A DNA stretch of 44,507 nt, taken from Acidobacteriota bacterium (GTDB taxonomy: Bacteria; Acidobacteriota; UBA6911). A model generated the notes under the pieces. It was not told the origin of the DNA, did no database searches, and saw only the letters and a list, made by a program, of their open reading frames with translations. Made by a program: the position numbers and the translations under genes. Where the stretch lies: positions 1 to 44,507 of the forward strand of contig JAAYCX010000080.1 in assembly GCA_012729555.1 (NCBI GenBank), read 5' to 3'. The first letter of the stretch is position 1. Each line of letters opens with the position of its first letter. Below, piece after piece: positions 1-44,507 of this stretch.

Positions 1-23
1 AACCGAAACCCCCGAATAACCCC

Positions 24-70
24 AATCCTGGACATCCACCTATTCCGCCAAAGAGTGGATGTCCAGGATT
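24..70. repeat. 16-bp perfect inverted repeat
   Basis: Arms 24-39 (AATCCTGGACATCCAC) and 55-70 are exact reverse complements separated by 15 nt. The repeat ends 6 bp before the -35 box of the iron operon. No U-tract follows either arm, so a classical terminator is not supported. It could be an operator, a transcript-end hairpin of a gene left of the window, or a mobile-element remnant. Confidence 0.75.
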
Positions 71-76
71 TCCTGC

Positions 77-104
77 TTGACTTGTTTTGGTGCCCGAGTA
101 AAAT
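77..104 (+). promoter_or_regulatory. Putative sigma-70 promoter of the feo operon
   Basis: TTGACT (77-82) and TAAAAT (99-104) are separated by 16 bp, 34 bp upstream of the regulator's ATG at 139. Sequence match only. I could not identify a convincing DtxR/IdeR operator here, although autoregulation by the first gene would be expected for the family. Confidence 0.45.
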
Positions 105-138
105 TAGAGCTTCGATGCACAATTAGGGGGGCCAAATA

Positions 139-705
139 ATGGTAGGCGAGGGAAAGGCAGGGAGCGGAGAAGGAAGGGAATTGACTCCGGCGATGGAGGA
201 TTACCTCGAGGCCATCTACTGCATCGGGCAGGGGAAGCGGGTGGTGCGGGTCAAAAACATCGCCAGCCGGATCGGGGTCAAGATGCCGACCGTCACCAGC
301 ATGCTCAAATCGCTCAACCAGAAGGGTTTCGTGGATTACGAGAAGCACGAATACCTGGAGTTAACCCCGGAAGGGGAGAAGGTCGGGCGGGAGATCAACC
401 AGCGCCACCAGGTCCTACTCTCTTTTCTGATCGATATCCTGGGGATCGATCCGGAGGTGGCGGACGGGGAGGCCTGCAGGATCGAGCACGGAATCGGGGC
501 GGAGACCATGGAGCGCCTGGTCCGGTTCATCGACTTCATCGAAAACTGTCCGAGGACGGGGCGCGATTGGGTCGAGGCTTTCGGCGCCTACCGGGAAGGG
601 GCGGCCCGGGGATGCTCCGCTCACCTCAAGGATTGCATCGAGGAGATGCAGCGGAAGCGGGAGCGGCTGGACGCCGGAGAGGAGGGGGACGGTGACGCTC
701 AGTAG
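139..705 (+). CDS. DtxR/MntR-family metal-dependent transcriptional regulator
   Basis: A 188-residue cytoplasmic repressor that should sense Fe(II) or Mn(II) and control the metal uptake genes behind it. The winged helix-turn-helix lies at about 35-75 (IASRIGVKMPTVTSMLKSL), followed by the dimerisation/metal domain. Visible candidate ligands are D21 and E24 (equivalent to MntR D8/E11), H90, and C113-x2-E116-H117, which matches the DtxR C102/E105/H106 pattern rather than MntR's E-x2-EH. The ligand set is therefore a mixture. The C-terminal SH3-like domain of DtxR is absent; instead there is a short charged tail with Cys and His. The ATG follows a GGGGGG-type ribosome site. The 3' end overlaps feoA by 14 bp, placing it first in the operon. 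Confidence 0.9.
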   Translation: MVGEGKAGSGEGRELTPAMEDYLEAIYCIGQGKRVVRVKNIASRIGVKMPTVTSMLKSLNQKGFVDYEKHEYLELTPEGEKVGREINQRHQVLLSFLIDILGIDPEVADGEACRIEHGIGAETMERLVRFIDFIENCPRTGRDWVEAFGAYREGAARGCSAHLKDCIEEMQRKRERLDAGEEGDGDAQ

Positions 706-904
706 AGTGGATTCCGGAGAAGTCACCCTGAAGGCCATCCGCGGAGGGCGGGGCCTCAGGGCCAGGCTCTACAGTTTCGGCCTGACGCCGGGAGCGCGGT
801 TTTCGGTGCTGCGCCGGGAAGGCTGCGGCCGGCTCATGATCCGGGTCAGGGACAGCGTCTTCGCCCTGGGACAGGGCATGGCGGAAAAGATGGTCGTGGA
901 GTGA
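692..904 (+). CDS. feoA: FeoA-like protein (first copy)
   Basis: A 70-residue SH3-like FeoA domain: an N-terminal strand, the LYSFGLTPGARF turn typical of FeoA, and a final basic and hydrophobic strand. FeoA proteins are small cytoplasmic partners of FeoB. This copy starts with GTG inside the regulator gene, after a GGAGGGGGAC ribosome site, and its TGA overlaps the GTG of the porin gene. A second FeoA lies directly before feoB. This copy is less canonical and, being fused translationally to the regulator gene, could instead be an accessory to the regulator. Confidence 0.85.
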   Translation: MTLSRVDSGEVTLKAIRGGRGLRARLYSFGLTPGARFSVLRREGCGRLMIRVRDSVFALGQGMAEKMVVE

Positions 905-2013
905 GGGCCGTGGGTGGCGGAGCGCGCAGGTTCCCGCGCCTGATGATGTGCATCCTCTTGTCCCCCGTTTTTGCCGCCGCGGACTCCGGGGACCTGGATG
1001 CTGCGGAGGCCGGGTTTTTCGGATATCTCAGGGATCGCGTCGAGCATGAGGGGTTGATCGAGTTCGGAGCCCTGCACCGAACGGACGATTCAGGTGACGC
1101 GGACTCCGATCGGGCTTCGGAGTTCAACCTCACCACGGCCGAACTCGCCCTGGGGATGAAGTTCCGCCCCTGGATCCGGGGGGATGTCACCTTCCTGTAC
1201 GAAAACGCTCTTGGATGCAGGGACCGGAACGGGGCGGTGGACGCGGCTTCGATCACCCTTCAGGACCGGGAAAAATTTCCGCTCTCCCTTTCCATCGGAA
1301 GGCTTTACGTGCCATTCGGGGCCGTGCTCACCCGCCTGCCCGACGATCCCGCAGTGGATCAACCGATGACGCTCCTGTTTGGCGAGACCCGGGAAGAGGC
1401 GGTGGTCGTCGCGCTCGGCCACGACGATTTTGTCCTGTCCGGCTACCTGTTCGAAGGGGACATCCGGAGGGCCTCCGGGTCCAGCGCCTCCTTCGGGCTG
1501 GACGGGCGCTACGCCCTTCCGGAGTCGGGCCCGGTGGACCTGCTGCTGGGGTTCTCCTACATCTCCAACATCTCCTCGAGCAACTGTCTCGCGGAGGCCG
1601 TCGGTGACAGCGCGGGGGCGATGATGGAGGACTATGTGGGAGGGATCGGCGCCTACGCCGAGTTCGGGTTCGCCGGATTTTTCGCCTCCGGGGAGTACCT
1701 GACGGCGCTCGGCCGCTTCCGGCCCGAAGACCTTGCGCGTGCCGACGGCGGTGGGGCAAGGCCATCGGTCTGGAATGTCGAGGCGGGATACTACTGGCGG
1801 CGGGGCCTGGAAGTGGTGTTGAAGGTCTCCGGGTCGGGGGAAACCGAAAGGATCGGGCTGGCCCGCAGGCGCCTCGGGTTTGGGCTGAACCAGGAGATCT
1901 GCCGGCGGGTGACCGCCTCCTTCGCCCTGCTCGGCGACCGCTTCCACCCCGGGGACGTCGACGGGAAAGACCGGGGGGTCGCCGTCCTCGGTCAGGTCGC
2001 AGTCCGTTTCTAG
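901..2013 (+). CDS. LbtU-like outer-membrane porin in the feo operon
   Basis: A 370-residue secreted beta-barrel. The N-terminus has basic residues, a hydrophobic core (LMMCILLSPVF) and a signal cleavage region around VFAAADSG. The body alternates amphipathic strands and ends in Phe (VAVRF), as outer-membrane proteins do. Segments such as GRLYVPFG, LLFGETREEAVVVAL, DYVGGIGAYAEF and PSVWNVEAGYYW match the LbtU siderophore-porin family as I remember it; LbtU takes up legiobactin in Legionella. Translation starts at GTG, which overlaps the feoA stop by 4 bp. Its place between two feoA genes suggests it admits iron across the outer membrane before FeoB acts. The substrate (free Fe(II) or a chelate) is not shown by sequence. 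Confidence 0.8.
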   Translation: MRAVGGGARRFPRLMMCILLSPVFAAADSGDLDAAEAGFFGYLRDRVEHEGLIEFGALHRTDDSGDADSDRASEFNLTTAELALGMKFRPWIRGDVTFLYENALGCRDRNGAVDAASITLQDREKFPLSLSIGRLYVPFGAVLTRLPDDPAVDQPMTLLFGETREEAVVVALGHDDFVLSGYLFEGDIRRASGSSASFGLDGRYALPESGPVDLLLGFSYISNISSSNCLAEAVGDSAGAMMEDYVGGIGAYAEFGFAGFFASGEYLTALGRFRPEDLARADGGGARPSVWNVEAGYYWRRGLEVVLKVSGSGETERIGLARRRLGFGLNQEICRRVTASFALLGDRFHPGDVDGKDRGVAVLGQVAVRF

Positions 2014-2037
2014 GTCGGGTATAAAAAGGGGGACGGG

Positions 2038-2271
2038 ATGGGAAGGATCCTGCTGCGGCGGATGAAGGAGAACCAGTCGGGCGTCATCACCGCGGTCCGG
2101 GTGAAGGGGGAGCTGGGGCGGCGGATCCGGGACATGGGACTGGTCCCGGGGACGGCGGTGAAGGTCTGCGGGCGCGCTCCCCTTTACGATCCCGTAGCCC
2201 TGAAGGTGCGGGGCTTCACCCTCTCGCTGCGTAACAACGAGGCCGACCACATCGAAGTGGAGGTGGGGTAG
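2038..2271 (+). CDS. feoA: FeoA ferrous iron transport accessory protein (second copy)
   Basis: A 77-residue SH3-like FeoA domain with the canonical core RIRDMGLVPGTAVKVCGRAP followed by YDPVALKVRGFTLSLRNNEA. It is expected to bind the cytoplasmic face of FeoB and support Fe(II) uptake. A GGGGGACGGG ribosome site precedes the ATG. Its TAG is immediately followed by the GTG of feoB, so the two are translationally coupled. This is the more canonical of the two FeoA copies. Confidence 0.95.
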   Translation: MGRILLRRMKENQSGVITAVRVKGELGRRIRDMGLVPGTAVKVCGRAPLYDPVALKVRGFTLSLRNNEADHIEVEVG

Positions 2272-4428
2272 GTGAAGGCGACCATCGCCCTGGCGGGCAA
2301 CCCCAACTCGGGCAAAACGACCCTTTTCAACGCGCTGACCGGCGCACGCCAGCACGTGGGGAACTACCCCGGGGTGACCGTCGAGACCAAGGAGGGGGTC
2401 TGCGCCAGCGGGGGAGACGAACTGCGTATCGTGGACCTCCCCGGGACCTACTCGCTGACGGCCTATTCCCTCGAGGAGATCGTCACCCGCGATTTCCTGA
2501 CCGGCCGTAAGCCCGACGTGGTCGTGGACGTCGTGGATGCCTCTAACCTGGAGCGGAACCTCTACCTGACGGTGCAATTCCTCGAAATGGGGCTGCCCCT
2601 CGTCCTCTGCCTCAACATGGTCGATGCGGCCCGCAACCGCGGGATCGACGTGGACGCGCACAGGCTCTCCGAACTGCTGGGGGTCGAGGTGGTTCCGGCC
2701 GTGGCCCGCACCGGGAAAGGGAAGGAGGAACTGCTGGGCGCCGCCGTCCGCAAGGTGCGCGCCAGCTCCGCCCGCGAGCCCCTCGTCATCTCCTACGGCA
2801 ACGACCTGGACGAGGCGCTCGGGGACATGGAGGCGCTGATCCGTTCGCGCGCCTTCCTACCGGGGGCCGGCCCGGCGCGCTGGGTGGCGCTGAAGTTCCT
2901 CGAGGAGGACGCCGAGATCCTGAAGCAGGGGGAAGCGAGCGACCCCGCCGCGGCGGCATTGCTGCGGGAGACGGCCGCCCGGGTGGCGACCCACCTGGCC
3001 CGCACGCTCGACATCGAGCCCGAGGCGCTGATTTCGGACCAGCGCTACGGTTACATCCACGCCCTGCTCCGCGAGGGCGTCGTGCGGCGTCAGCATGAGG
3101 AGAACCGGATGTACGTCTCCGACCGGATCGACCGTTTCCTGACCCACCGACTGCTGGGCCCGCTGGTCATGCTGGCGGTGGTGATGGGGCTCTACCGCTT
3201 CATGTTCACCTACAGCGAGCGGCCGGTGGAATGGGTGGAAGCGATCTTCGCCTGGCTCGGCCGCCTGGCCTCGGCGCATCTTCCCGCGGGGATGCTCCGC
3301 TCGCTCGTGGTCTCGGGCGTTATCGACGGGGTGGGAGGAGTGCTGAGCTTCGTTCCCCTGATCCTGCTCATGTTCTTCGGCATCGCCCTGCTCGAGGACT
3401 CGGGGTACCTGGCCCGGGTGGCCTACATGCTGGACCGCGTGTTCCGCATCTTCGGATTGCATGGGAATTCGGTCATGGCCTTCATCGTGGCCGGGGGGAT
3501 CGCCGGGGGGTGCGCCGTCCCCGGGGTGATGGCGGCCCGCACCCTGCGCTCGCCGCGGGAGCGGCTGGCCACGCTGCTGACGGTCCCCTTCATGAACTGC
3601 GGCGCGAAGCTCCCGGTCTTCGCCGTGCTGATCGCGGCTTTTTTCGCCGAGGCCAGGGAGACGGTCATGCTGACGATCACCCTGATCTCCTGGGCGGGAG
3701 CGCTCCTGGCCGCAAAACTGCTGCGCTCGACCGTCATCCGGGGCCCGGCCACCCCCTTCGTCATGGAACTCCCCCCCTACCGGGTCCCGACCCTGAGGGG
3801 ACTGCTGATCCACACCTGGGAGCGGACGTGGCAGTACATCAAGAAGGCGGGCACGGTGATCCTCGCCATCGCCATCGTCCTCTGGGCCATGATGACGTTC
3901 CCCGCGCTTTCGGATTCGCACTACGAAAGGTTCGAGAGGGAACGGGCGGTCATTCCCGCTTCGGCTTCCACGGAGAGGGCGGGAGAACTCGAGGCGGTCG
4001 GCCGGGCCGAGGCGGAGGCCGCGCTCAGGTATTCGGTGGCCGGCCGCATCGGCGGCGCCCTCGAGCGGGTCACGCGCTGGGCGGGGTTCGACTGGCGCAC
4101 CAACATCGCGCTCCTGGGGGGATTCGGCGCCAAGGAGGTGGTGGTGTCGACCCTGGGGACCGCCTACTCCCTCGGGGAGGTGGACCCGGCAGAGAGCGGG
4201 GGGCTGGCCGAAAGGCTGGCGGCCAACCCGGAATGGAACCGCGCGGTCGCCTGGAGCCTCATCATCTTCACCATATTTTATGCCCCCTGCTCCGTCACCG
4301 TGGTCTGCATCGTCCGGGAGGCCGGGTCGTGGAAATGGGGCGCCTTCTCGGTCCTCTTCAACACCGCCGTCGCCTTTGCGCTGGCCGTCCTCGTGTATCA
4401 GGCCGGCGTGGCCCTGGGAGCCGGATGA
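2272..4428 (+). CDS. feoB: FeoB ferrous iron permease with G-protein domain
   Basis: A 718-residue inner-membrane Fe(II) transporter. The N-terminal GTPase has G1 GNPNSGKT (9-16), G2 around GVTVET (34-39), G3 DLPG (55-58) and G4 NMVD (115-118). A helical spacer follows to about residue 280, then the membrane region with Gate motifs (GGIAGGCAVPGVMAARTL; PFMNCGAKLPV, which holds a conserved Cys) and about 8-10 membrane spans. The length is typical of FeoB. It starts with GTG directly after the feoA stop. Its TGA overlaps the next gene as ATGA, so the whole Feo cassette is co-translated. Confidence 0.98.
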   Translation: MKATIALAGNPNSGKTTLFNALTGARQHVGNYPGVTVETKEGVCASGGDELRIVDLPGTYSLTAYSLEEIVTRDFLTGRKPDVVVDVVDASNLERNLYLTVQFLEMGLPLVLCLNMVDAARNRGIDVDAHRLSELLGVEVVPAVARTGKGKEELLGAAVRKVRASSAREPLVISYGNDLDEALGDMEALIRSRAFLPGAGPARWVALKFLEEDAEILKQGEASDPAAAALLRETAARVATHLARTLDIEPEALISDQRYGYIHALLREGVVRRQHEENRMYVSDRIDRFLTHRLLGPLVMLAVVMGLYRFMFTYSERPVEWVEAIFAWLGRLASAHLPAGMLRSLVVSGVIDGVGGVLSFVPLILLMFFGIALLEDSGYLARVAYMLDRVFRIFGLHGNSVMAFIVAGGIAGGCAVPGVMAARTLRSPRERLATLLTVPFMNCGAKLPVFAVLIAAFFAEARETVMLTITLISWAGALLAAKLLRSTVIRGPATPFVMELPPYRVPTLRGLLIHTWERTWQYIKKAGTVILAIAIVLWAMMTFPALSDSHYERFERERAVIPASASTERAGELEAVGRAEAEAALRYSVAGRIGGALERVTRWAGFDWRTNIALLGGFGAKEVVVSTLGTAYSLGEVDPAESGGLAERLAANPEWNRAVAWSLIIFTIFYAPCSVTVVCIVREAGSWKWGAFSVLFNTAVAFALAVLVYQAGVALGAG

Positions 4429-4673
4429 TGGAAATCTTTCTCGTCGTGCTCATTGTCGCCCTGGCCGCGGGCTGGCTTTTCCGGAGGATCCGTCGCAGCG
4501 TCCGGCACCCGGTCTGCAGCGGATGCGGCGGATGCTCCCGGGCCGGGAGCCGGTCTGCGCCCGTCCGCCCCCCCGCGGGCCGATCCCATACGCGGCCCGA
4601 GGCCCTGGAGCCACCGGCGGACGGTAAAGATTTGCCGTCGCGGAAGGAAATGTCCTACAATGGCGGCCAATGA
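4425..4673 (+). CDS. FeoB-associated Cys-rich membrane protein
   Basis: An 82-residue peptide with one N-terminal membrane span (IFLVVLIVALAAGWLF), a basic stop-transfer stretch and the Cys motif CSGCGGC. This is the hallmark of the FeoB-associated Cys-rich proteins (also compared with FeoC/FeoW types) found beside feoB; their exact role is not settled. It is longer than the usual roughly 50 residues because of a Pro/Arg-rich tail. It overlaps both neighbours by 4 bp: ATGA with feoB, and ATGA with the radical SAM gene. Confidence 0.85.
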   Translation: MMEIFLVVLIVALAAGWLFRRIRRSVRHPVCSGCGGCSRAGSRSAPVRPPAGRSHTRPEALEPPADGKDLPSRKEMSYNGGQ

Positions 4674-5986
4674 GAATTCAAATCATTCAGCCCGCGCATT
4701 ACCGGTCCCCGTCGGACCGGACGCTGCACCGCACCCGGAAAAGGAGCGTGGTCAACCTGACCCTCCCCTACCTGGCGGCCCTGACGCCGCGGGAGTGGGA
4801 CGTCACCCTGATCGACGAGCAGCTCGACGAGGTCGACTTCGCCGCCGCCGTCGACCTGGTGGCCCTCTCCTGTTGGACCATGAACTCGCTCCGGGCCTAT
4901 GAAATCGCCGACCGGTTCCGGGAGCGGGGGGTCCCCGTGATCATGGGGGGGCCCCATACCTTCTTCCACGCCGAGGAGGCCCTCGGGCACTGCGACGCCG
5001 TCGGGCTGGGGGAAGGGGAGTCGATCTGGCCCCGCATGCTGGCCGACGCCGCGGCCGGGACTCTCGGGCGGGTCTACCGCGCCGAGTCCTACCACGACCT
5101 TGCCCGTCTGCCGCTCCCGCGCTACGAACTGATCGACCTCAAGCGCTACGACCTGCTCAAGACCTATTCGGTGCAGTCCTCCCGGGGATGCCCCTTCCGG
5201 TGCGAGTTCTGTTCCGAGCGGATGTACCTTGGGGAGCGCTACCGCACCCGGCCCGCCGGCGAGGTCGTCGAGGAGATCCGCCACACGCGGTCGAAGGACA
5301 TCCTCTTCGCCGACAGCAACTTCGCCGGCGATTTGCCCCACGCGATGGAGCTGATGGAGGCCCTCATCCCCCTGAAGCTCCGCTGGTCCGCCCTCTGGAG
5401 CGCCCACCTTTGCCGAAACGACGCCTTCATGGACCTGGCCCGGCGGAGCGGGCTGCTGCACCTGAATATCGGGATGGAGAGCATCGACCCGGAAACGCTC
5501 GCCTCGATGAACAAGAAGGCAAACAAGGTAGAGGAGTACGAGCGGATCCTGGAAGGCCTGCGCAGGCGGGGCATCAGCTATTCGCTCAATTTCATCTTCG
5601 GCTGGGACACCGAAACGGAGGCCGTATTCGACGCCACGCTCCGTTTTCTGATGGACCACAAGGTCCCGGCCGCCTACTTCAACATCCTGACCCCTGACAA
5701 GGGGACCCCCCTTTACGACCGCATGCTCGAGGAAGGGCGCATCCTGGATGTCGACGCCCTGGGGCGGTGGCCGGGGGACCGGTGCCTGATCCGGCCGAAG
5801 CATTTCACCCCCGAGGGGCTGGAGCAGGGGGTTCGGGACATGTACGTCAGGTTTTACACCTACGGCTCGATGCTGCGCCGCCTCCCCCCGCCCGTCACCG
5901 CGCGCAACATCGCCTCCTGGGTCATCAATTTCTCGCAGCGGAAGATGGCGCGGGCCGAAGGGATGGAGTCGTTCGACGATTTCTGA
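4670..5986 (+). CDS. B12-binding-domain radical SAM protein
   Basis: A 438-residue enzyme. Residues 1-135 form a Rossmann-like cobalamin-binding-type domain (HYRSP, LIDEQLDEVDF, VPVIMGGPHTFFHAEEAL) without an obvious DxHxxG cobalamin-ligand motif. The radical SAM core carries CPFRCEFC, with cluster cysteines C174, C178 and C181. This architecture resembles class B radical SAM methyltransferases and related enzymes of the BchE/hopanoid type, whose substrates cannot be predicted from sequence. It overlaps the Cys-rich peptide by 4 bp, so it belongs to the iron operon by arrangement. The link may be regulatory, since it needs an Fe-S cluster, rather than part of transport. Confidence 0.85.
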   Translation: MRIQIIQPAHYRSPSDRTLHRTRKRSVVNLTLPYLAALTPREWDVTLIDEQLDEVDFAAAVDLVALSCWTMNSLRAYEIADRFRERGVPVIMGGPHTFFHAEEALGHCDAVGLGEGESIWPRMLADAAAGTLGRVYRAESYHDLARLPLPRYELIDLKRYDLLKTYSVQSSRGCPFRCEFCSERMYLGERYRTRPAGEVVEEIRHTRSKDILFADSNFAGDLPHAMELMEALIPLKLRWSALWSAHLCRNDAFMDLARRSGLLHLNIGMESIDPETLASMNKKANKVEEYERILEGLRRRGISYSLNFIFGWDTETEAVFDATLRFLMDHKVPAAYFNILTPDKGTPLYDRMLEEGRILDVDALGRWPGDRCLIRPKHFTPEGLEQGVRDMYVRFYTYGSMLRRLPPPVTARNIASWVINFSQRKMARAEGMESFDDF

Positions 5987-6006
5987 CCCGCCGGCCGGTT
6001 CAGAAA
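5980..6006. terminator. Hairpin between convergent genes
   Basis: Arms 5980-5990 (TTTCTGACCCG) and 5996-6006 (CGGTTCAGAAA) pair with one mismatch around a 5-nt loop and cover the stop codons of both facing genes. No clear U-tract is present on either strand, so it may act as a weak bidirectional terminator or an mRNA-end stabiliser. Confidence 0.4.
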
Positions 6007-8243
6007 AAGCGCAGGGTGTAGGTGGCCTTCACGCTGCGCCCCATTTCGGGTGCGAGGTCCTTGATGAAGGAAAGGTGGTTGCGGTAGAGACGGTCGGCCG
6101 CGTTGGAGACGGTGAGCGACAGGATGTGCATCCGGCGGGACCGCACCAGCGTGAACGATCCCGCCAGGTTGACGACCGTGTGGCCCGCCGTGCGGGTCTC
6201 GCCCGGGGCGAGGCGCTCCTGGGCGGCCGCCATGACGATTTCGGGTTTGAAGGCGAGGGCGCGCCAGCGCGCGTCGATGCCCAGCTTCCCCCGGAGCGGG
6301 GGGATCCGGGGGAGCGGGGCGCCGGAGCCTGCCAGCCCTGCCTCGACGACGTCGAGGGCGCCCGTCAGCCATACCCCCCGCCGCAGCGCCGCGCCAAGCG
6401 CCGCTTCACCCCCGATGAAACGGGCGTCCTGCTGGGCGAACCGAGCCTCCCGCAGCCCGTGGACCCGGTTGCCGGTGAAATCGAGATAGACGAAATCGCC
6501 GAGGCGGTAGTAGTAGAAATCGGCGCGGAGCTCCAGCCGGGGACTTTCGCGCCTCAGCGACAGGTCGATCCCGTCGGATCGCTCCCGCTTCAGGTTCATG
6601 TCCCCGGTTTCATAGGCGAGGTTGCCGATGTGGGGGCCGTGGTTGTAGAGCTCCTCGATCGCGGGCGCCCTGAAGGAATGGGTGTAGTGCGCCACGGCGG
6701 CCACGTTTTCGCCCAGGGGCAGGCGGATGCCGGCGGCTCCCGAAAAGCCGGTGAAGGACCGGCCCGCAAGCCCGGAGGGGGAATAACCGGTGTGCTCCAT
6801 CCTGCCGCCGAACTGCAGCCGGGCGGCGCCGAGATCCATCTCCTGCAGGGTGAAGAGGGCAAAGGTCGTCCCCCTGGCGGGGGGGGAGAGCGCCTCCTCC
6901 CCCTCCGCCCGGTAGTCACGGTGGGAGAACTGCAGCCCCGAGGTTCCTTCCATGCGCCCCGCGCGGCGCTGGGTGAAGGCGGCGCGGAGGTTGAACAGCC
7001 TGTTGTCGAAGGAGGTGGCCACGCTTCCACCTTCCAGTTCCTTGTGCTTCCAGCGGCTCAGGCCGGCGGCGACCTTGACCTCCTCCAGGAAGGATCCCCG
7101 GAGGCGGGTCCCCGCGTTCATACGGACGTTGTGCCAGGAGAAGGTTTCATCCACTTCGGGGACGTCCCCCTCCAGATGGGGGAGCACCTCCTCCTCCCCC
7201 TCTGCTTCCTCCCCCTCTTCGTGGTGATGATGGAAGATCCCCGCATAGGGGATCCCGAGGCGCCCCCGGTTGGAGGCGTAACTCAGGTTGAAGAAGGGGC
7301 CGTCGGAATACCACCCCAGACCGGCGCTCCCCGCACTCGCGCGGGTCCTGGAATTGTCCACCCTCCCCTCGGGGCTTTCGTAATCGCCCGCGACCTGACG
7401 TGAACCGTTCCCCCAGACCAGCCAGTTTCCGTGGCCGTACTCGGCCCCGGCGTGCCCGGCGGCGGCGTGGGAGTTCCCGGCGCCCGACGCCGTCAGGTGG
7501 CCCCGGAACCCGGGGTGGGGGTGCTCGTGGAGCAGGTGGTGGGCCGTCACCATGTTCACCACCCCTCCAATGGCGTTGCTTCCGTAAAGGAGGGTGGAGG
7601 GGCCCTTGACCACCTCGACCCGGTCCAGGTTCGGCGCATCCACCGGTTCGGCGTGTTCGCCCGACTGCGAGGAAAGGGTCCCGGTCGGGAGGCCGTCGTT
7701 CAGGACCAGGACCCGGTCGCCGTCGAACCCGCGCACGACGGGACGCGAGCTGCCCGGGCCGAAACTGCGCTTGTGGACGCCCGGTTCCCCCGCGATCGTG
7801 TCCCCCAGGCCGAAAGCCCCCTGCTCGGCCAGGCGCAGGGAATGAACCGTCGTGACCGACTGAAGGGCGTCGAAGGCGGTCTCCTCCCTCCCCGTCGCCG
7901 TCACCGTGACCTCGTGCCGCACCGGGGAAAGGACGAGGGCGAAATCAGCCCGCGCGCTCTCCCCCGCCTCGACGCGGATCTTTTTCACCTGCCCTGTCAA
8001 CGCGTGCATGTGGCTCACGACATCGTATTCGCCCGGGGGGAGGTCGGAGAAGCGGTAGCGCCCCCCGGCATCCGTCATCGCGGTCCGGCCGAGTTGGATG
8101 AGGGTCACGGAGGCCGAGGGAATCGGCCGGCCGTTCTGCCCGAGGGTGACCATTCCCTCGAGGACGGCCGATCCGGCCGGCGCGACCCGGGGGGGCAGAA
8201 GCGCCCAGAAGACGATGAATACAAGGATTTTCGACAGGTTCAT
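6000..8243 (-). CDS. TonB-dependent receptor with His/Glu-rich loops (ZnuD-like)
   Basis: A 747-residue outer-membrane receptor. It has a signal peptide (about 1-23), a carboxypeptidase-regulatory-like beta-sandwich (about 27-108), a plug domain (about 115-235 with RPVVRGFDGDRVLVLNDG and VEVVKGPSTLLYGSNAIGGVVN) and a C-terminal barrel ending in LRFF. Two regions stand out: a His-dense stretch at about 235-271 and HHHH at 338-341 followed by an acidic run to 352. Such loops are known from ZnuD zinc receptors, so a divalent metal is a better guess than a siderophore. It is convergent with the Feo operon and monocistronic. The 248 bp downstream of its start (8244-8491) contain its promoter region, but I saw no clear Fur or Zur box. 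Confidence 0.9.
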   Translation of the reverse strand: MNLSKILVFIVFWALLPPRVAPAGSAVLEGMVTLGQNGRPIPSASVTLIQLGRTAMTDAGGRYRFSDLPPGEYDVVSHMHALTGQVKKIRVEAGESARADFALVLSPVRHEVTVTATGREETAFDALQSVTTVHSLRLAEQGAFGLGDTIAGEPGVHKRSFGPGSSRPVVRGFDGDRVLVLNDGLPTGTLSSQSGEHAEPVDAPNLDRVEVVKGPSTLLYGSNAIGGVVNMVTAHHLLHEHPHPGFRGHLTASGAGNSHAAAGHAGAEYGHGNWLVWGNGSRQVAGDYESPEGRVDNSRTRASAGSAGLGWYSDGPFFNLSYASNRGRLGIPYAGIFHHHHEEGEEAEGEEEVLPHLEGDVPEVDETFSWHNVRMNAGTRLRGSFLEEVKVAAGLSRWKHKELEGGSVATSFDNRLFNLRAAFTQRRAGRMEGTSGLQFSHRDYRAEGEEALSPPARGTTFALFTLQEMDLGAARLQFGGRMEHTGYSPSGLAGRSFTGFSGAAGIRLPLGENVAAVAHYTHSFRAPAIEELYNHGPHIGNLAYETGDMNLKRERSDGIDLSLRRESPRLELRADFYYYRLGDFVYLDFTGNRVHGLREARFAQQDARFIGGEAALGAALRRGVWLTGALDVVEAGLAGSGAPLPRIPPLRGKLGIDARWRALAFKPEIVMAAAQERLAPGETRTAGHTVVNLAGSFTLVRSRRMHILSLTVSNAADRLYRNHLSFIKDLAPEMGRSVKATYTLRFF

Positions 8244-8467
8244 GGCTCCGCTATCCGCCTGCTCCGGGAAGAGATGGTCCGTATCCCGCTAAATCATCAA
8301 GAGATAATATAAAGCAGGCGTCATTGCAAGGGAGGGCGGCCCAGAAAGGCCGGGCGCGGGTTTTTCAGCAAAGTTTTGGAACCCGCGGACGATGAGGGCG
8401 TAGAAGCATGAGTAAGCGCGACCAAGATAGATTCCTGCGTCACACAGTTGTCACCTCGAACCCTTCA

Positions 8468-8494
8468 TAAGGGCGGCCCGAAAGGCCGCCCTTA
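8468..8494 (-). terminator. Terminator-like hairpin at the end of the peptide/ABC operon
   Basis: An 11-bp perfect stem (8468-8478 with 8484-8494) around loop CGAAA. The stem includes the stop codon of the Yip1-like gene. It lacks a U-run on the minus strand, so termination is inferred from position at the end of a long minus-strand gene series. Confidence 0.5.
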
Positions 8495-9202
8495 GCGCAT
8501 ATAGGCGGGCGCGATCACCATCCCCCCCACGTAGATCACCCAGGGAAGGATCACGGCCAGGGCCGCATGGGCCCTCGGCAGGCCGGGGCAGACCCGGACC
8601 AGTCCCGCGACCAGCAGCGCCAGTCCCAGAAAGGTGATGGCGTCCAGGGAGGAGAGCGTTTTCTGCACCGCCGGCGAGGAGGCGCGGAAGAAGAACGCCG
8701 GGTTGGTCGCCAGGGGATTGCCGATGTCGAACCGGCCCGTGTCCGCGATCCAGGTGATCGCCAACGCCTTCATCCCCTCCCGGATCCCGACCGTCAGCAG
8801 CCAGACGTGCGCCACCACGGCCAGGACCCTTTTCCACGGGATGTCGCGCCCGAAAAGAACCAGGATCAGCCAGAAGACCGCGGCCGTGCTGAAGGCGGTC
8901 AGGAACGGGCCGGCGAAGGCCGTTGCCGCCTGGAAGGCAAGGATCCGGGCCTGGTGCTCGAGCACGCTTTCCCGCAGCCCCTCGGCATCGAGAAGGGAGC
9001 CGCCGGCCGCGGCGGAGTCGACGAGGCGCATCAGCCCGACCCGCCGCAGGACGTAAAGGTTCGAGGCCGCCGCGGCCGCCGCCGCGGCCAGAAGGGGGAG
9101 GAGCCACCGGGGACGGTGCCGGAGGGAGTCCAGGGTGTCGAGCGGGTGCGCGAAAATGGACCAGCAGGATCGGGTCCCGGGTCCAGTCGGTGTTTCGGGC
9201 AT
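8492..9202 (-). CDS. Yip1-family integral membrane protein
   Basis: A 236-residue polytopic inner-membrane protein with about five hydrophobic segments (LLPLLAAAAAAAASNLYVL; GPFLTAFSTAAVFWLILVLF; VLAVVAHVWLLTVGI; AITFLGLALLVAGLV; ALAVILPWVIYVGGMVIA). The N-terminal HPLDTLDSLRHRPRWLLPLL and the overall layout match bacterial Yip1-domain proteins, which often accompany ABC transporters. The ATG at 9202 is chosen over upstream in-frame codons because AGGAGGAG lies 7 nt before it; upstream residues look like non-coding low-complexity sequence. It is the last gene of the series and lies 56 bp downstream of the ABC ATPase. Function is unknown; a role in export or immunity is inferred from neighbours only. 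Confidence 0.8.
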   Translation of the reverse strand: MPETPTGPGTRSCWSIFAHPLDTLDSLRHRPRWLLPLLAAAAAAAASNLYVLRRVGLMRLVDSAAAGGSLLDAEGLRESVLEHQARILAFQAATAFAGPFLTAFSTAAVFWLILVLFGRDIPWKRVLAVVAHVWLLTVGIREGMKALAITWIADTGRFDIGNPLATNPAFFFRASSPAVQKTLSSLDAITFLGLALLVAGLVRVCPGLPRAHAALAVILPWVIYVGGMVIAPAYMR

Positions 9203-9258
9203 GATCGGTTCTCCTCCTGGGTTGGTTTCGGGGATCGAATCGGACCCTCGGCGCGGAA

Positions 9259-10032
9259 TCAGATCCAGGAGAGTTCCCGCTCCCCCGGCCCCCCCGCGAC
9301 TTCCCACAGCGCCGATTCCAGTTCCGGGGGGGGAGGGGGCACTCTCCCCGCACCGGCGGGGGCGAGTCCGATTTCGCGCTGCAGCAGACCCTGGTGGAGG
9401 ATCCCCACCCGGTCGCACAGCCGCTCCATGCGCCCCATGTCGTGGGACGACAGGATGAGGGTGCGCCCGCCGGAAGCCATGCGCCGGAACAGGCCGAGCA
9501 GGCGGAAGACGGCCGCCGGGTCGAGGCCCAGGAAGGGCTCATCCAACAGGCAGACCTCCGGGGCGTGGATCAGGGCGCAGCCGAGGGCGATCTTCTGCTT
9601 CATTCCGAGCGAATACCGGCCGATGTACCGGTCCGCGGCGGCGTCGATCTCCAGCATCTCCAGGAGTTCGCCGGTGCGCCGGGCGACTTCGGAACGGTCC
9701 AGCCGGTGCAGCCGCCCGCAGGCGGTCAGGATCTCGCGCCCGGTCAGGTAGTCGAGCAGCGGGAACTGGGGCGAGGCGAAGCCCGTCAGCGCCGCCGTCC
9801 TGCCGTCCCCGGGCAGGACTTCCACCCCGCCGATCCACGCCCTCCCCGAGGAGGGGCGGACGAGGCCCGCCAGGAGGGCGAGCGTCGTCGTCTTGCCCGC
9901 TCCGTTGGGACCGATCAGGCCGTAGATCTCCCCTCTGCGGATGTCCAGCGTGAGCCTCCCCAGGGCTTGCGTTTTCCCGTAGGTCTTGCCGAGGTCGACG
10001 GTCTTCACGATCATGTCCATAGTCAGAACCAT
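9259..10032 (-). CDS. ABC transporter ATP-binding protein
   Basis: A 257-residue ABC-2-type ATPase: Walker A GPNGAGKT (41-48), Q-loop near ASPQFPLLDYLT (86-97), signature SLGMKQK (141-147), Walker B CLLDEP (161-166) and H-loop His197 (SSHDM). It is closest to exporter ATPases that handle drugs, peptides or lipids. Its start overlaps the 3' end of the permease gene by 10 bp; a later ATG at 10020 is also possible. With the neighbouring membrane protein it should form an ATP-driven transporter, plausibly for the small peptides encoded upstream or for self-protection against them. Confidence 0.93.
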   Translation of the reverse strand: MVLTMDMIVKTVDLGKTYGKTQALGRLTLDIRRGEIYGLIGPNGAGKTTTLALLAGLVRPSSGRAWIGGVEVLPGDGRTAALTGFASPQFPLLDYLTGREILTACGRLHRLDRSEVARRTGELLEMLEIDAAADRYIGRYSLGMKQKIALGCALIHAPEVCLLDEPFLGLDPAAVFRLLGLFRRMASGGRTLILSSHDMGRMERLCDRVGILHQGLLQREIGLAPAGAGRVPPPPPELESALWEVAGGPGERELSWI

Positions 10033-11486
10033 GCGAGTCTTTTCAGAAAGTTATCGACGTCCCCCGCCAGGGCGCGGCGGACCCAGCCCCTGAGGAGGGC
10101 GGCGCGCACGGCGGCCAGGCCGAGCGGCGGCGCCGCCCAGATCGCCGCGCCGGGAAGAGGGGGAAGGGCCCGCGCGGCCAGGGAGGAAGCCGCGAGAAAG
10201 AGGAGCAGGAAACCGAGCTGAAGCAACCCTACCACCAACGCCCCGATCGTGGCCCCCCCGTCGAACTGGGAAGTCCGGTCGATCGATTCGGGACGGCGGA
10301 CCGTGAAATACCAGCCGCAGATCTCGCCGAAGAGGATGCCCGATAGCGCGTAGCTCAGAATCCGGACCCAGTCCGACGGCCCTATCCCCGCGCCCCCCTT
10401 CAGCGCCCCGGCCGCGAAGAGGCAGGCGATCATCCCCCCCTGGAGGAAGTCGAGACTCAGGCTCCGGGCGCCGAGCGCCCGCTCCGCCCCAACCGGGAAG
10501 CGGTAGTGGATCCAGGCGCCGTCGCGGTCGATCCCGAAGAGATTTGCCCGGAGGTAGGAGTGGAAAAAGAGGTTGAGGAAGGTGAAGGAGAAGAAGTAGC
10601 CCGCATCCAGCGACCCGGTGAACCAGGTCCAGCAGAAGCTGAAACCGCCCCCCCAGGCGGCCAGCATCAGGGCGCCCCGGTAGCGGAGCCAGCCGGAGAC
10701 TCCGATCCAGAAGAGCGGCCCGGGCCAGGCCGGGTGGGGGAGCGGCGCGCGCTCCCCGGCGGCATGGGCGCGGGGGAGGGCGCTGTAGTGCAGCCGGCGC
10801 TCGACCAGGAAATCCGCACCTCCCAGCAGCGCGACCCAGACAAGCATCAGCGCCGGCGGGAGGACGGAATCGGGGGAGGCGAGGGTCCGGCCGAACAGGC
10901 GCCCCGGGTGGGGCGGAAAGGACCCGGGCGCCAGGTGTTCTCCGAGGATGGCCGCGGCCGCGAGGGACAGGGTGACGGCGGCGGCCGCCCGTTCCCCGTG
11001 CCGCAGGGCGCCGAAGCGACCGGTGGTGTTGCGCAGGAGCGACGCCCCCAGGCGGACCGAGGCGACGAACAGCAGGTACCCCGCCGCCGCCGTCGCCGCG
11101 GCCAGGGCGGGGTTGGGCGCGCGCGCGGTCCGCCGCAGGGCCAGGCCGAGGCCGGCGAGGATGGGGAGGCTCAGAAAGCCGAGCGCGAAGGTATGGACAT
11201 AGAGGTCGCCGAAGCGGCGGGCGGGGAAGACGCGCAGGCGGTCCCGGCCGACGCGCCAGGAAAAATCGCGGCCGGTCACGGCCCCGAGAAGAAGCCACGA
11301 AGTCCAGGCCGCCGCGGTCAGCTCCTCCCAGCGTGCGGGGGGGAGGGGGCGCAGCGGGAGGAGCGCGCCGGCGCTCCAGGCGAGCAGGCCGAGGGCGGAC
11401 CCCGCGCTCAGCCAGCCCATCCAGCCGCGGCCATGCCGCAGCCGGCGCCCCCTCTCCTTGAGCAACAGCAGAGTCATCCCATGCAT
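10023..11486 (-). CDS. Large multi-span membrane protein, presumed ABC permease
   Basis: A 487-residue protein with about ten hydrophobic segments and no detectable catalytic motif. Its position directly upstream of, and overlapping, the ABC ATPase gene makes it the probable transmembrane partner, similar in layout to divergent ABC-2 permeases. It starts at ATG 11486, with AGGA about 9 nt upstream; an ATG at 11477 is an alternative. It is separated from the precursor-peptide genes by 106 bp that contain a 21-bp perfect hairpin, so its expression may be lower than that of the peptides. I do not recognise a named family. Confidence 0.75.
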   Translation of the reverse strand: MHGMTLLLLKERGRRLRHGRGWMGWLSAGSALGLLAWSAGALLPLRPLPPARWEELTAAAWTSWLLLGAVTGRDFSWRVGRDRLRVFPARRFGDLYVHTFALGFLSLPILAGLGLALRRTARAPNPALAAATAAAGYLLFVASVRLGASLLRNTTGRFGALRHGERAAAAVTLSLAAAAILGEHLAPGSFPPHPGRLFGRTLASPDSVLPPALMLVWVALLGGADFLVERRLHYSALPRAHAAGERAPLPHPAWPGPLFWIGVSGWLRYRGALMLAAWGGGFSFCWTWFTGSLDAGYFFSFTFLNLFFHSYLRANLFGIDRDGAWIHYRFPVGAERALGARSLSLDFLQGGMIACLFAAGALKGGAGIGPSDWVRILSYALSGILFGEICGWYFTVRRPESIDRTSQFDGGATIGALVVGLLQLGFLLLFLAASSLAARALPPLPGAAIWAAPPLGLAAVRAALLRGWVRRALAGDVDNFLKRLAWF

Positions 11487-11532
11487 GGTCCGATGTCCTC
11501 CGGGCCGGCCGCCCGCGCGGTGCGTCCGGCCT

Positions 11533-11580
11533 TCCCGCTCCCGGCCCGGGACCGTCGGGGGTCCCGGGCCGGGAGCGGGA
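11533..11580 (-). terminator. 21-bp perfect hairpin between peptide genes and transporter genes
   Basis: Arms 11533-11553 and 11560-11580 are exact reverse complements around a 6-nt loop, almost entirely G/C. On the minus strand the hairpin comes 12 bp after the stop of the first precursor peptide and about 46 bp before the permease start. It lacks a U-tract, so it fits an attenuator or RNA-stabilising element that lets peptide mRNA outnumber transporter mRNA, rather than a full terminator. Confidence 0.75.
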
Positions 11581-11592
11581 GTTCGTACGTGA

Positions 11593-11838
11593 TCAGCAGG
11601 CCATGACGTCTATGACCTTCGCGGCGATGCCCACTCCGGCGCACCAGACACAGCCCGCCAGGGTGGCGATGCCCATGCCGACGGCGAATCCGTCGAGAAA
11701 GCCGTTGCACACCGTCAGGCCTCCCACGGCGGCGTCGGCCGCCATGTCTCCAGGCCCAACGGGGCCGAGGCCCTGGGCCAGGGTCGCGGTCAGGCAGAGT
11801 ACGACGATCAAGAGCACGGATACCTGTTTCCTTTCCAT
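11593..11838 (-). CDS. Secreted Cys-rich precursor peptide 1 (bacteriocin-like)
   Basis: An 81-residue precursor. Residues 1-22 look like a Sec signal peptide (MERKQV, then a hydrophobic core ending near ATLAQG). An acidic pro-segment ending AAVGG (36-40) looks like a double-glycine cleavage site. The core 41-81 is hydrophobic and Gly/Ala-rich with Cys at 44, 63, 66 and the final residue 81. It shares KQV[S/T], LGP...GD, AA[V/L]GG and the Cys layout with the other 81-residue peptide encoded 159 bp upstream. A strong GGAGG site precedes the ATG. A C39 peptidase, a thioredoxin-like protein and an ABC transporter are encoded alongside. I do not recognise the family; antimicrobial activity is an inference. 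Confidence 0.82.
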   Translation of the reverse strand: MERKQVSVLLIVVLCLTATLAQGLGPVGPGDMAADAAVGGLTVCNGFLDGFAVGMGIATLAGCVWCAGVGIAAKVIDVMAC

Positions 11839-11864
11839 TTCGGGTCCTCCTGCAGTTTTAGCGA

Positions 11865-11984
11865 TTAGGGGTGAAGATGGTGCCCGGCCAGGTCGTACAG
11901 GGCCCAGAGGGCGGCGGCGACGCCGCCCAGGCGGAGGACGATCTTCCAGAGTTCACGGTCCCGGGCGGGAGAGAGGGTTCTCAT
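11865..11984 (-). CDS. 39-residue single-span membrane peptide (immunity candidate)
   Basis: A short gene between the two precursor genes: MRTLSPARDRELWKIVLRLG followed by a short hydrophobic helix (GVAAALWALYDLAG) and a His-rich end HHLHP. A G-rich ribosome site (GAGGGGGGGAG) precedes the ATG. It starts 12 bp after the stop of precursor 2 and ends 26 bp before the start of precursor 1. Placement and size resemble immunity or accessory peptides of bacteriocin loci, but no homologue is recognised. A non-coding spacer is the alternative. Confidence 0.55.
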   Translation of the reverse strand: MRTLSPARDRELWKIVLRLGGVAAALWALYDLAGHHLHP

Positions 11985-11996
11985 GGCTCCCCCCCC

Positions 11997-12242
11997 TCAG
12001 CAGTTTTCAAGTGTCGGCAGCATGTACCATGCCGCCACGCCGCAGATGACGCCGCAGGGGGTCGCCGCCCCGAGCAACAGGGCGCCGAACAATCCCCAGC
12101 GTTCTCCGCAGCCGCCGCCCAGGGCCGCCTCCTCGTCCCCCGGGCCGAGCTGCCCGGCCGGGAGATCGGCCGGGACGCCGCCGGCGCTCAGGGCCAGCAG
12201 CAGGGTCAGCAGAAGCGCGGTCGTGACCTGTTTCCATTTCAT
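11997..12242 (-). CDS. Secreted Cys-rich precursor peptide 2 (bacteriocin-like)
   Basis: An 81-residue paralogue of the peptide at 11593-11838. Residues 1-20 form a Sec-like signal (MKWKQV, Leu-rich core), then an acidic linker LGPGDEEAALGG and a core with Cys at 45, 63, 67 and the terminal 81. The fourth Cys and the Cys at 63 sit at identical positions in both peptides. The ATG is used because KQV[S/T] then aligns with the paralogue, AAAGGAAAG lies just upstream, and the codon overlaps the C39 peptidase stop as ATGA. Two dissimilar but co-encoded precursors suggest a two-component secreted peptide. Confidence 0.8.
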   Translation of the reverse strand: MKWKQVTTALLLTLLLALSAGGVPADLPAGQLGPGDEEAALGGGCGERWGLFGALLLGAATPCGVICGVAAWYMLPTLENC

Positions 12243-12874
12243 GGATTCTTTCCTTTCATCAGCCCGTCGGGCCGAACATGAACGGTTTTCATTGTCTCCG
12301 CTCCCCTGTGCGGGGCGGGAGCCCAGGCCGGATCGAAGATGAGGGTTTCCCCGGACCAGATCCTGCGGAATGCGTGAACCGGCCAACGTAATCTGCCCAA
12401 CGCCGGGTCGTCCACCTCCAGAACCTGCGGCGCCGAAAAGCGCCGGATGACTACAAAATGGCTTCTGCGGACATAGGCGATCGCAGGGAGCGGGACATCC
12501 GCAAGGTCCTCCGGTGCCAGGACCCAGGAGCGGCCGGGAAGGCCGCTCCCGGCGGCGGCCGCCCGCAGGCGGCCGAGGGAGGTGCCCCGTCCGGTGAGCC
12601 CTGCCTCCGCCGAGAGCGCCGGGAGGGGGCGCTCGATGCCGTGGGCGTCGAGCACCATCTTCAGGGCCGCCGGCCCGCAGTCGTTGCGCCGCGTCTGCAT
12701 CACCGCGGCGTCGGCGGCCACCAGGGTCGCCCCCGCGCTCCAGGCCCGCACCCGCTTCACGAGGTCGGGCCGCCCGAGGAGACGGGACGAGGCCGCCGGC
12801 AGGCCCGCGACCGCCGCAAGCGCCGCAAGCGCGATACAGGCCGAACAGCGTTTTTTCGCGCTCACCGTTTTCAC
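12239..12874 (-). CDS. Secreted stand-alone C39-family cysteine peptidase
   Basis: A 211-residue papain-like peptidase of the C39 (double-glycine, bacteriocin-processing) type. Oxyanion Gln60, catalytic Cys66 in QTRRNDCGPAALKMVL, His139 in RRSHFVVIRR and Asp155/156 in EVDDPALGRLRW are all visible. It has its own N-terminal hydrophobic signal (about 10-28, ACIALAALAAVAGLPAAS), so the active domain should be periplasmic rather than fused to an ABC exporter as in LagD or ComA. Translation starts at GTG, overlapping the thioredoxin-like gene by 4 bp, and ends overlapping precursor 2 by 4 bp. The likely substrates are the two AA[V/L]GG precursors. Confidence 0.85.
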   Translation of the reverse strand: MKTVSAKKRCSACIALAALAAVAGLPAASSRLLGRPDLVKRVRAWSAGATLVAADAAVMQTRRNDCGPAALKMVLDAHGIERPLPALSAEAGLTGRGTSLGRLRAAAAGSGLPGRSWVLAPEDLADVPLPAIAYVRRSHFVVIRRFSAPQVLEVDDPALGRLRWPVHAFRRIWSGETLIFDPAWAPAPHRGAETMKTVHVRPDGLMKGKNP

Positions 12875-13392
12875 GGGCGCCGCCCCTTCTCAGGGGGCGC
12901 TGCGCCCGACGCGAAGCGCTCGAGCCTCGCGCGCACGAACTCCCGGCTGCGCCGTCCCGTGATCCCGCTTACCAGGACCCCCCTCTCGTCCACGAAGAGA
13001 AGGGTCGGCAGAGCGACGAAGGCGCGTGCAAAATCGCCATGGCGGTCCCAGCAGGCGTCCAGGCCCCAGGGGGCGCCGTCAGCGGCGCGCGCTTCCTCTT
13101 TCCCGCTTCGGACGAGGACCAGCCGGAGTCCCGGGGGAAGCGGGTCGAGCGCGGGCATCATCTCCCGGCACACGCGGCAGGATGGGGAATGAAACACGAT
13201 CACCGAGCGTTTTCCCCGGATGATGTCCGCCATCTCCACGTCCGTCCCGCCCCGGTCGACGACCAGGGGAGGGAGGGGCCGGTCGAGGCGCACCGGGGGA
13301 CGGCGGACGGCCGACCGGATCTCGCCCTGGAGCAGGTATCCGGCGGCGATGATGCCCGCAGCCAGGATCGACCCCGCCAGGAGGCGCCGCAT
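12871..13392 (-). CDS. Membrane-anchored thioredoxin-like (TlpA/redoxin) protein
   Basis: A 173-residue protein with an N-terminal membrane anchor (about 4-22), then a thioredoxin fold: CRVC at 72-75 in VIVFHSPSCRVCREMMP and cis-Pro in VALPTLLFVDERG. It faces the periplasm and could oxidise or isomerise disulfides in the two four-Cys peptides encoded downstream, or act in their maturation in another way. The start at 13392 is preferred because AAGGAG lies 8 nt upstream; ATGs at 13413 and 13443 are possible. It is the first gene of the minus-strand series, and its 3' end overlaps the C39 gene by 4 bp. Confidence 0.82.
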   Translation of the reverse strand: MRRLLAGSILAAGIIAAGYLLQGEIRSAVRRPPVRLDRPLPPLVVDRGGTDVEMADIIRGKRSVIVFHSPSCRVCREMMPALDPLPPGLRLVLVRSGKEEARAADGAPWGLDACWDRHGDFARAFVALPTLLFVDERGVLVSGITGRRSREFVRARLERFASGAAPPEKGRRP

Positions 13393-13566
13393 CCGCGGCG
13401 CTCCTTGTGCCATGGCCGAACCCCCCGATCGCGCACTCTTCATTTTTTCGACACCCCGGGTCCGGGCCTCTGTGTGCCCGGTTCCGGGGATAATGTTTCC
13501 GGCGGGACCGGGATATTTCACATCACCGTTCATTTGTGGAATAATCGCCCCGAGAAAGGGGGCGAC

Positions 13567-14799
13567 ATGGTCGCCACGCTGCGCATTTCCTCGAGGGACA
13601 TGGTTGCCCTGAAGGTGAGGGCCGGGGGGCGGCCCGGGGCGGAGCTTCCTGCTCGCCTTTACCAGATACTCCCTGCCGAGGGGCTGGCGCTGCTGGCCAC
13701 CCTCCCCGCCGGAGCGGCGGCAGTGTCGATCCCCGCGGGACGCGGATACCCGATCCTCGGGGCTCCCGAAGCGGTTCCTGATGGGGGGGTGATCGTCTAT
13801 GTCCGGAAGCCCAACCGGCGCTACGAGGCCGAGTCCGTGCTGTTTGACGGGGGGACGTTCGACCTCGGGTATTTCGTCGATGTCGCGCGCCGGCGGCTGG
13901 AGGAAACCGAAGGGATGCCGGTCCCCGTTTCCGGGAGATATGTCCGGTTTCGGCCCTCGCGCGGGGAGTGGGACGGCATCCTGCGGGATGGCGGTTACGC
14001 GGTGCCGGGCGGCACGGTGGCGGGGCCCGACCCGGGGGGCGGGAGCGGGATCGAGCTCCGGGTCCCGGTCTGGCGCGGAAGCCGTCCCGGGGCGCGGGAT
14101 GAGCTGCCGGTCTTCTCCCGGGTGGAAGTGAAGGATGCGGCCGAAGGGGGCGCCTGGATCGGTTTCGATGCCTGGCGCCGCGCCCGGGCCTCGAGGGCCC
14201 GGCTGCCCGAGACCATGGTTCCCCGATTCGCGCGATGGGTCGAACGGCTCGCGGCCGAAGCGGGGGTGCGCTCCTGGCATTTCCGGCGGGGAATGCTTTT
14301 TGGAGAATGCGCCGAGTGGTGGGGGGAGTGTTCGCGGCGCCGGACGGCGCACGAGGGGATCGATTTCGCCGAAGGGGACACCGGCTCCGGGCTGCGTCCG
14401 ATCCCGGAGGGGCTCCCGGTCCACCCCCTGGCGGAAGGGGAGACGATCGCCTTCCTCGACGACTTCCTGGGGACGACGGTCGTGGTGCGCCACCCCGACA
14501 GCGTGCGGGAAAACGGGGAGGTCTTTCATACCCTGCTGAGCCACCTCGATGCCGGGGAGGCCCGGCCGGGCCGGGTGGATGAAGAGCGGGTGGTCGGGCG
14601 GGTGGGCCGGTCGAAAGGGGCCGGGGCTCCCGCGCACCTGCACCTGGCCGGGGCCTGGATCCCGCGGACGCTCGATCCCGCAGCGATCACGATCGATGAC
14701 ATCCACCCCGGTTTCGCCCCGATCGTGCTCGCCGATTTCAACCCGCTCGTGCGCCGTCACCCGCTGTGCCGGGCGCAGGAGGGGCTGGCACGGGGTTAG
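13567..14799 (+). CDS. M23-like metallopeptidase-fold protein
   Basis: A 410-residue protein divergent from the peptide operon. The C-terminal third carries M23 features: HEGID at 262-266, a SHLDAG strand and HLH at 357-359, the zinc ligands of lysostaphin-type endopeptidases. The first ~220 residues are unrecognised and there is no signal peptide, so a cytoplasmic location or non-classical export is implied. This is unusual for a family that normally cuts peptidoglycan. The ATG follows AAAGGGGG. Its shared 174-bp upstream region with the thioredoxin-like gene is where both promoters must lie. Confidence 0.7.
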   Translation: MVATLRISSRDMVALKVRAGGRPGAELPARLYQILPAEGLALLATLPAGAAAVSIPAGRGYPILGAPEAVPDGGVIVYVRKPNRRYEAESVLFDGGTFDLGYFVDVARRRLEETEGMPVPVSGRYVRFRPSRGEWDGILRDGGYAVPGGTVAGPDPGGGSGIELRVPVWRGSRPGARDELPVFSRVEVKDAAEGGAWIGFDAWRRARASRARLPETMVPRFARWVERLAAEAGVRSWHFRRGMLFGECAEWWGECSRRRTAHEGIDFAEGDTGSGLRPIPEGLPVHPLAEGETIAFLDDFLGTTVVVRHPDSVRENGEVFHTLLSHLDAGEARPGRVDEERVVGRVGRSKGAGAPAHLHLAGAWIPRTLDPAAITIDDIHPGFAPIVLADFNPLVRRHPLCRAQEGLARG

Positions 14800-14818
14800 C
14801 CTCCCGGGGCGGACGGGG

Positions 14819-15529
14819 TCAGGGGGCGGCCTGCGGAGCGGTTTCCATCGATCGGGCGGAGCGTGATTCCTTCCGGGCGGCGCCGCTGTAGCAGAGGCCG
14901 GCCGACAGGTCGTAGATGAAGTGGGCGGCGACGGCGGCGTACAGCCCTCCCGAGACATGGACCAGGAGATGGAAGCCGAACCCGATGACGAAGATCGTGC
15001 CGGTGCTGATCCACCCCTGCACGAGGTGGTTGAGGGCGAACACGAGGGAAGCGAGAACGGCCGAGATCCAGTAGTCTCCCGTCAGCCGCTGGAGAAGGCC
15101 CCAGAGAACGGCCCGGTACAGCACCTCCTCCGCCACGGCCACGATCATGCAGATGAAGACCCAGACGACCCGCTGCCGGGCCGTTTCGGGCAGGATGGAG
15201 TAGAACCGCATCCTCCAGCCGGCCGACCGGTGCCGCACCATCCACCGCAGGAGCCCCAGCGAGAGGGCCAGCAGGGCCAGGGTGCCCAGCACGGTGGCCG
15301 CGTCGAGGCGGAAGGAGCCGAAGAGCGGCTGCAGGCGGTTGTCCAGCGCCACCCAGAGGGCGAAGGCCGCCTGCAGGAGGGTGAGGGAGATGCCGACCCG
15401 GTATCTTTTCGCCTTGGGGACTTCGATCGGCGCGCCGAGGGGGTTCTTGCGCAGGGAGAGCCAGCTGCGCAGCGGCAGGAGCACGCCGACGGCGAGGAGG
15501 AGCAGGTATCCGGGCAGGCTGACGGTCAT
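14819..15529 (-). CDS. CPBP (CAAX-like) intramembrane metalloprotease
   Basis: A 236-residue polytopic membrane protein with about six to seven spans and the CPBP motifs: EEVLYR (134-139), FALNH (164-168) and a late HFIYD. Members act as intramembrane proteases or, in some peptide-antibiotic loci, as immunity proteins (the Abi branch). It starts 4 bp inside the stop of the upstream membrane-protein gene and ends 19 bp from the convergent M23-like gene. A link with the peptide locus 1.4 kb away is possible but not shown. Confidence 0.85.
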   Translation of the reverse strand: MTVSLPGYLLLLAVGVLLPLRSWLSLRKNPLGAPIEVPKAKRYRVGISLTLLQAAFALWVALDNRLQPLFGSFRLDAATVLGTLALLALSLGLLRWMVRHRSAGWRMRFYSILPETARQRVVWVFICMIVAVAEEVLYRAVLWGLLQRLTGDYWISAVLASLVFALNHLVQGWISTGTIFVIGFGFHLLVHVSGGLYAAVAAHFIYDLSAGLCYSGAARKESRSARSMETAPQAAP

Positions 15530-16017
15530 TGGGAGTAGCGGGCGAACAGGGCCAGGAACAGGGCCGCGAAAAAGGCGAAGACGACGACCAGGACGCCGAT
15601 GAGGGCCAGGATCCCCGCGTAGCGCCAGAAGGACCGCTGCTGTTTCAGGGCGTTTTCAAGGATTTCGGTCGTTCCGTGGTCCGCGAGCGAACGCAGGGCC
15701 CCGCCATACCGGAAGAGGAAAATCCCCGCCGGGACGTAGAGCGCCCCGACCAGGATGTACAGGAGGCCGGACACCACGCCGAATGCCCGGCCGAACATGG
15801 GATGGAGCCCCTGCGACTCCGGGATGTGTCCGAGGAGGCCGATGGCGATCAGGGCCAGGCCCGCGAGCGCCGAGAGGCACGCTCCCGCAAAACAGAAGAT
15901 GGAGAGGAACCGGGCCCAGGGCCTGGTCTGGTCGAGGTATTTCTGGCCGATGGGGGTCAGAAGAATGATCGGTCCCACGATCGCGTCGCCTGGGGCCTCA
16001 TAAGAATCTTCCGCCAT
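15526..16017 (-). CDS. Membrane protein, DUF5362-like
   Basis: A 163-residue protein with four hydrophobic spans. The start MAEDSYEAPGDAIVGP is followed by LTPIGQKYLDQTRPWARFLSIFCFAGACL, and the layout resembles small bacterial membrane proteins of the DUF5362 type. The ATG at 16017 has GGAGAAG 5 nt upstream; the longer in-frame extension reads like non-coding sequence. It is co-translated with the CPBP protease gene (4-bp overlap). Function is unknown. Confidence 0.75.
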   Translation of the reverse strand: MAEDSYEAPGDAIVGPIILLTPIGQKYLDQTRPWARFLSIFCFAGACLSALAGLALIAIGLLGHIPESQGLHPMFGRAFGVVSGLLYILVGALYVPAGIFLFRYGGALRSLADHGTTEILENALKQQRSFWRYAGILALIGVLVVVFAFFAALFLALFARYSQ

Positions 16018-16200
16018 GGTCTTCTCCACTGCCCGCCCGGGCGCCCGTTGATTCGGGCTGCATTGTGAAAAACGATGCGCGAATTCCCGGCCCATTGTAC
16101 CCAAAAGGGCGCGCGGAATACAAAAACAAATTTCCTGGGTCCCGGACCCGCGGCGGGTGTCATTTTCCGCCGGATGCGGCATAATGTTTCCTTTTTCGGG

Positions 16201-16206
16201 TATAAT
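16201..16206 (+). promoter_or_regulatory. Putative -10 element of the phosphofructokinase gene
   Basis: A perfect TATAAT lies 40 bp upstream of the ATG. No good TTGACA-like -35 is seen at 16-18 bp, so support is limited to the -10 match and its location. Confidence 0.35.
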
Positions 16207-16245
16207 CGGCAGGTACCGGATCGATCGTCAGGGTGAGGAGGGGAC

Positions 16246-17430
16246 ATGGGGAGAATGCGCATCGGGGTTCTGACCGGCGGAGGGGATGTCCCGGGACTGA
16301 ACTCGGCCATCAAGGGGATTGTGGAAGCGGGGGTCGACAAGGGGTACGAGGTCATAGGGATCCGCCGCGGATGGGAGGGGCTGACCCACGTGAACCTGGA
16401 GGACCCGGGAAGCCGCGCCCGCTACATCCTCCCCCTCGACCGGAACAACACCCGGACCATCGACCGGACGGGGGGGACCTTCCTGCACACCAGCCGGACC
16501 AACCCGAAGAGGATGAAGGCGGTCCCCGAGCACCTGGACGCGGGGTATTTCCCCAGCGAGGAGTCCTCGGGCGCCACGACCTGGGACCTGACCGAGCGGG
16601 TGCTGCGCAACCTCGAGCACCTCGGGATGGACGCCCTGGTCGCGATCGGGGGGGACGACACGCTGAGCTACGCGTCCGTGCTCCACCAGGAGGGGGTGCG
16701 CGTCGTCGCCATCCCCAAGACGATGGACAACGATGTCCGCAACACCGAGTACTGCATCGGGTTCTCCACGGCCATCACCCGGGCGGTGGACTCCATCCAG
16801 CGGCAGCGGTCCACGATCGGGTCGCACGAGCGGATCGGCATCTTCAGGATCTTCGGGCGCGACGCGGGGTACACGGCGCTCTACACCGCCTACGTGACCG
16901 GTATCCGGTGCGGCATCCCCGAACACCGGTTCGACCTGGAGCGGATGATGGGTCTCCTGATGAAGGACCGGCGGGAGAACCCCAGCAATTACGCCCTCGT
17001 GGTCCTTTCCGAGGGGTGCACCTGGTCGGGGTACGAAATGCGTGAATACGGGGAGCCCGACGCCTACGGGCATCGCAAGAAGGCCAATGTCGCCGAGGCC
17101 CTGGGCGTGGAGATCCGCAACCGGACCGGGCTGGAAATCGTGATCAGCGACCTGACCTACGACCTGCGCAGCGGGGAGGCCGATTTCATAGACAAGATGG
17201 TGGCGGTGACCTTCGCCCACATGGCGGTCGAGAGCGTCGAGAAGGGGGAATCGGGGCTGATGACGGCCATCGACAACGGGCGCTACCGCATGGTGCCGAT
17301 CCCCGACCCGGGGCAGGGGCCGCGGCAGGTGGAGGTCGCGGCCCTGTACAACACCGACCAGTGCCGCCCCCGCTACTCGCAGAAGGCGGGCAAGCCGGTC
17401 TTCCTCTGCCTCGCCTGCGGGCCGGAGTGA
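16246..17430 (+). CDS. pfp: Pyrophosphate-type 6-phosphofructokinase
   Basis: A 394-residue PFK of glycolysis. Two diagnostic sites mark the PPi-dependent type: GGDDT at 135-139, where ATP enzymes usually have GGDGS, and PKTMDND at 157-163, whose Lys replaces the Gly of ATP-dependent enzymes. This predicts PPi as the phosphoryl donor and reversible action on fructose 6-phosphate. The first loop is GGDVPGLN rather than the common GGDCPGLN. GAGGAGGGGAC precedes the ATG. It is a single gene with its own -10 box, convergent with a small minus-strand gene. PPi-type PFK fits an energy-limited anaerobic lifestyle. Confidence 0.93.
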   Translation: MGRMRIGVLTGGGDVPGLNSAIKGIVEAGVDKGYEVIGIRRGWEGLTHVNLEDPGSRARYILPLDRNNTRTIDRTGGTFLHTSRTNPKRMKAVPEHLDAGYFPSEESSGATTWDLTERVLRNLEHLGMDALVAIGGDDTLSYASVLHQEGVRVVAIPKTMDNDVRNTEYCIGFSTAITRAVDSIQRQRSTIGSHERIGIFRIFGRDAGYTALYTAYVTGIRCGIPEHRFDLERMMGLLMKDRRENPSNYALVVLSEGCTWSGYEMREYGEPDAYGHRKKANVAEALGVEIRNRTGLEIVISDLTYDLRSGEADFIDKMVAVTFAHMAVESVEKGESGLMTAIDNGRYRMVPIPDPGQGPRQVEVAALYNTDQCRPRYSQKAGKPVFLCLACGPE

Positions 17431-17438
17431 GGGGGTGG

Positions 17439-17801
17439 CTACAGGTTCACGATGACCGGGAGGTCCTCGGTCAGGGCGCGCCACCGGATTTCCAGGAAAC
17501 GGTCGCCGTCCGGTCCGCCGTAGCCGTTCTCGGCCAGCTTCCCGGAGAGGTAGAGCCCGACCAGGGCCTCCTCGGATGCATCCGCCGGTTCGGGCCGGAT
17601 CGCCCCGTTCCGGCGGAGGACGTCCACCAGGTCGATGAAGCCGTTTTCCAGTTCCGCGCGGTCGGCCAGGGTTCCTTCCGAAGCGAGGATGAGGCCCCCT
17701 GCCATGGCCTCGGTTACCAGCTCGGCGATGGATACGGCCGTCCCGGTTTTCAGCCGGCGGTTCATGAGTTCGCTGAGGTTGGTATAATTGGCGATGCCCA
17801 T
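17439..17801 (-). CDS. Hypothetical protein
   Basis: A 120-residue acidic soluble protein of predicted mixed alpha structure; no motif is recognised. The ATG at 17801 (MGIANYTNLSELMNRRLK) is chosen over a longer upstream extension because CAGGAA lies 4 nt before it and the extension overlaps the divergent zinc-ribbon gene. It ends 8 bp from the PFK stop. Confidence 0.55.
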   Translation of the reverse strand: MGIANYTNLSELMNRRLKTGTAVSIAELVTEAMAGGLILASEGTLADRAELENGFIDLVDVLRRNGAIRPEPADASEEALVGLYLSGKLAENGYGGPDGDRFLEIRWRALTEDLPVIVNL

Positions 17802-17888
17802 AATGTTCCTGATGGAATGAATCAATGAGAGTCCGGTCCGGCGGGGCGCCTGCCGCCCGGCGCCGGAACGGTCCAAGGAGACGGCTCG

Positions 17889-18179
17889 ATGGGAATCTGC
17901 AGCAGATGCCGCAAAGAAACTTCGGATGCGGAGGTCATGACGTGCGAGGGGAACCTGTCCATAGAATATCCCGACGGGCAGGTCCTCCCCGGCGTTCCCT
18001 ATGATCCGCGGAGCCTTCATTTCCCCGGCTGGTTCCGCTGCCCCGACTGCAATGTGGCGCCCGGTGGACGGCATCACGCCAACTGCGATCAGGAGGTCTG
18101 CCCGAGGTGCGGCGGTCAGCTGATCAGCTGCTCCTGTTTCGACCCGCCGGAACAGATCGACCCCATCACCCGGGAGTGA
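17889..18179 (+). CDS. Small zinc-ribbon protein
   Basis: A 96-residue protein with several Cys pairs: CSRC, CPDC, a HHANC segment, CPRC and CSC. This points to two or more zinc ribbons. AAGGAG precedes the ATG. The GWFRCPDCNVAPGGRHHANC region looks like a Zn-binding module of unknown function found in anaerobes. It is a monocistronic gene, divergent from the previous one. Confidence 0.75.
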   Translation: MGICSRCRKETSDAEVMTCEGNLSIEYPDGQVLPGVPYDPRSLHFPGWFRCPDCNVAPGGRHHANCDQEVCPRCGGQLISCSCFDPPEQIDPITRE

Positions 18180-18217
18180 TGGGGCCGGCGGACGAAACCG
18201 CTGTCTTCAGAATCCGG

Positions 18218-18664
18218 CTAGGCTTTGAGCTTCTCCCGGAGATTCTCGGTGAACTGGTCCCCCACTTCCTTCGCCTTGGCCCGCATGATCCTTTCGCCGA
18301 AGGTGGCCAGGCGCCCGACCAGGGCCACATTGGCCGTGTAGGAAACATCCACGTTGTCGGGGGAGGTCTCCTTGAGGTTCACCTCGATTTCGGTCGAGAA
18401 ATTCCCCAGCTTGGTCACGTCGGCCCCCCTGCCGACCGCCTTGATGTAGTTGGGGGGGCGCACCTCGGTCAGTTTGGTCGTGAATTTCAACTTGACCTTG
18501 AAGGGCCCCACCCTCTGCGCCACGACGCTTTCGTACGTTTCCGCGTCGAGGGCCTCCATCTTCTCCGTGCCGGGAACGCAGTAACCGAGCGTTTTCGGGT
18601 CCAGCAGCGAATCCCATACTTTCTGGATGGGCGCCTGCAACGAGAACTGTCCTTCTATCAGCAT
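18218..18664 (-). CDS. CoxG-like SRPBCC protein of the molybdenum hydroxylase operon
   Basis: A 148-residue protein of the CO-dehydrogenase subunit G / polyketide-cyclase-like (SRPBCC) family: IEGQFSLQAPIQKVWDSLLDP at the N-terminus and GKKIG-free C-terminal helix with FGERIMRAKAKEVGDQFTENL. CoxG proteins accompany Mo hydroxylases and have been linked to membrane attachment or maturation of the enzyme. It is the last gene of the minus-strand hydroxylase series, separated from the small upstream gene by a hairpin at 18694-18722. Confidence 0.9.
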   Translation of the reverse strand: MLIEGQFSLQAPIQKVWDSLLDPKTLGYCVPGTEKMEALDAETYESVVAQRVGPFKVKLKFTTKLTEVRPPNYIKAVGRGADVTKLGNFSTEIEVNLKETSPDNVDVSYTANVALVGRLATFGERIMRAKAKEVGDQFTENLREKLKA

Positions 18665-18693
18665 TCAAGACTCCTTTCTCTCTGAGTGGCAAC

Positions 18694-18722
18694 GGCCCGG
18701 GGGACGCTTCGCCCCCCGGGCC
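18694..18722 (-). terminator. GC-rich hairpin before coxG
   Basis: A 10-bp perfect stem (18694-18703 with 18713-18722) in the 72-bp gap between the small zinc-finger gene and coxG. There is no U-tract. It may reduce read-through into coxG or stabilise the upstream transcript. Confidence 0.4.
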
Positions 18723-18736
18723 TGGATCTCCGGGCC

Positions 18737-18964
18737 CTATATCTCGTCGATGACGGTGGCTTCTTTCTTGAGCACCTCGGCGAGGGCCTCGTATCCCTTG
18801 TTCCCGAATTCGGTGACCTGGGCCTTGATGAGGGCCGCGTAGGACAGCCCCTGGGTCTTCAGCCACTCCTTGTGCTTCTTGTCGGTCTGTCCCAGGTAGT
18901 GCCGGGCCAGGTCCAGGTGCTCGGCACAGATTTTGCGGCACATCGGGCAACGATAGTTTGGCAT
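18737..18964 (-). CDS. Small zinc-finger-like protein
   Basis: A 75-residue protein with an N-terminal CPMCRKIC...H-x4-H arrangement (C6, C9 or C13, H17, H22), followed by a charged helical tail. This resembles a single C2H2-type Zn finger. A strong GGAGGAG site lies before the ATG, 14 bp after the hydroxylase Mo subunit stop. It may be an accessory of the hydroxylase; no function is known. Confidence 0.7.
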   Translation of the reverse strand: MPNYRCPMCRKICAEHLDLARHYLGQTDKKHKEWLKTQGLSYAALIKAQVTEFGNKGYEALAEVLKKEATVIDEI

Positions 18965-18978
18965 AATGAATCTCCTCC

Positions 18979-21279
18979 TTACTCTTTCGCTTGGGAAGCG
19001 GCGTTGTTTTTGGCCTCTTGCGCACGGATCGCCTTGAGCACCTTCTCCGGTTTCAGGACGTTGCTGAAGAATTCCGCCCCGCAGGCCTGGTATACCGCGT
19101 TGGCCAGTGCCGGCGCGGTCGGCGCGATCGTCGCCTCGGCCGCTTCCTTGGCCCCGAACGGGCCGTTCGGTTCGTAGGTGGGGACATCCAGGATTTCGAT
19201 CTCCGGCATGTCGCGGGTCCGCAGGATCTTGTAGTCCACGAATTCGGGGTTGAGCAGCATCCCCTGGTCCATGGGCATCTCCTCGCACAGGCCGTACCCG
19301 AGCCCCATGTGGATCGATCCTTCCACCTGGCCCCGGGCGCCCAGCGGGTTGATGATCTGGCCGGAATCGTGCACCACGAGGACGTCCCTGGCGGTGACGT
19401 GCCCGGTTTCCCGGTCCACCTTCGCCTTGATCGCCATGATCCCCATGCCGTAGGCGGGGGAGATCATCCCCTTGTTGTGGGGGGTGTAGTGGCCGGTGCC
19501 CGTCAGCGGAACGCCGTCGTTCTGCCGGATCGCGTCCTTGACCAGGTCGTAGTAGGAGAGGCCCCGTTCCGGGCGCAGTTCCAGGAAGATTCTCTTGTTC
19601 CTGGCCACGAGGTCGTAGGCGATGTTCTCCCCCAGTTTCAGCCTGGCGATGTCGATCAGCTTCTGTTTCACCTGGGAGGCGGCGTCCTTGATGGCGTTGC
19701 CGTTCATCAGGGTTTCGCGGCTCCCCCAGGCGCCGAGATCGGTGTAGGCGTGGGCCGTATCCCCCATGTGAAGGCGGATATCCTCGATCCCGATCCCCAG
19801 CTCTTCGGCGCAGATCATGGCGGCCACGGTGTTGTGCCCCTGGCCGACATCGGCCGCCTGGCTGTAGAGGTCGACCGTCCCGTCCCAGTTGACCTTGATG
19901 TGGGCCGAGGAGTAAGCGTAGGGCGTGTCGATCCAGTTGAAGATGCCGCCGGACATGTAGGCGAACCCGCAGTACCCGATCCCCTCATCCTTCTCGATGG
20001 CGGGCCACTTCTCCTTGACCCGCACCGCCATCTTCTCGATGCAGGGCTGGATGCCGCAGCTCTCGAAGGTGTATTGCCCGGGAGCCGTGTAGCCGGGGGC
20101 CACCGCGTTGATGCGGCGGATCTCCAGCGGGTCGACCCCGAGGTCCTTGGCCGCCCGGTCGAGCTGGGTTTCCGAGCAGTACTTTCCCGGAACGGCGCCG
20201 AAACCCCGGATCGAGGTGCCCCAGACGATGTTGGTGTAGGTCCGGACCCCGTCGTACCGGTAGTTGGGGATCTTGTAGGGCATGGTGATGAAGGTGCCGG
20301 TCAGGTAGAGGGTCGTGGCCCCCAGCCCGGTATAGGCCCCCCCGTTGGTCATCGCCTTGACTTCGAAGGCGACGATTTCGCCGTTCTTCTTCATGCCCAG
20401 CTTCAGGGCCATGTGCTGGGCGGTGCGGTGCTCGGTGGTGGTGAATTCCTCGTCCCGGTTGAAGACGACCTTCACCGGGCGCCCGGTCTTCATGGAAAGG
20501 ATGGCCGCGTTCACGGCATCGGGCATGGTGGAGTTCTTGCCGCCGTAATGACCGCCGACATGGGGCTTGATGACGCGGATGTCGCCCTCCCGCATCTTCA
20601 GCGCTTCCGCCAGGTTCTGCTGGACGAAGTAGGGGGACCCGGTGGAGGTCCAGATGGTCAGGCGGCCGGTTCCCTTGTCGTAGCTGGCCAGGGAGCTGTG
20701 CACCTCCATCGCGCAGGGGTGGGCCGCCTCGAGCACGAACCTGTCCTCGCGGACATAGTCCGCCTTGGCGAAGGCGTCATCCACGTCGCCCCACTCGATG
20801 TGGCGCGTCGCGTTGATGTTGCTCGGGAAATCCTCGTGCACCATCGGGGCGTCGTCCTTGATCGCCTCGATCGGATCGAAGACGGCGGGCAGAGGTTCGT
20901 AATCGACCTCGATCAGGTCGAGCGCCTTCTCGGCGATCTCCTCCGAGGTCGCGGCTACGGCCGCCACCGGGTCCCCGATGAAGCGCACCTTGTCGGTGGC
21001 CAGCGCCTGCTGGTCGGAAAGCTCGCGGAAGCGTCGCCAGAGTCCCCATTTGCCCCCGGGGGTGTCCTTTCCGGTGATGACGGCTTTCACCCCCTGCAGC
21101 TTTTCCGCTTCGCTCGTGTCGATGCTGAGGATCTTGGCGTGCGGGTAGGGGCTCCGGAGGAGTTTGCCGTATAGCATGTGGGGCAGGGTCATATCGATGG
21201 TGTACTGGGCCTCCCCCGTAACCTTCGCCGGGCCGTCAACGTTTGGTGTCGGTTTGCCTATGATGGAAAATTCTTTCAT
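18979..21279 (-). CDS. Xanthine dehydrogenase-family Mo-binding subunit
   Basis: A 766-residue molybdopterin-cytosine-dinucleotide subunit of a hydroxylase that inserts water-derived oxygen into a C-H bond. It has an N-terminal a/b hammerhead (to about 130), a VGGHYGGKNS Mo-cofactor loop, IRGFGAVPGKYCSE, and the late QVEGSIHMGLGYGLCEEM segment that holds the catalytic Glu region. The CO-dehydrogenase AYRCSFR loop is absent, so CO oxidation is not supported; an aldehyde, purine, or aromatic/heteroaromatic acid substrate is more likely. It overlaps the 2Fe-2S gene by 4 bp; the start is chosen for that overlap and an AAGGGGG site. Confidence 0.92.
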   Translation of the reverse strand: MKEFSIIGKPTPNVDGPAKVTGEAQYTIDMTLPHMLYGKLLRSPYPHAKILSIDTSEAEKLQGVKAVITGKDTPGGKWGLWRRFRELSDQQALATDKVRFIGDPVAAVAATSEEIAEKALDLIEVDYEPLPAVFDPIEAIKDDAPMVHEDFPSNINATRHIEWGDVDDAFAKADYVREDRFVLEAAHPCAMEVHSSLASYDKGTGRLTIWTSTGSPYFVQQNLAEALKMREGDIRVIKPHVGGHYGGKNSTMPDAVNAAILSMKTGRPVKVVFNRDEEFTTTEHRTAQHMALKLGMKKNGEIVAFEVKAMTNGGAYTGLGATTLYLTGTFITMPYKIPNYRYDGVRTYTNIVWGTSIRGFGAVPGKYCSETQLDRAAKDLGVDPLEIRRINAVAPGYTAPGQYTFESCGIQPCIEKMAVRVKEKWPAIEKDEGIGYCGFAYMSGGIFNWIDTPYAYSSAHIKVNWDGTVDLYSQAADVGQGHNTVAAMICAEELGIGIEDIRLHMGDTAHAYTDLGAWGSRETLMNGNAIKDAASQVKQKLIDIARLKLGENIAYDLVARNKRIFLELRPERGLSYYDLVKDAIRQNDGVPLTGTGHYTPHNKGMISPAYGMGIMAIKAKVDRETGHVTARDVLVVHDSGQIINPLGARGQVEGSIHMGLGYGLCEEMPMDQGMLLNPEFVDYKILRTRDMPEIEILDVPTYEPNGPFGAKEAAEATIAPTAPALANAVYQACGAEFFSNVLKPEKVLKAIRAQEAKNNAASQAKE

Positions 21280-21806
21280 TTCGCCCCCTTCCCTGACTTT
21301 GCCGTCTGCAGCCACTTCTGCGACTCCAGATCCTTCCGTGCCTTGAGCCTCTTGGCCGCGTCGCGCACGGCCTCGTTGATCATGTTGTACCCGGTGCAGC
21401 GGCAGAGGTGTCCGTCCAGTTGCGCCTGGATCTCCTCTCTCGTCGGATCGGCATTCTCGTCGAGCAGCGCCTTGGTGGCCATGATCTGGCCGGAGGTGCA
21501 GAACCCGCACTGGAAGGCCCAGTTGTCGATGAAGGCCTGCTGGATGGGATGCAGGTTTTTCCCCTGCGCCAGTCCTTCGACGGTCGTAACCTCCCTGCCG
21601 TTGACCTGCAGGGCCAGGATGGAACAGGATTTGACCGCCATCCCGTCGACGACGACGGTGCAGGCCGCGCAGGAACTGCTGTCGCAGGCCTGATGGGTTC
21701 CCGTGAGGCCCAAGTGCTCCCTCAGGACCTGGACGAGAAGAGTCTTCGGTTCAATAAAGAGCTCATGCGGCTCTCCATTAACGACGATGTTCAACTGCTG
21801 TTTCAT
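21276..21806 (-). CDS. 2Fe-2S subunit of molybdenum hydroxylase
   Basis: A 176-residue electron-transfer subunit with two 2Fe-2S clusters. The plant-ferredoxin type has CDSSSCAAC plus a later Cys (VKSC). The second set is CGFCTSGQ and CRCTGY. It carries electrons from the Mo site to FAD. It ends in a Lys-rich tail, KSGKGAK. ATG 21806 follows TGGGAGAAC and lies 24 bp after the FAD subunit. Confidence 0.95.
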   Translation of the reverse strand: MKQQLNIVVNGEPHELFIEPKTLLVQVLREHLGLTGTHQACDSSSCAACTVVVDGMAVKSCSILALQVNGREVTTVEGLAQGKNLHPIQQAFIDNWAFQCGFCTSGQIMATKALLDENADPTREEIQAQLDGHLCRCTGYNMINEAVRDAAKRLKARKDLESQKWLQTAKSGKGAK

Positions 21807-21830
21807 AGCGTTCTCCCATGTGTCAAAGGA

Positions 21831-22718
21831 TCAGGCCCTCCGGGCTCTCTCCAGGGCTTCTTTCCCCACTCGTTTCACCAAAGTCCCCGCCAGATCTTTC
21901 TTGTATTCCGCCGACGCTTCGATCCCGGAGATAGGGCTGGTTTCTTCGCTCGCGACCGCGGCCGCCTCGGCCAGCACCTCGTCGGTGATCTTCTTACCTT
22001 TCAATGTTTCTTCGGCTTTTTTGGCCCGGATGGGCGTGGTTCCCACCCCGCCGAGGGCGATTCTGGCATTGACACATTGCTCTTTGCTGCCGTCGAGGGT
22101 GATGAGGACCGCGGCGGAAGCCAGGGCGTAATCCCCGTGGATCTGGGAGTATTTCATGAAATGGACGCCGCTGTTGGGCGGCAGGGGCGGGACCCGGATT
22201 TCGGTCGCCATCTCGCCGGGCTGGACCGTGGTCTCGAAGAAGTCCACGGCGAACTCCTCCGCGGGCACCTTTCTCTCCTCCCCCTTGCTGGCGACGGTGA
22301 TTTTCGCATCCAGCACGATGAGGGGGGGGGCCGGGTCCACCGCCGGGTCGGCGTTGCAGAGGTCGCCCATCAGGGTGCCCCAGTTCCGGGTTTCGACGGA
22401 GGCGACATTCTCCTCCATTTCGCACAGCACCCCGTACTTTTCGCGCACGATGGGCGATTTCTCGACCGCCCGGTGGGTGGCCAGCGCCCCGATCTTCAGT
22501 CCCTCCTGTTCGTCGAACCGGATGTAATCGAGATCCGAGACCCCCTTGATATCGAGGATGTATTCGGGCGCGATCAACCGGTGCTTCATCGCCGTGGCCA
22601 GGGACTGGCCGCCCGCGATGATCCTGTAGTCATCGTCCTTGTGTTCGCACAGCAGGTCGAGCGCTTCCTCGGCCGTTTTTGCTGCCAGATAGTTGAAATC
22701 AGTGGTTATGGTCTTCAT
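21831..22718 (-). CDS. FAD-binding medium subunit of molybdenum hydroxylase
   Basis: A 295-residue CO-dehydrogenase/4-hydroxybenzoyl-CoA reductase-like flavoprotein. The FAD-loop motifs are AGGQSLATAMK (about 36-46) and TLMGDLCNADPAVD; the latter reads MGDLC where most members have GGNLC, a modest divergence. It is the first gene of the hydroxylase operon: FAD, Fe-S, Mo, Zn-finger, CoxG. Confidence 0.93.
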   Translation of the reverse strand: MKTITTDFNYLAAKTAEEALDLLCEHKDDDYRIIAGGQSLATAMKHRLIAPEYILDIKGVSDLDYIRFDEQEGLKIGALATHRAVEKSPIVREKYGVLCEMEENVASVETRNWGTLMGDLCNADPAVDPAPPLIVLDAKITVASKGEERKVPAEEFAVDFFETTVQPGEMATEIRVPPLPPNSGVHFMKYSQIHGDYALASAAVLITLDGSKEQCVNARIALGGVGTTPIRAKKAEETLKGKKITDEVLAEAAAVASEETSPISGIEASAEYKKDLAGTLVKRVGKEALERARRA

Positions 22719-22956
22719 TTCCGCTTGGACCCCCTTGATTGTTCAGTTTGTTCCCCCCCCGGGGGGGCTGAGGAAACCGCCCCCGACGGAAAGGGGAAAC
22801 GCGCCGCCTTTATGAACAGAAAACCGGCTTGCGGCCCCGCTTGTGGCACTGACACCCGATTGGTGCACCTTTCGTGGCTCTGTCCCGGGCTGATCGACAA
22901 AAAACCCCCTCCCCGGGAGTGGAGCCGTTTCGCTGCTGGATTCCCTTAAGCTGATG
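22719..22956. other. Upstream region of the Mo-hydroxylase operon
   Basis: Together with the terminator and short spacer to 23096 this makes a 378-bp gene-free stretch. It must hold the hydroxylase promoter on the minus strand. I see a C8G7 tract near 22755-22770 but no confident promoter or operator. Confidence 0.4.
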
Positions 22957-22988
22957 AAAAAAATGCCCTTGTTCTCAGTTCGGGCATT
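22957..22988 (-). terminator. Rho-independent terminator
   Basis: On the minus strand, AATGCCC and GGGCATT pair around a 13-nt loop and run into a U-tract (A57-A63 on the plus strand). It lies about 110 bp after the stop of the 77-residue gene and insulates the hydroxylase operon from it. Confidence 0.7.
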
Positions 22989-23096
22989 GCCGGATGCAAA
23001 ACTGCGTCAAGCCCCGGGTTCTCCCCGAAGGGGCGGATTTCCTGGCTGGCTGTGCGGATCATGAACAGGAGAGCCCTTGAAACCCGACACTTGCGG

Positions 23097-23330
23097 CTAG
23101 GAGTCTAACACCCAATACCCGGTCTCGCACTGATCGCACTTGACGATGCGGGCGGCGGCCGGAAATCCCATGCTCTTCAGCGGACCGGTGCCCTTCTGGT
23201 CGTCCCCCCGGTGGTGATCCTGAAAGCACAGGTTGAAATGCCTCCCCCGATAGAGGGCGCAGTTGATGCACGCCTTGCCCGACAGGGGGCATACCAGAGG
23301 AGCGTCCTTTTTAATACCTTTCCTTGCCAT
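23097..23330 (-). CDS. Small Cys-rich hypothetical protein
   Basis: A 77-residue protein with CPLSGKACINCALYRGRHFNLC and a C-terminal CDQC, arranged as two metal-binding (Zn or Fe-S) knuckles. The CINCALYRGRHF block recurs in small proteins of anaerobes as I recall; no function is known. A GAGG site lies 9 nt before the ATG. It is monocistronic, with the terminator at 22957-22988. Confidence 0.65.
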   Translation of the reverse strand: MARKGIKKDAPLVCPLSGKACINCALYRGRHFNLCFQDHHRGDDQKGTGPLKSMGFPAAARIVKCDQCETGYWVLDS

Positions 23331-23816
23331 CCTAAAACCTCAATAAGAGTTGGTTTCATGTTAAGAAAATGCCTTCTCGGCTGTCAACGTAATTATTTCC
23401 CGGGGCGTTTCCGTGCGGTTACGGGTTTTCGCTTGACAAGGCGGTTTCACCTGATGGAAGGTAGACCGCAGTGGACGGGTCCAGTGTCCACCTGCTTTGA
23501 CCAACGGTTGAAGGTCTGCGGCGATGGCGGCATGTTGTTGCAAAGATTAGGTTTGTGGTGTTTCTACCTGTCGACCGCCTGGCATCGTGCGCACGGTTTT
23601 AACGGGATTTTCGGGTATAGAACGGCAGGGAGGGGGTCCCTTTTCCCGCCGGTTTCAACGCCACGTTATCAGACACGTCGTACCGCTCGATTCTGTTGAC
23701 TATTTTGTTGTTTATCCTGGGGATGCGCGGCGAGGAGAGCCGAGCCGCGCCTGAGGATATGCCGGTCTGAGGTCACGGAAGCAGACTCGGGGCGCCTTTT
23801 AGGGAAGGAGTTGACA
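23331..23816. other. 486-bp gene-free region before the beta-oxidation operon
   Basis: Less GC-rich than its surroundings, without a convincing coding frame. It must contain the plus-strand promoter of the HAD/ECH gene and the minus-strand promoter of the Cys-rich gene. Small inverted repeats are visible (GTGGAC/GTCCAC near 23470-23490; CCGCAG/CTGCGG at about 23466 and 23517), which could be operator or leader structures. No promoter could be assigned with confidence. Confidence 0.4.
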
Positions 23817-25784
23817 ATGAGAGTAGGAGTGATCGGTTCGGGCTCCATCGGGCCCGACCTGGCTTACGGGTTCCTCTCTTCCCTGGCTGCGGGGGAGGGG
23901 GGGGCGGTGTTCCTCCTGGACATCAACCGGGAAGCCCTGGACGCGGGAGTCCGGCGCATCGAAGGGTATGTCTCGAAGGCCCTGGGGCGGGGCAAGATGA
24001 GCCCGGGGGCGGCAAAAGCGATCCGCGCCATGCTGACCCCCACCATGGAGATCGGGGACCTGGCGACCTGCGACTATGTCCTCGAGGCCGCCACCGAAAA
24101 CCTCGAGACGAAAAAGGCCATTCTGGCCAACCTCGAGAAGATCGTGGGGCCCGACTGCCTGATCGGCTTCGCCACTTCGGGGATCCCGAGGGCGTGGATC
24201 GCGGCGGGGGCGCTCCGCCCGGAGCGCTGTTTCGTGAACCACCCCTTTTTCCCGGCCTGGCGCACGACGCCGATCGAGGTCGTGCCCTCCGGGGACGCAG
24301 CCCTGAGCGAGCGGATGGTATCGGTGCTCAAGTCCCTGGGGAAGGTGCCGATCCTGACGGCCGATGTCGAGGCTTTCGCCGCGGACGACATCTTCTGTAA
24401 CTACATCAGCGAAGCGGTGCGCATCGTCGAGGACGGGATCGCCACCCCCGCCCAGGTCGACCGGATCGTCAACGACGCCGTCGGCGGCGGCGGCCCGTTC
24501 AATGTCATGGACCTGACCCGCGGCAACCTCCTGGTGGCGCACTGCCAGGAGCTCATGCGCGATTCCAGAACCGGCACGCCCTGGTTTGAGCCTCCGGCCC
24601 TGCTCATCCGGCAGGGGAACCAGCCGTGGCACGACCCCAAGGCTCCGGGTGACGCCCGCTTTACGGAATCCCAGCAGAAGGAGGTCCTCGACCGCATGCT
24701 GGCGGTCCTGCTGGGGAGATCCTACGCCGTGGCCGAGAACGGGGTGTGTGAACCGACCGAGCTCAACTGGCTCATCCGCATGTCGCTCGGGTTCGCGGAG
24801 GGGATGCTGGACCTCGGGAGCCGGCTGGGGGCGGACCGGGTCGCCGAACTCTGCCTCGGCTTCAAGCGGAAATACCCCGATTTCCCGGTCCCCGCATGCG
24901 TCGCGGGGAAGGCGCTGATCCCCTACCGGCGCGACGTGAAGGTGGAGCGCGACGGGGATATCGGGGTGGTGCGGGTCTTCCGGCCCGAGGCCCGGAACGC
25001 GCTCACCATGAGGACGGTCGAGGAGATCGGGAGCGCTATCGATGAGCTCGGGGCGGACGCGGCCGTCGCGGGAATCATCTTCACGAGCTACGACGGCTCC
25101 CTTGCCGGGGCCGACGTCAACCAGTTCACCTCGCTCGAGACGCGCGAGGCGGCCGAGGGGATCTGCCTGAAGGCGTATCCCGTGCTCAAGAAGATCTCCG
25201 GGATGTCCAAGCCGGTGGTCGCCGCACTCGACGGCCCGGTGATGGGGGGCGGGGCGGAATTCGCCCTCGCCTGCCACGGCAGGGTCGTCGGCCCGAACGT
25301 GCGCCTGGCCCAGCCCGAGGTCAACCTCGGGGTCGTGCCGGGCTACGGCGCCACGCAGCGCCTCCCGCGCCTCATCGGCGTGGAGCGCGCGCTCGAACTG
25401 ATGCGCACGGGGCGCGTGGCGGACGCCGCGGAGGCGTGTGCCATCGGCTGGGCGCACGGGGAACCGGTCGCGGACCCCTGCCGGGCGGCCAAGGACCTCA
25501 TCCGCGGGCATGTCGCCGGAAAGGTGAAGCTCCGGCCGGTCGACCCGGCCCCCGTTTCCGTCCCCGAAGCGATCCCGGAGGTGGACCTCGGTCACCGGTC
25601 GCTCCGGATCGACGCCATCCTGGTGGACGCGGTGACCCGGGGACTCGCACTCCCCCTTGACGAGGGGCTCCGGGTTGAGGCCGCGGCGTTTGCCGATGCC
25701 CGGGCGACGGTCGATGCGGATATCGGCATCAAGAACTTCACAACGAACGGCCCGCGTGTCCCGGCCGCCTTCATACACGAGTAG
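23817..25784 (+). CDS. 3-hydroxyacyl-CoA dehydrogenase / enoyl-CoA hydratase fusion
   Basis: A 655-residue bifunctional beta-oxidation enzyme with the dehydrogenase first and the hydratase second, the reverse of FadB/FadJ. The N-terminal Rossmann motif GSGSIG, an NHPFFP segment with the catalytic His, and a C-terminal crotonase domain (from about 370) with GPVMGGGAEFALA and QPEVNLGVVPGYG keep both catalytic Glu positions. The order resembles archaeal and some anaerobic bacterial enzymes. ATG 23817 is chosen over a TTG 6 bp earlier because GGAAGGAG is 6 nt before it. It heads the operon with the thiolase. Confidence 0.92.
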   Translation: MRVGVIGSGSIGPDLAYGFLSSLAAGEGGAVFLLDINREALDAGVRRIEGYVSKALGRGKMSPGAAKAIRAMLTPTMEIGDLATCDYVLEAATENLETKKAILANLEKIVGPDCLIGFATSGIPRAWIAAGALRPERCFVNHPFFPAWRTTPIEVVPSGDAALSERMVSVLKSLGKVPILTADVEAFAADDIFCNYISEAVRIVEDGIATPAQVDRIVNDAVGGGGPFNVMDLTRGNLLVAHCQELMRDSRTGTPWFEPPALLIRQGNQPWHDPKAPGDARFTESQQKEVLDRMLAVLLGRSYAVAENGVCEPTELNWLIRMSLGFAEGMLDLGSRLGADRVAELCLGFKRKYPDFPVPACVAGKALIPYRRDVKVERDGDIGVVRVFRPEARNALTMRTVEEIGSAIDELGADAAVAGIIFTSYDGSLAGADVNQFTSLETREAAEGICLKAYPVLKKISGMSKPVVAALDGPVMGGGAEFALACHGRVVGPNVRLAQPEVNLGVVPGYGATQRLPRLIGVERALELMRTGRVADAAEACAIGWAHGEPVADPCRAAKDLIRGHVAGKVKLRPVDPAPVSVPEAIPEVDLGHRSLRIDAILVDAVTRGLALPLDEGLRVEAAAFADARATVDADIGIKNFTTNGPRVPAAFIHE

Positions 25785-25797
25785 GGGGGAAGCGACT

Positions 25798-27078
25798 ATG
25801 GCGAAGGAAAAATCGATCGTCGTCCTCGACGGCGGCCGCAGGCTGCCGAGAGCGGATATTCTGCACAACAACAAGGCCCCGGGGCTGTTCACGCGTTTCA
25901 CGACGACCCAGCTCGGCGGGATGGCGGTCAAGGCGGCGCTCGCCCACACCCCCGTCGACAAGGGCCTCATCGGGCACGTGGTCATGGGGATGGCGGCGCA
26001 CAGCCACCGCGACTCCATCTACGGGGCGCAGGGCGCCCGCTGGCGCGGGGGGCTGGGCGAGGACGTGCCCGCCCTGACCGTGGCCCGCATCTGCGGAAGC
26101 GGGGCCGAGGCCATCAGCGTGGCTTCGGAGATGATCCTCGCCGGGCTCCGGCACGACGAGGCGCGCCCCTTCTACGTGGTGGGGGGGAGCGAGAGCATGC
26201 AGTACCCCTTCGTGCTCTACAACGCCCGGGGCAAAAAGGTGGGTAACGCGGTCCAGAAGTACGGTCCCGTGGACACCCGGGCCCTCGCGGCGGGCACCCA
26301 TCTGCAGGACGCGCTGCTGATGTGCCTCTACGACCCGAGCGCCAAGCTGGCCATGGCCAACACCGGGGAGGAGCTGGGGCGGCGGTACGGGATCACGCGC
26401 GAGGAATGCGACCTCTTCGGCTACCGCTCCCACGTGAACGCCAAAAAAGCGCGCGACGCCGGGCACTTCGACGAGGAGATCGAGCCGGTGACCGTGAACC
26501 AGGGGGGGGGGCGTCCGGCCTTCACGGTGAAGTACGACACCCACATCCTGGAGAACCCGTCGCTCGAGACGATGGCGAAGCTGCCTCCCGCGTTTGAATC
26601 GGGCGGGGTCATCACCGCCGGGAACGCCAGCGCGGTGGTCGACAGCGCCGCGGCCATGGTGCTCGGGCTGGAATCGGACGCCGAAAGCCACGGGCTCCGA
26701 CCCCTCTGCCGCATCATCGGGTACGGGGTGGCGGGGGTGGACCCCCGGGTCATGGGGATCGGCCCCGTTCCGGCCACCCGCAAGGCGCTCGAGCACGCCG
26801 GAATCGGGGGGGACCGCATCGACATCGTCGAGATCAACGAGGCGTTCGCGCCGCAGTCGCTGGCGTGCGTCCGCGAGTTCGAGAAGATGGGGATCGATCC
26901 CGAAAAGGTCAACCCCATGGGGAACGCCATCGCGCTGGGGCATCCGCTGGGCGCGACCGGGGCGATCCTGACCCTGACCTGTGCCTACGCCCTGAGGCGC
27001 CGGAAGCTGCGCTACGGGCTGGTGACCATGTGCATCGGCGGCGGCCAGGGGATCGCCCTGGTCCTGGAGTCCATCTGA
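25798..27078 (+). CDS. Thiolase (acetyl-CoA acyltransferase)
   Basis: A 426-residue thiolase. The nucleophile is Cys99 in ARICGSGAEAIS. The EINEAFAPQ motif, GNAIALGHPLGATGA with the active His, and MCIGGGQG with the second Cys are all intact. It would cleave 3-ketoacyl-CoA to acetyl-CoA and a shortened acyl-CoA. It lies 13 bp after the HAD/ECH fusion with an AGGGGGGAAG ribosome site, so the two likely act together in beta-oxidation. Confidence 0.95.
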   Translation: MAKEKSIVVLDGGRRLPRADILHNNKAPGLFTRFTTTQLGGMAVKAALAHTPVDKGLIGHVVMGMAAHSHRDSIYGAQGARWRGGLGEDVPALTVARICGSGAEAISVASEMILAGLRHDEARPFYVVGGSESMQYPFVLYNARGKKVGNAVQKYGPVDTRALAAGTHLQDALLMCLYDPSAKLAMANTGEELGRRYGITREECDLFGYRSHVNAKKARDAGHFDEEIEPVTVNQGGGRPAFTVKYDTHILENPSLETMAKLPPAFESGGVITAGNASAVVDSAAAMVLGLESDAESHGLRPLCRIIGYGVAGVDPRVMGIGPVPATRKALEHAGIGGDRIDIVEINEAFAPQSLACVREFEKMGIDPEKVNPMGNAIALGHPLGATGAILTLTCAYALRRRKLRYGLVTMCIGGGQGIALVLESI

Positions 27079-27121
27079 CCCATCCGGGAGTGACCCCGCG
27101 CGAAAACCAAAAGGAGGAATG

Positions 27122-28570
27122 ATGAAGCATAAGGATGAGTTGGCGAAGATAGTGGGCCGGGAGAATGTGAGCGATGCGGAGGACGTCCTGCTCCGGTACT
27201 CCCGGGACCTCAGCCTGGTACCCCCGGGGAGGCCGGAACTGGTGGCCTGGCCGACAAGCTCGGCAGAGGTGAGCGAAATCCTGAAATGGTCCAACGGGAA
27301 GAACATCCCCGTGGTCCCGCTCTCTTCCGGGGTACACCCGAACGGCGGCGCCATCCCCAAACAGGGGGGAGTCGTCATCGATCTCTCCAGGATGAACCGG
27401 ATCCTGGAAATCGACCGGGACCTCAAGCAGGTGCGCATCGAGGCCGGAGTGACCTGGGGGCAGCTGACGGCGGAGCTGGCGAAGCAGGAGATGAGGGTCA
27501 TCATGCCCCTGGCGCCGTACGCGGACCGGTCGGTGCTCTCCGATTTCCTGGACCGGGAAGTGCCGACGAACACCGTCTACGACTACGGAGAACCGATGCA
27601 GGCGTTCGAGGTGGTCTGGCCTACGGGCGAGATCTTCAGGCTGGGTTCGGCCAGCGTCAACGGATACCCGGATTCCGGTTCGCACGGCGGCAACCCTTCC
27701 GGCCCCGGGATCGATTTTTACCGCTTCGTCCAGGGGGCCCAGGGCACCATGGGGGTCGTGACCTGGACCAATCTGAAGATCGTCCACGGCACCAAAAAGG
27801 ACAAGGTGTTCTTCGTCCCGGTGGACGACCTCGGGCAGGCGCAGGAATTTCTCTATCGCCTGCTGCCGCGCCGGGTCGGCCAGGAGGTGGTGCTCCTGAA
27901 CCAGACCGACCTGGCGGCCCTCGTCGCGGAGAATTTCCCCGACGATTTCGAGAGGCTGCGGGCGACCCTGCCCCCCTGGACCCTGGTCATCGTCATCAGC
28001 GGGCTGGTGCGCCGTCCGGAGGAAAAAATCGCCTATGAAGTCAATCTCCTCAGGGAACTCGTCAAGAACGAATTCCGGAGCCTGACGATCGACGAAGCGC
28101 TCCCGGGATTCCCCGGATTGGGAAACCGGATGCTTCCCCTCCTCCGCAACCCCTGGCCCGCCGACGGCCCCTACTGGAAGAACCGCTGGCAGGGGGCGTC
28201 CCAGAGCCTGTTTTTCATCGCCAGGCCGGAAGATACGCCGAGGTTCGTGGAGATCGTGGAATCGATCGCCCCCCAGTACGGGTATCCCGTGGCCGATATC
28301 GGGAGCTACATCCAGCCCATAGAACACAACCGCGCCTGCCAGGTGGAATTCACCTTCTTCTACGACAGGAAGGACGAGGCGTGCATCGCCGCGCTCTACC
28401 TGGATGCGGCACGGGCCCTCATCAGCGAGGGCGCCCTCTTTACCCGGCCATACGGCGATCTGGCGCCGATGGTCTACGAACGAGCGGCCAGTTACGTCAT
28501 GGGGCTCAAGCGGGTGAAGAAGATTTTCGATCCCAATAACATCATGAACCCGGGCAACCTGTGTTTTTAG
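27122..28570 (+). CDS. FAD-linked oxidase/dehydrogenase, GlcD-like (first)
   Basis: A 482-residue VAO/PCMH-fold flavoprotein: the FAD-binding region includes PSSAEVSEILK and PVVPLSSGVHPNGG with GGVVIDLSRMN, and the second half holds the substrate domain with a C-terminal FDPNNIMNPGN. Relatives oxidise D-2-hydroxy acids such as glycolate or lactate. Two adjacent ATGs exist; 27122 is preferred because AAGGAGG ends too close to the first at 27119. It is followed 10 bp later by a CCG iron-sulfur protein, as in glycolate or lactate dehydrogenase sets. Confidence 0.85.
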   Translation: MKHKDELAKIVGRENVSDAEDVLLRYSRDLSLVPPGRPELVAWPTSSAEVSEILKWSNGKNIPVVPLSSGVHPNGGAIPKQGGVVIDLSRMNRILEIDRDLKQVRIEAGVTWGQLTAELAKQEMRVIMPLAPYADRSVLSDFLDREVPTNTVYDYGEPMQAFEVVWPTGEIFRLGSASVNGYPDSGSHGGNPSGPGIDFYRFVQGAQGTMGVVTWTNLKIVHGTKKDKVFFVPVDDLGQAQEFLYRLLPRRVGQEVVLLNQTDLAALVAENFPDDFERLRATLPPWTLVIVISGLVRRPEEKIAYEVNLLRELVKNEFRSLTIDEALPGFPGLGNRMLPLLRNPWPADGPYWKNRWQGASQSLFFIARPEDTPRFVEIVESIAPQYGYPVADIGSYIQPIEHNRACQVEFTFFYDRKDEACIAALYLDAARALISEGALFTRPYGDLAPMVYERAASYVMGLKRVKKIFDPNNIMNPGNLCF

Positions 28571-28580
28571 GGAGGGGACG

Positions 28581-29873
28581 ATGCCGACGAAAGTGAATCT
28601 GGAAACAACCGATCTGAATAATTACAAATACGACATGAGCCGGTGCATCAAGTGCAAGGGGTGCTACTGGGTGGAGCACACCTACATGCCGGGCGTGAAG
28701 TTCAGCACGCGCTGCCCCAGCAACGTGTGGAACGATTTCGATTCCTACGGCGCGTTCGGCAAGATGAGAATCGGGCACGCCATGGTCGAGAAAAAGCTCG
28801 ACTGGACCCCCAAGCTGCTGGAAATCGTCTACGCCGACCCGCTGTGCGGCGCCTGCGACGTCGCCTGCAAGAGAAACCTGGATCTGGAAATCGGGCTCTC
28901 GCTCGAGGCGATGCGCGTGAAGGCGGTCCAGGACGGCGCCGGGCCGATGCCGGCGCACAAAAAGATCGCCCGGAACATCGCCGCTTCCCACAACTGCTTC
29001 GGCTCGGAGCACGGGGACCGGAAGGGGTGGCTGACCCCCGATATCCAGGTGGCGGACAAGGCCGATCTCCTTTACTTCGTCGGGTGCACCGCGTCCTACA
29101 CGAACCCGGAAATCGCCCGCGCCACGGCGAAGATCCTCAACGCCACCGGCACCCCGTTCATGCTGATGGAGGACGAGTGGTGCTGCGGCAACACCCTGCA
29201 GTCGGTCGGCATGCTCGACGAGGCCCGCGAACTGGCCCGTCGCAACATCGACAGGGTCAAGGCAACGGGCGCCCGGCGGGTGCTCCTCTCCTGCGCGGAA
29301 GGGTACCGGATGTGGAAGGTCGAGTACCCGAAGCTCCTCAATATCGCCACCTCCGATCTCCCGTTCGAGGTGGTGCACCTGACGGAGCTGGCGGATGAAC
29401 TGCTCCGGCAGGGGGCGCTCAAGATGACCCGGCCGGTCGGCGCGCGCGTGACCTATCACGATTCCTGCAGCATCAGCCGCCTGGCGGACCCGTGGACCCC
29501 CTGGAGCGGCGAACGCGGCTGGATGGGGACGGTGTCCCCGCCGCTCAAGCGCCGGCGCGGGACGCAGGGGCTCTACGCGCAGCCGAGAAACGTCATCGCC
29601 AACATCCCGGGGGTCGATTTCGTGGAGATGATCCGGATCCGGGAGAACGCCTTCTGCTGCGGCGCCGGCCGGGGAACGAAAGAGGCGTTCCCCACACTCG
29701 CCTCCTCCTCGGCGAAACACCGGCTGGAAGAGGTGAAGGAAATTGGAGCCGAGGTCCTGGTTTCTGCATGCCCCTGGTGCAAAAACAACTTCTCACAGGC
29801 CGCCCGCGAAGGCGGCGACGCGGTGAGGGTGATGGACTTTTCCGAACTCATTGCTGCATCCCTGGACGCATAG
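28581..29873 (+). CDS. Heterodisulfide reductase/GlcF-like CCG iron-sulfur protein
   Basis: A 430-residue electron-transfer protein. An N-terminal ferredoxin-like part has C22-x2-C25-x2-C28 with C45-Pro, and a second incomplete-looking C89-x2-C92-x3-C96. Two CCG domains follow, DEWCCGNTLQSVG and ENAFCCGAGRG, the ligands of the non-cubane clusters known from HdrB and GlcF. It lies between two FAD oxidases and probably links them to a quinone or other carrier. ATG 28581 is 10 bp after the preceding stop. Confidence 0.9.
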   Translation: MPTKVNLETTDLNNYKYDMSRCIKCKGCYWVEHTYMPGVKFSTRCPSNVWNDFDSYGAFGKMRIGHAMVEKKLDWTPKLLEIVYADPLCGACDVACKRNLDLEIGLSLEAMRVKAVQDGAGPMPAHKKIARNIAASHNCFGSEHGDRKGWLTPDIQVADKADLLYFVGCTASYTNPEIARATAKILNATGTPFMLMEDEWCCGNTLQSVGMLDEARELARRNIDRVKATGARRVLLSCAEGYRMWKVEYPKLLNIATSDLPFEVVHLTELADELLRQGALKMTRPVGARVTYHDSCSISRLADPWTPWSGERGWMGTVSPPLKRRRGTQGLYAQPRNVIANIPGVDFVEMIRIRENAFCCGAGRGTKEAFPTLASSSAKHRLEEVKEIGAEVLVSACPWCKNNFSQAAREGGDAVRVMDFSELIAASLDA

Positions 29874-29882
29874 GAGGAAATC

Positions 29883-31553
29883 ATGGCCATTTTAAAGGAA
29901 GCGTACAAAGCGTTGGAGGCCGTCGTCGGGGCCAGGTTCCTGTCCGACGACCCCGTCATCTGCCAGGGGTACCAGTCGGGTCCCGCGGGGTATGAAAACG
30001 GGACGGGATACGAGCGCGTGATGACCAAGATCCCGGGCGCCGTCATCCTGCCGAAGAACACGGAAGAGGTCCAGAAGATCGTCAAGATCTGCATCCGCTA
30101 CACGATTCCCTACGTCCCGTACAGCACGGGGTTCTACGGCCCCCGGTCCCACTGCCACGTGGAAAACGAGCTGCTCGTCGACCTGAAGCGGCTGAACGAC
30201 TTCGAATTCGACGAAAAGCACTGGTACGCCGTGGTCGGCAGCGGCGTGGTCTATTCGCAGTTCCAGGAGGAATGCCTCCGCCGCGGCGGTTACGTCGTCA
30301 TCGGCGGCGGCGGGGCCCAGGCGTCCGTCATCGCCAACCTGATCGGGGACGGCTGGTCCCCCCTCAGCCACCGGATCGGGCTCCCGCACCGCCGCATCCT
30401 CGGTACGGAAATGGTCCTCCCCGACGGCGAAATCCTCAAGATGGGGTCCCTGGCGGTCGGCGACGACTGGTTCTGGGGGGACGGCATCGGGCCCGACCTG
30501 CGCGGAATCCTGCGCGGGTATACCGGACTGCGCGGATGCCTCGGGATCGTGACCAAGATGGCGGTCAAGGTCCTGCCGTTCCAGCCCGAAAAGCTCCAGC
30601 CTACCGGGATCTCGCCCAACACGGCGCTGGCGCTCCCCGAAAAGCGGGTCAAGTGGATCAACTACATCATGCCCAGCAAGGAAGCGCAGGTGAAGGCGAT
30701 GTACGAGATCTGCAAGGCCGAAATCGGCGGCGCGGTCACCAAGGTCCCCCTCTTCTGGCGCGCGATCGCCAAGGCGGAGTGCAAGGAGGAGTTCTGGGAC
30801 CTGTGGCTGAAGGAGACGCCGGAAACGGTGGCCAACTTCCACATCGTGCGCGTGCTGCTGATCGGCTTCACCAGCGAAGAGCAGCTGACCTACGACGAAA
30901 ACGTCCTGAACGACATCATGATGGAACTGGGCGGCCAGCCGCGGCGTACCAAGCCGAGCGACGAGTCCTGGATCAAGAACGCCGATTCGGCCGGGATGTG
31001 GTTGATGTGCGGCTCCTACGTCTCGGTCGACTACGTGATCGAGACCCTCAAGCAGGCGACCGAGCACGGGCCGGTGTACGCGGAGCTGAAGAAGAAGTAC
31101 ACGCCGCCGCTGATGCCCGATCACGGCGACCCGGGGTGGTTCCAGACCTTCGAACTGGGGTACCAGGGTTATTCCGAATTCCTGATCTACTGGGACCAGG
31201 ACGAGGACACGACCGGAGTCGACCACTTCTACCTGGAAACCTCCAAGATGAACATCGACCACCGGTTCTATACCGCGCTGATCGGGCCGCATCAGCCCCT
31301 GTACCTCACCGGGCCGATGTACGGGCCGAACTACCACGAGTGGATGCTCAAGATCAAAAACGAATTCGACCCGACCTGGACCTGTCACCCGCCGGTGCCG
31401 TTCGCGCACGACGAGTTCGTCGAGCGGGCGCCCTGGATGCACGAACTCAAGACCTGGGAATCGCCCAAAAAGTCGATCTACCCCAAGTGGCTGGAGAAAC
31501 AGCTGGCGGCCGAGGCCAAGGAGTTCCGGAAAACCCTGGAGGAAGGGAAGTAG
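29883..31553 (+). CDS. FAD-linked oxidase, VAO family (second)
   Basis: A 556-residue flavoprotein of the same VAO fold, unrelated in detail to the first: IPYVPYSTGFYGPRSHCHVENELLVDLKRLND forms the FAD loop, and the C-terminal part (YTALIGPHQPLYLTGPMYGPN) resembles 4-cresol dehydrogenase or vanillyl-alcohol-oxidase-like proteins. No covalent-FAD residue can be assigned from sequence. It is the last gene of the FAD/CCG/FAD trio. TAGGAGGAA precedes it. Substrate unknown: a hydroxy acid or alkylphenol oxidase is possible. Confidence 0.82.
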   Translation: MAILKEAYKALEAVVGARFLSDDPVICQGYQSGPAGYENGTGYERVMTKIPGAVILPKNTEEVQKIVKICIRYTIPYVPYSTGFYGPRSHCHVENELLVDLKRLNDFEFDEKHWYAVVGSGVVYSQFQEECLRRGGYVVIGGGGAQASVIANLIGDGWSPLSHRIGLPHRRILGTEMVLPDGEILKMGSLAVGDDWFWGDGIGPDLRGILRGYTGLRGCLGIVTKMAVKVLPFQPEKLQPTGISPNTALALPEKRVKWINYIMPSKEAQVKAMYEICKAEIGGAVTKVPLFWRAIAKAECKEEFWDLWLKETPETVANFHIVRVLLIGFTSEEQLTYDENVLNDIMMELGGQPRRTKPSDESWIKNADSAGMWLMCGSYVSVDYVIETLKQATEHGPVYAELKKKYTPPLMPDHGDPGWFQTFELGYQGYSEFLIYWDQDEDTTGVDHFYLETSKMNIDHRFYTALIGPHQPLYLTGPMYGPNYHEWMLKIKNEFDPTWTCHPPVPFAHDEFVERAPWMHELKTWESPKKSIYPKWLEKQLAAEAKEFRKTLEEGK

Positions 31554-31562
31554 GCGGCGGCC

Positions 31563-31605
31563 AAAAAAAAGGAAGGGCCCGTGCCGTTTCGTGCGGCACG
31601 GGCCC
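31563..31605 (-). terminator. Rho-independent terminator of the 37-residue gene
   Basis: A 12-bp perfect stem (31575-31586 with 31594-31605) around loop TTTCGTG, followed on the minus strand by U8 (A8 at 31563-31570). Strong minus-strand terminator. It also sits 10 bp downstream of the plus-strand flavoprotein gene, whose own end it may serve as a hairpin. Confidence 0.85.
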
Positions 31606-31628
31606 CGGCAAACCATGATGAGGGTGTA

Positions 31629-31742
31629 TTAATGAAGAATCGAAGTGTCGGGCTTCGTTTTCTTTCCGCGCACCGCGGAACGAACCCCGGCGAGCACTAA
31701 CGCACCGGCAAACAGTCCACCTAATACCGCAACCATAGCCAT
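31629..31742 (-). CDS. 37-residue single-span membrane peptide
   Basis: A short gene with everything in place: an AAGGAGAGG ribosome site before the ATG, a hydrophobic span (MVAVLGGLFAGALVLAGV), a basic stretch RSAVRGKKTK, and a TAA stop. A promoter (31773-31800) lies upstream and a strong terminator (31563-31605) downstream. No family is recognised. It is convergent with the FAD oxidase gene and divergent from the Crp/Fnr gene. Confidence 0.7.
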   Translation of the reverse strand: MAMVAVLGGLFAGALVLAGVRSAVRGKKTKPDTSILH

Positions 31743-31772
31743 AAGTCACCTCTCCTTGATAATGCGGCGCGA

Positions 31773-31800
31773 TTTATAGCACCCTCCGCGCCGATTTCAA
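31773..31800 (-). promoter_or_regulatory. Sigma-70 promoter of the 37-residue gene
   Basis: On the minus strand TTGAAA (31795-31800) and TATAAA (31773-31778) are separated by 16 bp, placing the transcript start about 25 bp before the ATG at 31742. Confidence 0.6.
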
Positions 31801-31935
31801 AGCAAAAACTTCGGAACCGGCCCGGACGGGAAAAGTTCCCGGCAACGGGGCGAAACCTCCCGCGCCCGTCCAGGGTCCCGGCCCCGGCAACCTTGTAAAT
31901 ATTGAATATAAAAGATTTCAGTCTTTGGCGCGGGC

Positions 31936-31951
31936 TGGCACGCTCCTTGCA
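31936..31951 (+). promoter_or_regulatory. Sigma-54 promoter of the Crp/Fnr gene
   Basis: TGGCAC-N5-TTGCA, an exact match to the -24/-12 consensus (GG and GC correctly spaced), 107 bp before the ATG of the regulator. RpoN control needs an activator that is not encoded in the window. The rest of 31743-32058 holds no gene. Confidence 0.8.
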
Positions 31952-32058
31952 TATCTTAAAGGGTTGTCGCATGCGCGGCCAGGCCCGGGAACGGGCCGGG
32001 CGCGCAGGCCCGAAACGAACCCGTTTCCGAAACCCGGTATTGCAGAGGATGAACACGC

Positions 32059-32766
32059 ATGAACATTCCACCCCCGTTGCCCGTCGGCCCGCCATACGCG
32101 AACGGCGGCGGCCCGAGCCCGATGTCGATCCTGTACGAGTCGATGGACCAGCGCTTTGGAAAGGACTGCACCCCCGTCAGGCTCAAGCGGAACACCGTTC
32201 TTTTCAGCCAGGGGGAGATCCTGACCTGCCTCTACATGGTCGAGCAGGGGGAGATCGCGCTGACGCGGGTATCGCCTGACGGCCGGGAGACCCTGATCGC
32301 CATCCTGGGCCCCGGCGAATTTTTCGGCGAGGGGGCGTTGCTGAGCGGCTGCCCGGCGACCTTCAGCGCCCGGGCGACGCGTCGGTCGGTGCTGCTGAAG
32401 CTGCCCGAGAGAAAGTTCCGGCGCGCGCTCGAGGACCCACGGTCGTGCCGCATGCTGCTCGAGGCGGTGGCCCGCCGCTGCGACGACGCCTGGACCCAGA
32501 TGGAGGTGCTCGGCTGCACCCACGTCCGGGACAAGGTGCGTACGGGCCTCGCCTGGCTCTCCGGCCGCATCGGGGTTGCGACCGGGGATGGGGTGCGGAT
32601 CGACATGAACCTCTCCCAGATGGCGCGCATGGTGGGGTGCGCCCGGGAGACCCTCAGCAGGGAGGTGAGCGAACTGCGGCGGCGAAAGGCGGTCGATGTG
32701 CGCCATTCCAACGGCCGTATCTCCTTTTTCGTGAGAAATCCCGGGGATCTTATCGATCCGCAGTAA
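32059..32766 (+). CDS. Crp/Fnr-family transcriptional regulator
   Basis: A 235-residue regulator. A Pro/Gly-rich N-terminus (about 1-20), then the cyclic-nucleotide-type beta-roll (about 38-135, LFSQGEILTCLYMVEQGEIALTR and PGEFFGEGALLSG), a long dimer helix, and a winged helix-turn-helix (about 185-211, NLSQMARMVGCARETLSREVSEL). It has no FNR-type N-terminal Cys cluster, so the signal is unclear. Transcribed from the sigma-54 promoter at 31936. It may regulate the nearby energy or nitrogen genes. Confidence 0.9.
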   Translation: MNIPPPLPVGPPYANGGGPSPMSILYESMDQRFGKDCTPVRLKRNTVLFSQGEILTCLYMVEQGEIALTRVSPDGRETLIAILGPGEFFGEGALLSGCPATFSARATRRSVLLKLPERKFRRALEDPRSCRMLLEAVARRCDDAWTQMEVLGCTHVRDKVRTGLAWLSGRIGVATGDGVRIDMNLSQMARMVGCARETLSREVSELRRRKAVDVRHSNGRISFFVRNPGDLIDPQ

Positions 32767-32817
32767 GGGTTTCCGGTCGACGGGCGTATAATGGGGCCTG
32801 GAGAACGGGAGGCCCGG

Positions 32818-33000
32818 ATGCACACGGAACTGTTGCCCATCACCTGCCCCCTCTGCGGACGGAAGCAGGAATACCGGCTGGAATCCCTGATCCGGGGGGC
32901 CCTGCTCGAATGCCCCTTCTGCCGGGTGAGGATCCACCTGCACGGCCACATGTGGGAAGAGATCCAGCGCGAAATCACCCGCCTCAAGGGAGAATCGTGA
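32818..33000 (+). CDS. Small zinc-ribbon protein
   Basis: A 60-residue protein with CPLCGRKQEYRLESL...CPFCRVRIHLHGH: two CPxC knuckles, plausibly a zinc ribbon. ATG 32818 is chosen because GGGAGG precedes it by 6 nt. A TATAAT occurs 26 bp upstream at 32787-32792. Function unknown. Confidence 0.65.
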   Translation: MHTELLPITCPLCGRKQEYRLESLIRGALLECPFCRVRIHLHGHMWEEIQREITRLKGES

Positions 33001-33157
33001 CCACGGGGCGACCCCCCCGTCCGACGCCGCCAAAAATTCGGGAATGGACTGAATCCCCTACAGATCCCCCGGCCGGCCGACCGATAAGAGAGGCGGCCGG
33101 TGCCCTTCCGGTCGGTCCGGGAGGGCATGAGCCCCGTGGAGAGGCGCGCATCTTCCC

Positions 33158-34984
33158 ATGAACGAAACGTCCGCCCGTGTAGAACGGATGCGCGATCAGC
33201 AGCTCGATCGCAGCATCCGCGCCATCGCCGTCATCGGAATCTTCGCGCTTCTCAGTTCGCTCGCCCGGTCCCTCGCCACGGGGTGGCACCCGGTGATGGC
33301 GCTGCATGTCGCCCTTTACCTCCTCCTGCTGGTCACCCTGGGTTTCCGCCGGCGGCTCCGGTTCGACTTCAGGGCCGCGGTGGTCGTCCTGAGCTGTTTC
33401 CTGCTGGGGCTCGCGGCGCTGCTCTCCTGGGGCTTCCTCGCCTTCGGGCCGGTCGCCCTCCTATGCGCCTGTATCCTGGCCACCCTCTTCTTCGGCCGGC
33501 GGACCGGGACCGCCACCGCCTTCCTCTGCCTCGTGGTCCTCGCGGCCGTCGCCGTGGGCGTGATGGCGGGGGGGCTGGTCTTCGATCATGACCCCGGGGC
33601 CTTCCCCCGTTCGACCGCCGACTGGATCAACGGGATGATGGCCCTGGCCCTGGCGGGCGGCATCGTGATCGGTGCGCTCGGTGCGGTCAGCCACCAGATG
33701 GAAGATCTCGTGCGCTCCCTGGAGCGGCAGAACGGGACGCTGGCGGAGAATAACCGGCGTCTCGAACAGGAGATGGAGGAGCGCCGGAGGGCCGAGGAAG
33801 AGCGCGGCCGGCTGGAGCGCAGCCTGCAGACGGCGCGCAGGATGGAATCGATCGGGAAGCTCGCGGGCGGGGTCGCGCACGACCTGAACAACACCCTCGG
33901 AAGCATCGTCGGGTACCCGGACCTTCTCCTCGAGGACCTCCCCGCGGACAGCCCGATGCGGGACATCCTCGAAAACATCCGGAAATCGGGGATCAAGGCC
34001 GCGGCGATCGTCAATGACATGGTGACCCTTTCCCGGAACGGGGTCGTCGCCACCGACATCGTCAGCCTCACTGCCGTCGTCGGCGACTATTGCGCCGGCC
34101 CGGAATTCCGGCAGCTGCGGGCCTACCACCCCGGAGTGGAGGTCGACCTGTGCCTGGCCGAAGACCCCCTGTATGTCCGGGGATCCTTCTTTCACCTGTC
34201 CAAGGTGATCATGAACCTGGCGTCGAACGCCGCGGAGGCGATGCCCGACGGCGGGCGCCTCGGCATTCTCACCGAAAAGCGCCGCGTTCCCGAAGCGCCG
34301 GCGGCGGACGGCGGTCCCGGGGCGCGGGAATATGCGCTGCTCCGGGTGGCCGACACGGGGATCGGCATCGCCGAGGAGGACCTGGACCGCATCTATGAGC
34401 CCTTCTATACCAAGAAGACCATGGGACGAAGCGGCACCGGCCTGGGAATGTCGGTGGTGTGGGGATCGGTGCAGGACCACGGCGGCACCATCGAGGTCGA
34501 CAGCGTCGAGGGGAAGGGGACGGTGTTCACCGTGCGCCTCCCCCTCTCGGAGGAAGCGCCTCGGGAGGAAACCCCCGCCGTCGCCGGAGCCGGGGGGGGG
34601 AAGGGGGAGCGGATCCTGGTCGTGGACGACGTCGAGGAGCAGAGGCAGATCGCGTCCAGGATCCTGGGCAGACTGGGCTACTCGGTATGCGCGGTCGGCA
34701 GCGGCGAGGAGGCCCTGCGGTACCTCAGCCGCGCTTCGGCCGACCTGCTGGTTCTCGACATGCACATGGAGCCGGGGATCGACGGGGTGGAGACGCTGCG
34801 ACGGGTCCTCCGGATCCACCCCCGGCAGAAAGCGCTCATCGCCACGGGGTATGCGGACGCCGCCCGGATCGGCGCGGCGCGCAACCTGGGAGCCGGAGGG
34901 TGTCTGCCGAAGCCCTACCTGTACGAACAGATCCGGCTGGCGGTGCGCTCGGAACTGGACAAGCCGTCGACAGCCCGGGGATAA
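33158..34984 (+). CDS. Hybrid sensor histidine kinase / response regulator
   Basis: A 608-residue inner-membrane kinase. Six hydrophobic spans at about 22-190 form a membrane sensor with short loops. A coiled coil (about 190-225) leads to the HisKA box with phosphoacceptor His241 (GGVAHDLNN), then the ATPase domain with N, G1 (DTGIGI) and G2 (GTGLGM) boxes, then a receiver with Asp534 (LLVLDMHM). Signal unknown. Confidence 0.93.
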   Translation: MNETSARVERMRDQQLDRSIRAIAVIGIFALLSSLARSLATGWHPVMALHVALYLLLLVTLGFRRRLRFDFRAAVVVLSCFLLGLAALLSWGFLAFGPVALLCACILATLFFGRRTGTATAFLCLVVLAAVAVGVMAGGLVFDHDPGAFPRSTADWINGMMALALAGGIVIGALGAVSHQMEDLVRSLERQNGTLAENNRRLEQEMEERRRAEEERGRLERSLQTARRMESIGKLAGGVAHDLNNTLGSIVGYPDLLLEDLPADSPMRDILENIRKSGIKAAAIVNDMVTLSRNGVVATDIVSLTAVVGDYCAGPEFRQLRAYHPGVEVDLCLAEDPLYVRGSFFHLSKVIMNLASNAAEAMPDGGRLGILTEKRRVPEAPAADGGPGAREYALLRVADTGIGIAEEDLDRIYEPFYTKKTMGRSGTGLGMSVVWGSVQDHGGTIEVDSVEGKGTVFTVRLPLSEEAPREETPAVAGAGGGKGERILVVDDVEEQRQIASRILGRLGYSVCAVGSGEEALRYLSRASADLLVLDMHMEPGIDGVETLRRVLRIHPRQKALIATGYADAARIGAARNLGAGGCLPKPYLYEQIRLAVRSELDKPSTARG

Positions 34985-35062
34985 TGGCCGGCGTCGGGCG
35001 CCCGCTTCAGCGCAGGAAGCGGAAGCGCCGGCAGGAACGGGGTGACCGTTGAGGGAGGCGGC

Positions 35063-35236
35063 ATGCAATTTTTCCTGAGTCTCTGGATTATCGGATTTCT
35101 CTTCACGCTGGCGGCTTTTCCCATCGGCGGCCGGTTCGCGGTGCGCCTCGGGCTGGGGCTGCTGATCGTTCTCTTCTGGCCCGTCATGCTCGGGATCATG
35201 GCACGCAACGTCTACCTGAAAACCGTCAACGATTAG
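35063..35236 (+). CDS. Small two-span membrane protein
   Basis: A 57-residue protein with two hydrophobic spans (FFLSLWIIGFLFTLAAFP and LGLGLLIVLFWPVMLGIMA). ATG 35063 follows GAGGGAGG with 5 nt; a longer in-frame start lacks a better site. It sits between the two signalling genes; function unknown. Confidence 0.6.
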   Translation: MQFFLSLWIIGFLFTLAAFPIGGRFAVRLGLGLLIVLFWPVMLGIMARNVYLKTVND

Positions 35237-35369
35237 ACTCCCTGCCCGATTCGTGGTGGGTAATTCTACGTACGGGCGGTTGGGCAGAAGTACGCATTGA
35301 TCGGGGCCCCGGTCGGGGGGGAAGATATTCCGAACACTCATCACAGTGCTTCAGGGGGCGGCAAGGGGT

Positions 35370-35825
35370 ATGTATGCTCAGGCGCGATCGTGGCCTCCGG
35401 TGGAGATTCTGCTCGTAGAGGACAATCCCGCGGACGTGGCGCTGACGGAAGAGGCGCTGGAACAGACCCGCGTCCCCAACCGGTTGCACGTGGTATCGGA
35501 CGGGGCGGACGCCCTGGAGTTCCTCCATAAGAAGGGGCCGCATGCCGATGCCCCGCGTCCCGACATCATCTTCCTGGACCTCAACCTCCCGGGAAAGGAC
35601 GGCCGCCGGCTCCTCGGCGAGATCAAGGGGGACGCGGCGCTGGCCGAAATACCGGTCGTGGTGCTCACCACGTCGCAGGACGAGGGGGATATCCTCCAGG
35701 CTTACCGGCTGCATGCCAACTGTTACATTCCCAAGCCGGTCGACTTCGGACAGTTCCTGCGCATCATGTCCACGATCGGGGAATTCTGGCTGGGCGTCGC
35801 CCGGCTGCCGAAGGCCTCGGGATGA
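35370..35825 (+). CDS. Single-domain response regulator
   Basis: A 151-residue receiver-only protein (Rcp1/Spo0F type). Acidic pocket EDNPAD near the start, phospho-Asp70 in DIIFLDLNLPGKDG, a Thr (VVVLTTS) and Lys (YIPKPVD). No output domain is present, so it probably relays phosphate. Its stop overlaps the next kinase gene as ATGA, indicating direct pairing with that kinase. ATG 35370 is preferred over a GTG at 35346. Confidence 0.9.
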   Translation: MYAQARSWPPVEILLVEDNPADVALTEEALEQTRVPNRLHVVSDGADALEFLHKKGPHADAPRPDIIFLDLNLPGKDGRRLLGEIKGDAALAEIPVVVLTTSQDEGDILQAYRLHANCYIPKPVDFGQFLRIMSTIGEFWLGVARLPKASG

Positions 35826-38347
35826 GCAATGACCAAAGACTCCAGGACCCGCTTCGCGTCCTGCTCGTGGAGGACAACGCGGCGGAGGCCCTTCTGCTCC
35901 GGGAGTCGATAGCCGGGGTCCCGAACGCTCCGGAAGTCCTTCACGTGGAACGCCTCGACAGGGCGCTGGATATTCTCGGGAGCACGGCGGTCGATGCGGT
36001 CCTGCTCGACCTGGAACTCCCCGACAGCGAGGGGCTCGGAACCCTCGATCAGGTGTGCGCCGCGGCGGGGCACGTGCCCATCGTCGTCCTGACCGGCCGG
36101 GAGGACGAGGCCTTCGGCCTGGAGGCGGTACGCCGGGGGGCCCAGGACTACGTGCCCAAGGGACAGGCCGCCGCGCGTCAGCTGGTGCAGACGCTTTACC
36201 ACGCCGTCGAGCGCAAGCGGTATGAAACGGCGCTCGCCCGTTCCGCCCAGAAGAACCTCCTGCTGGCGGAGGTCATGGCGGGGGTGGTGGCGCAGACCGA
36301 AGTCGAGGATCTGCTGAAAACCGTCGCGGAAGCGGGACGCCGGCTCTCTTCCGCGCGCATATGCTGTTCGGGCGCGGGGCGTGTCGACGGCCAGTTCCGC
36401 GTCAACGCGATCGCACACGAGGGATCGCACCCCGGGGGGGGAGCGAGACGCGAGTGCCTCAATTGCGGCGTCTGCCTGAAACTGCTGGCACAGGCGGAAG
36501 GGACGCCGGCGTCGTGCAGCGTGTTGCGCGGGCGGACGACCTGGCGGAACGTGGACCCGGTCCGCGGGCGCGAAAGCCAGTATATCGGCGTTCCCCTCAT
36601 CGATTCCCGGGGGCGCATGACGGGCTCCATCATCGTCGGCGACTGCGAGAGCGCCGGGGATTTCACCCCGGAGGACGAGTACCGCATCCGCCAGCTGGCG
36701 GCGATCACCTCCCTGGCCCTGCAGCACATCGAATCGCGCAGGGCGGCGGAGTCCGCCAGCGTCGCCAAGAGCCGGTTTTTGGCCAACATGAGCCACGAAC
36801 TCCGGACCCCCATGAATGCCGTCCTCGGCATGACCGATCTGGCCCTGGCCGAGCCGCTGGACCCGATGGTGCGGGACTGCCTCGAGACGGCCAGGGAGTC
36901 CGCGCTCTCCCTGCTCGACCTGCTGAACGAAATCCTCGACCTTTCGCGCGTCGAGGCGGGGCGCTTCGAGCTGGAGTCCACCCCGTTCAACCTCGACGCG
37001 ACGGTGGAGCAGGTGGTCAAAACGATGCGGGTCCAGGCCCGGGAGAAGGGGCTCGCGCTCGTGTACCACCTGTCGCCGGCGGTGCCCGGACGCCTGGTCG
37101 GGGACCCCCTGCGCCTCCGCCAGGTCCTGATCAACCTGGTCGACAACGCCGTCAAGTTCACCCGCCGGGGGAGGATCGTCATCGAGGCCGGAATCACGGA
37201 GCGCACCCCGGAGGCCCTGGTGCTGGAGTTTTCGGTGTCGGATACGGGGATCGGGATCCCGGAAGAGGACCGGGAGCGCATCTTTTCGGCCTTCACCCAG
37301 GCCGACGCCTCCACCACCCGGGATTACGGCGGTTCCGGGCTGGGCCTGACCATTTCCCGGAGGCTGGTGGAGTTGATGGGCGGGCGGCTGTGGGTGGAGA
37401 GTACGGCGGGGGAGGGGAGCACGTTTCATTTCACCGTGCGCCTCCAGGCCCCCGCCGGCGCTGCGGCCGATGCTCCCCCGGCGCCGCGACCCATCCTTAC
37501 ACCGGCGCCCGGCCGCATCCTGCGCGTGCTGCTGGCCGAGGATACCCCGACCAACCAGAAGCTGGCGGCCTACGTGCTCGAGAAACGGGGGCACGTCGTC
37601 GACCTCGCCCCGGACGGCCGGAGGGCGGTGGAGATGGTCCGCCGCAACGCCTACGACGTGGTGCTGATGGACGTTCAGATGCCGGTGATGGACGGCTTCC
37701 AGGCGACGGCCGAGATCCGGGCGCTGCCCGATCCGGGTAAGGCCTGCCTGCCCATCATCGCGATCACGGCGCACACGCTCAAGGGGGATACGGAGCGCTG
37801 CCTGGCGGCGGGCATGGACGCCTATATCGGAAAGCCGATCCAGGCGGAGTCCCTCATCGACCTGGTCGAATTCCTGGGGGAACCCGGGGATTCCGGCGGG
37901 GGGCACTCCCGGCCGACGGAGGAGGAGATCGCGCCCTCCGGATCGGCCGGCGGCTCCCTCCCGCGTGCCGCGTTCGATCTCGAGGAGGCGGTCGGCCGCT
38001 GTTTCGGAAAATTCGATTTCTTCCTGGATATGGTGGACGGCTTCTTCGAAGAGGCTGATCGGATGGTCGGGTCGATGCGGGAGGCGCTCTCGGCGGGGAA
38101 GACCGATCGGGTGCGCGACGACGCCCACAGGCTGAAAAACACGATCATCTACCTGGGCGCCCACCCGGCGACCGCCGCGATCACGGCGGTGGAGGAGGCG
38201 GCCAGGGGGGAGCGGACCGGTGCACTGGCCGCGGCCCTTGCGGGGCTGGAGGCGCAACTCGACCGGTTGAAGGCGGCCCTTGAGAGATATCGCCGCAGCG
38301 GCGCTCCCCCGGACCGGCCGGAACCATCCCCGGGGGAGCGGCCCTGA
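35822..38347 (+). CDS. Multi-domain phosphorelay kinase (REC-GAF-HK-REC-HPt)
   Basis: An 841-residue cytoplasmic hybrid kinase. Order: receiver with Asp63, GAF-like domain (about 145-300, containing CLNCGVCLKLL, possibly a metal or redox site), HisKA His325 (SHELRTPMNAV), ATPase, second receiver with Asp617 (VVLMDVQMPVMDG) and C-terminal HPt with His769 (AHRLKNTIIYLGA). No membrane spans are seen. It is translationally coupled to the single-domain receiver and forms a complete phosphorelay with it. Confidence 0.93.
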   Translation: MSNDQRLQDPLRVLLVEDNAAEALLLRESIAGVPNAPEVLHVERLDRALDILGSTAVDAVLLDLELPDSEGLGTLDQVCAAAGHVPIVVLTGREDEAFGLEAVRRGAQDYVPKGQAAARQLVQTLYHAVERKRYETALARSAQKNLLLAEVMAGVVAQTEVEDLLKTVAEAGRRLSSARICCSGAGRVDGQFRVNAIAHEGSHPGGGARRECLNCGVCLKLLAQAEGTPASCSVLRGRTTWRNVDPVRGRESQYIGVPLIDSRGRMTGSIIVGDCESAGDFTPEDEYRIRQLAAITSLALQHIESRRAAESASVAKSRFLANMSHELRTPMNAVLGMTDLALAEPLDPMVRDCLETARESALSLLDLLNEILDLSRVEAGRFELESTPFNLDATVEQVVKTMRVQAREKGLALVYHLSPAVPGRLVGDPLRLRQVLINLVDNAVKFTRRGRIVIEAGITERTPEALVLEFSVSDTGIGIPEEDRERIFSAFTQADASTTRDYGGSGLGLTISRRLVELMGGRLWVESTAGEGSTFHFTVRLQAPAGAAADAPPAPRPILTPAPGRILRVLLAEDTPTNQKLAAYVLEKRGHVVDLAPDGRRAVEMVRRNAYDVVLMDVQMPVMDGFQATAEIRALPDPGKACLPIIAITAHTLKGDTERCLAAGMDAYIGKPIQAESLIDLVEFLGEPGDSGGGHSRPTEEEIAPSGSAGGSLPRAAFDLEEAVGRCFGKFDFFLDMVDGFFEEADRMVGSMREALSAGKTDRVRDDAHRLKNTIIYLGAHPATAAITAVEEAARGERTGALAAALAGLEAQLDRLKAALERYRRSGAPPDRPEPSPGERP

Positions 38348-38362
38348 CCCTTCCGGACCCGG

Positions 38363-39034
38363 CTACGGCTTGTGGTAAACCAGCTTTTGTTCCGTCTGGT
38401 TGACCATCATCCCCATCTGATTCGTCGTCTTGATCTTCAGGGTCAGGGTCTTTCCCCCGTCGGAGAGCTCGAATTCCTTCTTGATCTCGTTCCGCGTCGC
38501 GGCGGTCTCCGTGACTTCCTGGATCTTGAGCTTGTTTTTCTTCAGGGACACCTTCGTTTTTTTCTTCCCCTGCTGCTCGGAATTGGGCACCGGCACCATT
38601 TCCACCTTTTCCTCGCCGTCGAGCGGGAAATTTTCGATGATGGGCCTCCCGTTCACGGTATTGGTGACCCTGATCGAGCCCGCGGTCTGTTCGATGACCA
38701 GGGGGGGTGGCTCGGCCGGGGCCTCGGGCGCCTTGCTCTTGGGCCCGGGGAACCCTCCCGGGAATCCGCCGCCCATGCCGCCCATGCCGCCGCCCATGCC
38801 CCCCATGCCGCCGCCCATCCCGCCCATCCCGCCGCCGAAGCCGCCGCCCCCCCGGTCCGCGCTGCCCGGGGCTCCCAGGTTGGCGATGAACTTGGGGGCG
38901 GGATCGCTCTTCTTGCCGTCCAGGATCCATGTCCCCGAAAAGTCTCCCACACCGTCGGCAGCGAACACGCCGAAGGCCAGACAGCAAACCAGGCACAATC
39001 CTACCAGGCAAAACACCATTCTCTTCCGATTCAT
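38363..39034 (-). CDS. Secreted protein with Gly/Met repeat
   Basis: A 223-residue exported protein. A signal peptide (about 1-26, MVFCLVGLCLVCCLAFGVFA), then VGDFSGTWILDGKKSDPAP, a motif of a family common in Acidobacteriota, then a Gly-Met repeat (about 62-93), and a C-terminal domain of beta strands with many Lys. The middle repeat may vary in length. AGAGGTGA precedes the ATG. It is convergent with the phosphorelay kinase. Function unknown. Confidence 0.85.
   Translation of the reverse strand: MNRKRMVFCLVGLCLVCCLAFGVFAADGVGDFSGTWILDGKKSDPAPKFIANLGAPGSADRGGGGFGGGMGGMGGGMGGMGGGMGGMGGGFPGGFPGPKSKAPEAPAEPPPLVIEQTAGSIRVTNTVNGRPIIENFPLDGEEKVEMVPVPNSEQQGKKKTKVSLKKNKLKIQEVTETAATRNEIKKEFELSDGGKTLTLKIKTTNQMGMMVNQTEQKLVYHKP
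38767..38838 (-). repeat. In-frame GGM/GGGM coding repeat
   Basis: Repeats of about 9-15 bp (CCGCCCATG units on the plus strand) encode alternating GGGM and GGM inside the secreted protein. This is a protein repeat, not a CRISPR; slipped-strand length change is possible. Confidence 0.85.
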
Positions 39035-39383
39035 GGTTCACCTCTGTGAAAAAATCGAGCCTATCATAACCCGGTGCCAAACGAATGTCCAAACTTCTAC
39101 TTTGCCCCCATCCTTCGGGTGCGGATCCGGGGATTACCAAACTGTGAAATTATTGCGCTCCGATACATAAATGTAGTTTGAACCCGGAGCCTCCCGGTCC
39201 GCGGCCCGGGATCGTCCGCCCCCGGGGGAGGTCGGAAGGCCGCGGGAGATACGATAATGAATTAAAAAGCATCAGAAGATACAAAACTGTATGAATGAAG
39301 CTTTTCGGGGCCGCGGGGGCGTATCGCTGGCAAACTGCTCATAAAACGCGAGATGCGTCGTTAAAACCGCCCGGGCGCGCCGT
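39035..39383. other. Gene-free region upstream of the sigma-54 promoter
   Basis: 349 bp between the secreted-protein gene and the -24/-12 promoter; with the leader, 450 bp have no gene. It includes a 10-bp-class GC hairpin near 39205-39235 and two AT-rich stretches near 39130-39170 and 39250-39290. NtrC-type sites would be expected here but I could not identify one with confidence. Confidence 0.4.
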
Positions 39384-39399
39384 TGGCATGGGTCTTGCA
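39384..39399 (+). promoter_or_regulatory. Sigma-54 promoter of the porin-amt-PII operon
   Basis: TGGCAT-N5-TTGCA at -24/-12 spacing, 86 bp before the porin ATG. It fits RpoN/NtrC-type nitrogen control of ammonium transport genes. Confidence 0.8.
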
Positions 39400-39422
39400 A
39401 AGGAGGAGTTCGTATCGCGAAA

Positions 39423-39467
39423 CCCCGGAACGAGGTCTCCGGGGAGGCGCCAAGGAAACCTGAGACC
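39423..39467 (+). promoter_or_regulatory. Leader RNA with two competing hairpins
   Basis: CCCCGGA (39423-39429) pairs with TCCGGGG (39438-39444). GGTCTC (39434-39439) pairs with GAGACC (39462-39467), extended by AGG/CCT (39445-39447 with 39459-39461). The two pairings share 39438-39439, so they cannot both form completely. This could be an attenuator or simple leader structure; no known riboswitch class is recognised. Confidence 0.35.
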
Positions 39468-39484
39468 GAAAGGGAGATTCGAGG

Positions 39485-40249
39485 ATGAGAGAGCGGGGAA
39501 TATGGGGCTGGAGGGTGAAGGCGGCGGTGCTGGTGATGGCGGTCGGCGTGGCGGCGGCGGCCGCCGAGGACGGGGGGAAGGTGCTGAGCGCGGCGGTGTC
39601 GGTGGACTACGCGGGCAAGTACGTGTGGCGGGGGCAGCCGGTCAATCCCGAGAGCGTGATGCAGACGAACGTGTCGGGGAGCGCCTACGGGTTCACGGGG
39701 TCGATCTGGTCGAACAACGACCTGACCGACGACCGGCGCGGGGAGTTCAGCGAAGTGGACTATGCCCTCGATTATTCCCGGAGCCTCGGCGAGAAGGTGG
39801 GGTTTTCGGCGGGGGTGATCCATTACCTCTTCCCGAACACCGGTTTCTCCCCGACGACGGAGATATACGGCGGGTTGAGTTTCGACGTACCGCTCGCGCC
39901 GTCGATCAAGTGGTACCGCGATGTGAACGAGGTGGACGGCAGCTATATCCAGATCGGCGCCGGGCACAGCTTTGAGGGAGTGGCCGAGTGGGCGAACGGA
40001 TGCTCGATGGGTGTGAGCCTCGGCGCGAGCGTCGGGATCGGGGGAGCGGGGTACAACGCGGGATACTTCGGGGTCGAGGAGACGCGGATGAACGATTTCA
40101 CGATGAAGGTAGGCGTGCCGCTGGATCTGAAACACGTGACGCTGACGCCGAGCTTCAACTTCTCGACGATGATCGACGACGGGATCGGGGACGGGATGAC
40201 GGACCGGAGCAATGCGTGGTTCGGCATCGGTATCTCGAAGAGTTTTTAG
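39485..40249 (+). CDS. TorF-family putative porin
   Basis: A 254-residue outer-membrane beta-barrel. Signal peptide to about 27 (VLVMAVGVAAAAAEDGG), then Gcw_chp/TorF-type strands (VSVDYAGKYVWRGQP, DYALDYSRSLGEKVGF, FDVPLAPSIKWYRDVNEVDGSYIQIG), ending in Phe (ISKSF). These porins occur beside Amt genes and may let ammonium or other small cations through the outer membrane. It is the first gene after the sigma-54 promoter, 24 bp before amt. Confidence 0.88.
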   Translation: MRERGIWGWRVKAAVLVMAVGVAAAAAEDGGKVLSAAVSVDYAGKYVWRGQPVNPESVMQTNVSGSAYGFTGSIWSNNDLTDDRRGEFSEVDYALDYSRSLGEKVGFSAGVIHYLFPNTGFSPTTEIYGGLSFDVPLAPSIKWYRDVNEVDGSYIQIGAGHSFEGVAEWANGCSMGVSLGASVGIGGAGYNAGYFGVEETRMNDFTMKVGVPLDLKHVTLTPSFNFSTMIDDGIGDGMTDRSNAWFGIGISKSF

Positions 40250-40273
40250 GTTGAAACCGGGAAAGGAAACGGG

Positions 40274-41638
40274 GTGGTGAAGACCATGGAGACGGCAGGG
40301 AAGGTGCGGGGCTGCCTGAGGGTGGCCGGATGGGTGACGGTGTTTGCGGCCGCGGCCGCGGCCGCGGACGCGGGGACGGAAGCGGCGGCGGTGAAGGAGG
40401 AACTCCAGACGAACCTGAATATCGTGTGGACGTGCCTGGCGGCGTTCCTGGTGTTTTTCATGCAGGCAGGTTTCGCGCTGGTGGAGACGGGGTTCACGCG
40501 GGCCAAAAACGCGGTGAACATCCTGATGAAGAACCTGATGGATTTCTCGGTGGGAAGCCTGGCGTTCTTCCTGGTGGGGTTCGGCCTGATGTTCGGGGCG
40601 ACCAACGGTCTGTTCGGGACGACGCTGTTCGGCCTCAAGGGCGTGGAGATGGGGACGCCGTGGGAATGGACGTTTCTGATCTTCCAGACGGTGTTCGCGG
40701 CCACCGCGGCCACGATCGTGTCGGGGGCTATGGCCGAGCGGACGAAGTTCGGGTCCTACCTGGTCTACAGCGCCGTGATCACGCTGGTGATCTACCCGGT
40801 GTTCGGCTCGTGGGCGTGGGGGAACCTGCTGCTGACGGACAATGACAGCTGGCTGGCGGCGAGGGGGTTCCACGATTTCGCGGGATCGACGGTGGTGCAC
40901 TCGGTCGGGGGGTGGCTGGCGCTGGCCGGCGCGATCGTGCTGGGCCCGAGGCTGGGAAAGTATACGAAGGAAGGGAAGCCGAACGCGATTTTGGGGCACA
41001 GCATGCCGCTGGCCACCCTGGGAGTCTTCATCCTCTGGTTCGGGTGGTTCGGGTTCAACCCCGGGAGCACGACGGCGGGGAACGGGTCGATCGGGTACAT
41101 CGCGGTGACGACCAACCTGGCGGCGGCGGCGGGGACGGTCATGGCCCTGATCACGTCGTGGACGGTGCTCCGGAAGCCCGACATCTCGATGACGCTCAAC
41201 GGGGCGCTGGCGGGGCTGGTGGCGATCACGGCACCGTGCGACGGCGTGTCTCCGATGGGGGCGATCGCGATCGGGGCGATGGCGGGGGTCCTGGTGGTGT
41301 TGAGCGTGATGCTGCTCGATTACGTGCTGAAGGTGGACGACCCGGTGGGCGCGGTGAGCGTGCACGCGGTGAACGGGCTGTGGGGCACGCTCTCCTTCGG
41401 GCTCTTTTCGACGACGAGCGGGCTGTTCTACGGGCACGGCTTCAAACAGCTGGGGGTCCAGCTGCTGGGCGCGGGCACGGCGTTCGTGTGGGCGTTCGGG
41501 CTGGGGCTGGTCCTGTTCCTCGCGCTCAAGAAGACGGTCGGGCTGCGGGTGAGCGCCGAGGAGGAGATCAAGGGCCTGGATATCGAGGAGCACGGCAACG
41601 AGGCGTATGCGGGGTTCCAGGTGTTCATGACGGAGTAG
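40274..41638 (+). CDS. amt: Ammonium transporter Amt
   Basis: A 454-residue ammonium/ammonia channel with an N-terminal signal-like helix (about 14-33) and eleven spans. The twin-His pore motif is represented by HDFAGSTVVHSVGG and the late SVHAVNGLWGTL, and the Amt signature is seen in AMAERTKFGSYLVYSA. Translation starts at GTG with AAGGAAA upstream. It is followed by two P-II genes, the normal arrangement for Amt-GlnK control. Confidence 0.97.
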   Translation: MVKTMETAGKVRGCLRVAGWVTVFAAAAAAADAGTEAAAVKEELQTNLNIVWTCLAAFLVFFMQAGFALVETGFTRAKNAVNILMKNLMDFSVGSLAFFLVGFGLMFGATNGLFGTTLFGLKGVEMGTPWEWTFLIFQTVFAATAATIVSGAMAERTKFGSYLVYSAVITLVIYPVFGSWAWGNLLLTDNDSWLAARGFHDFAGSTVVHSVGGWLALAGAIVLGPRLGKYTKEGKPNAILGHSMPLATLGVFILWFGWFGFNPGSTTAGNGSIGYIAVTTNLAAAAGTVMALITSWTVLRKPDISMTLNGALAGLVAITAPCDGVSPMGAIAIGAMAGVLVVLSVMLLDYVLKVDDPVGAVSVHAVNGLWGTLSFGLFSTTSGLFYGHGFKQLGVQLLGAGTAFVWAFGLGLVLFLALKKTVGLRVSAEEEIKGLDIEEHGNEAYAGFQVFMTE

Positions 41639-41692
41639 GCGGGGTCCGCCGGGGCGCCGGGTGAATCGAAGGGAAATCAAGGAGAGGGAATC

Positions 41693-42034
41693 ATGAAACT
41701 GATCGTAGCGTACATACAGCCGCACAAGCTCAGCGACGTGAAGAAGTCGCTGTACAAGGCGGAAGTGTTCAAGATGTCGGTGACGAACTCGCTCGGGTGC
41801 GGGCAGCAGAAGGGGTACCACGAATCGTACCGCGGGGTGGACGTGGAGGTGAACCTCCTGAAGAAGGTGCGGCTGGAGATCGCGGTGAACGACGATTTCA
41901 CGGAGAAGACGGTCGGGGCCATCGTCGAAGGCGCCAAGTCGGGGCAGATCGGGGACGGGAAGATCTTCATCCTGGACCTGCCCGACTGCATCCGCATCCG
42001 GACCGGGGAACGGGGGAGTGACGCCATCGGCTAG
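41693..42034 (+). CDS. glnK: P-II regulatory protein lacking Tyr51
   Basis: A 113-residue P-II protein with normal fold and C-terminal [23 protein letters not shown]. The T-loop has Val at position 51 ([13 protein letters not shown]) where GlnB/GlnK carry the uridylylated Tyr51. The start of the T-loop is also altered ([12 protein letters not shown]). It may bind Amt and 2-oxoglutarate/ATP without uridylylation control. It directly follows amt with an AAGGAGAGG site. Confidence 0.93.
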
Positions 42035-42077
42035 GGAGCGGGGTCCTTTCCCCGAAAGCAGAAAGGGAGGAATCGAC

Positions 42078-42419
42078 ATGAAGATGATTTGCGCGATTGT
42101 CCGGCCGCATCGGCTCGAGCAGGTGAAGCATGCGCTTTCCGACGTCGGGGTTGTCGGCCTCACCGTCAGCGAGGTGCGCGGGGCGGGCCGGCAGAAGGGG
42201 CAGGTCGAGCGCTACCGGGGATCGGAATACAGCTTCGATCTGATCCCCAAGGTGAAGGTGGAGGCGGCGGTCCCCGACGAACAGTGCGCGGAGGCGCTCA
42301 AGGCGATCTGCGCGGCGGCCCGGACGGGAGAGATCGGGGACGGGAAGGTCTTCGTCTACGCCCTCGAGGACGCGGTGCGGATCCGCACCGGGGAGACGGG
42401 GGAGGACTCCCTCCTGTAG
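42078..42419 (+). CDS. glnB: P-II regulatory protein with Tyr51
   Basis: A 113-residue canonical P-II with T-loop GRQKGQVERYRGSEYSFDLIPK; Tyr51 is present. The B-loop and C-loop end, IGDGKVFVYALEDAVRIRTGE, is intact. Control by uridylylation is possible. ATG 42078 follows AAAGGGAGG, 43 bp after the first P-II. Last gene of the nitrogen operon. Confidence 0.95.
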   Translation: MKMICAIVRPHRLEQVKHALSDVGVVGLTVSEVRGAGRQKGQVERYRGSEYSFDLIPKVKVEAAVPDEQCAEALKAICAAARTGEIGDGKVFVYALEDAVRIRTGETGEDSLL

Positions 42420-42445
42420 CGCTTTCGGCCGGCCGGGAAGAGGGA

Positions 42446-42476
42446 GGGCCCCCTGCCCGTGACGGGCAGGGGGCCC
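42446..42476. terminator. Hairpin after the nitrogen operon
   Basis: A 14-bp perfect stem (42446-42459 with 42463-42476) around a 3-nt loop, 26 bp after the second P-II stop and 5 bp from the stop of the 37-residue minus-strand gene. It lies between convergent genes. The U-tract is weak. Confidence 0.6.
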
Positions 42477-42481
42477 GAGGC

Positions 42482-42595
42482 CTATTTCCGTTTATTCGCG
42501 GCGTGCTGGCGCGCGGCGCCCACGGCGGTGATGAGGCCCAGGACCAGCATGATAGCGCATAAATAATAGGCGACGACAGAATCCAATGCCTGCAT
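42482..42595 (-). CDS. 37-residue single-span peptide after the symporter
   Basis: A short gene, MQALDSVVAYYLCAIMLVLG... ending in RQHAANKRK: one membrane span and a basic end. AAGGA lies 10 nt before the ATG. It ends 5 bp before the terminator hairpin and follows the 35-residue gene by 30 bp. Size and position resemble the small accessory proteins of sodium:solute symporters. Confidence 0.7.
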   Translation of the reverse strand: MQALDSVVAYYLCAIMLVLGLITAVGAARQHAANKRK

Positions 42596-42625
42596 CGGTG
42601 CACGTCCTTTACTTTTGGCGAGCGG

Positions 42626-42733
42626 CTACCACGATCTTCCGCGATGGGCCAGCCGCCAGAGGATATAGAAGATCACGGCCATCCCCAGGGTCACGCAAAA
42701 CTGAAACAACAGAATTTTCCACGGCCATGCCAT
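42626..42733 (-). CDS. 35-residue single-span peptide after the symporter
   Basis: A short gene, MAWPWKILLFQFCVTLGMAV... ending RLAHRGRSW: a Trp-rich start, one membrane span and a basic end. GGGGGA lies 8 nt before the ATG, which is 36 bp after the symporter stop. An overlapping frame from 42740 runs the other way and is considered a shadow. Possibly a small subunit or stabiliser of the symporter. Confidence 0.7.
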   Translation of the reverse strand: MAWPWKILLFQFCVTLGMAVIFYILWRLAHRGRSW

Positions 42734-42769
42734 CGTTCATTCCCCCTTCGATAACGCGATAACGGACAC

Positions 42770-44251
42770 TTACGCTTCCGCCGCCCGCCTCCCGGAAGCC
42801 GCTTCCCTCGCCTTGAGCTGCCGCAGGTATCCCGGCTCCCCGGGGAGGATGAGGTTGAGCCCGATGCCGAACAGGAGCGTGGCGAAGGTCGTGGGATACA
42901 GGTTGAGGCTCAGGTAGGAGGGGAGCCAGGTCGGGGACGCGAATGTCCAGTAGAAATTCGCCAGGTACCCGGCCGAAATGGTGATCCAGGCCGCGTACTT
43001 GTTCACCTTCCAGAGCATCCCGATCAGGTAGACGCCGAAGACCGGGATCGCGAAGGAGAAGGTCCACATGAAGATCGAAAAAACGGGGCTCCCCAGCTTG
43101 AGGGCGGGGATGATGACCAGTACGGCGCAGACGCCTATCATCGTGCGGGTGAGGGTGAGGAAAGTGCGGTCGCTCATCCGCGGGTTGCACGCCCGCTTGA
43201 AGATGTCGTGCACGATGATGTGCGAGGACGCCAGGATCAGCCCCGCCGTGGTGGACAGGGTGGCGGCCAGCAGGGCGATCATCAGGATCCCCACCATCCA
43301 GGGGGGGAAGGCCTCGAGCGCGAGCGCGGGCACGGAGAGCTTGGCCCCGGTGGCGGCGACGGTCGGGATCGCCATGCCGACCAGGGCCAGGATGACCCAG
43401 GGGTAGGCGGCGAAGCTGTTGACAAGGGCGGCCCAGAACACCCCCCGGCGGATGTCCGATTCCGAACGCGCCATCAGCATCGGCTGGTTCTGCACCTGGG
43501 ACGCGCTCTGCATGAACACGGTCAGGATCAGGCAGGGGAAGATGAGGGTGAAGATGACCTCGGGCGAGAAATTGAAGACGCTGGTCTTCCAGGAGGCGCC
43601 CTCGGAGGCGTAGAAACCGGCGATCCTCTCCCACCCGCCGCGCCCCGCGAGCCAGGAGCCGGTCCAGAAGACGGCCATGAAGGAGCCCGCGATCAGCATG
43701 GTGGCGTTGAACAGGTTCATCCACGCCACCTGCATCAGGCCGGCGGCGATGATGTAGATGATGGTCAGGACGACGGCGATCAGGATGCAGTGGGGAGCGA
43801 GCGGGAGCGCGCCCCCGCCCAGGGCGTAGAGCGCCGCGGCCGTGGCCGACACCTCCGCGATGCAGATGCCCATCAGCTGGGCGGGGAACACGGCCGAGAT
43901 CATCCAGCCGATCTTCTCCCCGAAGATCCTGCCCATCCCCTCCGGGAAGGTCTGCACCTGGAGACGGCGGAACCAGGGACCGAACCAGAGCAGGAAGAGG
44001 GGCACGAAGATGCCGCCGGACATGATGGCCCACCAGAGGACGGAGGCGCCGATGTCGGCCGACGATTCCCACAGCGAAAGGGTGTGGCCGCTCCCGAGGG
44101 GGGCCAGTACGAAGCCCGCGGTGACCAGGGGCCAGGGGAGGGTCCCCCCGCCGGTGACGAAGTCGCTCCCCGATTTCACCCTGCTCCTGAGCCAGAGGCT
44201 GGTGCCGACGCTCAGCAGCAGGAAATAGGCAATTGCAATGATCAGCGCCAT
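42770..44251 (-). CDS. Sodium:solute symporter (SSS family)
   Basis: A 493-residue inner-membrane symporter with about 13 spans. Typical SSS segments are SGSDFVTGGGTLPWPLVTAGF, IIAAGLMQVAWMNLFNATM and LAATLSTTAGLILASSHIIVHDIFKR, which holds the Na2-site region. The substrate is not evident; monocarboxylates, amino acids and sugars are possible. ATG 44251 has GGGAGGAGAGG upstream. It is followed by two single-span peptide genes. Confidence 0.93.
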   Translation of the reverse strand: MALIIAIAYFLLLSVGTSLWLRSRVKSGSDFVTGGGTLPWPLVTAGFVLAPLGSGHTLSLWESSADIGASVLWWAIMSGGIFVPLFLLWFGPWFRRLQVQTFPEGMGRIFGEKIGWMISAVFPAQLMGICIAEVSATAAALYALGGGALPLAPHCILIAVVLTIIYIIAAGLMQVAWMNLFNATMLIAGSFMAVFWTGSWLAGRGGWERIAGFYASEGASWKTSVFNFSPEVIFTLIFPCLILTVFMQSASQVQNQPMLMARSESDIRRGVFWAALVNSFAAYPWVILALVGMAIPTVAATGAKLSVPALALEAFPPWMVGILMIALLAATLSTTAGLILASSHIIVHDIFKRACNPRMSDRTFLTLTRTMIGVCAVLVIIPALKLGSPVFSIFMWTFSFAIPVFGVYLIGMLWKVNKYAAWITISAGYLANFYWTFASPTWLPSYLSLNLYPTTFATLLFGIGLNLILPGEPGYLRQLKAREAASGRRAAEA

Positions 44252-44507
44252 GGATGTTCCTCTCCTCCCTTTCGATGGATCCCGCGCGCCTGATATTTCC
44301 AAAGCCGGCGGAAGGGGGATTTTACTGCACAATCGATCGGAATAAAGCGAAATCTGCGCGGCGGGCTCCCTTCACGCCCCCTCCTGATATGGAACGACCT
44401 GTCAAGTAATGGGCATTAAACCCTATAGAGCTTTTGCCTTTCCGGTGAAGCAGAGCAGGCGGCAGTCGAGACTGCTTTTGCGACGGTTGATCACTCTGAT
44501 ATTCGCG
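44252..44507. other. Upstream region of the symporter
   Basis: 256 bp to the window end. A minus-strand TAAAAT near 44317-44322 could be a -10 box but has no good -35. Sequence composition becomes less GC-rich toward the end. No gene is supported. Confidence 0.35.

What the first reader, a model, noticed from the sequence alone, without database searches (positions are those of the whole stretch)
18218..31553. Catabolic island combining a Mo hydroxylase, beta-oxidation and a FAD/CCG/FAD electron trio
A Mo hydroxylase (not CO-type: no AYRCSFR), HAD/ECH fusion, thiolase and a flavin/Fe-S/flavin set lie in two divergent operons about 1.1 kb apart. The combination suggests oxidation of an unusual acid, with electrons delivered by the CCG protein. 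The substrate cannot be named.
Basis: inference. Interest (0 to 1): 0.55.

Follow-up and report, generated by a model that had tools for sequence, protein, structure and literature searches.

The report
Paired flavin and molybdenum catabolic cassette
Two neighbouring gene groups in an uncultured Acidobacteria genome, one for a molybdenum enzyme and one for a flavin/iron-sulfur enzyme complex, belong to a gene cassette that recurs in unrelated oxygen-free-living bacteria and has the same make-up as the complex recently proposed to attack benzene without oxygen, so it probably helps to break down some hard-to-oxidise, probably aromatic, compound.

Summary
In detail: CoxG and a three-subunit Mo hydroxylase on the minus strand; HAD/ECH fusion, thiolase, FAD1, CCG and FAD2 on the plus strand. 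A missed small Cys-rich gene (23100-23330, -) lies between them. Inside the genus (Acidobacteriota) the Mo enzyme is found in 10 of 10 genomes and the trio in 7 of 10; one genome lacks exactly 23399-32018. Outside the genus the link is strong: in two Dehalococcoidales and two deltaproteobacterial MAGs the trio, CoxG and Mo subunits lie head to tail on one strand (small gene found in three of the four), and Mo genes lie within 10 kb of 22 of 48 close trio relatives against 0 of 53 distant ones. The FAD/CCG/FAD make-up equals the complex proposed in 2026 to activate benzene anaerobically, and two genus relatives also carry a CoA-transferase pair as in that cluster. FAD1 has the whole VAO/PCMH fold but keeps one of nine p-cresol-site residues. 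The Mo enzyme is nearest 4-hydroxybenzoyl-CoA reductase yet misses its cut-offs and Fe-S insert. Best reading: one anaerobic pathway oxidising an aryl side chain, then beta-oxidation. Substrate unproven; no BamA (benzoyl-CoA ring opening) was found in the window genome.

The parts
18218..18664 (-). CoxG homologue (148 aa), last gene of the Mo operon
   Evidence: PF06240 1.1e-20; downstream of MoL in 6 of 6 genus loci that reach it: L041, L042, L046, L048, L049, L052
18979..21279 (-). MoL, molybdopterin (large) subunit of a xanthine-oxidase-family enzyme
   Evidence: PF02738/PF20256; best NCBIfam TIGR03194 680.5 bits, cut-off 994.55; best PDB chain 1rm6_A; no AYRCSFR
21276..21806 (-). MoS, 2x[2Fe-2S] small subunit
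   Evidence: PF01799/PF00111; eight Cys
21831..22718 (-). MoM, FAD (medium) subunit
   Evidence: PF00941/PF03450; only four scattered Cys, 295 aa; TIGR03195 97.4 bits, cut-off 404.55
23100..23330 (-). small Cys-rich protein, pattern CP-x-S-x3-C-x2-C-x2-YRG[RK]H-x3-CF, no Pfam family above its cut-off
   Evidence: conserved in the genus and near trio and/or Mo genes in L070, L074, L077, L084, L198, L200; Pfam
23817..25784 (+). 3-hydroxyacyl-CoA dehydrogenase / enoyl-CoA hydratase fusion
   Evidence: PF02737, PF00725, PF00378
25798..27078 (+). thiolase (acetyl-CoA C-acyltransferase)
   Evidence: PF00108/PF02803; TIGR01930 345.5 bits, above cut-off 240.55; start by comparison with L043
27119..28570 (+). 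FAD1, VAO/PCMH-fold flavoprotein
   Evidence: PF01565; full-length profile match to PCMH; model pLDDT 89, Z 36 to vanillyl alcohol oxidase
28581..29873 (+). CCG iron-sulfur protein (HdrB/GlcF-like)
   Evidence: PF02754 x2; Cys inventory; alignment A1
29883..31553 (+). FAD2, VAO-fold flavoprotein, most conserved member of the trio
   Evidence: PF01565; 68-91% identity to 24 close relatives in A2 and 60% to a 25th, L202; model pLDDT 75.5, Z 27.8 to mLDHD
32059..32766 (+). Crp/Fnr-type regulator downstream, possible regulator
   Evidence: PF00027/PF13545; kept in G085, which lacks the five-gene operon
23399..32018 (.). presence/absence segment that holds the five-gene operon
   Evidence: absent from G085 (L041) while both flanks align at about 85%

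Best explanation
The region is a split copy of one anaerobic catabolic cassette. Module 1 is a heterotrimeric flavin/Fe-S dehydrogenase (FAD1-CCG-FAD2): a VAO/PCMH-fold flavin takes a hydride from a side-chain carbon of the substrate, and electrons pass through the [4Fe-4S] and CCG clusters of the middle protein to a carrier. Module 2 is a CoxG-associated Mo hydroxylase that adds (or, run backwards, removes) a water-derived hydroxyl group, by analogy with CO dehydrogenase handing electrons to menaquinone through CoxG. Module 3 (HAD/ECH, thiolase; in two genus relatives also two class III CoA-transferases) makes the CoA ester and shortens the side chain to acetyl-CoA plus a shorter, probably aryl, CoA ester. 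Most likely substrate class: an aromatic compound with a short side chain (phenylpropanoid or methoxyphenol type). Shown: genes, fold, linkage, presence/absence. Inferred: complex formation, direction of the Mo reaction, substrate class, order of steps.
For: One-strand order trio-CoxG-MoM-MoS-MoL in L074, L077, L081, L084, with the small gene found in L074, L077 and L084. Mo genes within 10 kb of 22 of 48 clade-A trios against 0 of 53 clade-B trios, Fisher 2.9e-9; with at least 7 kb held on both sides 14 of 21 against 0 of 22; loci of the scan only, 7 of 22 against 0 of 53, p 8.6e-5; nearest Mo gene on the trio's strand in 17 of the 22. CoxD/CoxE next to the trio in L065 and L072. FAD1 matches p-cresol methylhydroxylase end to end; models best match VAO, eugenol oxidase, PCMH and D-lactate dehydrogenase. 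Aromatic hints: AMP-ligase within 10 kb of 12 of 48 clade-A loci (clade B 5 of 53), ACAD 7 of 48 (3 of 53), RACo 3 of 48 (1 of 53); corrinoid methyltransferase genes beside trios in L070 and L123; the CoA-transferase pair of the genus is 73 and 71% identical to one beside a clade-B trio and corrinoid methyltransferase genes in an Anaerolineae MAG, L120; a URO-D/B12/pterin/RACo cluster in the window's own genome; relatives in Syntrophorhabdus, Pelotomaculum, Desulfonema magnum; same trio make-up in benzene-degrading cultures.
Against: No substrate has been shown for any member. The window genome (98.9% complete) has no BamA match at 1e-10, so it could at most degrade the side chain or use another ring route. 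Only one of nine PCMH active-site residues is kept in FAD1, so a PCMH-type phenol site is not supported. The CoA-transferase pair is missing from the window. In the genus the Mo operon occurs without the trio. 26 of 48 clade-A loci show no Mo genes in the DNA held. AOR genes are no commoner near clade A (3 of 48) than near clade B (6 of 53), and the reference proteins for these neighbour counts came mostly from clade-A loci, so part of the context is weak evidence.
Confidence: 0.5

Rival explanations
1. The trio is mainly an electron sink for the Mo hydroxylase: the Mo enzyme oxidises the substrate and hands electrons through its FAD subunit to the FAD/CCG/FAD complex.
For: Tight linkage of trio and Mo genes; CCG proteins are usual electron-transfer subunits (recalled, and so described for Hdr-like proteins in PMC13101534).
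Against: The Mo operon has its own CoxG, which a 2026 survey describes as the quinone-binding partner of Mo-CO dehydrogenase (PMC13240472, passages); 26 of 48 clade-A loci show no Mo genes in the held DNA; among the 22 that do, MoL is only 38-56% identical to the window's (34% for a second fragment in L064) while FAD2 is 72-81%.
Confidence: 0.15
2. A 2-hydroxy-acid system: the trio is a GlcDEF-like 2-hydroxyacid dehydrogenase and the Mo enzyme an unrelated aldehyde or purine oxidase; substrates are aliphatic.
For: Same subunit plan as GlcDEF; FAD2's best structural matches are D-lactate dehydrogenases (Z 27.8), which tie with VAO for FAD1; the beta and gamma Mo subunits score best with glyceraldehyde dehydrogenase models, below cut-off.
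Against: glcD model 70.5 bits against a cut-off of 567.9; PF02913 only 20.4 bits in FAD1 and not listed for FAD2; FAD1 matches PCMH over its whole length.
Confidence: 0.17
3. The Mo enzyme works reductively, as a phenol dehydroxylase like 4-hydroxybenzoyl-CoA reductase or Ucdh, removing a hydroxyl after the side chain has been shortened.
For: All eight linked MoL proteins that were scanned score best with TIGR03194 (window, seven); Ucdh shows that an enzyme only 32.7% identical to 4-HBCR, with FAD and 2x[2Fe-2S] subunits, can dehydroxylate (PMC12771579, passages).
Against: None of the eight reaches the cut-off; the window's beta subunit is short and lacks the Fe-S insert described for 4-HBCR; CoxG points to quinone reduction, the oxidative direction.
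Confidence: 0.3
4. The cassette activates an unsubstituted hydrocarbon such as benzene.
For: Same FAD/CCG/FAD plus class III CoA-transferase make-up as the Magic cluster.
Against: Toth et al. describe the Magic cluster as found only in benzene-degrading anaerobes and a limited number of contigs, mostly hydrothermal (Musat et al. also list syntenic homologues in other MAGs); clade A is widespread, 25 of 395 genomes sampled from the phylum of D. magnum at 72% FAD2 identity or more; no BamA in the window genome.
Confidence: 0.04

Closest known systems
'Magic' gene cluster of Ca. Anaerobenzenivorax ORM2 (Toth et al. 2026, PMC13101534) and BzS1_12970/80/90 (Musat et al. 2026, PMC13416013)
   Same: FAD / two-repeat Cys-rich Fe-S / FAD gene order; protein sizes similar (window 54.1, 47.7, 63.1 kDa; BzS1 54.5, 46.5, 65.8 kDa); class III CoA-transferase pair next to the trio in genus relatives G113 and G242
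   Different: No Mo enzyme in the cluster is mentioned in what I read ('molybd' 0 times in Toth et al.; 'molybdenum' 2 times in Musat et al., one passage shown, on alkyl dehydrogenases); MaoC hydratases and AMP-ligase there, HAD/ECH and thiolase here; sequence identity to those proteins could not be measured
4-hydroxybenzoyl-CoA reductase (HcrABC) and urolithin C dehydroxylase (Ucdh)
   Same: MoL is closest to HcrA among NCBIfam models and solved structures; Ucdh was not compared by sequence
   Different: 680.5 bits against a cut-off of 994.55; no Fe-S insert in the FAD subunit; CoxG present
VAO/PCMH flavoenzymes (vanillyl alcohol oxidase, eugenol oxidase, p-cresol methylhydroxylase)
   Same: Whole fold of FAD1 (Z 32-36, rmsd 2.7-3.0) and FAD2 (Z 23-25, rmsd 3.6-4.0)
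   Different: Fe-S CCG partner and two FAD subunits in place of O2 or cytochrome c; p-cresol site not kept in FAD1
Glycolate dehydrogenase GlcDEF
   Same: Two FAD subunits and one CCG subunit
   Different: Far below the glcD cut-off (70.5 and 60.8 against 567.9 bits); C-terminal FAD-oxidase domain not recognised above cut-off

Membership tests
Magic/BzS1-type flavoprotein complex | FAD / Cys-rich Fe-S / FAD genes in this order | tested here: met
Magic/BzS1-type flavoprotein complex | adjacent class III CoA-transferase pair | tested here: not met
   absent from the window, G172 and G247; pair present in G113 and G242 (67 and 70% identical), one member in G248; the G188 contig starts inside FAD1
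Magic/BzS1-type flavoprotein complex | membership of the benzene clade by sequence (WAC08368-70, BzS1 proteins) | not testable with these tools
   those records were not reached in any collection; one search sampled 395 genomes of the phylum, unnamed
Magic/BzS1-type flavoprotein complex | genome encodes benzoyl-CoA ring degradation (BamA) | tested here: not met
   TIGR03200: no match in G000 at 1e-10; over cut-off in G113 and G247, partial in G242 and G248; weak matches ring in 10 of 14 controls, none over cut-off
4-hydroxybenzoyl-CoA reductase | alpha, beta and gamma subunits above TIGR03194/3195/3193 cut-offs | tested here: not met
   680.5/994.55, 97.4/404.55, 167.2/257.8 bits
4-hydroxybenzoyl-CoA reductase | extra [4Fe-4S] insert in the FAD subunit | tested here: not met
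   MoM is 295 aa with four scattered Cys at 24, 99, 121, 215; the insert itself is known to me from a reference title and recall
Aerobic CO dehydrogenase (form I) | AYRCSFR active-site motif | tested here: not met
   motif absent; TIGR02416 312.7 against 991.15 bits
VAO/PCMH flavoprotein family | FAD_binding_4 domain and VAO fold over the whole chain | tested here: met
   for FAD2 the C-terminal half by fold only
p-cresol methylhydroxylase | phenol-binding and catalytic residues (Y95, E380, Y384, E427, H436, D440, Y473, R474, R512; list recalled) | tested here: not met
   in FAD1 only R474 (as R443) kept, 1 of 9, in one MAFFT alignment at about 20% identity; FAD2 not tested
p-cresol methylhydroxylase | cytochrome c partner | tested here: not met
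   neighbours are CCG and FAD proteins
GlcDEF glycolate dehydrogenase | glcD family score | tested here: not met
   70.5 (FAD1) and 60.8 (FAD2) against 567.9 bits
GlcDEF glycolate dehydrogenase | two FAD subunits plus one CCG subunit | tested here: met

The most novel reading that the evidence does not exclude
Clade-A trios are the phenol or arene counterpart of the benzene-activating flavoprotein: a flavin/Fe-S complex that joins an aromatic ring or its side chain to a C3-type partner (as proposed for benzene), with the linked CoxG-associated Mo enzyme hydroxylating or dehydroxylating the ring. The HAD/ECH fusion, thiolase and CoA-transferases then carry out the oxidation and thiolysis steps that the authors of the Magic-cluster paper could not find in their cluster. 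This would make a new two-enzyme route of anaerobic aromatic attack, spread across at least four phyla.
Probability: 0.1. Interest if true: 0.9.

Novelty: new variant of a known kind. Interest (0 to 1): 0.6.

Why it matters
The mechanism of oxygen-free benzene activation is an open question, and a leading candidate is a FAD/Fe-S/FAD complex reported from uncultured benzene degraders. This region shows a complex of the same make-up, tied to a Mo enzyme, in many organisms including a named sulfate reducer with a finished genome (Desulfonema magnum), where substrate induction, knock-out or purification could be tried. If the linkage means function, it offers a tractable entry into this enzyme family and predicts an uncharacterised CoxG-associated Mo hydroxylase that is not a CO dehydrogenase.

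Tried and rejected
CO dehydrogenase: rejected, no AYRCSFR and far below cut-off. True 4-hydroxybenzoyl-CoA reductase: rejected as membership, kept as a working analogy. True p-cresol methylhydroxylase: rejected at the residue level for FAD1. A foreign island by composition: GC over the operons ranges 0.585-0.70 per kb, not a clear jump; not pursued. Two operons strictly co-inherited inside the genus: rejected. BamA with trio in the genus: in 4 of 7 trio genomes (two of these partial) and 0 of 3 others; too few to count as evidence.

Direct comparison with the benzene Magic/BzS1 proteins failed: I reached their records in no collection. A sample of 395 genomes from the phylum of D. magnum gave, besides 25 genomes at 72% or more, FAD2 matches of 39-62%; of these, L204-L206 match the published BzS1 masses closely, but their neighbourhoods do not match the published clusters. 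The matches at 32-38% were not inspected. Clade A was set by rule (CCG 57% or FAD2 69% or more, or FAD2 60% or more; L201 and L202 enter by FAD2). These are loci, not genomes: L063/L213, L065/L215 and L076/L217 are pairs from one genome. Loci are related to each other, so the Fisher values overstate independence; many are cut short by contig ends. Literature: the listings (7, 1, 2, 0 and 0 papers) showed no paper on the trio and the Mo enzyme together; I opened only Musat et al., and the library holds open-licence papers only. Kropp et al. 2025 on CoxG is not held and is known here only as cited in PMC13240472; Schnaars et al. 2021 on D. magnum is not held. Passages of PMC11887813 named no such cluster.

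Full report
WHAT IS THERE. The window is contig C80 of a 3.83-Mb, 98.9% complete draft genome. Contigs of genus mates carry public titles 'Acidobacteria bacterium' (L057-L059; contig lengths equal to those of L047, L051 and L043). On the minus strand, in the order of transcription: MoM (FAD subunit), MoS (2x[2Fe-2S]), MoL (Mo subunit), CoxG. On the plus strand: HAD/ECH fusion, thiolase, FAD1, CCG, FAD2, then a Crp-type regulator at 32059. The 1.1-kb gap holds a conserved 77-aa gene (23100-23330, -) with the pattern CP-x-S-x3-C-x2-C-x2-YRG[RK]H-x3-CF, with no Pfam family above its cut-off. In the window it stands first in the Mo direction.

DISTRIBUTION INSIDE THE GENUS. MoL was found in 10 of 10 genomes of the genus and a close CCG orthologue in 7 of 10. 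FAD2 at E 1e-30 was found in 5 of 247 genomes sampled across the phylum, all in this genus. In G085 the window aligns up to 23398 and resumes at 32019 with about 200 bp between, so exactly the five-gene operon is missing while the small gene, Mo operon and Crp stay. In G172 the two halves lie on contigs that overlap in window coordinates 22907-22984, so the window layout is probably kept there. G113 and G242 have two class III CoA-transferases between thiolase and FAD1, 67 and 70% identical to each other's, and G248 has one; G172, G247 and the window have none. The genus thus shows a constant Mo/CoxG core and a gain-or-loss operon beside it or, in G247, on another contig.

DISTRIBUTION OUTSIDE THE GENUS. 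The single genome-contig scan with the CCG alignment (the best 80 of 337 relatives kept) gave 79 loci. Close relatives (clade A, CCG 57-87% identical) lie in deltaproteobacterial MAGs, Dehalococcoidia (Chloroflexota), Bacillota (Pelotomaculum, Desulfosporosinus), Syntrophorhabdus and the named strain Desulfonema magnum 4be13. In L074, L077, L081 and L084 the order is FAD1-CCG-FAD2-(small gene)-CoxG-MoM-MoS-MoL on one strand; the small gene was not found in L081. With at least 7 kb held on each side it is 14 of 21 against 0 of 22. For loci of the scan alone it is 7 of 22 against 0 of 53. In 17 of the 22 the nearest Mo gene is on the trio's strand. The Mo partners are not one orthologous group: MoL is 38-56% identical to the window's (34% for a second fragment in L064) while FAD2 in the same loci is 72-81%. 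A CCG tree (quick method, SH-aLRT only) puts the window inside a starred 27-row set with Desulfobacterota and Bacillota rows; its nearest neighbours outside the genus, at support 88 and 90 (not starred), are Syntrophobacterales and Syntrophaceae MAGs. With its rarity in the phylum this suggests lateral gain, which I did not test further.

THE FLAVIN TRIO. FAD1's profile matches p-cresol methylhydroxylase from end to end (105 bits); its AlphaFold2 model (pLDDT 89) matches vanillyl alcohol oxidase (Z 36.2, rmsd 2.7, 459 aligned), D-lactate dehydrogenase (Z 36.0, rmsd 3.2, 440 aligned) and PCMH (Z 34.8, rmsd 2.7, 461 aligned), the first two a tie. FAD2's model is weaker (pLDDT 75.5) and matches D-lactate dehydrogenase (Z 27.8, rmsd 3.5, 430 aligned) and eugenol oxidase (Z about 24). 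Both are thus VAO-superfamily flavoproteins; a shared fold shows no function. Of nine PCMH site residues (list recalled) only R474 is kept in FAD1. The CCG protein has 17 Cys; by my reading of their spacing, one N-terminal Fe-S motif and the second CCG motif look complete and the other two lack a Cys. Toth et al. report that two of four motifs in their Protein #25 miss Cys too, but distant clade-B proteins look alike, so this is not specific.

RELATION TO THE BENZENE COMPLEX. Musat et al. 2026 (PMC13416013; I read the abstract and outline, section 3.5 in full, and passages) describe a FAD/HdrC-like/FAD complex making up about a fifth of the detected proteome of a benzene-degrading sulfate reducer. 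Toth et al. 2026 (PMC13101534; abstract and outline, three sections in full, and passages; [quoted passage not shown] Our operon has the same trio, carries HAD/ECH and thiolase, and in two genus mates the CoA-transferase pair. A distant (clade B) trio in an Anaerolineae MAG (L120) also sits with thiolase, HAD/ECH, corrinoid methyltransferase genes and a CoA-transferase pair that is 73 and 71% identical to that of G113, although its CCG is only about 34% identical. I could not measure identity to the benzene proteins, so kinship with them is by architecture and described families only. The word stem 'molybd' does not occur in Toth et al..

THE MO ENZYME. MoL is nearest 4-hydroxybenzoyl-CoA reductase alpha (1rm6_A best PDB chain; TIGR03194 680.5 bits); seven further linked MoL proteins score 673-756 bits, all below the cut-off of 994.55. 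The window's beta subunit lacks room and Cys for the extra Fe-S cluster, and the beta and gamma subunits score better with glyceraldehyde dehydrogenase models, also below cut-off. Ucdh, an enzyme 32.7% identical to 4-HBCR, dehydroxylates phenols (PMC12771579, passages), so a reductive role stays open. CoxG argues for quinone reduction, by analogy with CO dehydrogenase (PMC13240472, passages).

SUBSTRATE CLASS. For an aromatic substrate: taxa known for aromatic degradation among the carriers (taxa, their habits partly recalled), AMP-ligases and acyl-CoA dehydrogenases near the trio (12 and 7 of 48, against 5 and 3 of 53 for clade B), corrinoid methyltransferase genes beside trios in L070 and L123, part of such a set in L074, and a URO-D/B12-binding/pterin/RACo cluster in the window's own genome (that this family includes O-demethylases is recalled). 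RACo occurs in 10 of 10 genus genomes and 1 of 14 controls, so it does not track the trio. Against: no BamA match in the window genome, although G113 and G247 have full and G242 and G248 partial matches; no phenol site in FAD1. I therefore put an aromatic substrate at about 0.6 and complete ring degradation by the window organism as unlikely.

VERDICT. The thing is best filed as a new variant of a known kind: a VAO-fold FAD/CCG/FAD complex coupled by gene order to a CoxG-type Mo hydroxylase, with its function inferred and not shown.

Noticed in passing
window 23100-23330 (-): Conserved small Cys-rich protein with a CP..S...C..C..YRG[RK]H...CF pattern, found near trio or Mo genes in Acidobacteriota, Dehalococcoidia and deltaproteobacterial MAGs; no Pfam family above its cut-off.
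   Followed up: partly
L233 (G000:C44:28000-44000): The window's own genome has a corrinoid methyltransferase set: two URO-D proteins, a B12-binding protein, a pterin-binding methyltransferase and RACo.
   Followed up: partly
window 32745-38359 and about 39701-42480: Two more blocks (histidine kinase / response regulator / hybrid kinase; ammonium transporter and P-II) are absent from G085 while their flanks align.
   Followed up: no
   Followed up: partly
L120: Anaerolineae MAG with CoA-transferase pair (71-73% identical to that of the window's genus), thiolase, HAD/ECH, CoA-ligase-like protein, clade-B trio and corrinoid methyltransferase genes in one run.
   Followed up: partly
window 9259-16182: A C39 peptidase, a CAAX protease-like protein and an ABC ATPase lie together with unnamed proteins; looks like an export or peptide system.
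   Followed up: no
window 139-4428: DtxR-type repressor followed by FeoB: an ordinary ferrous iron uptake locus.
   Followed up: no
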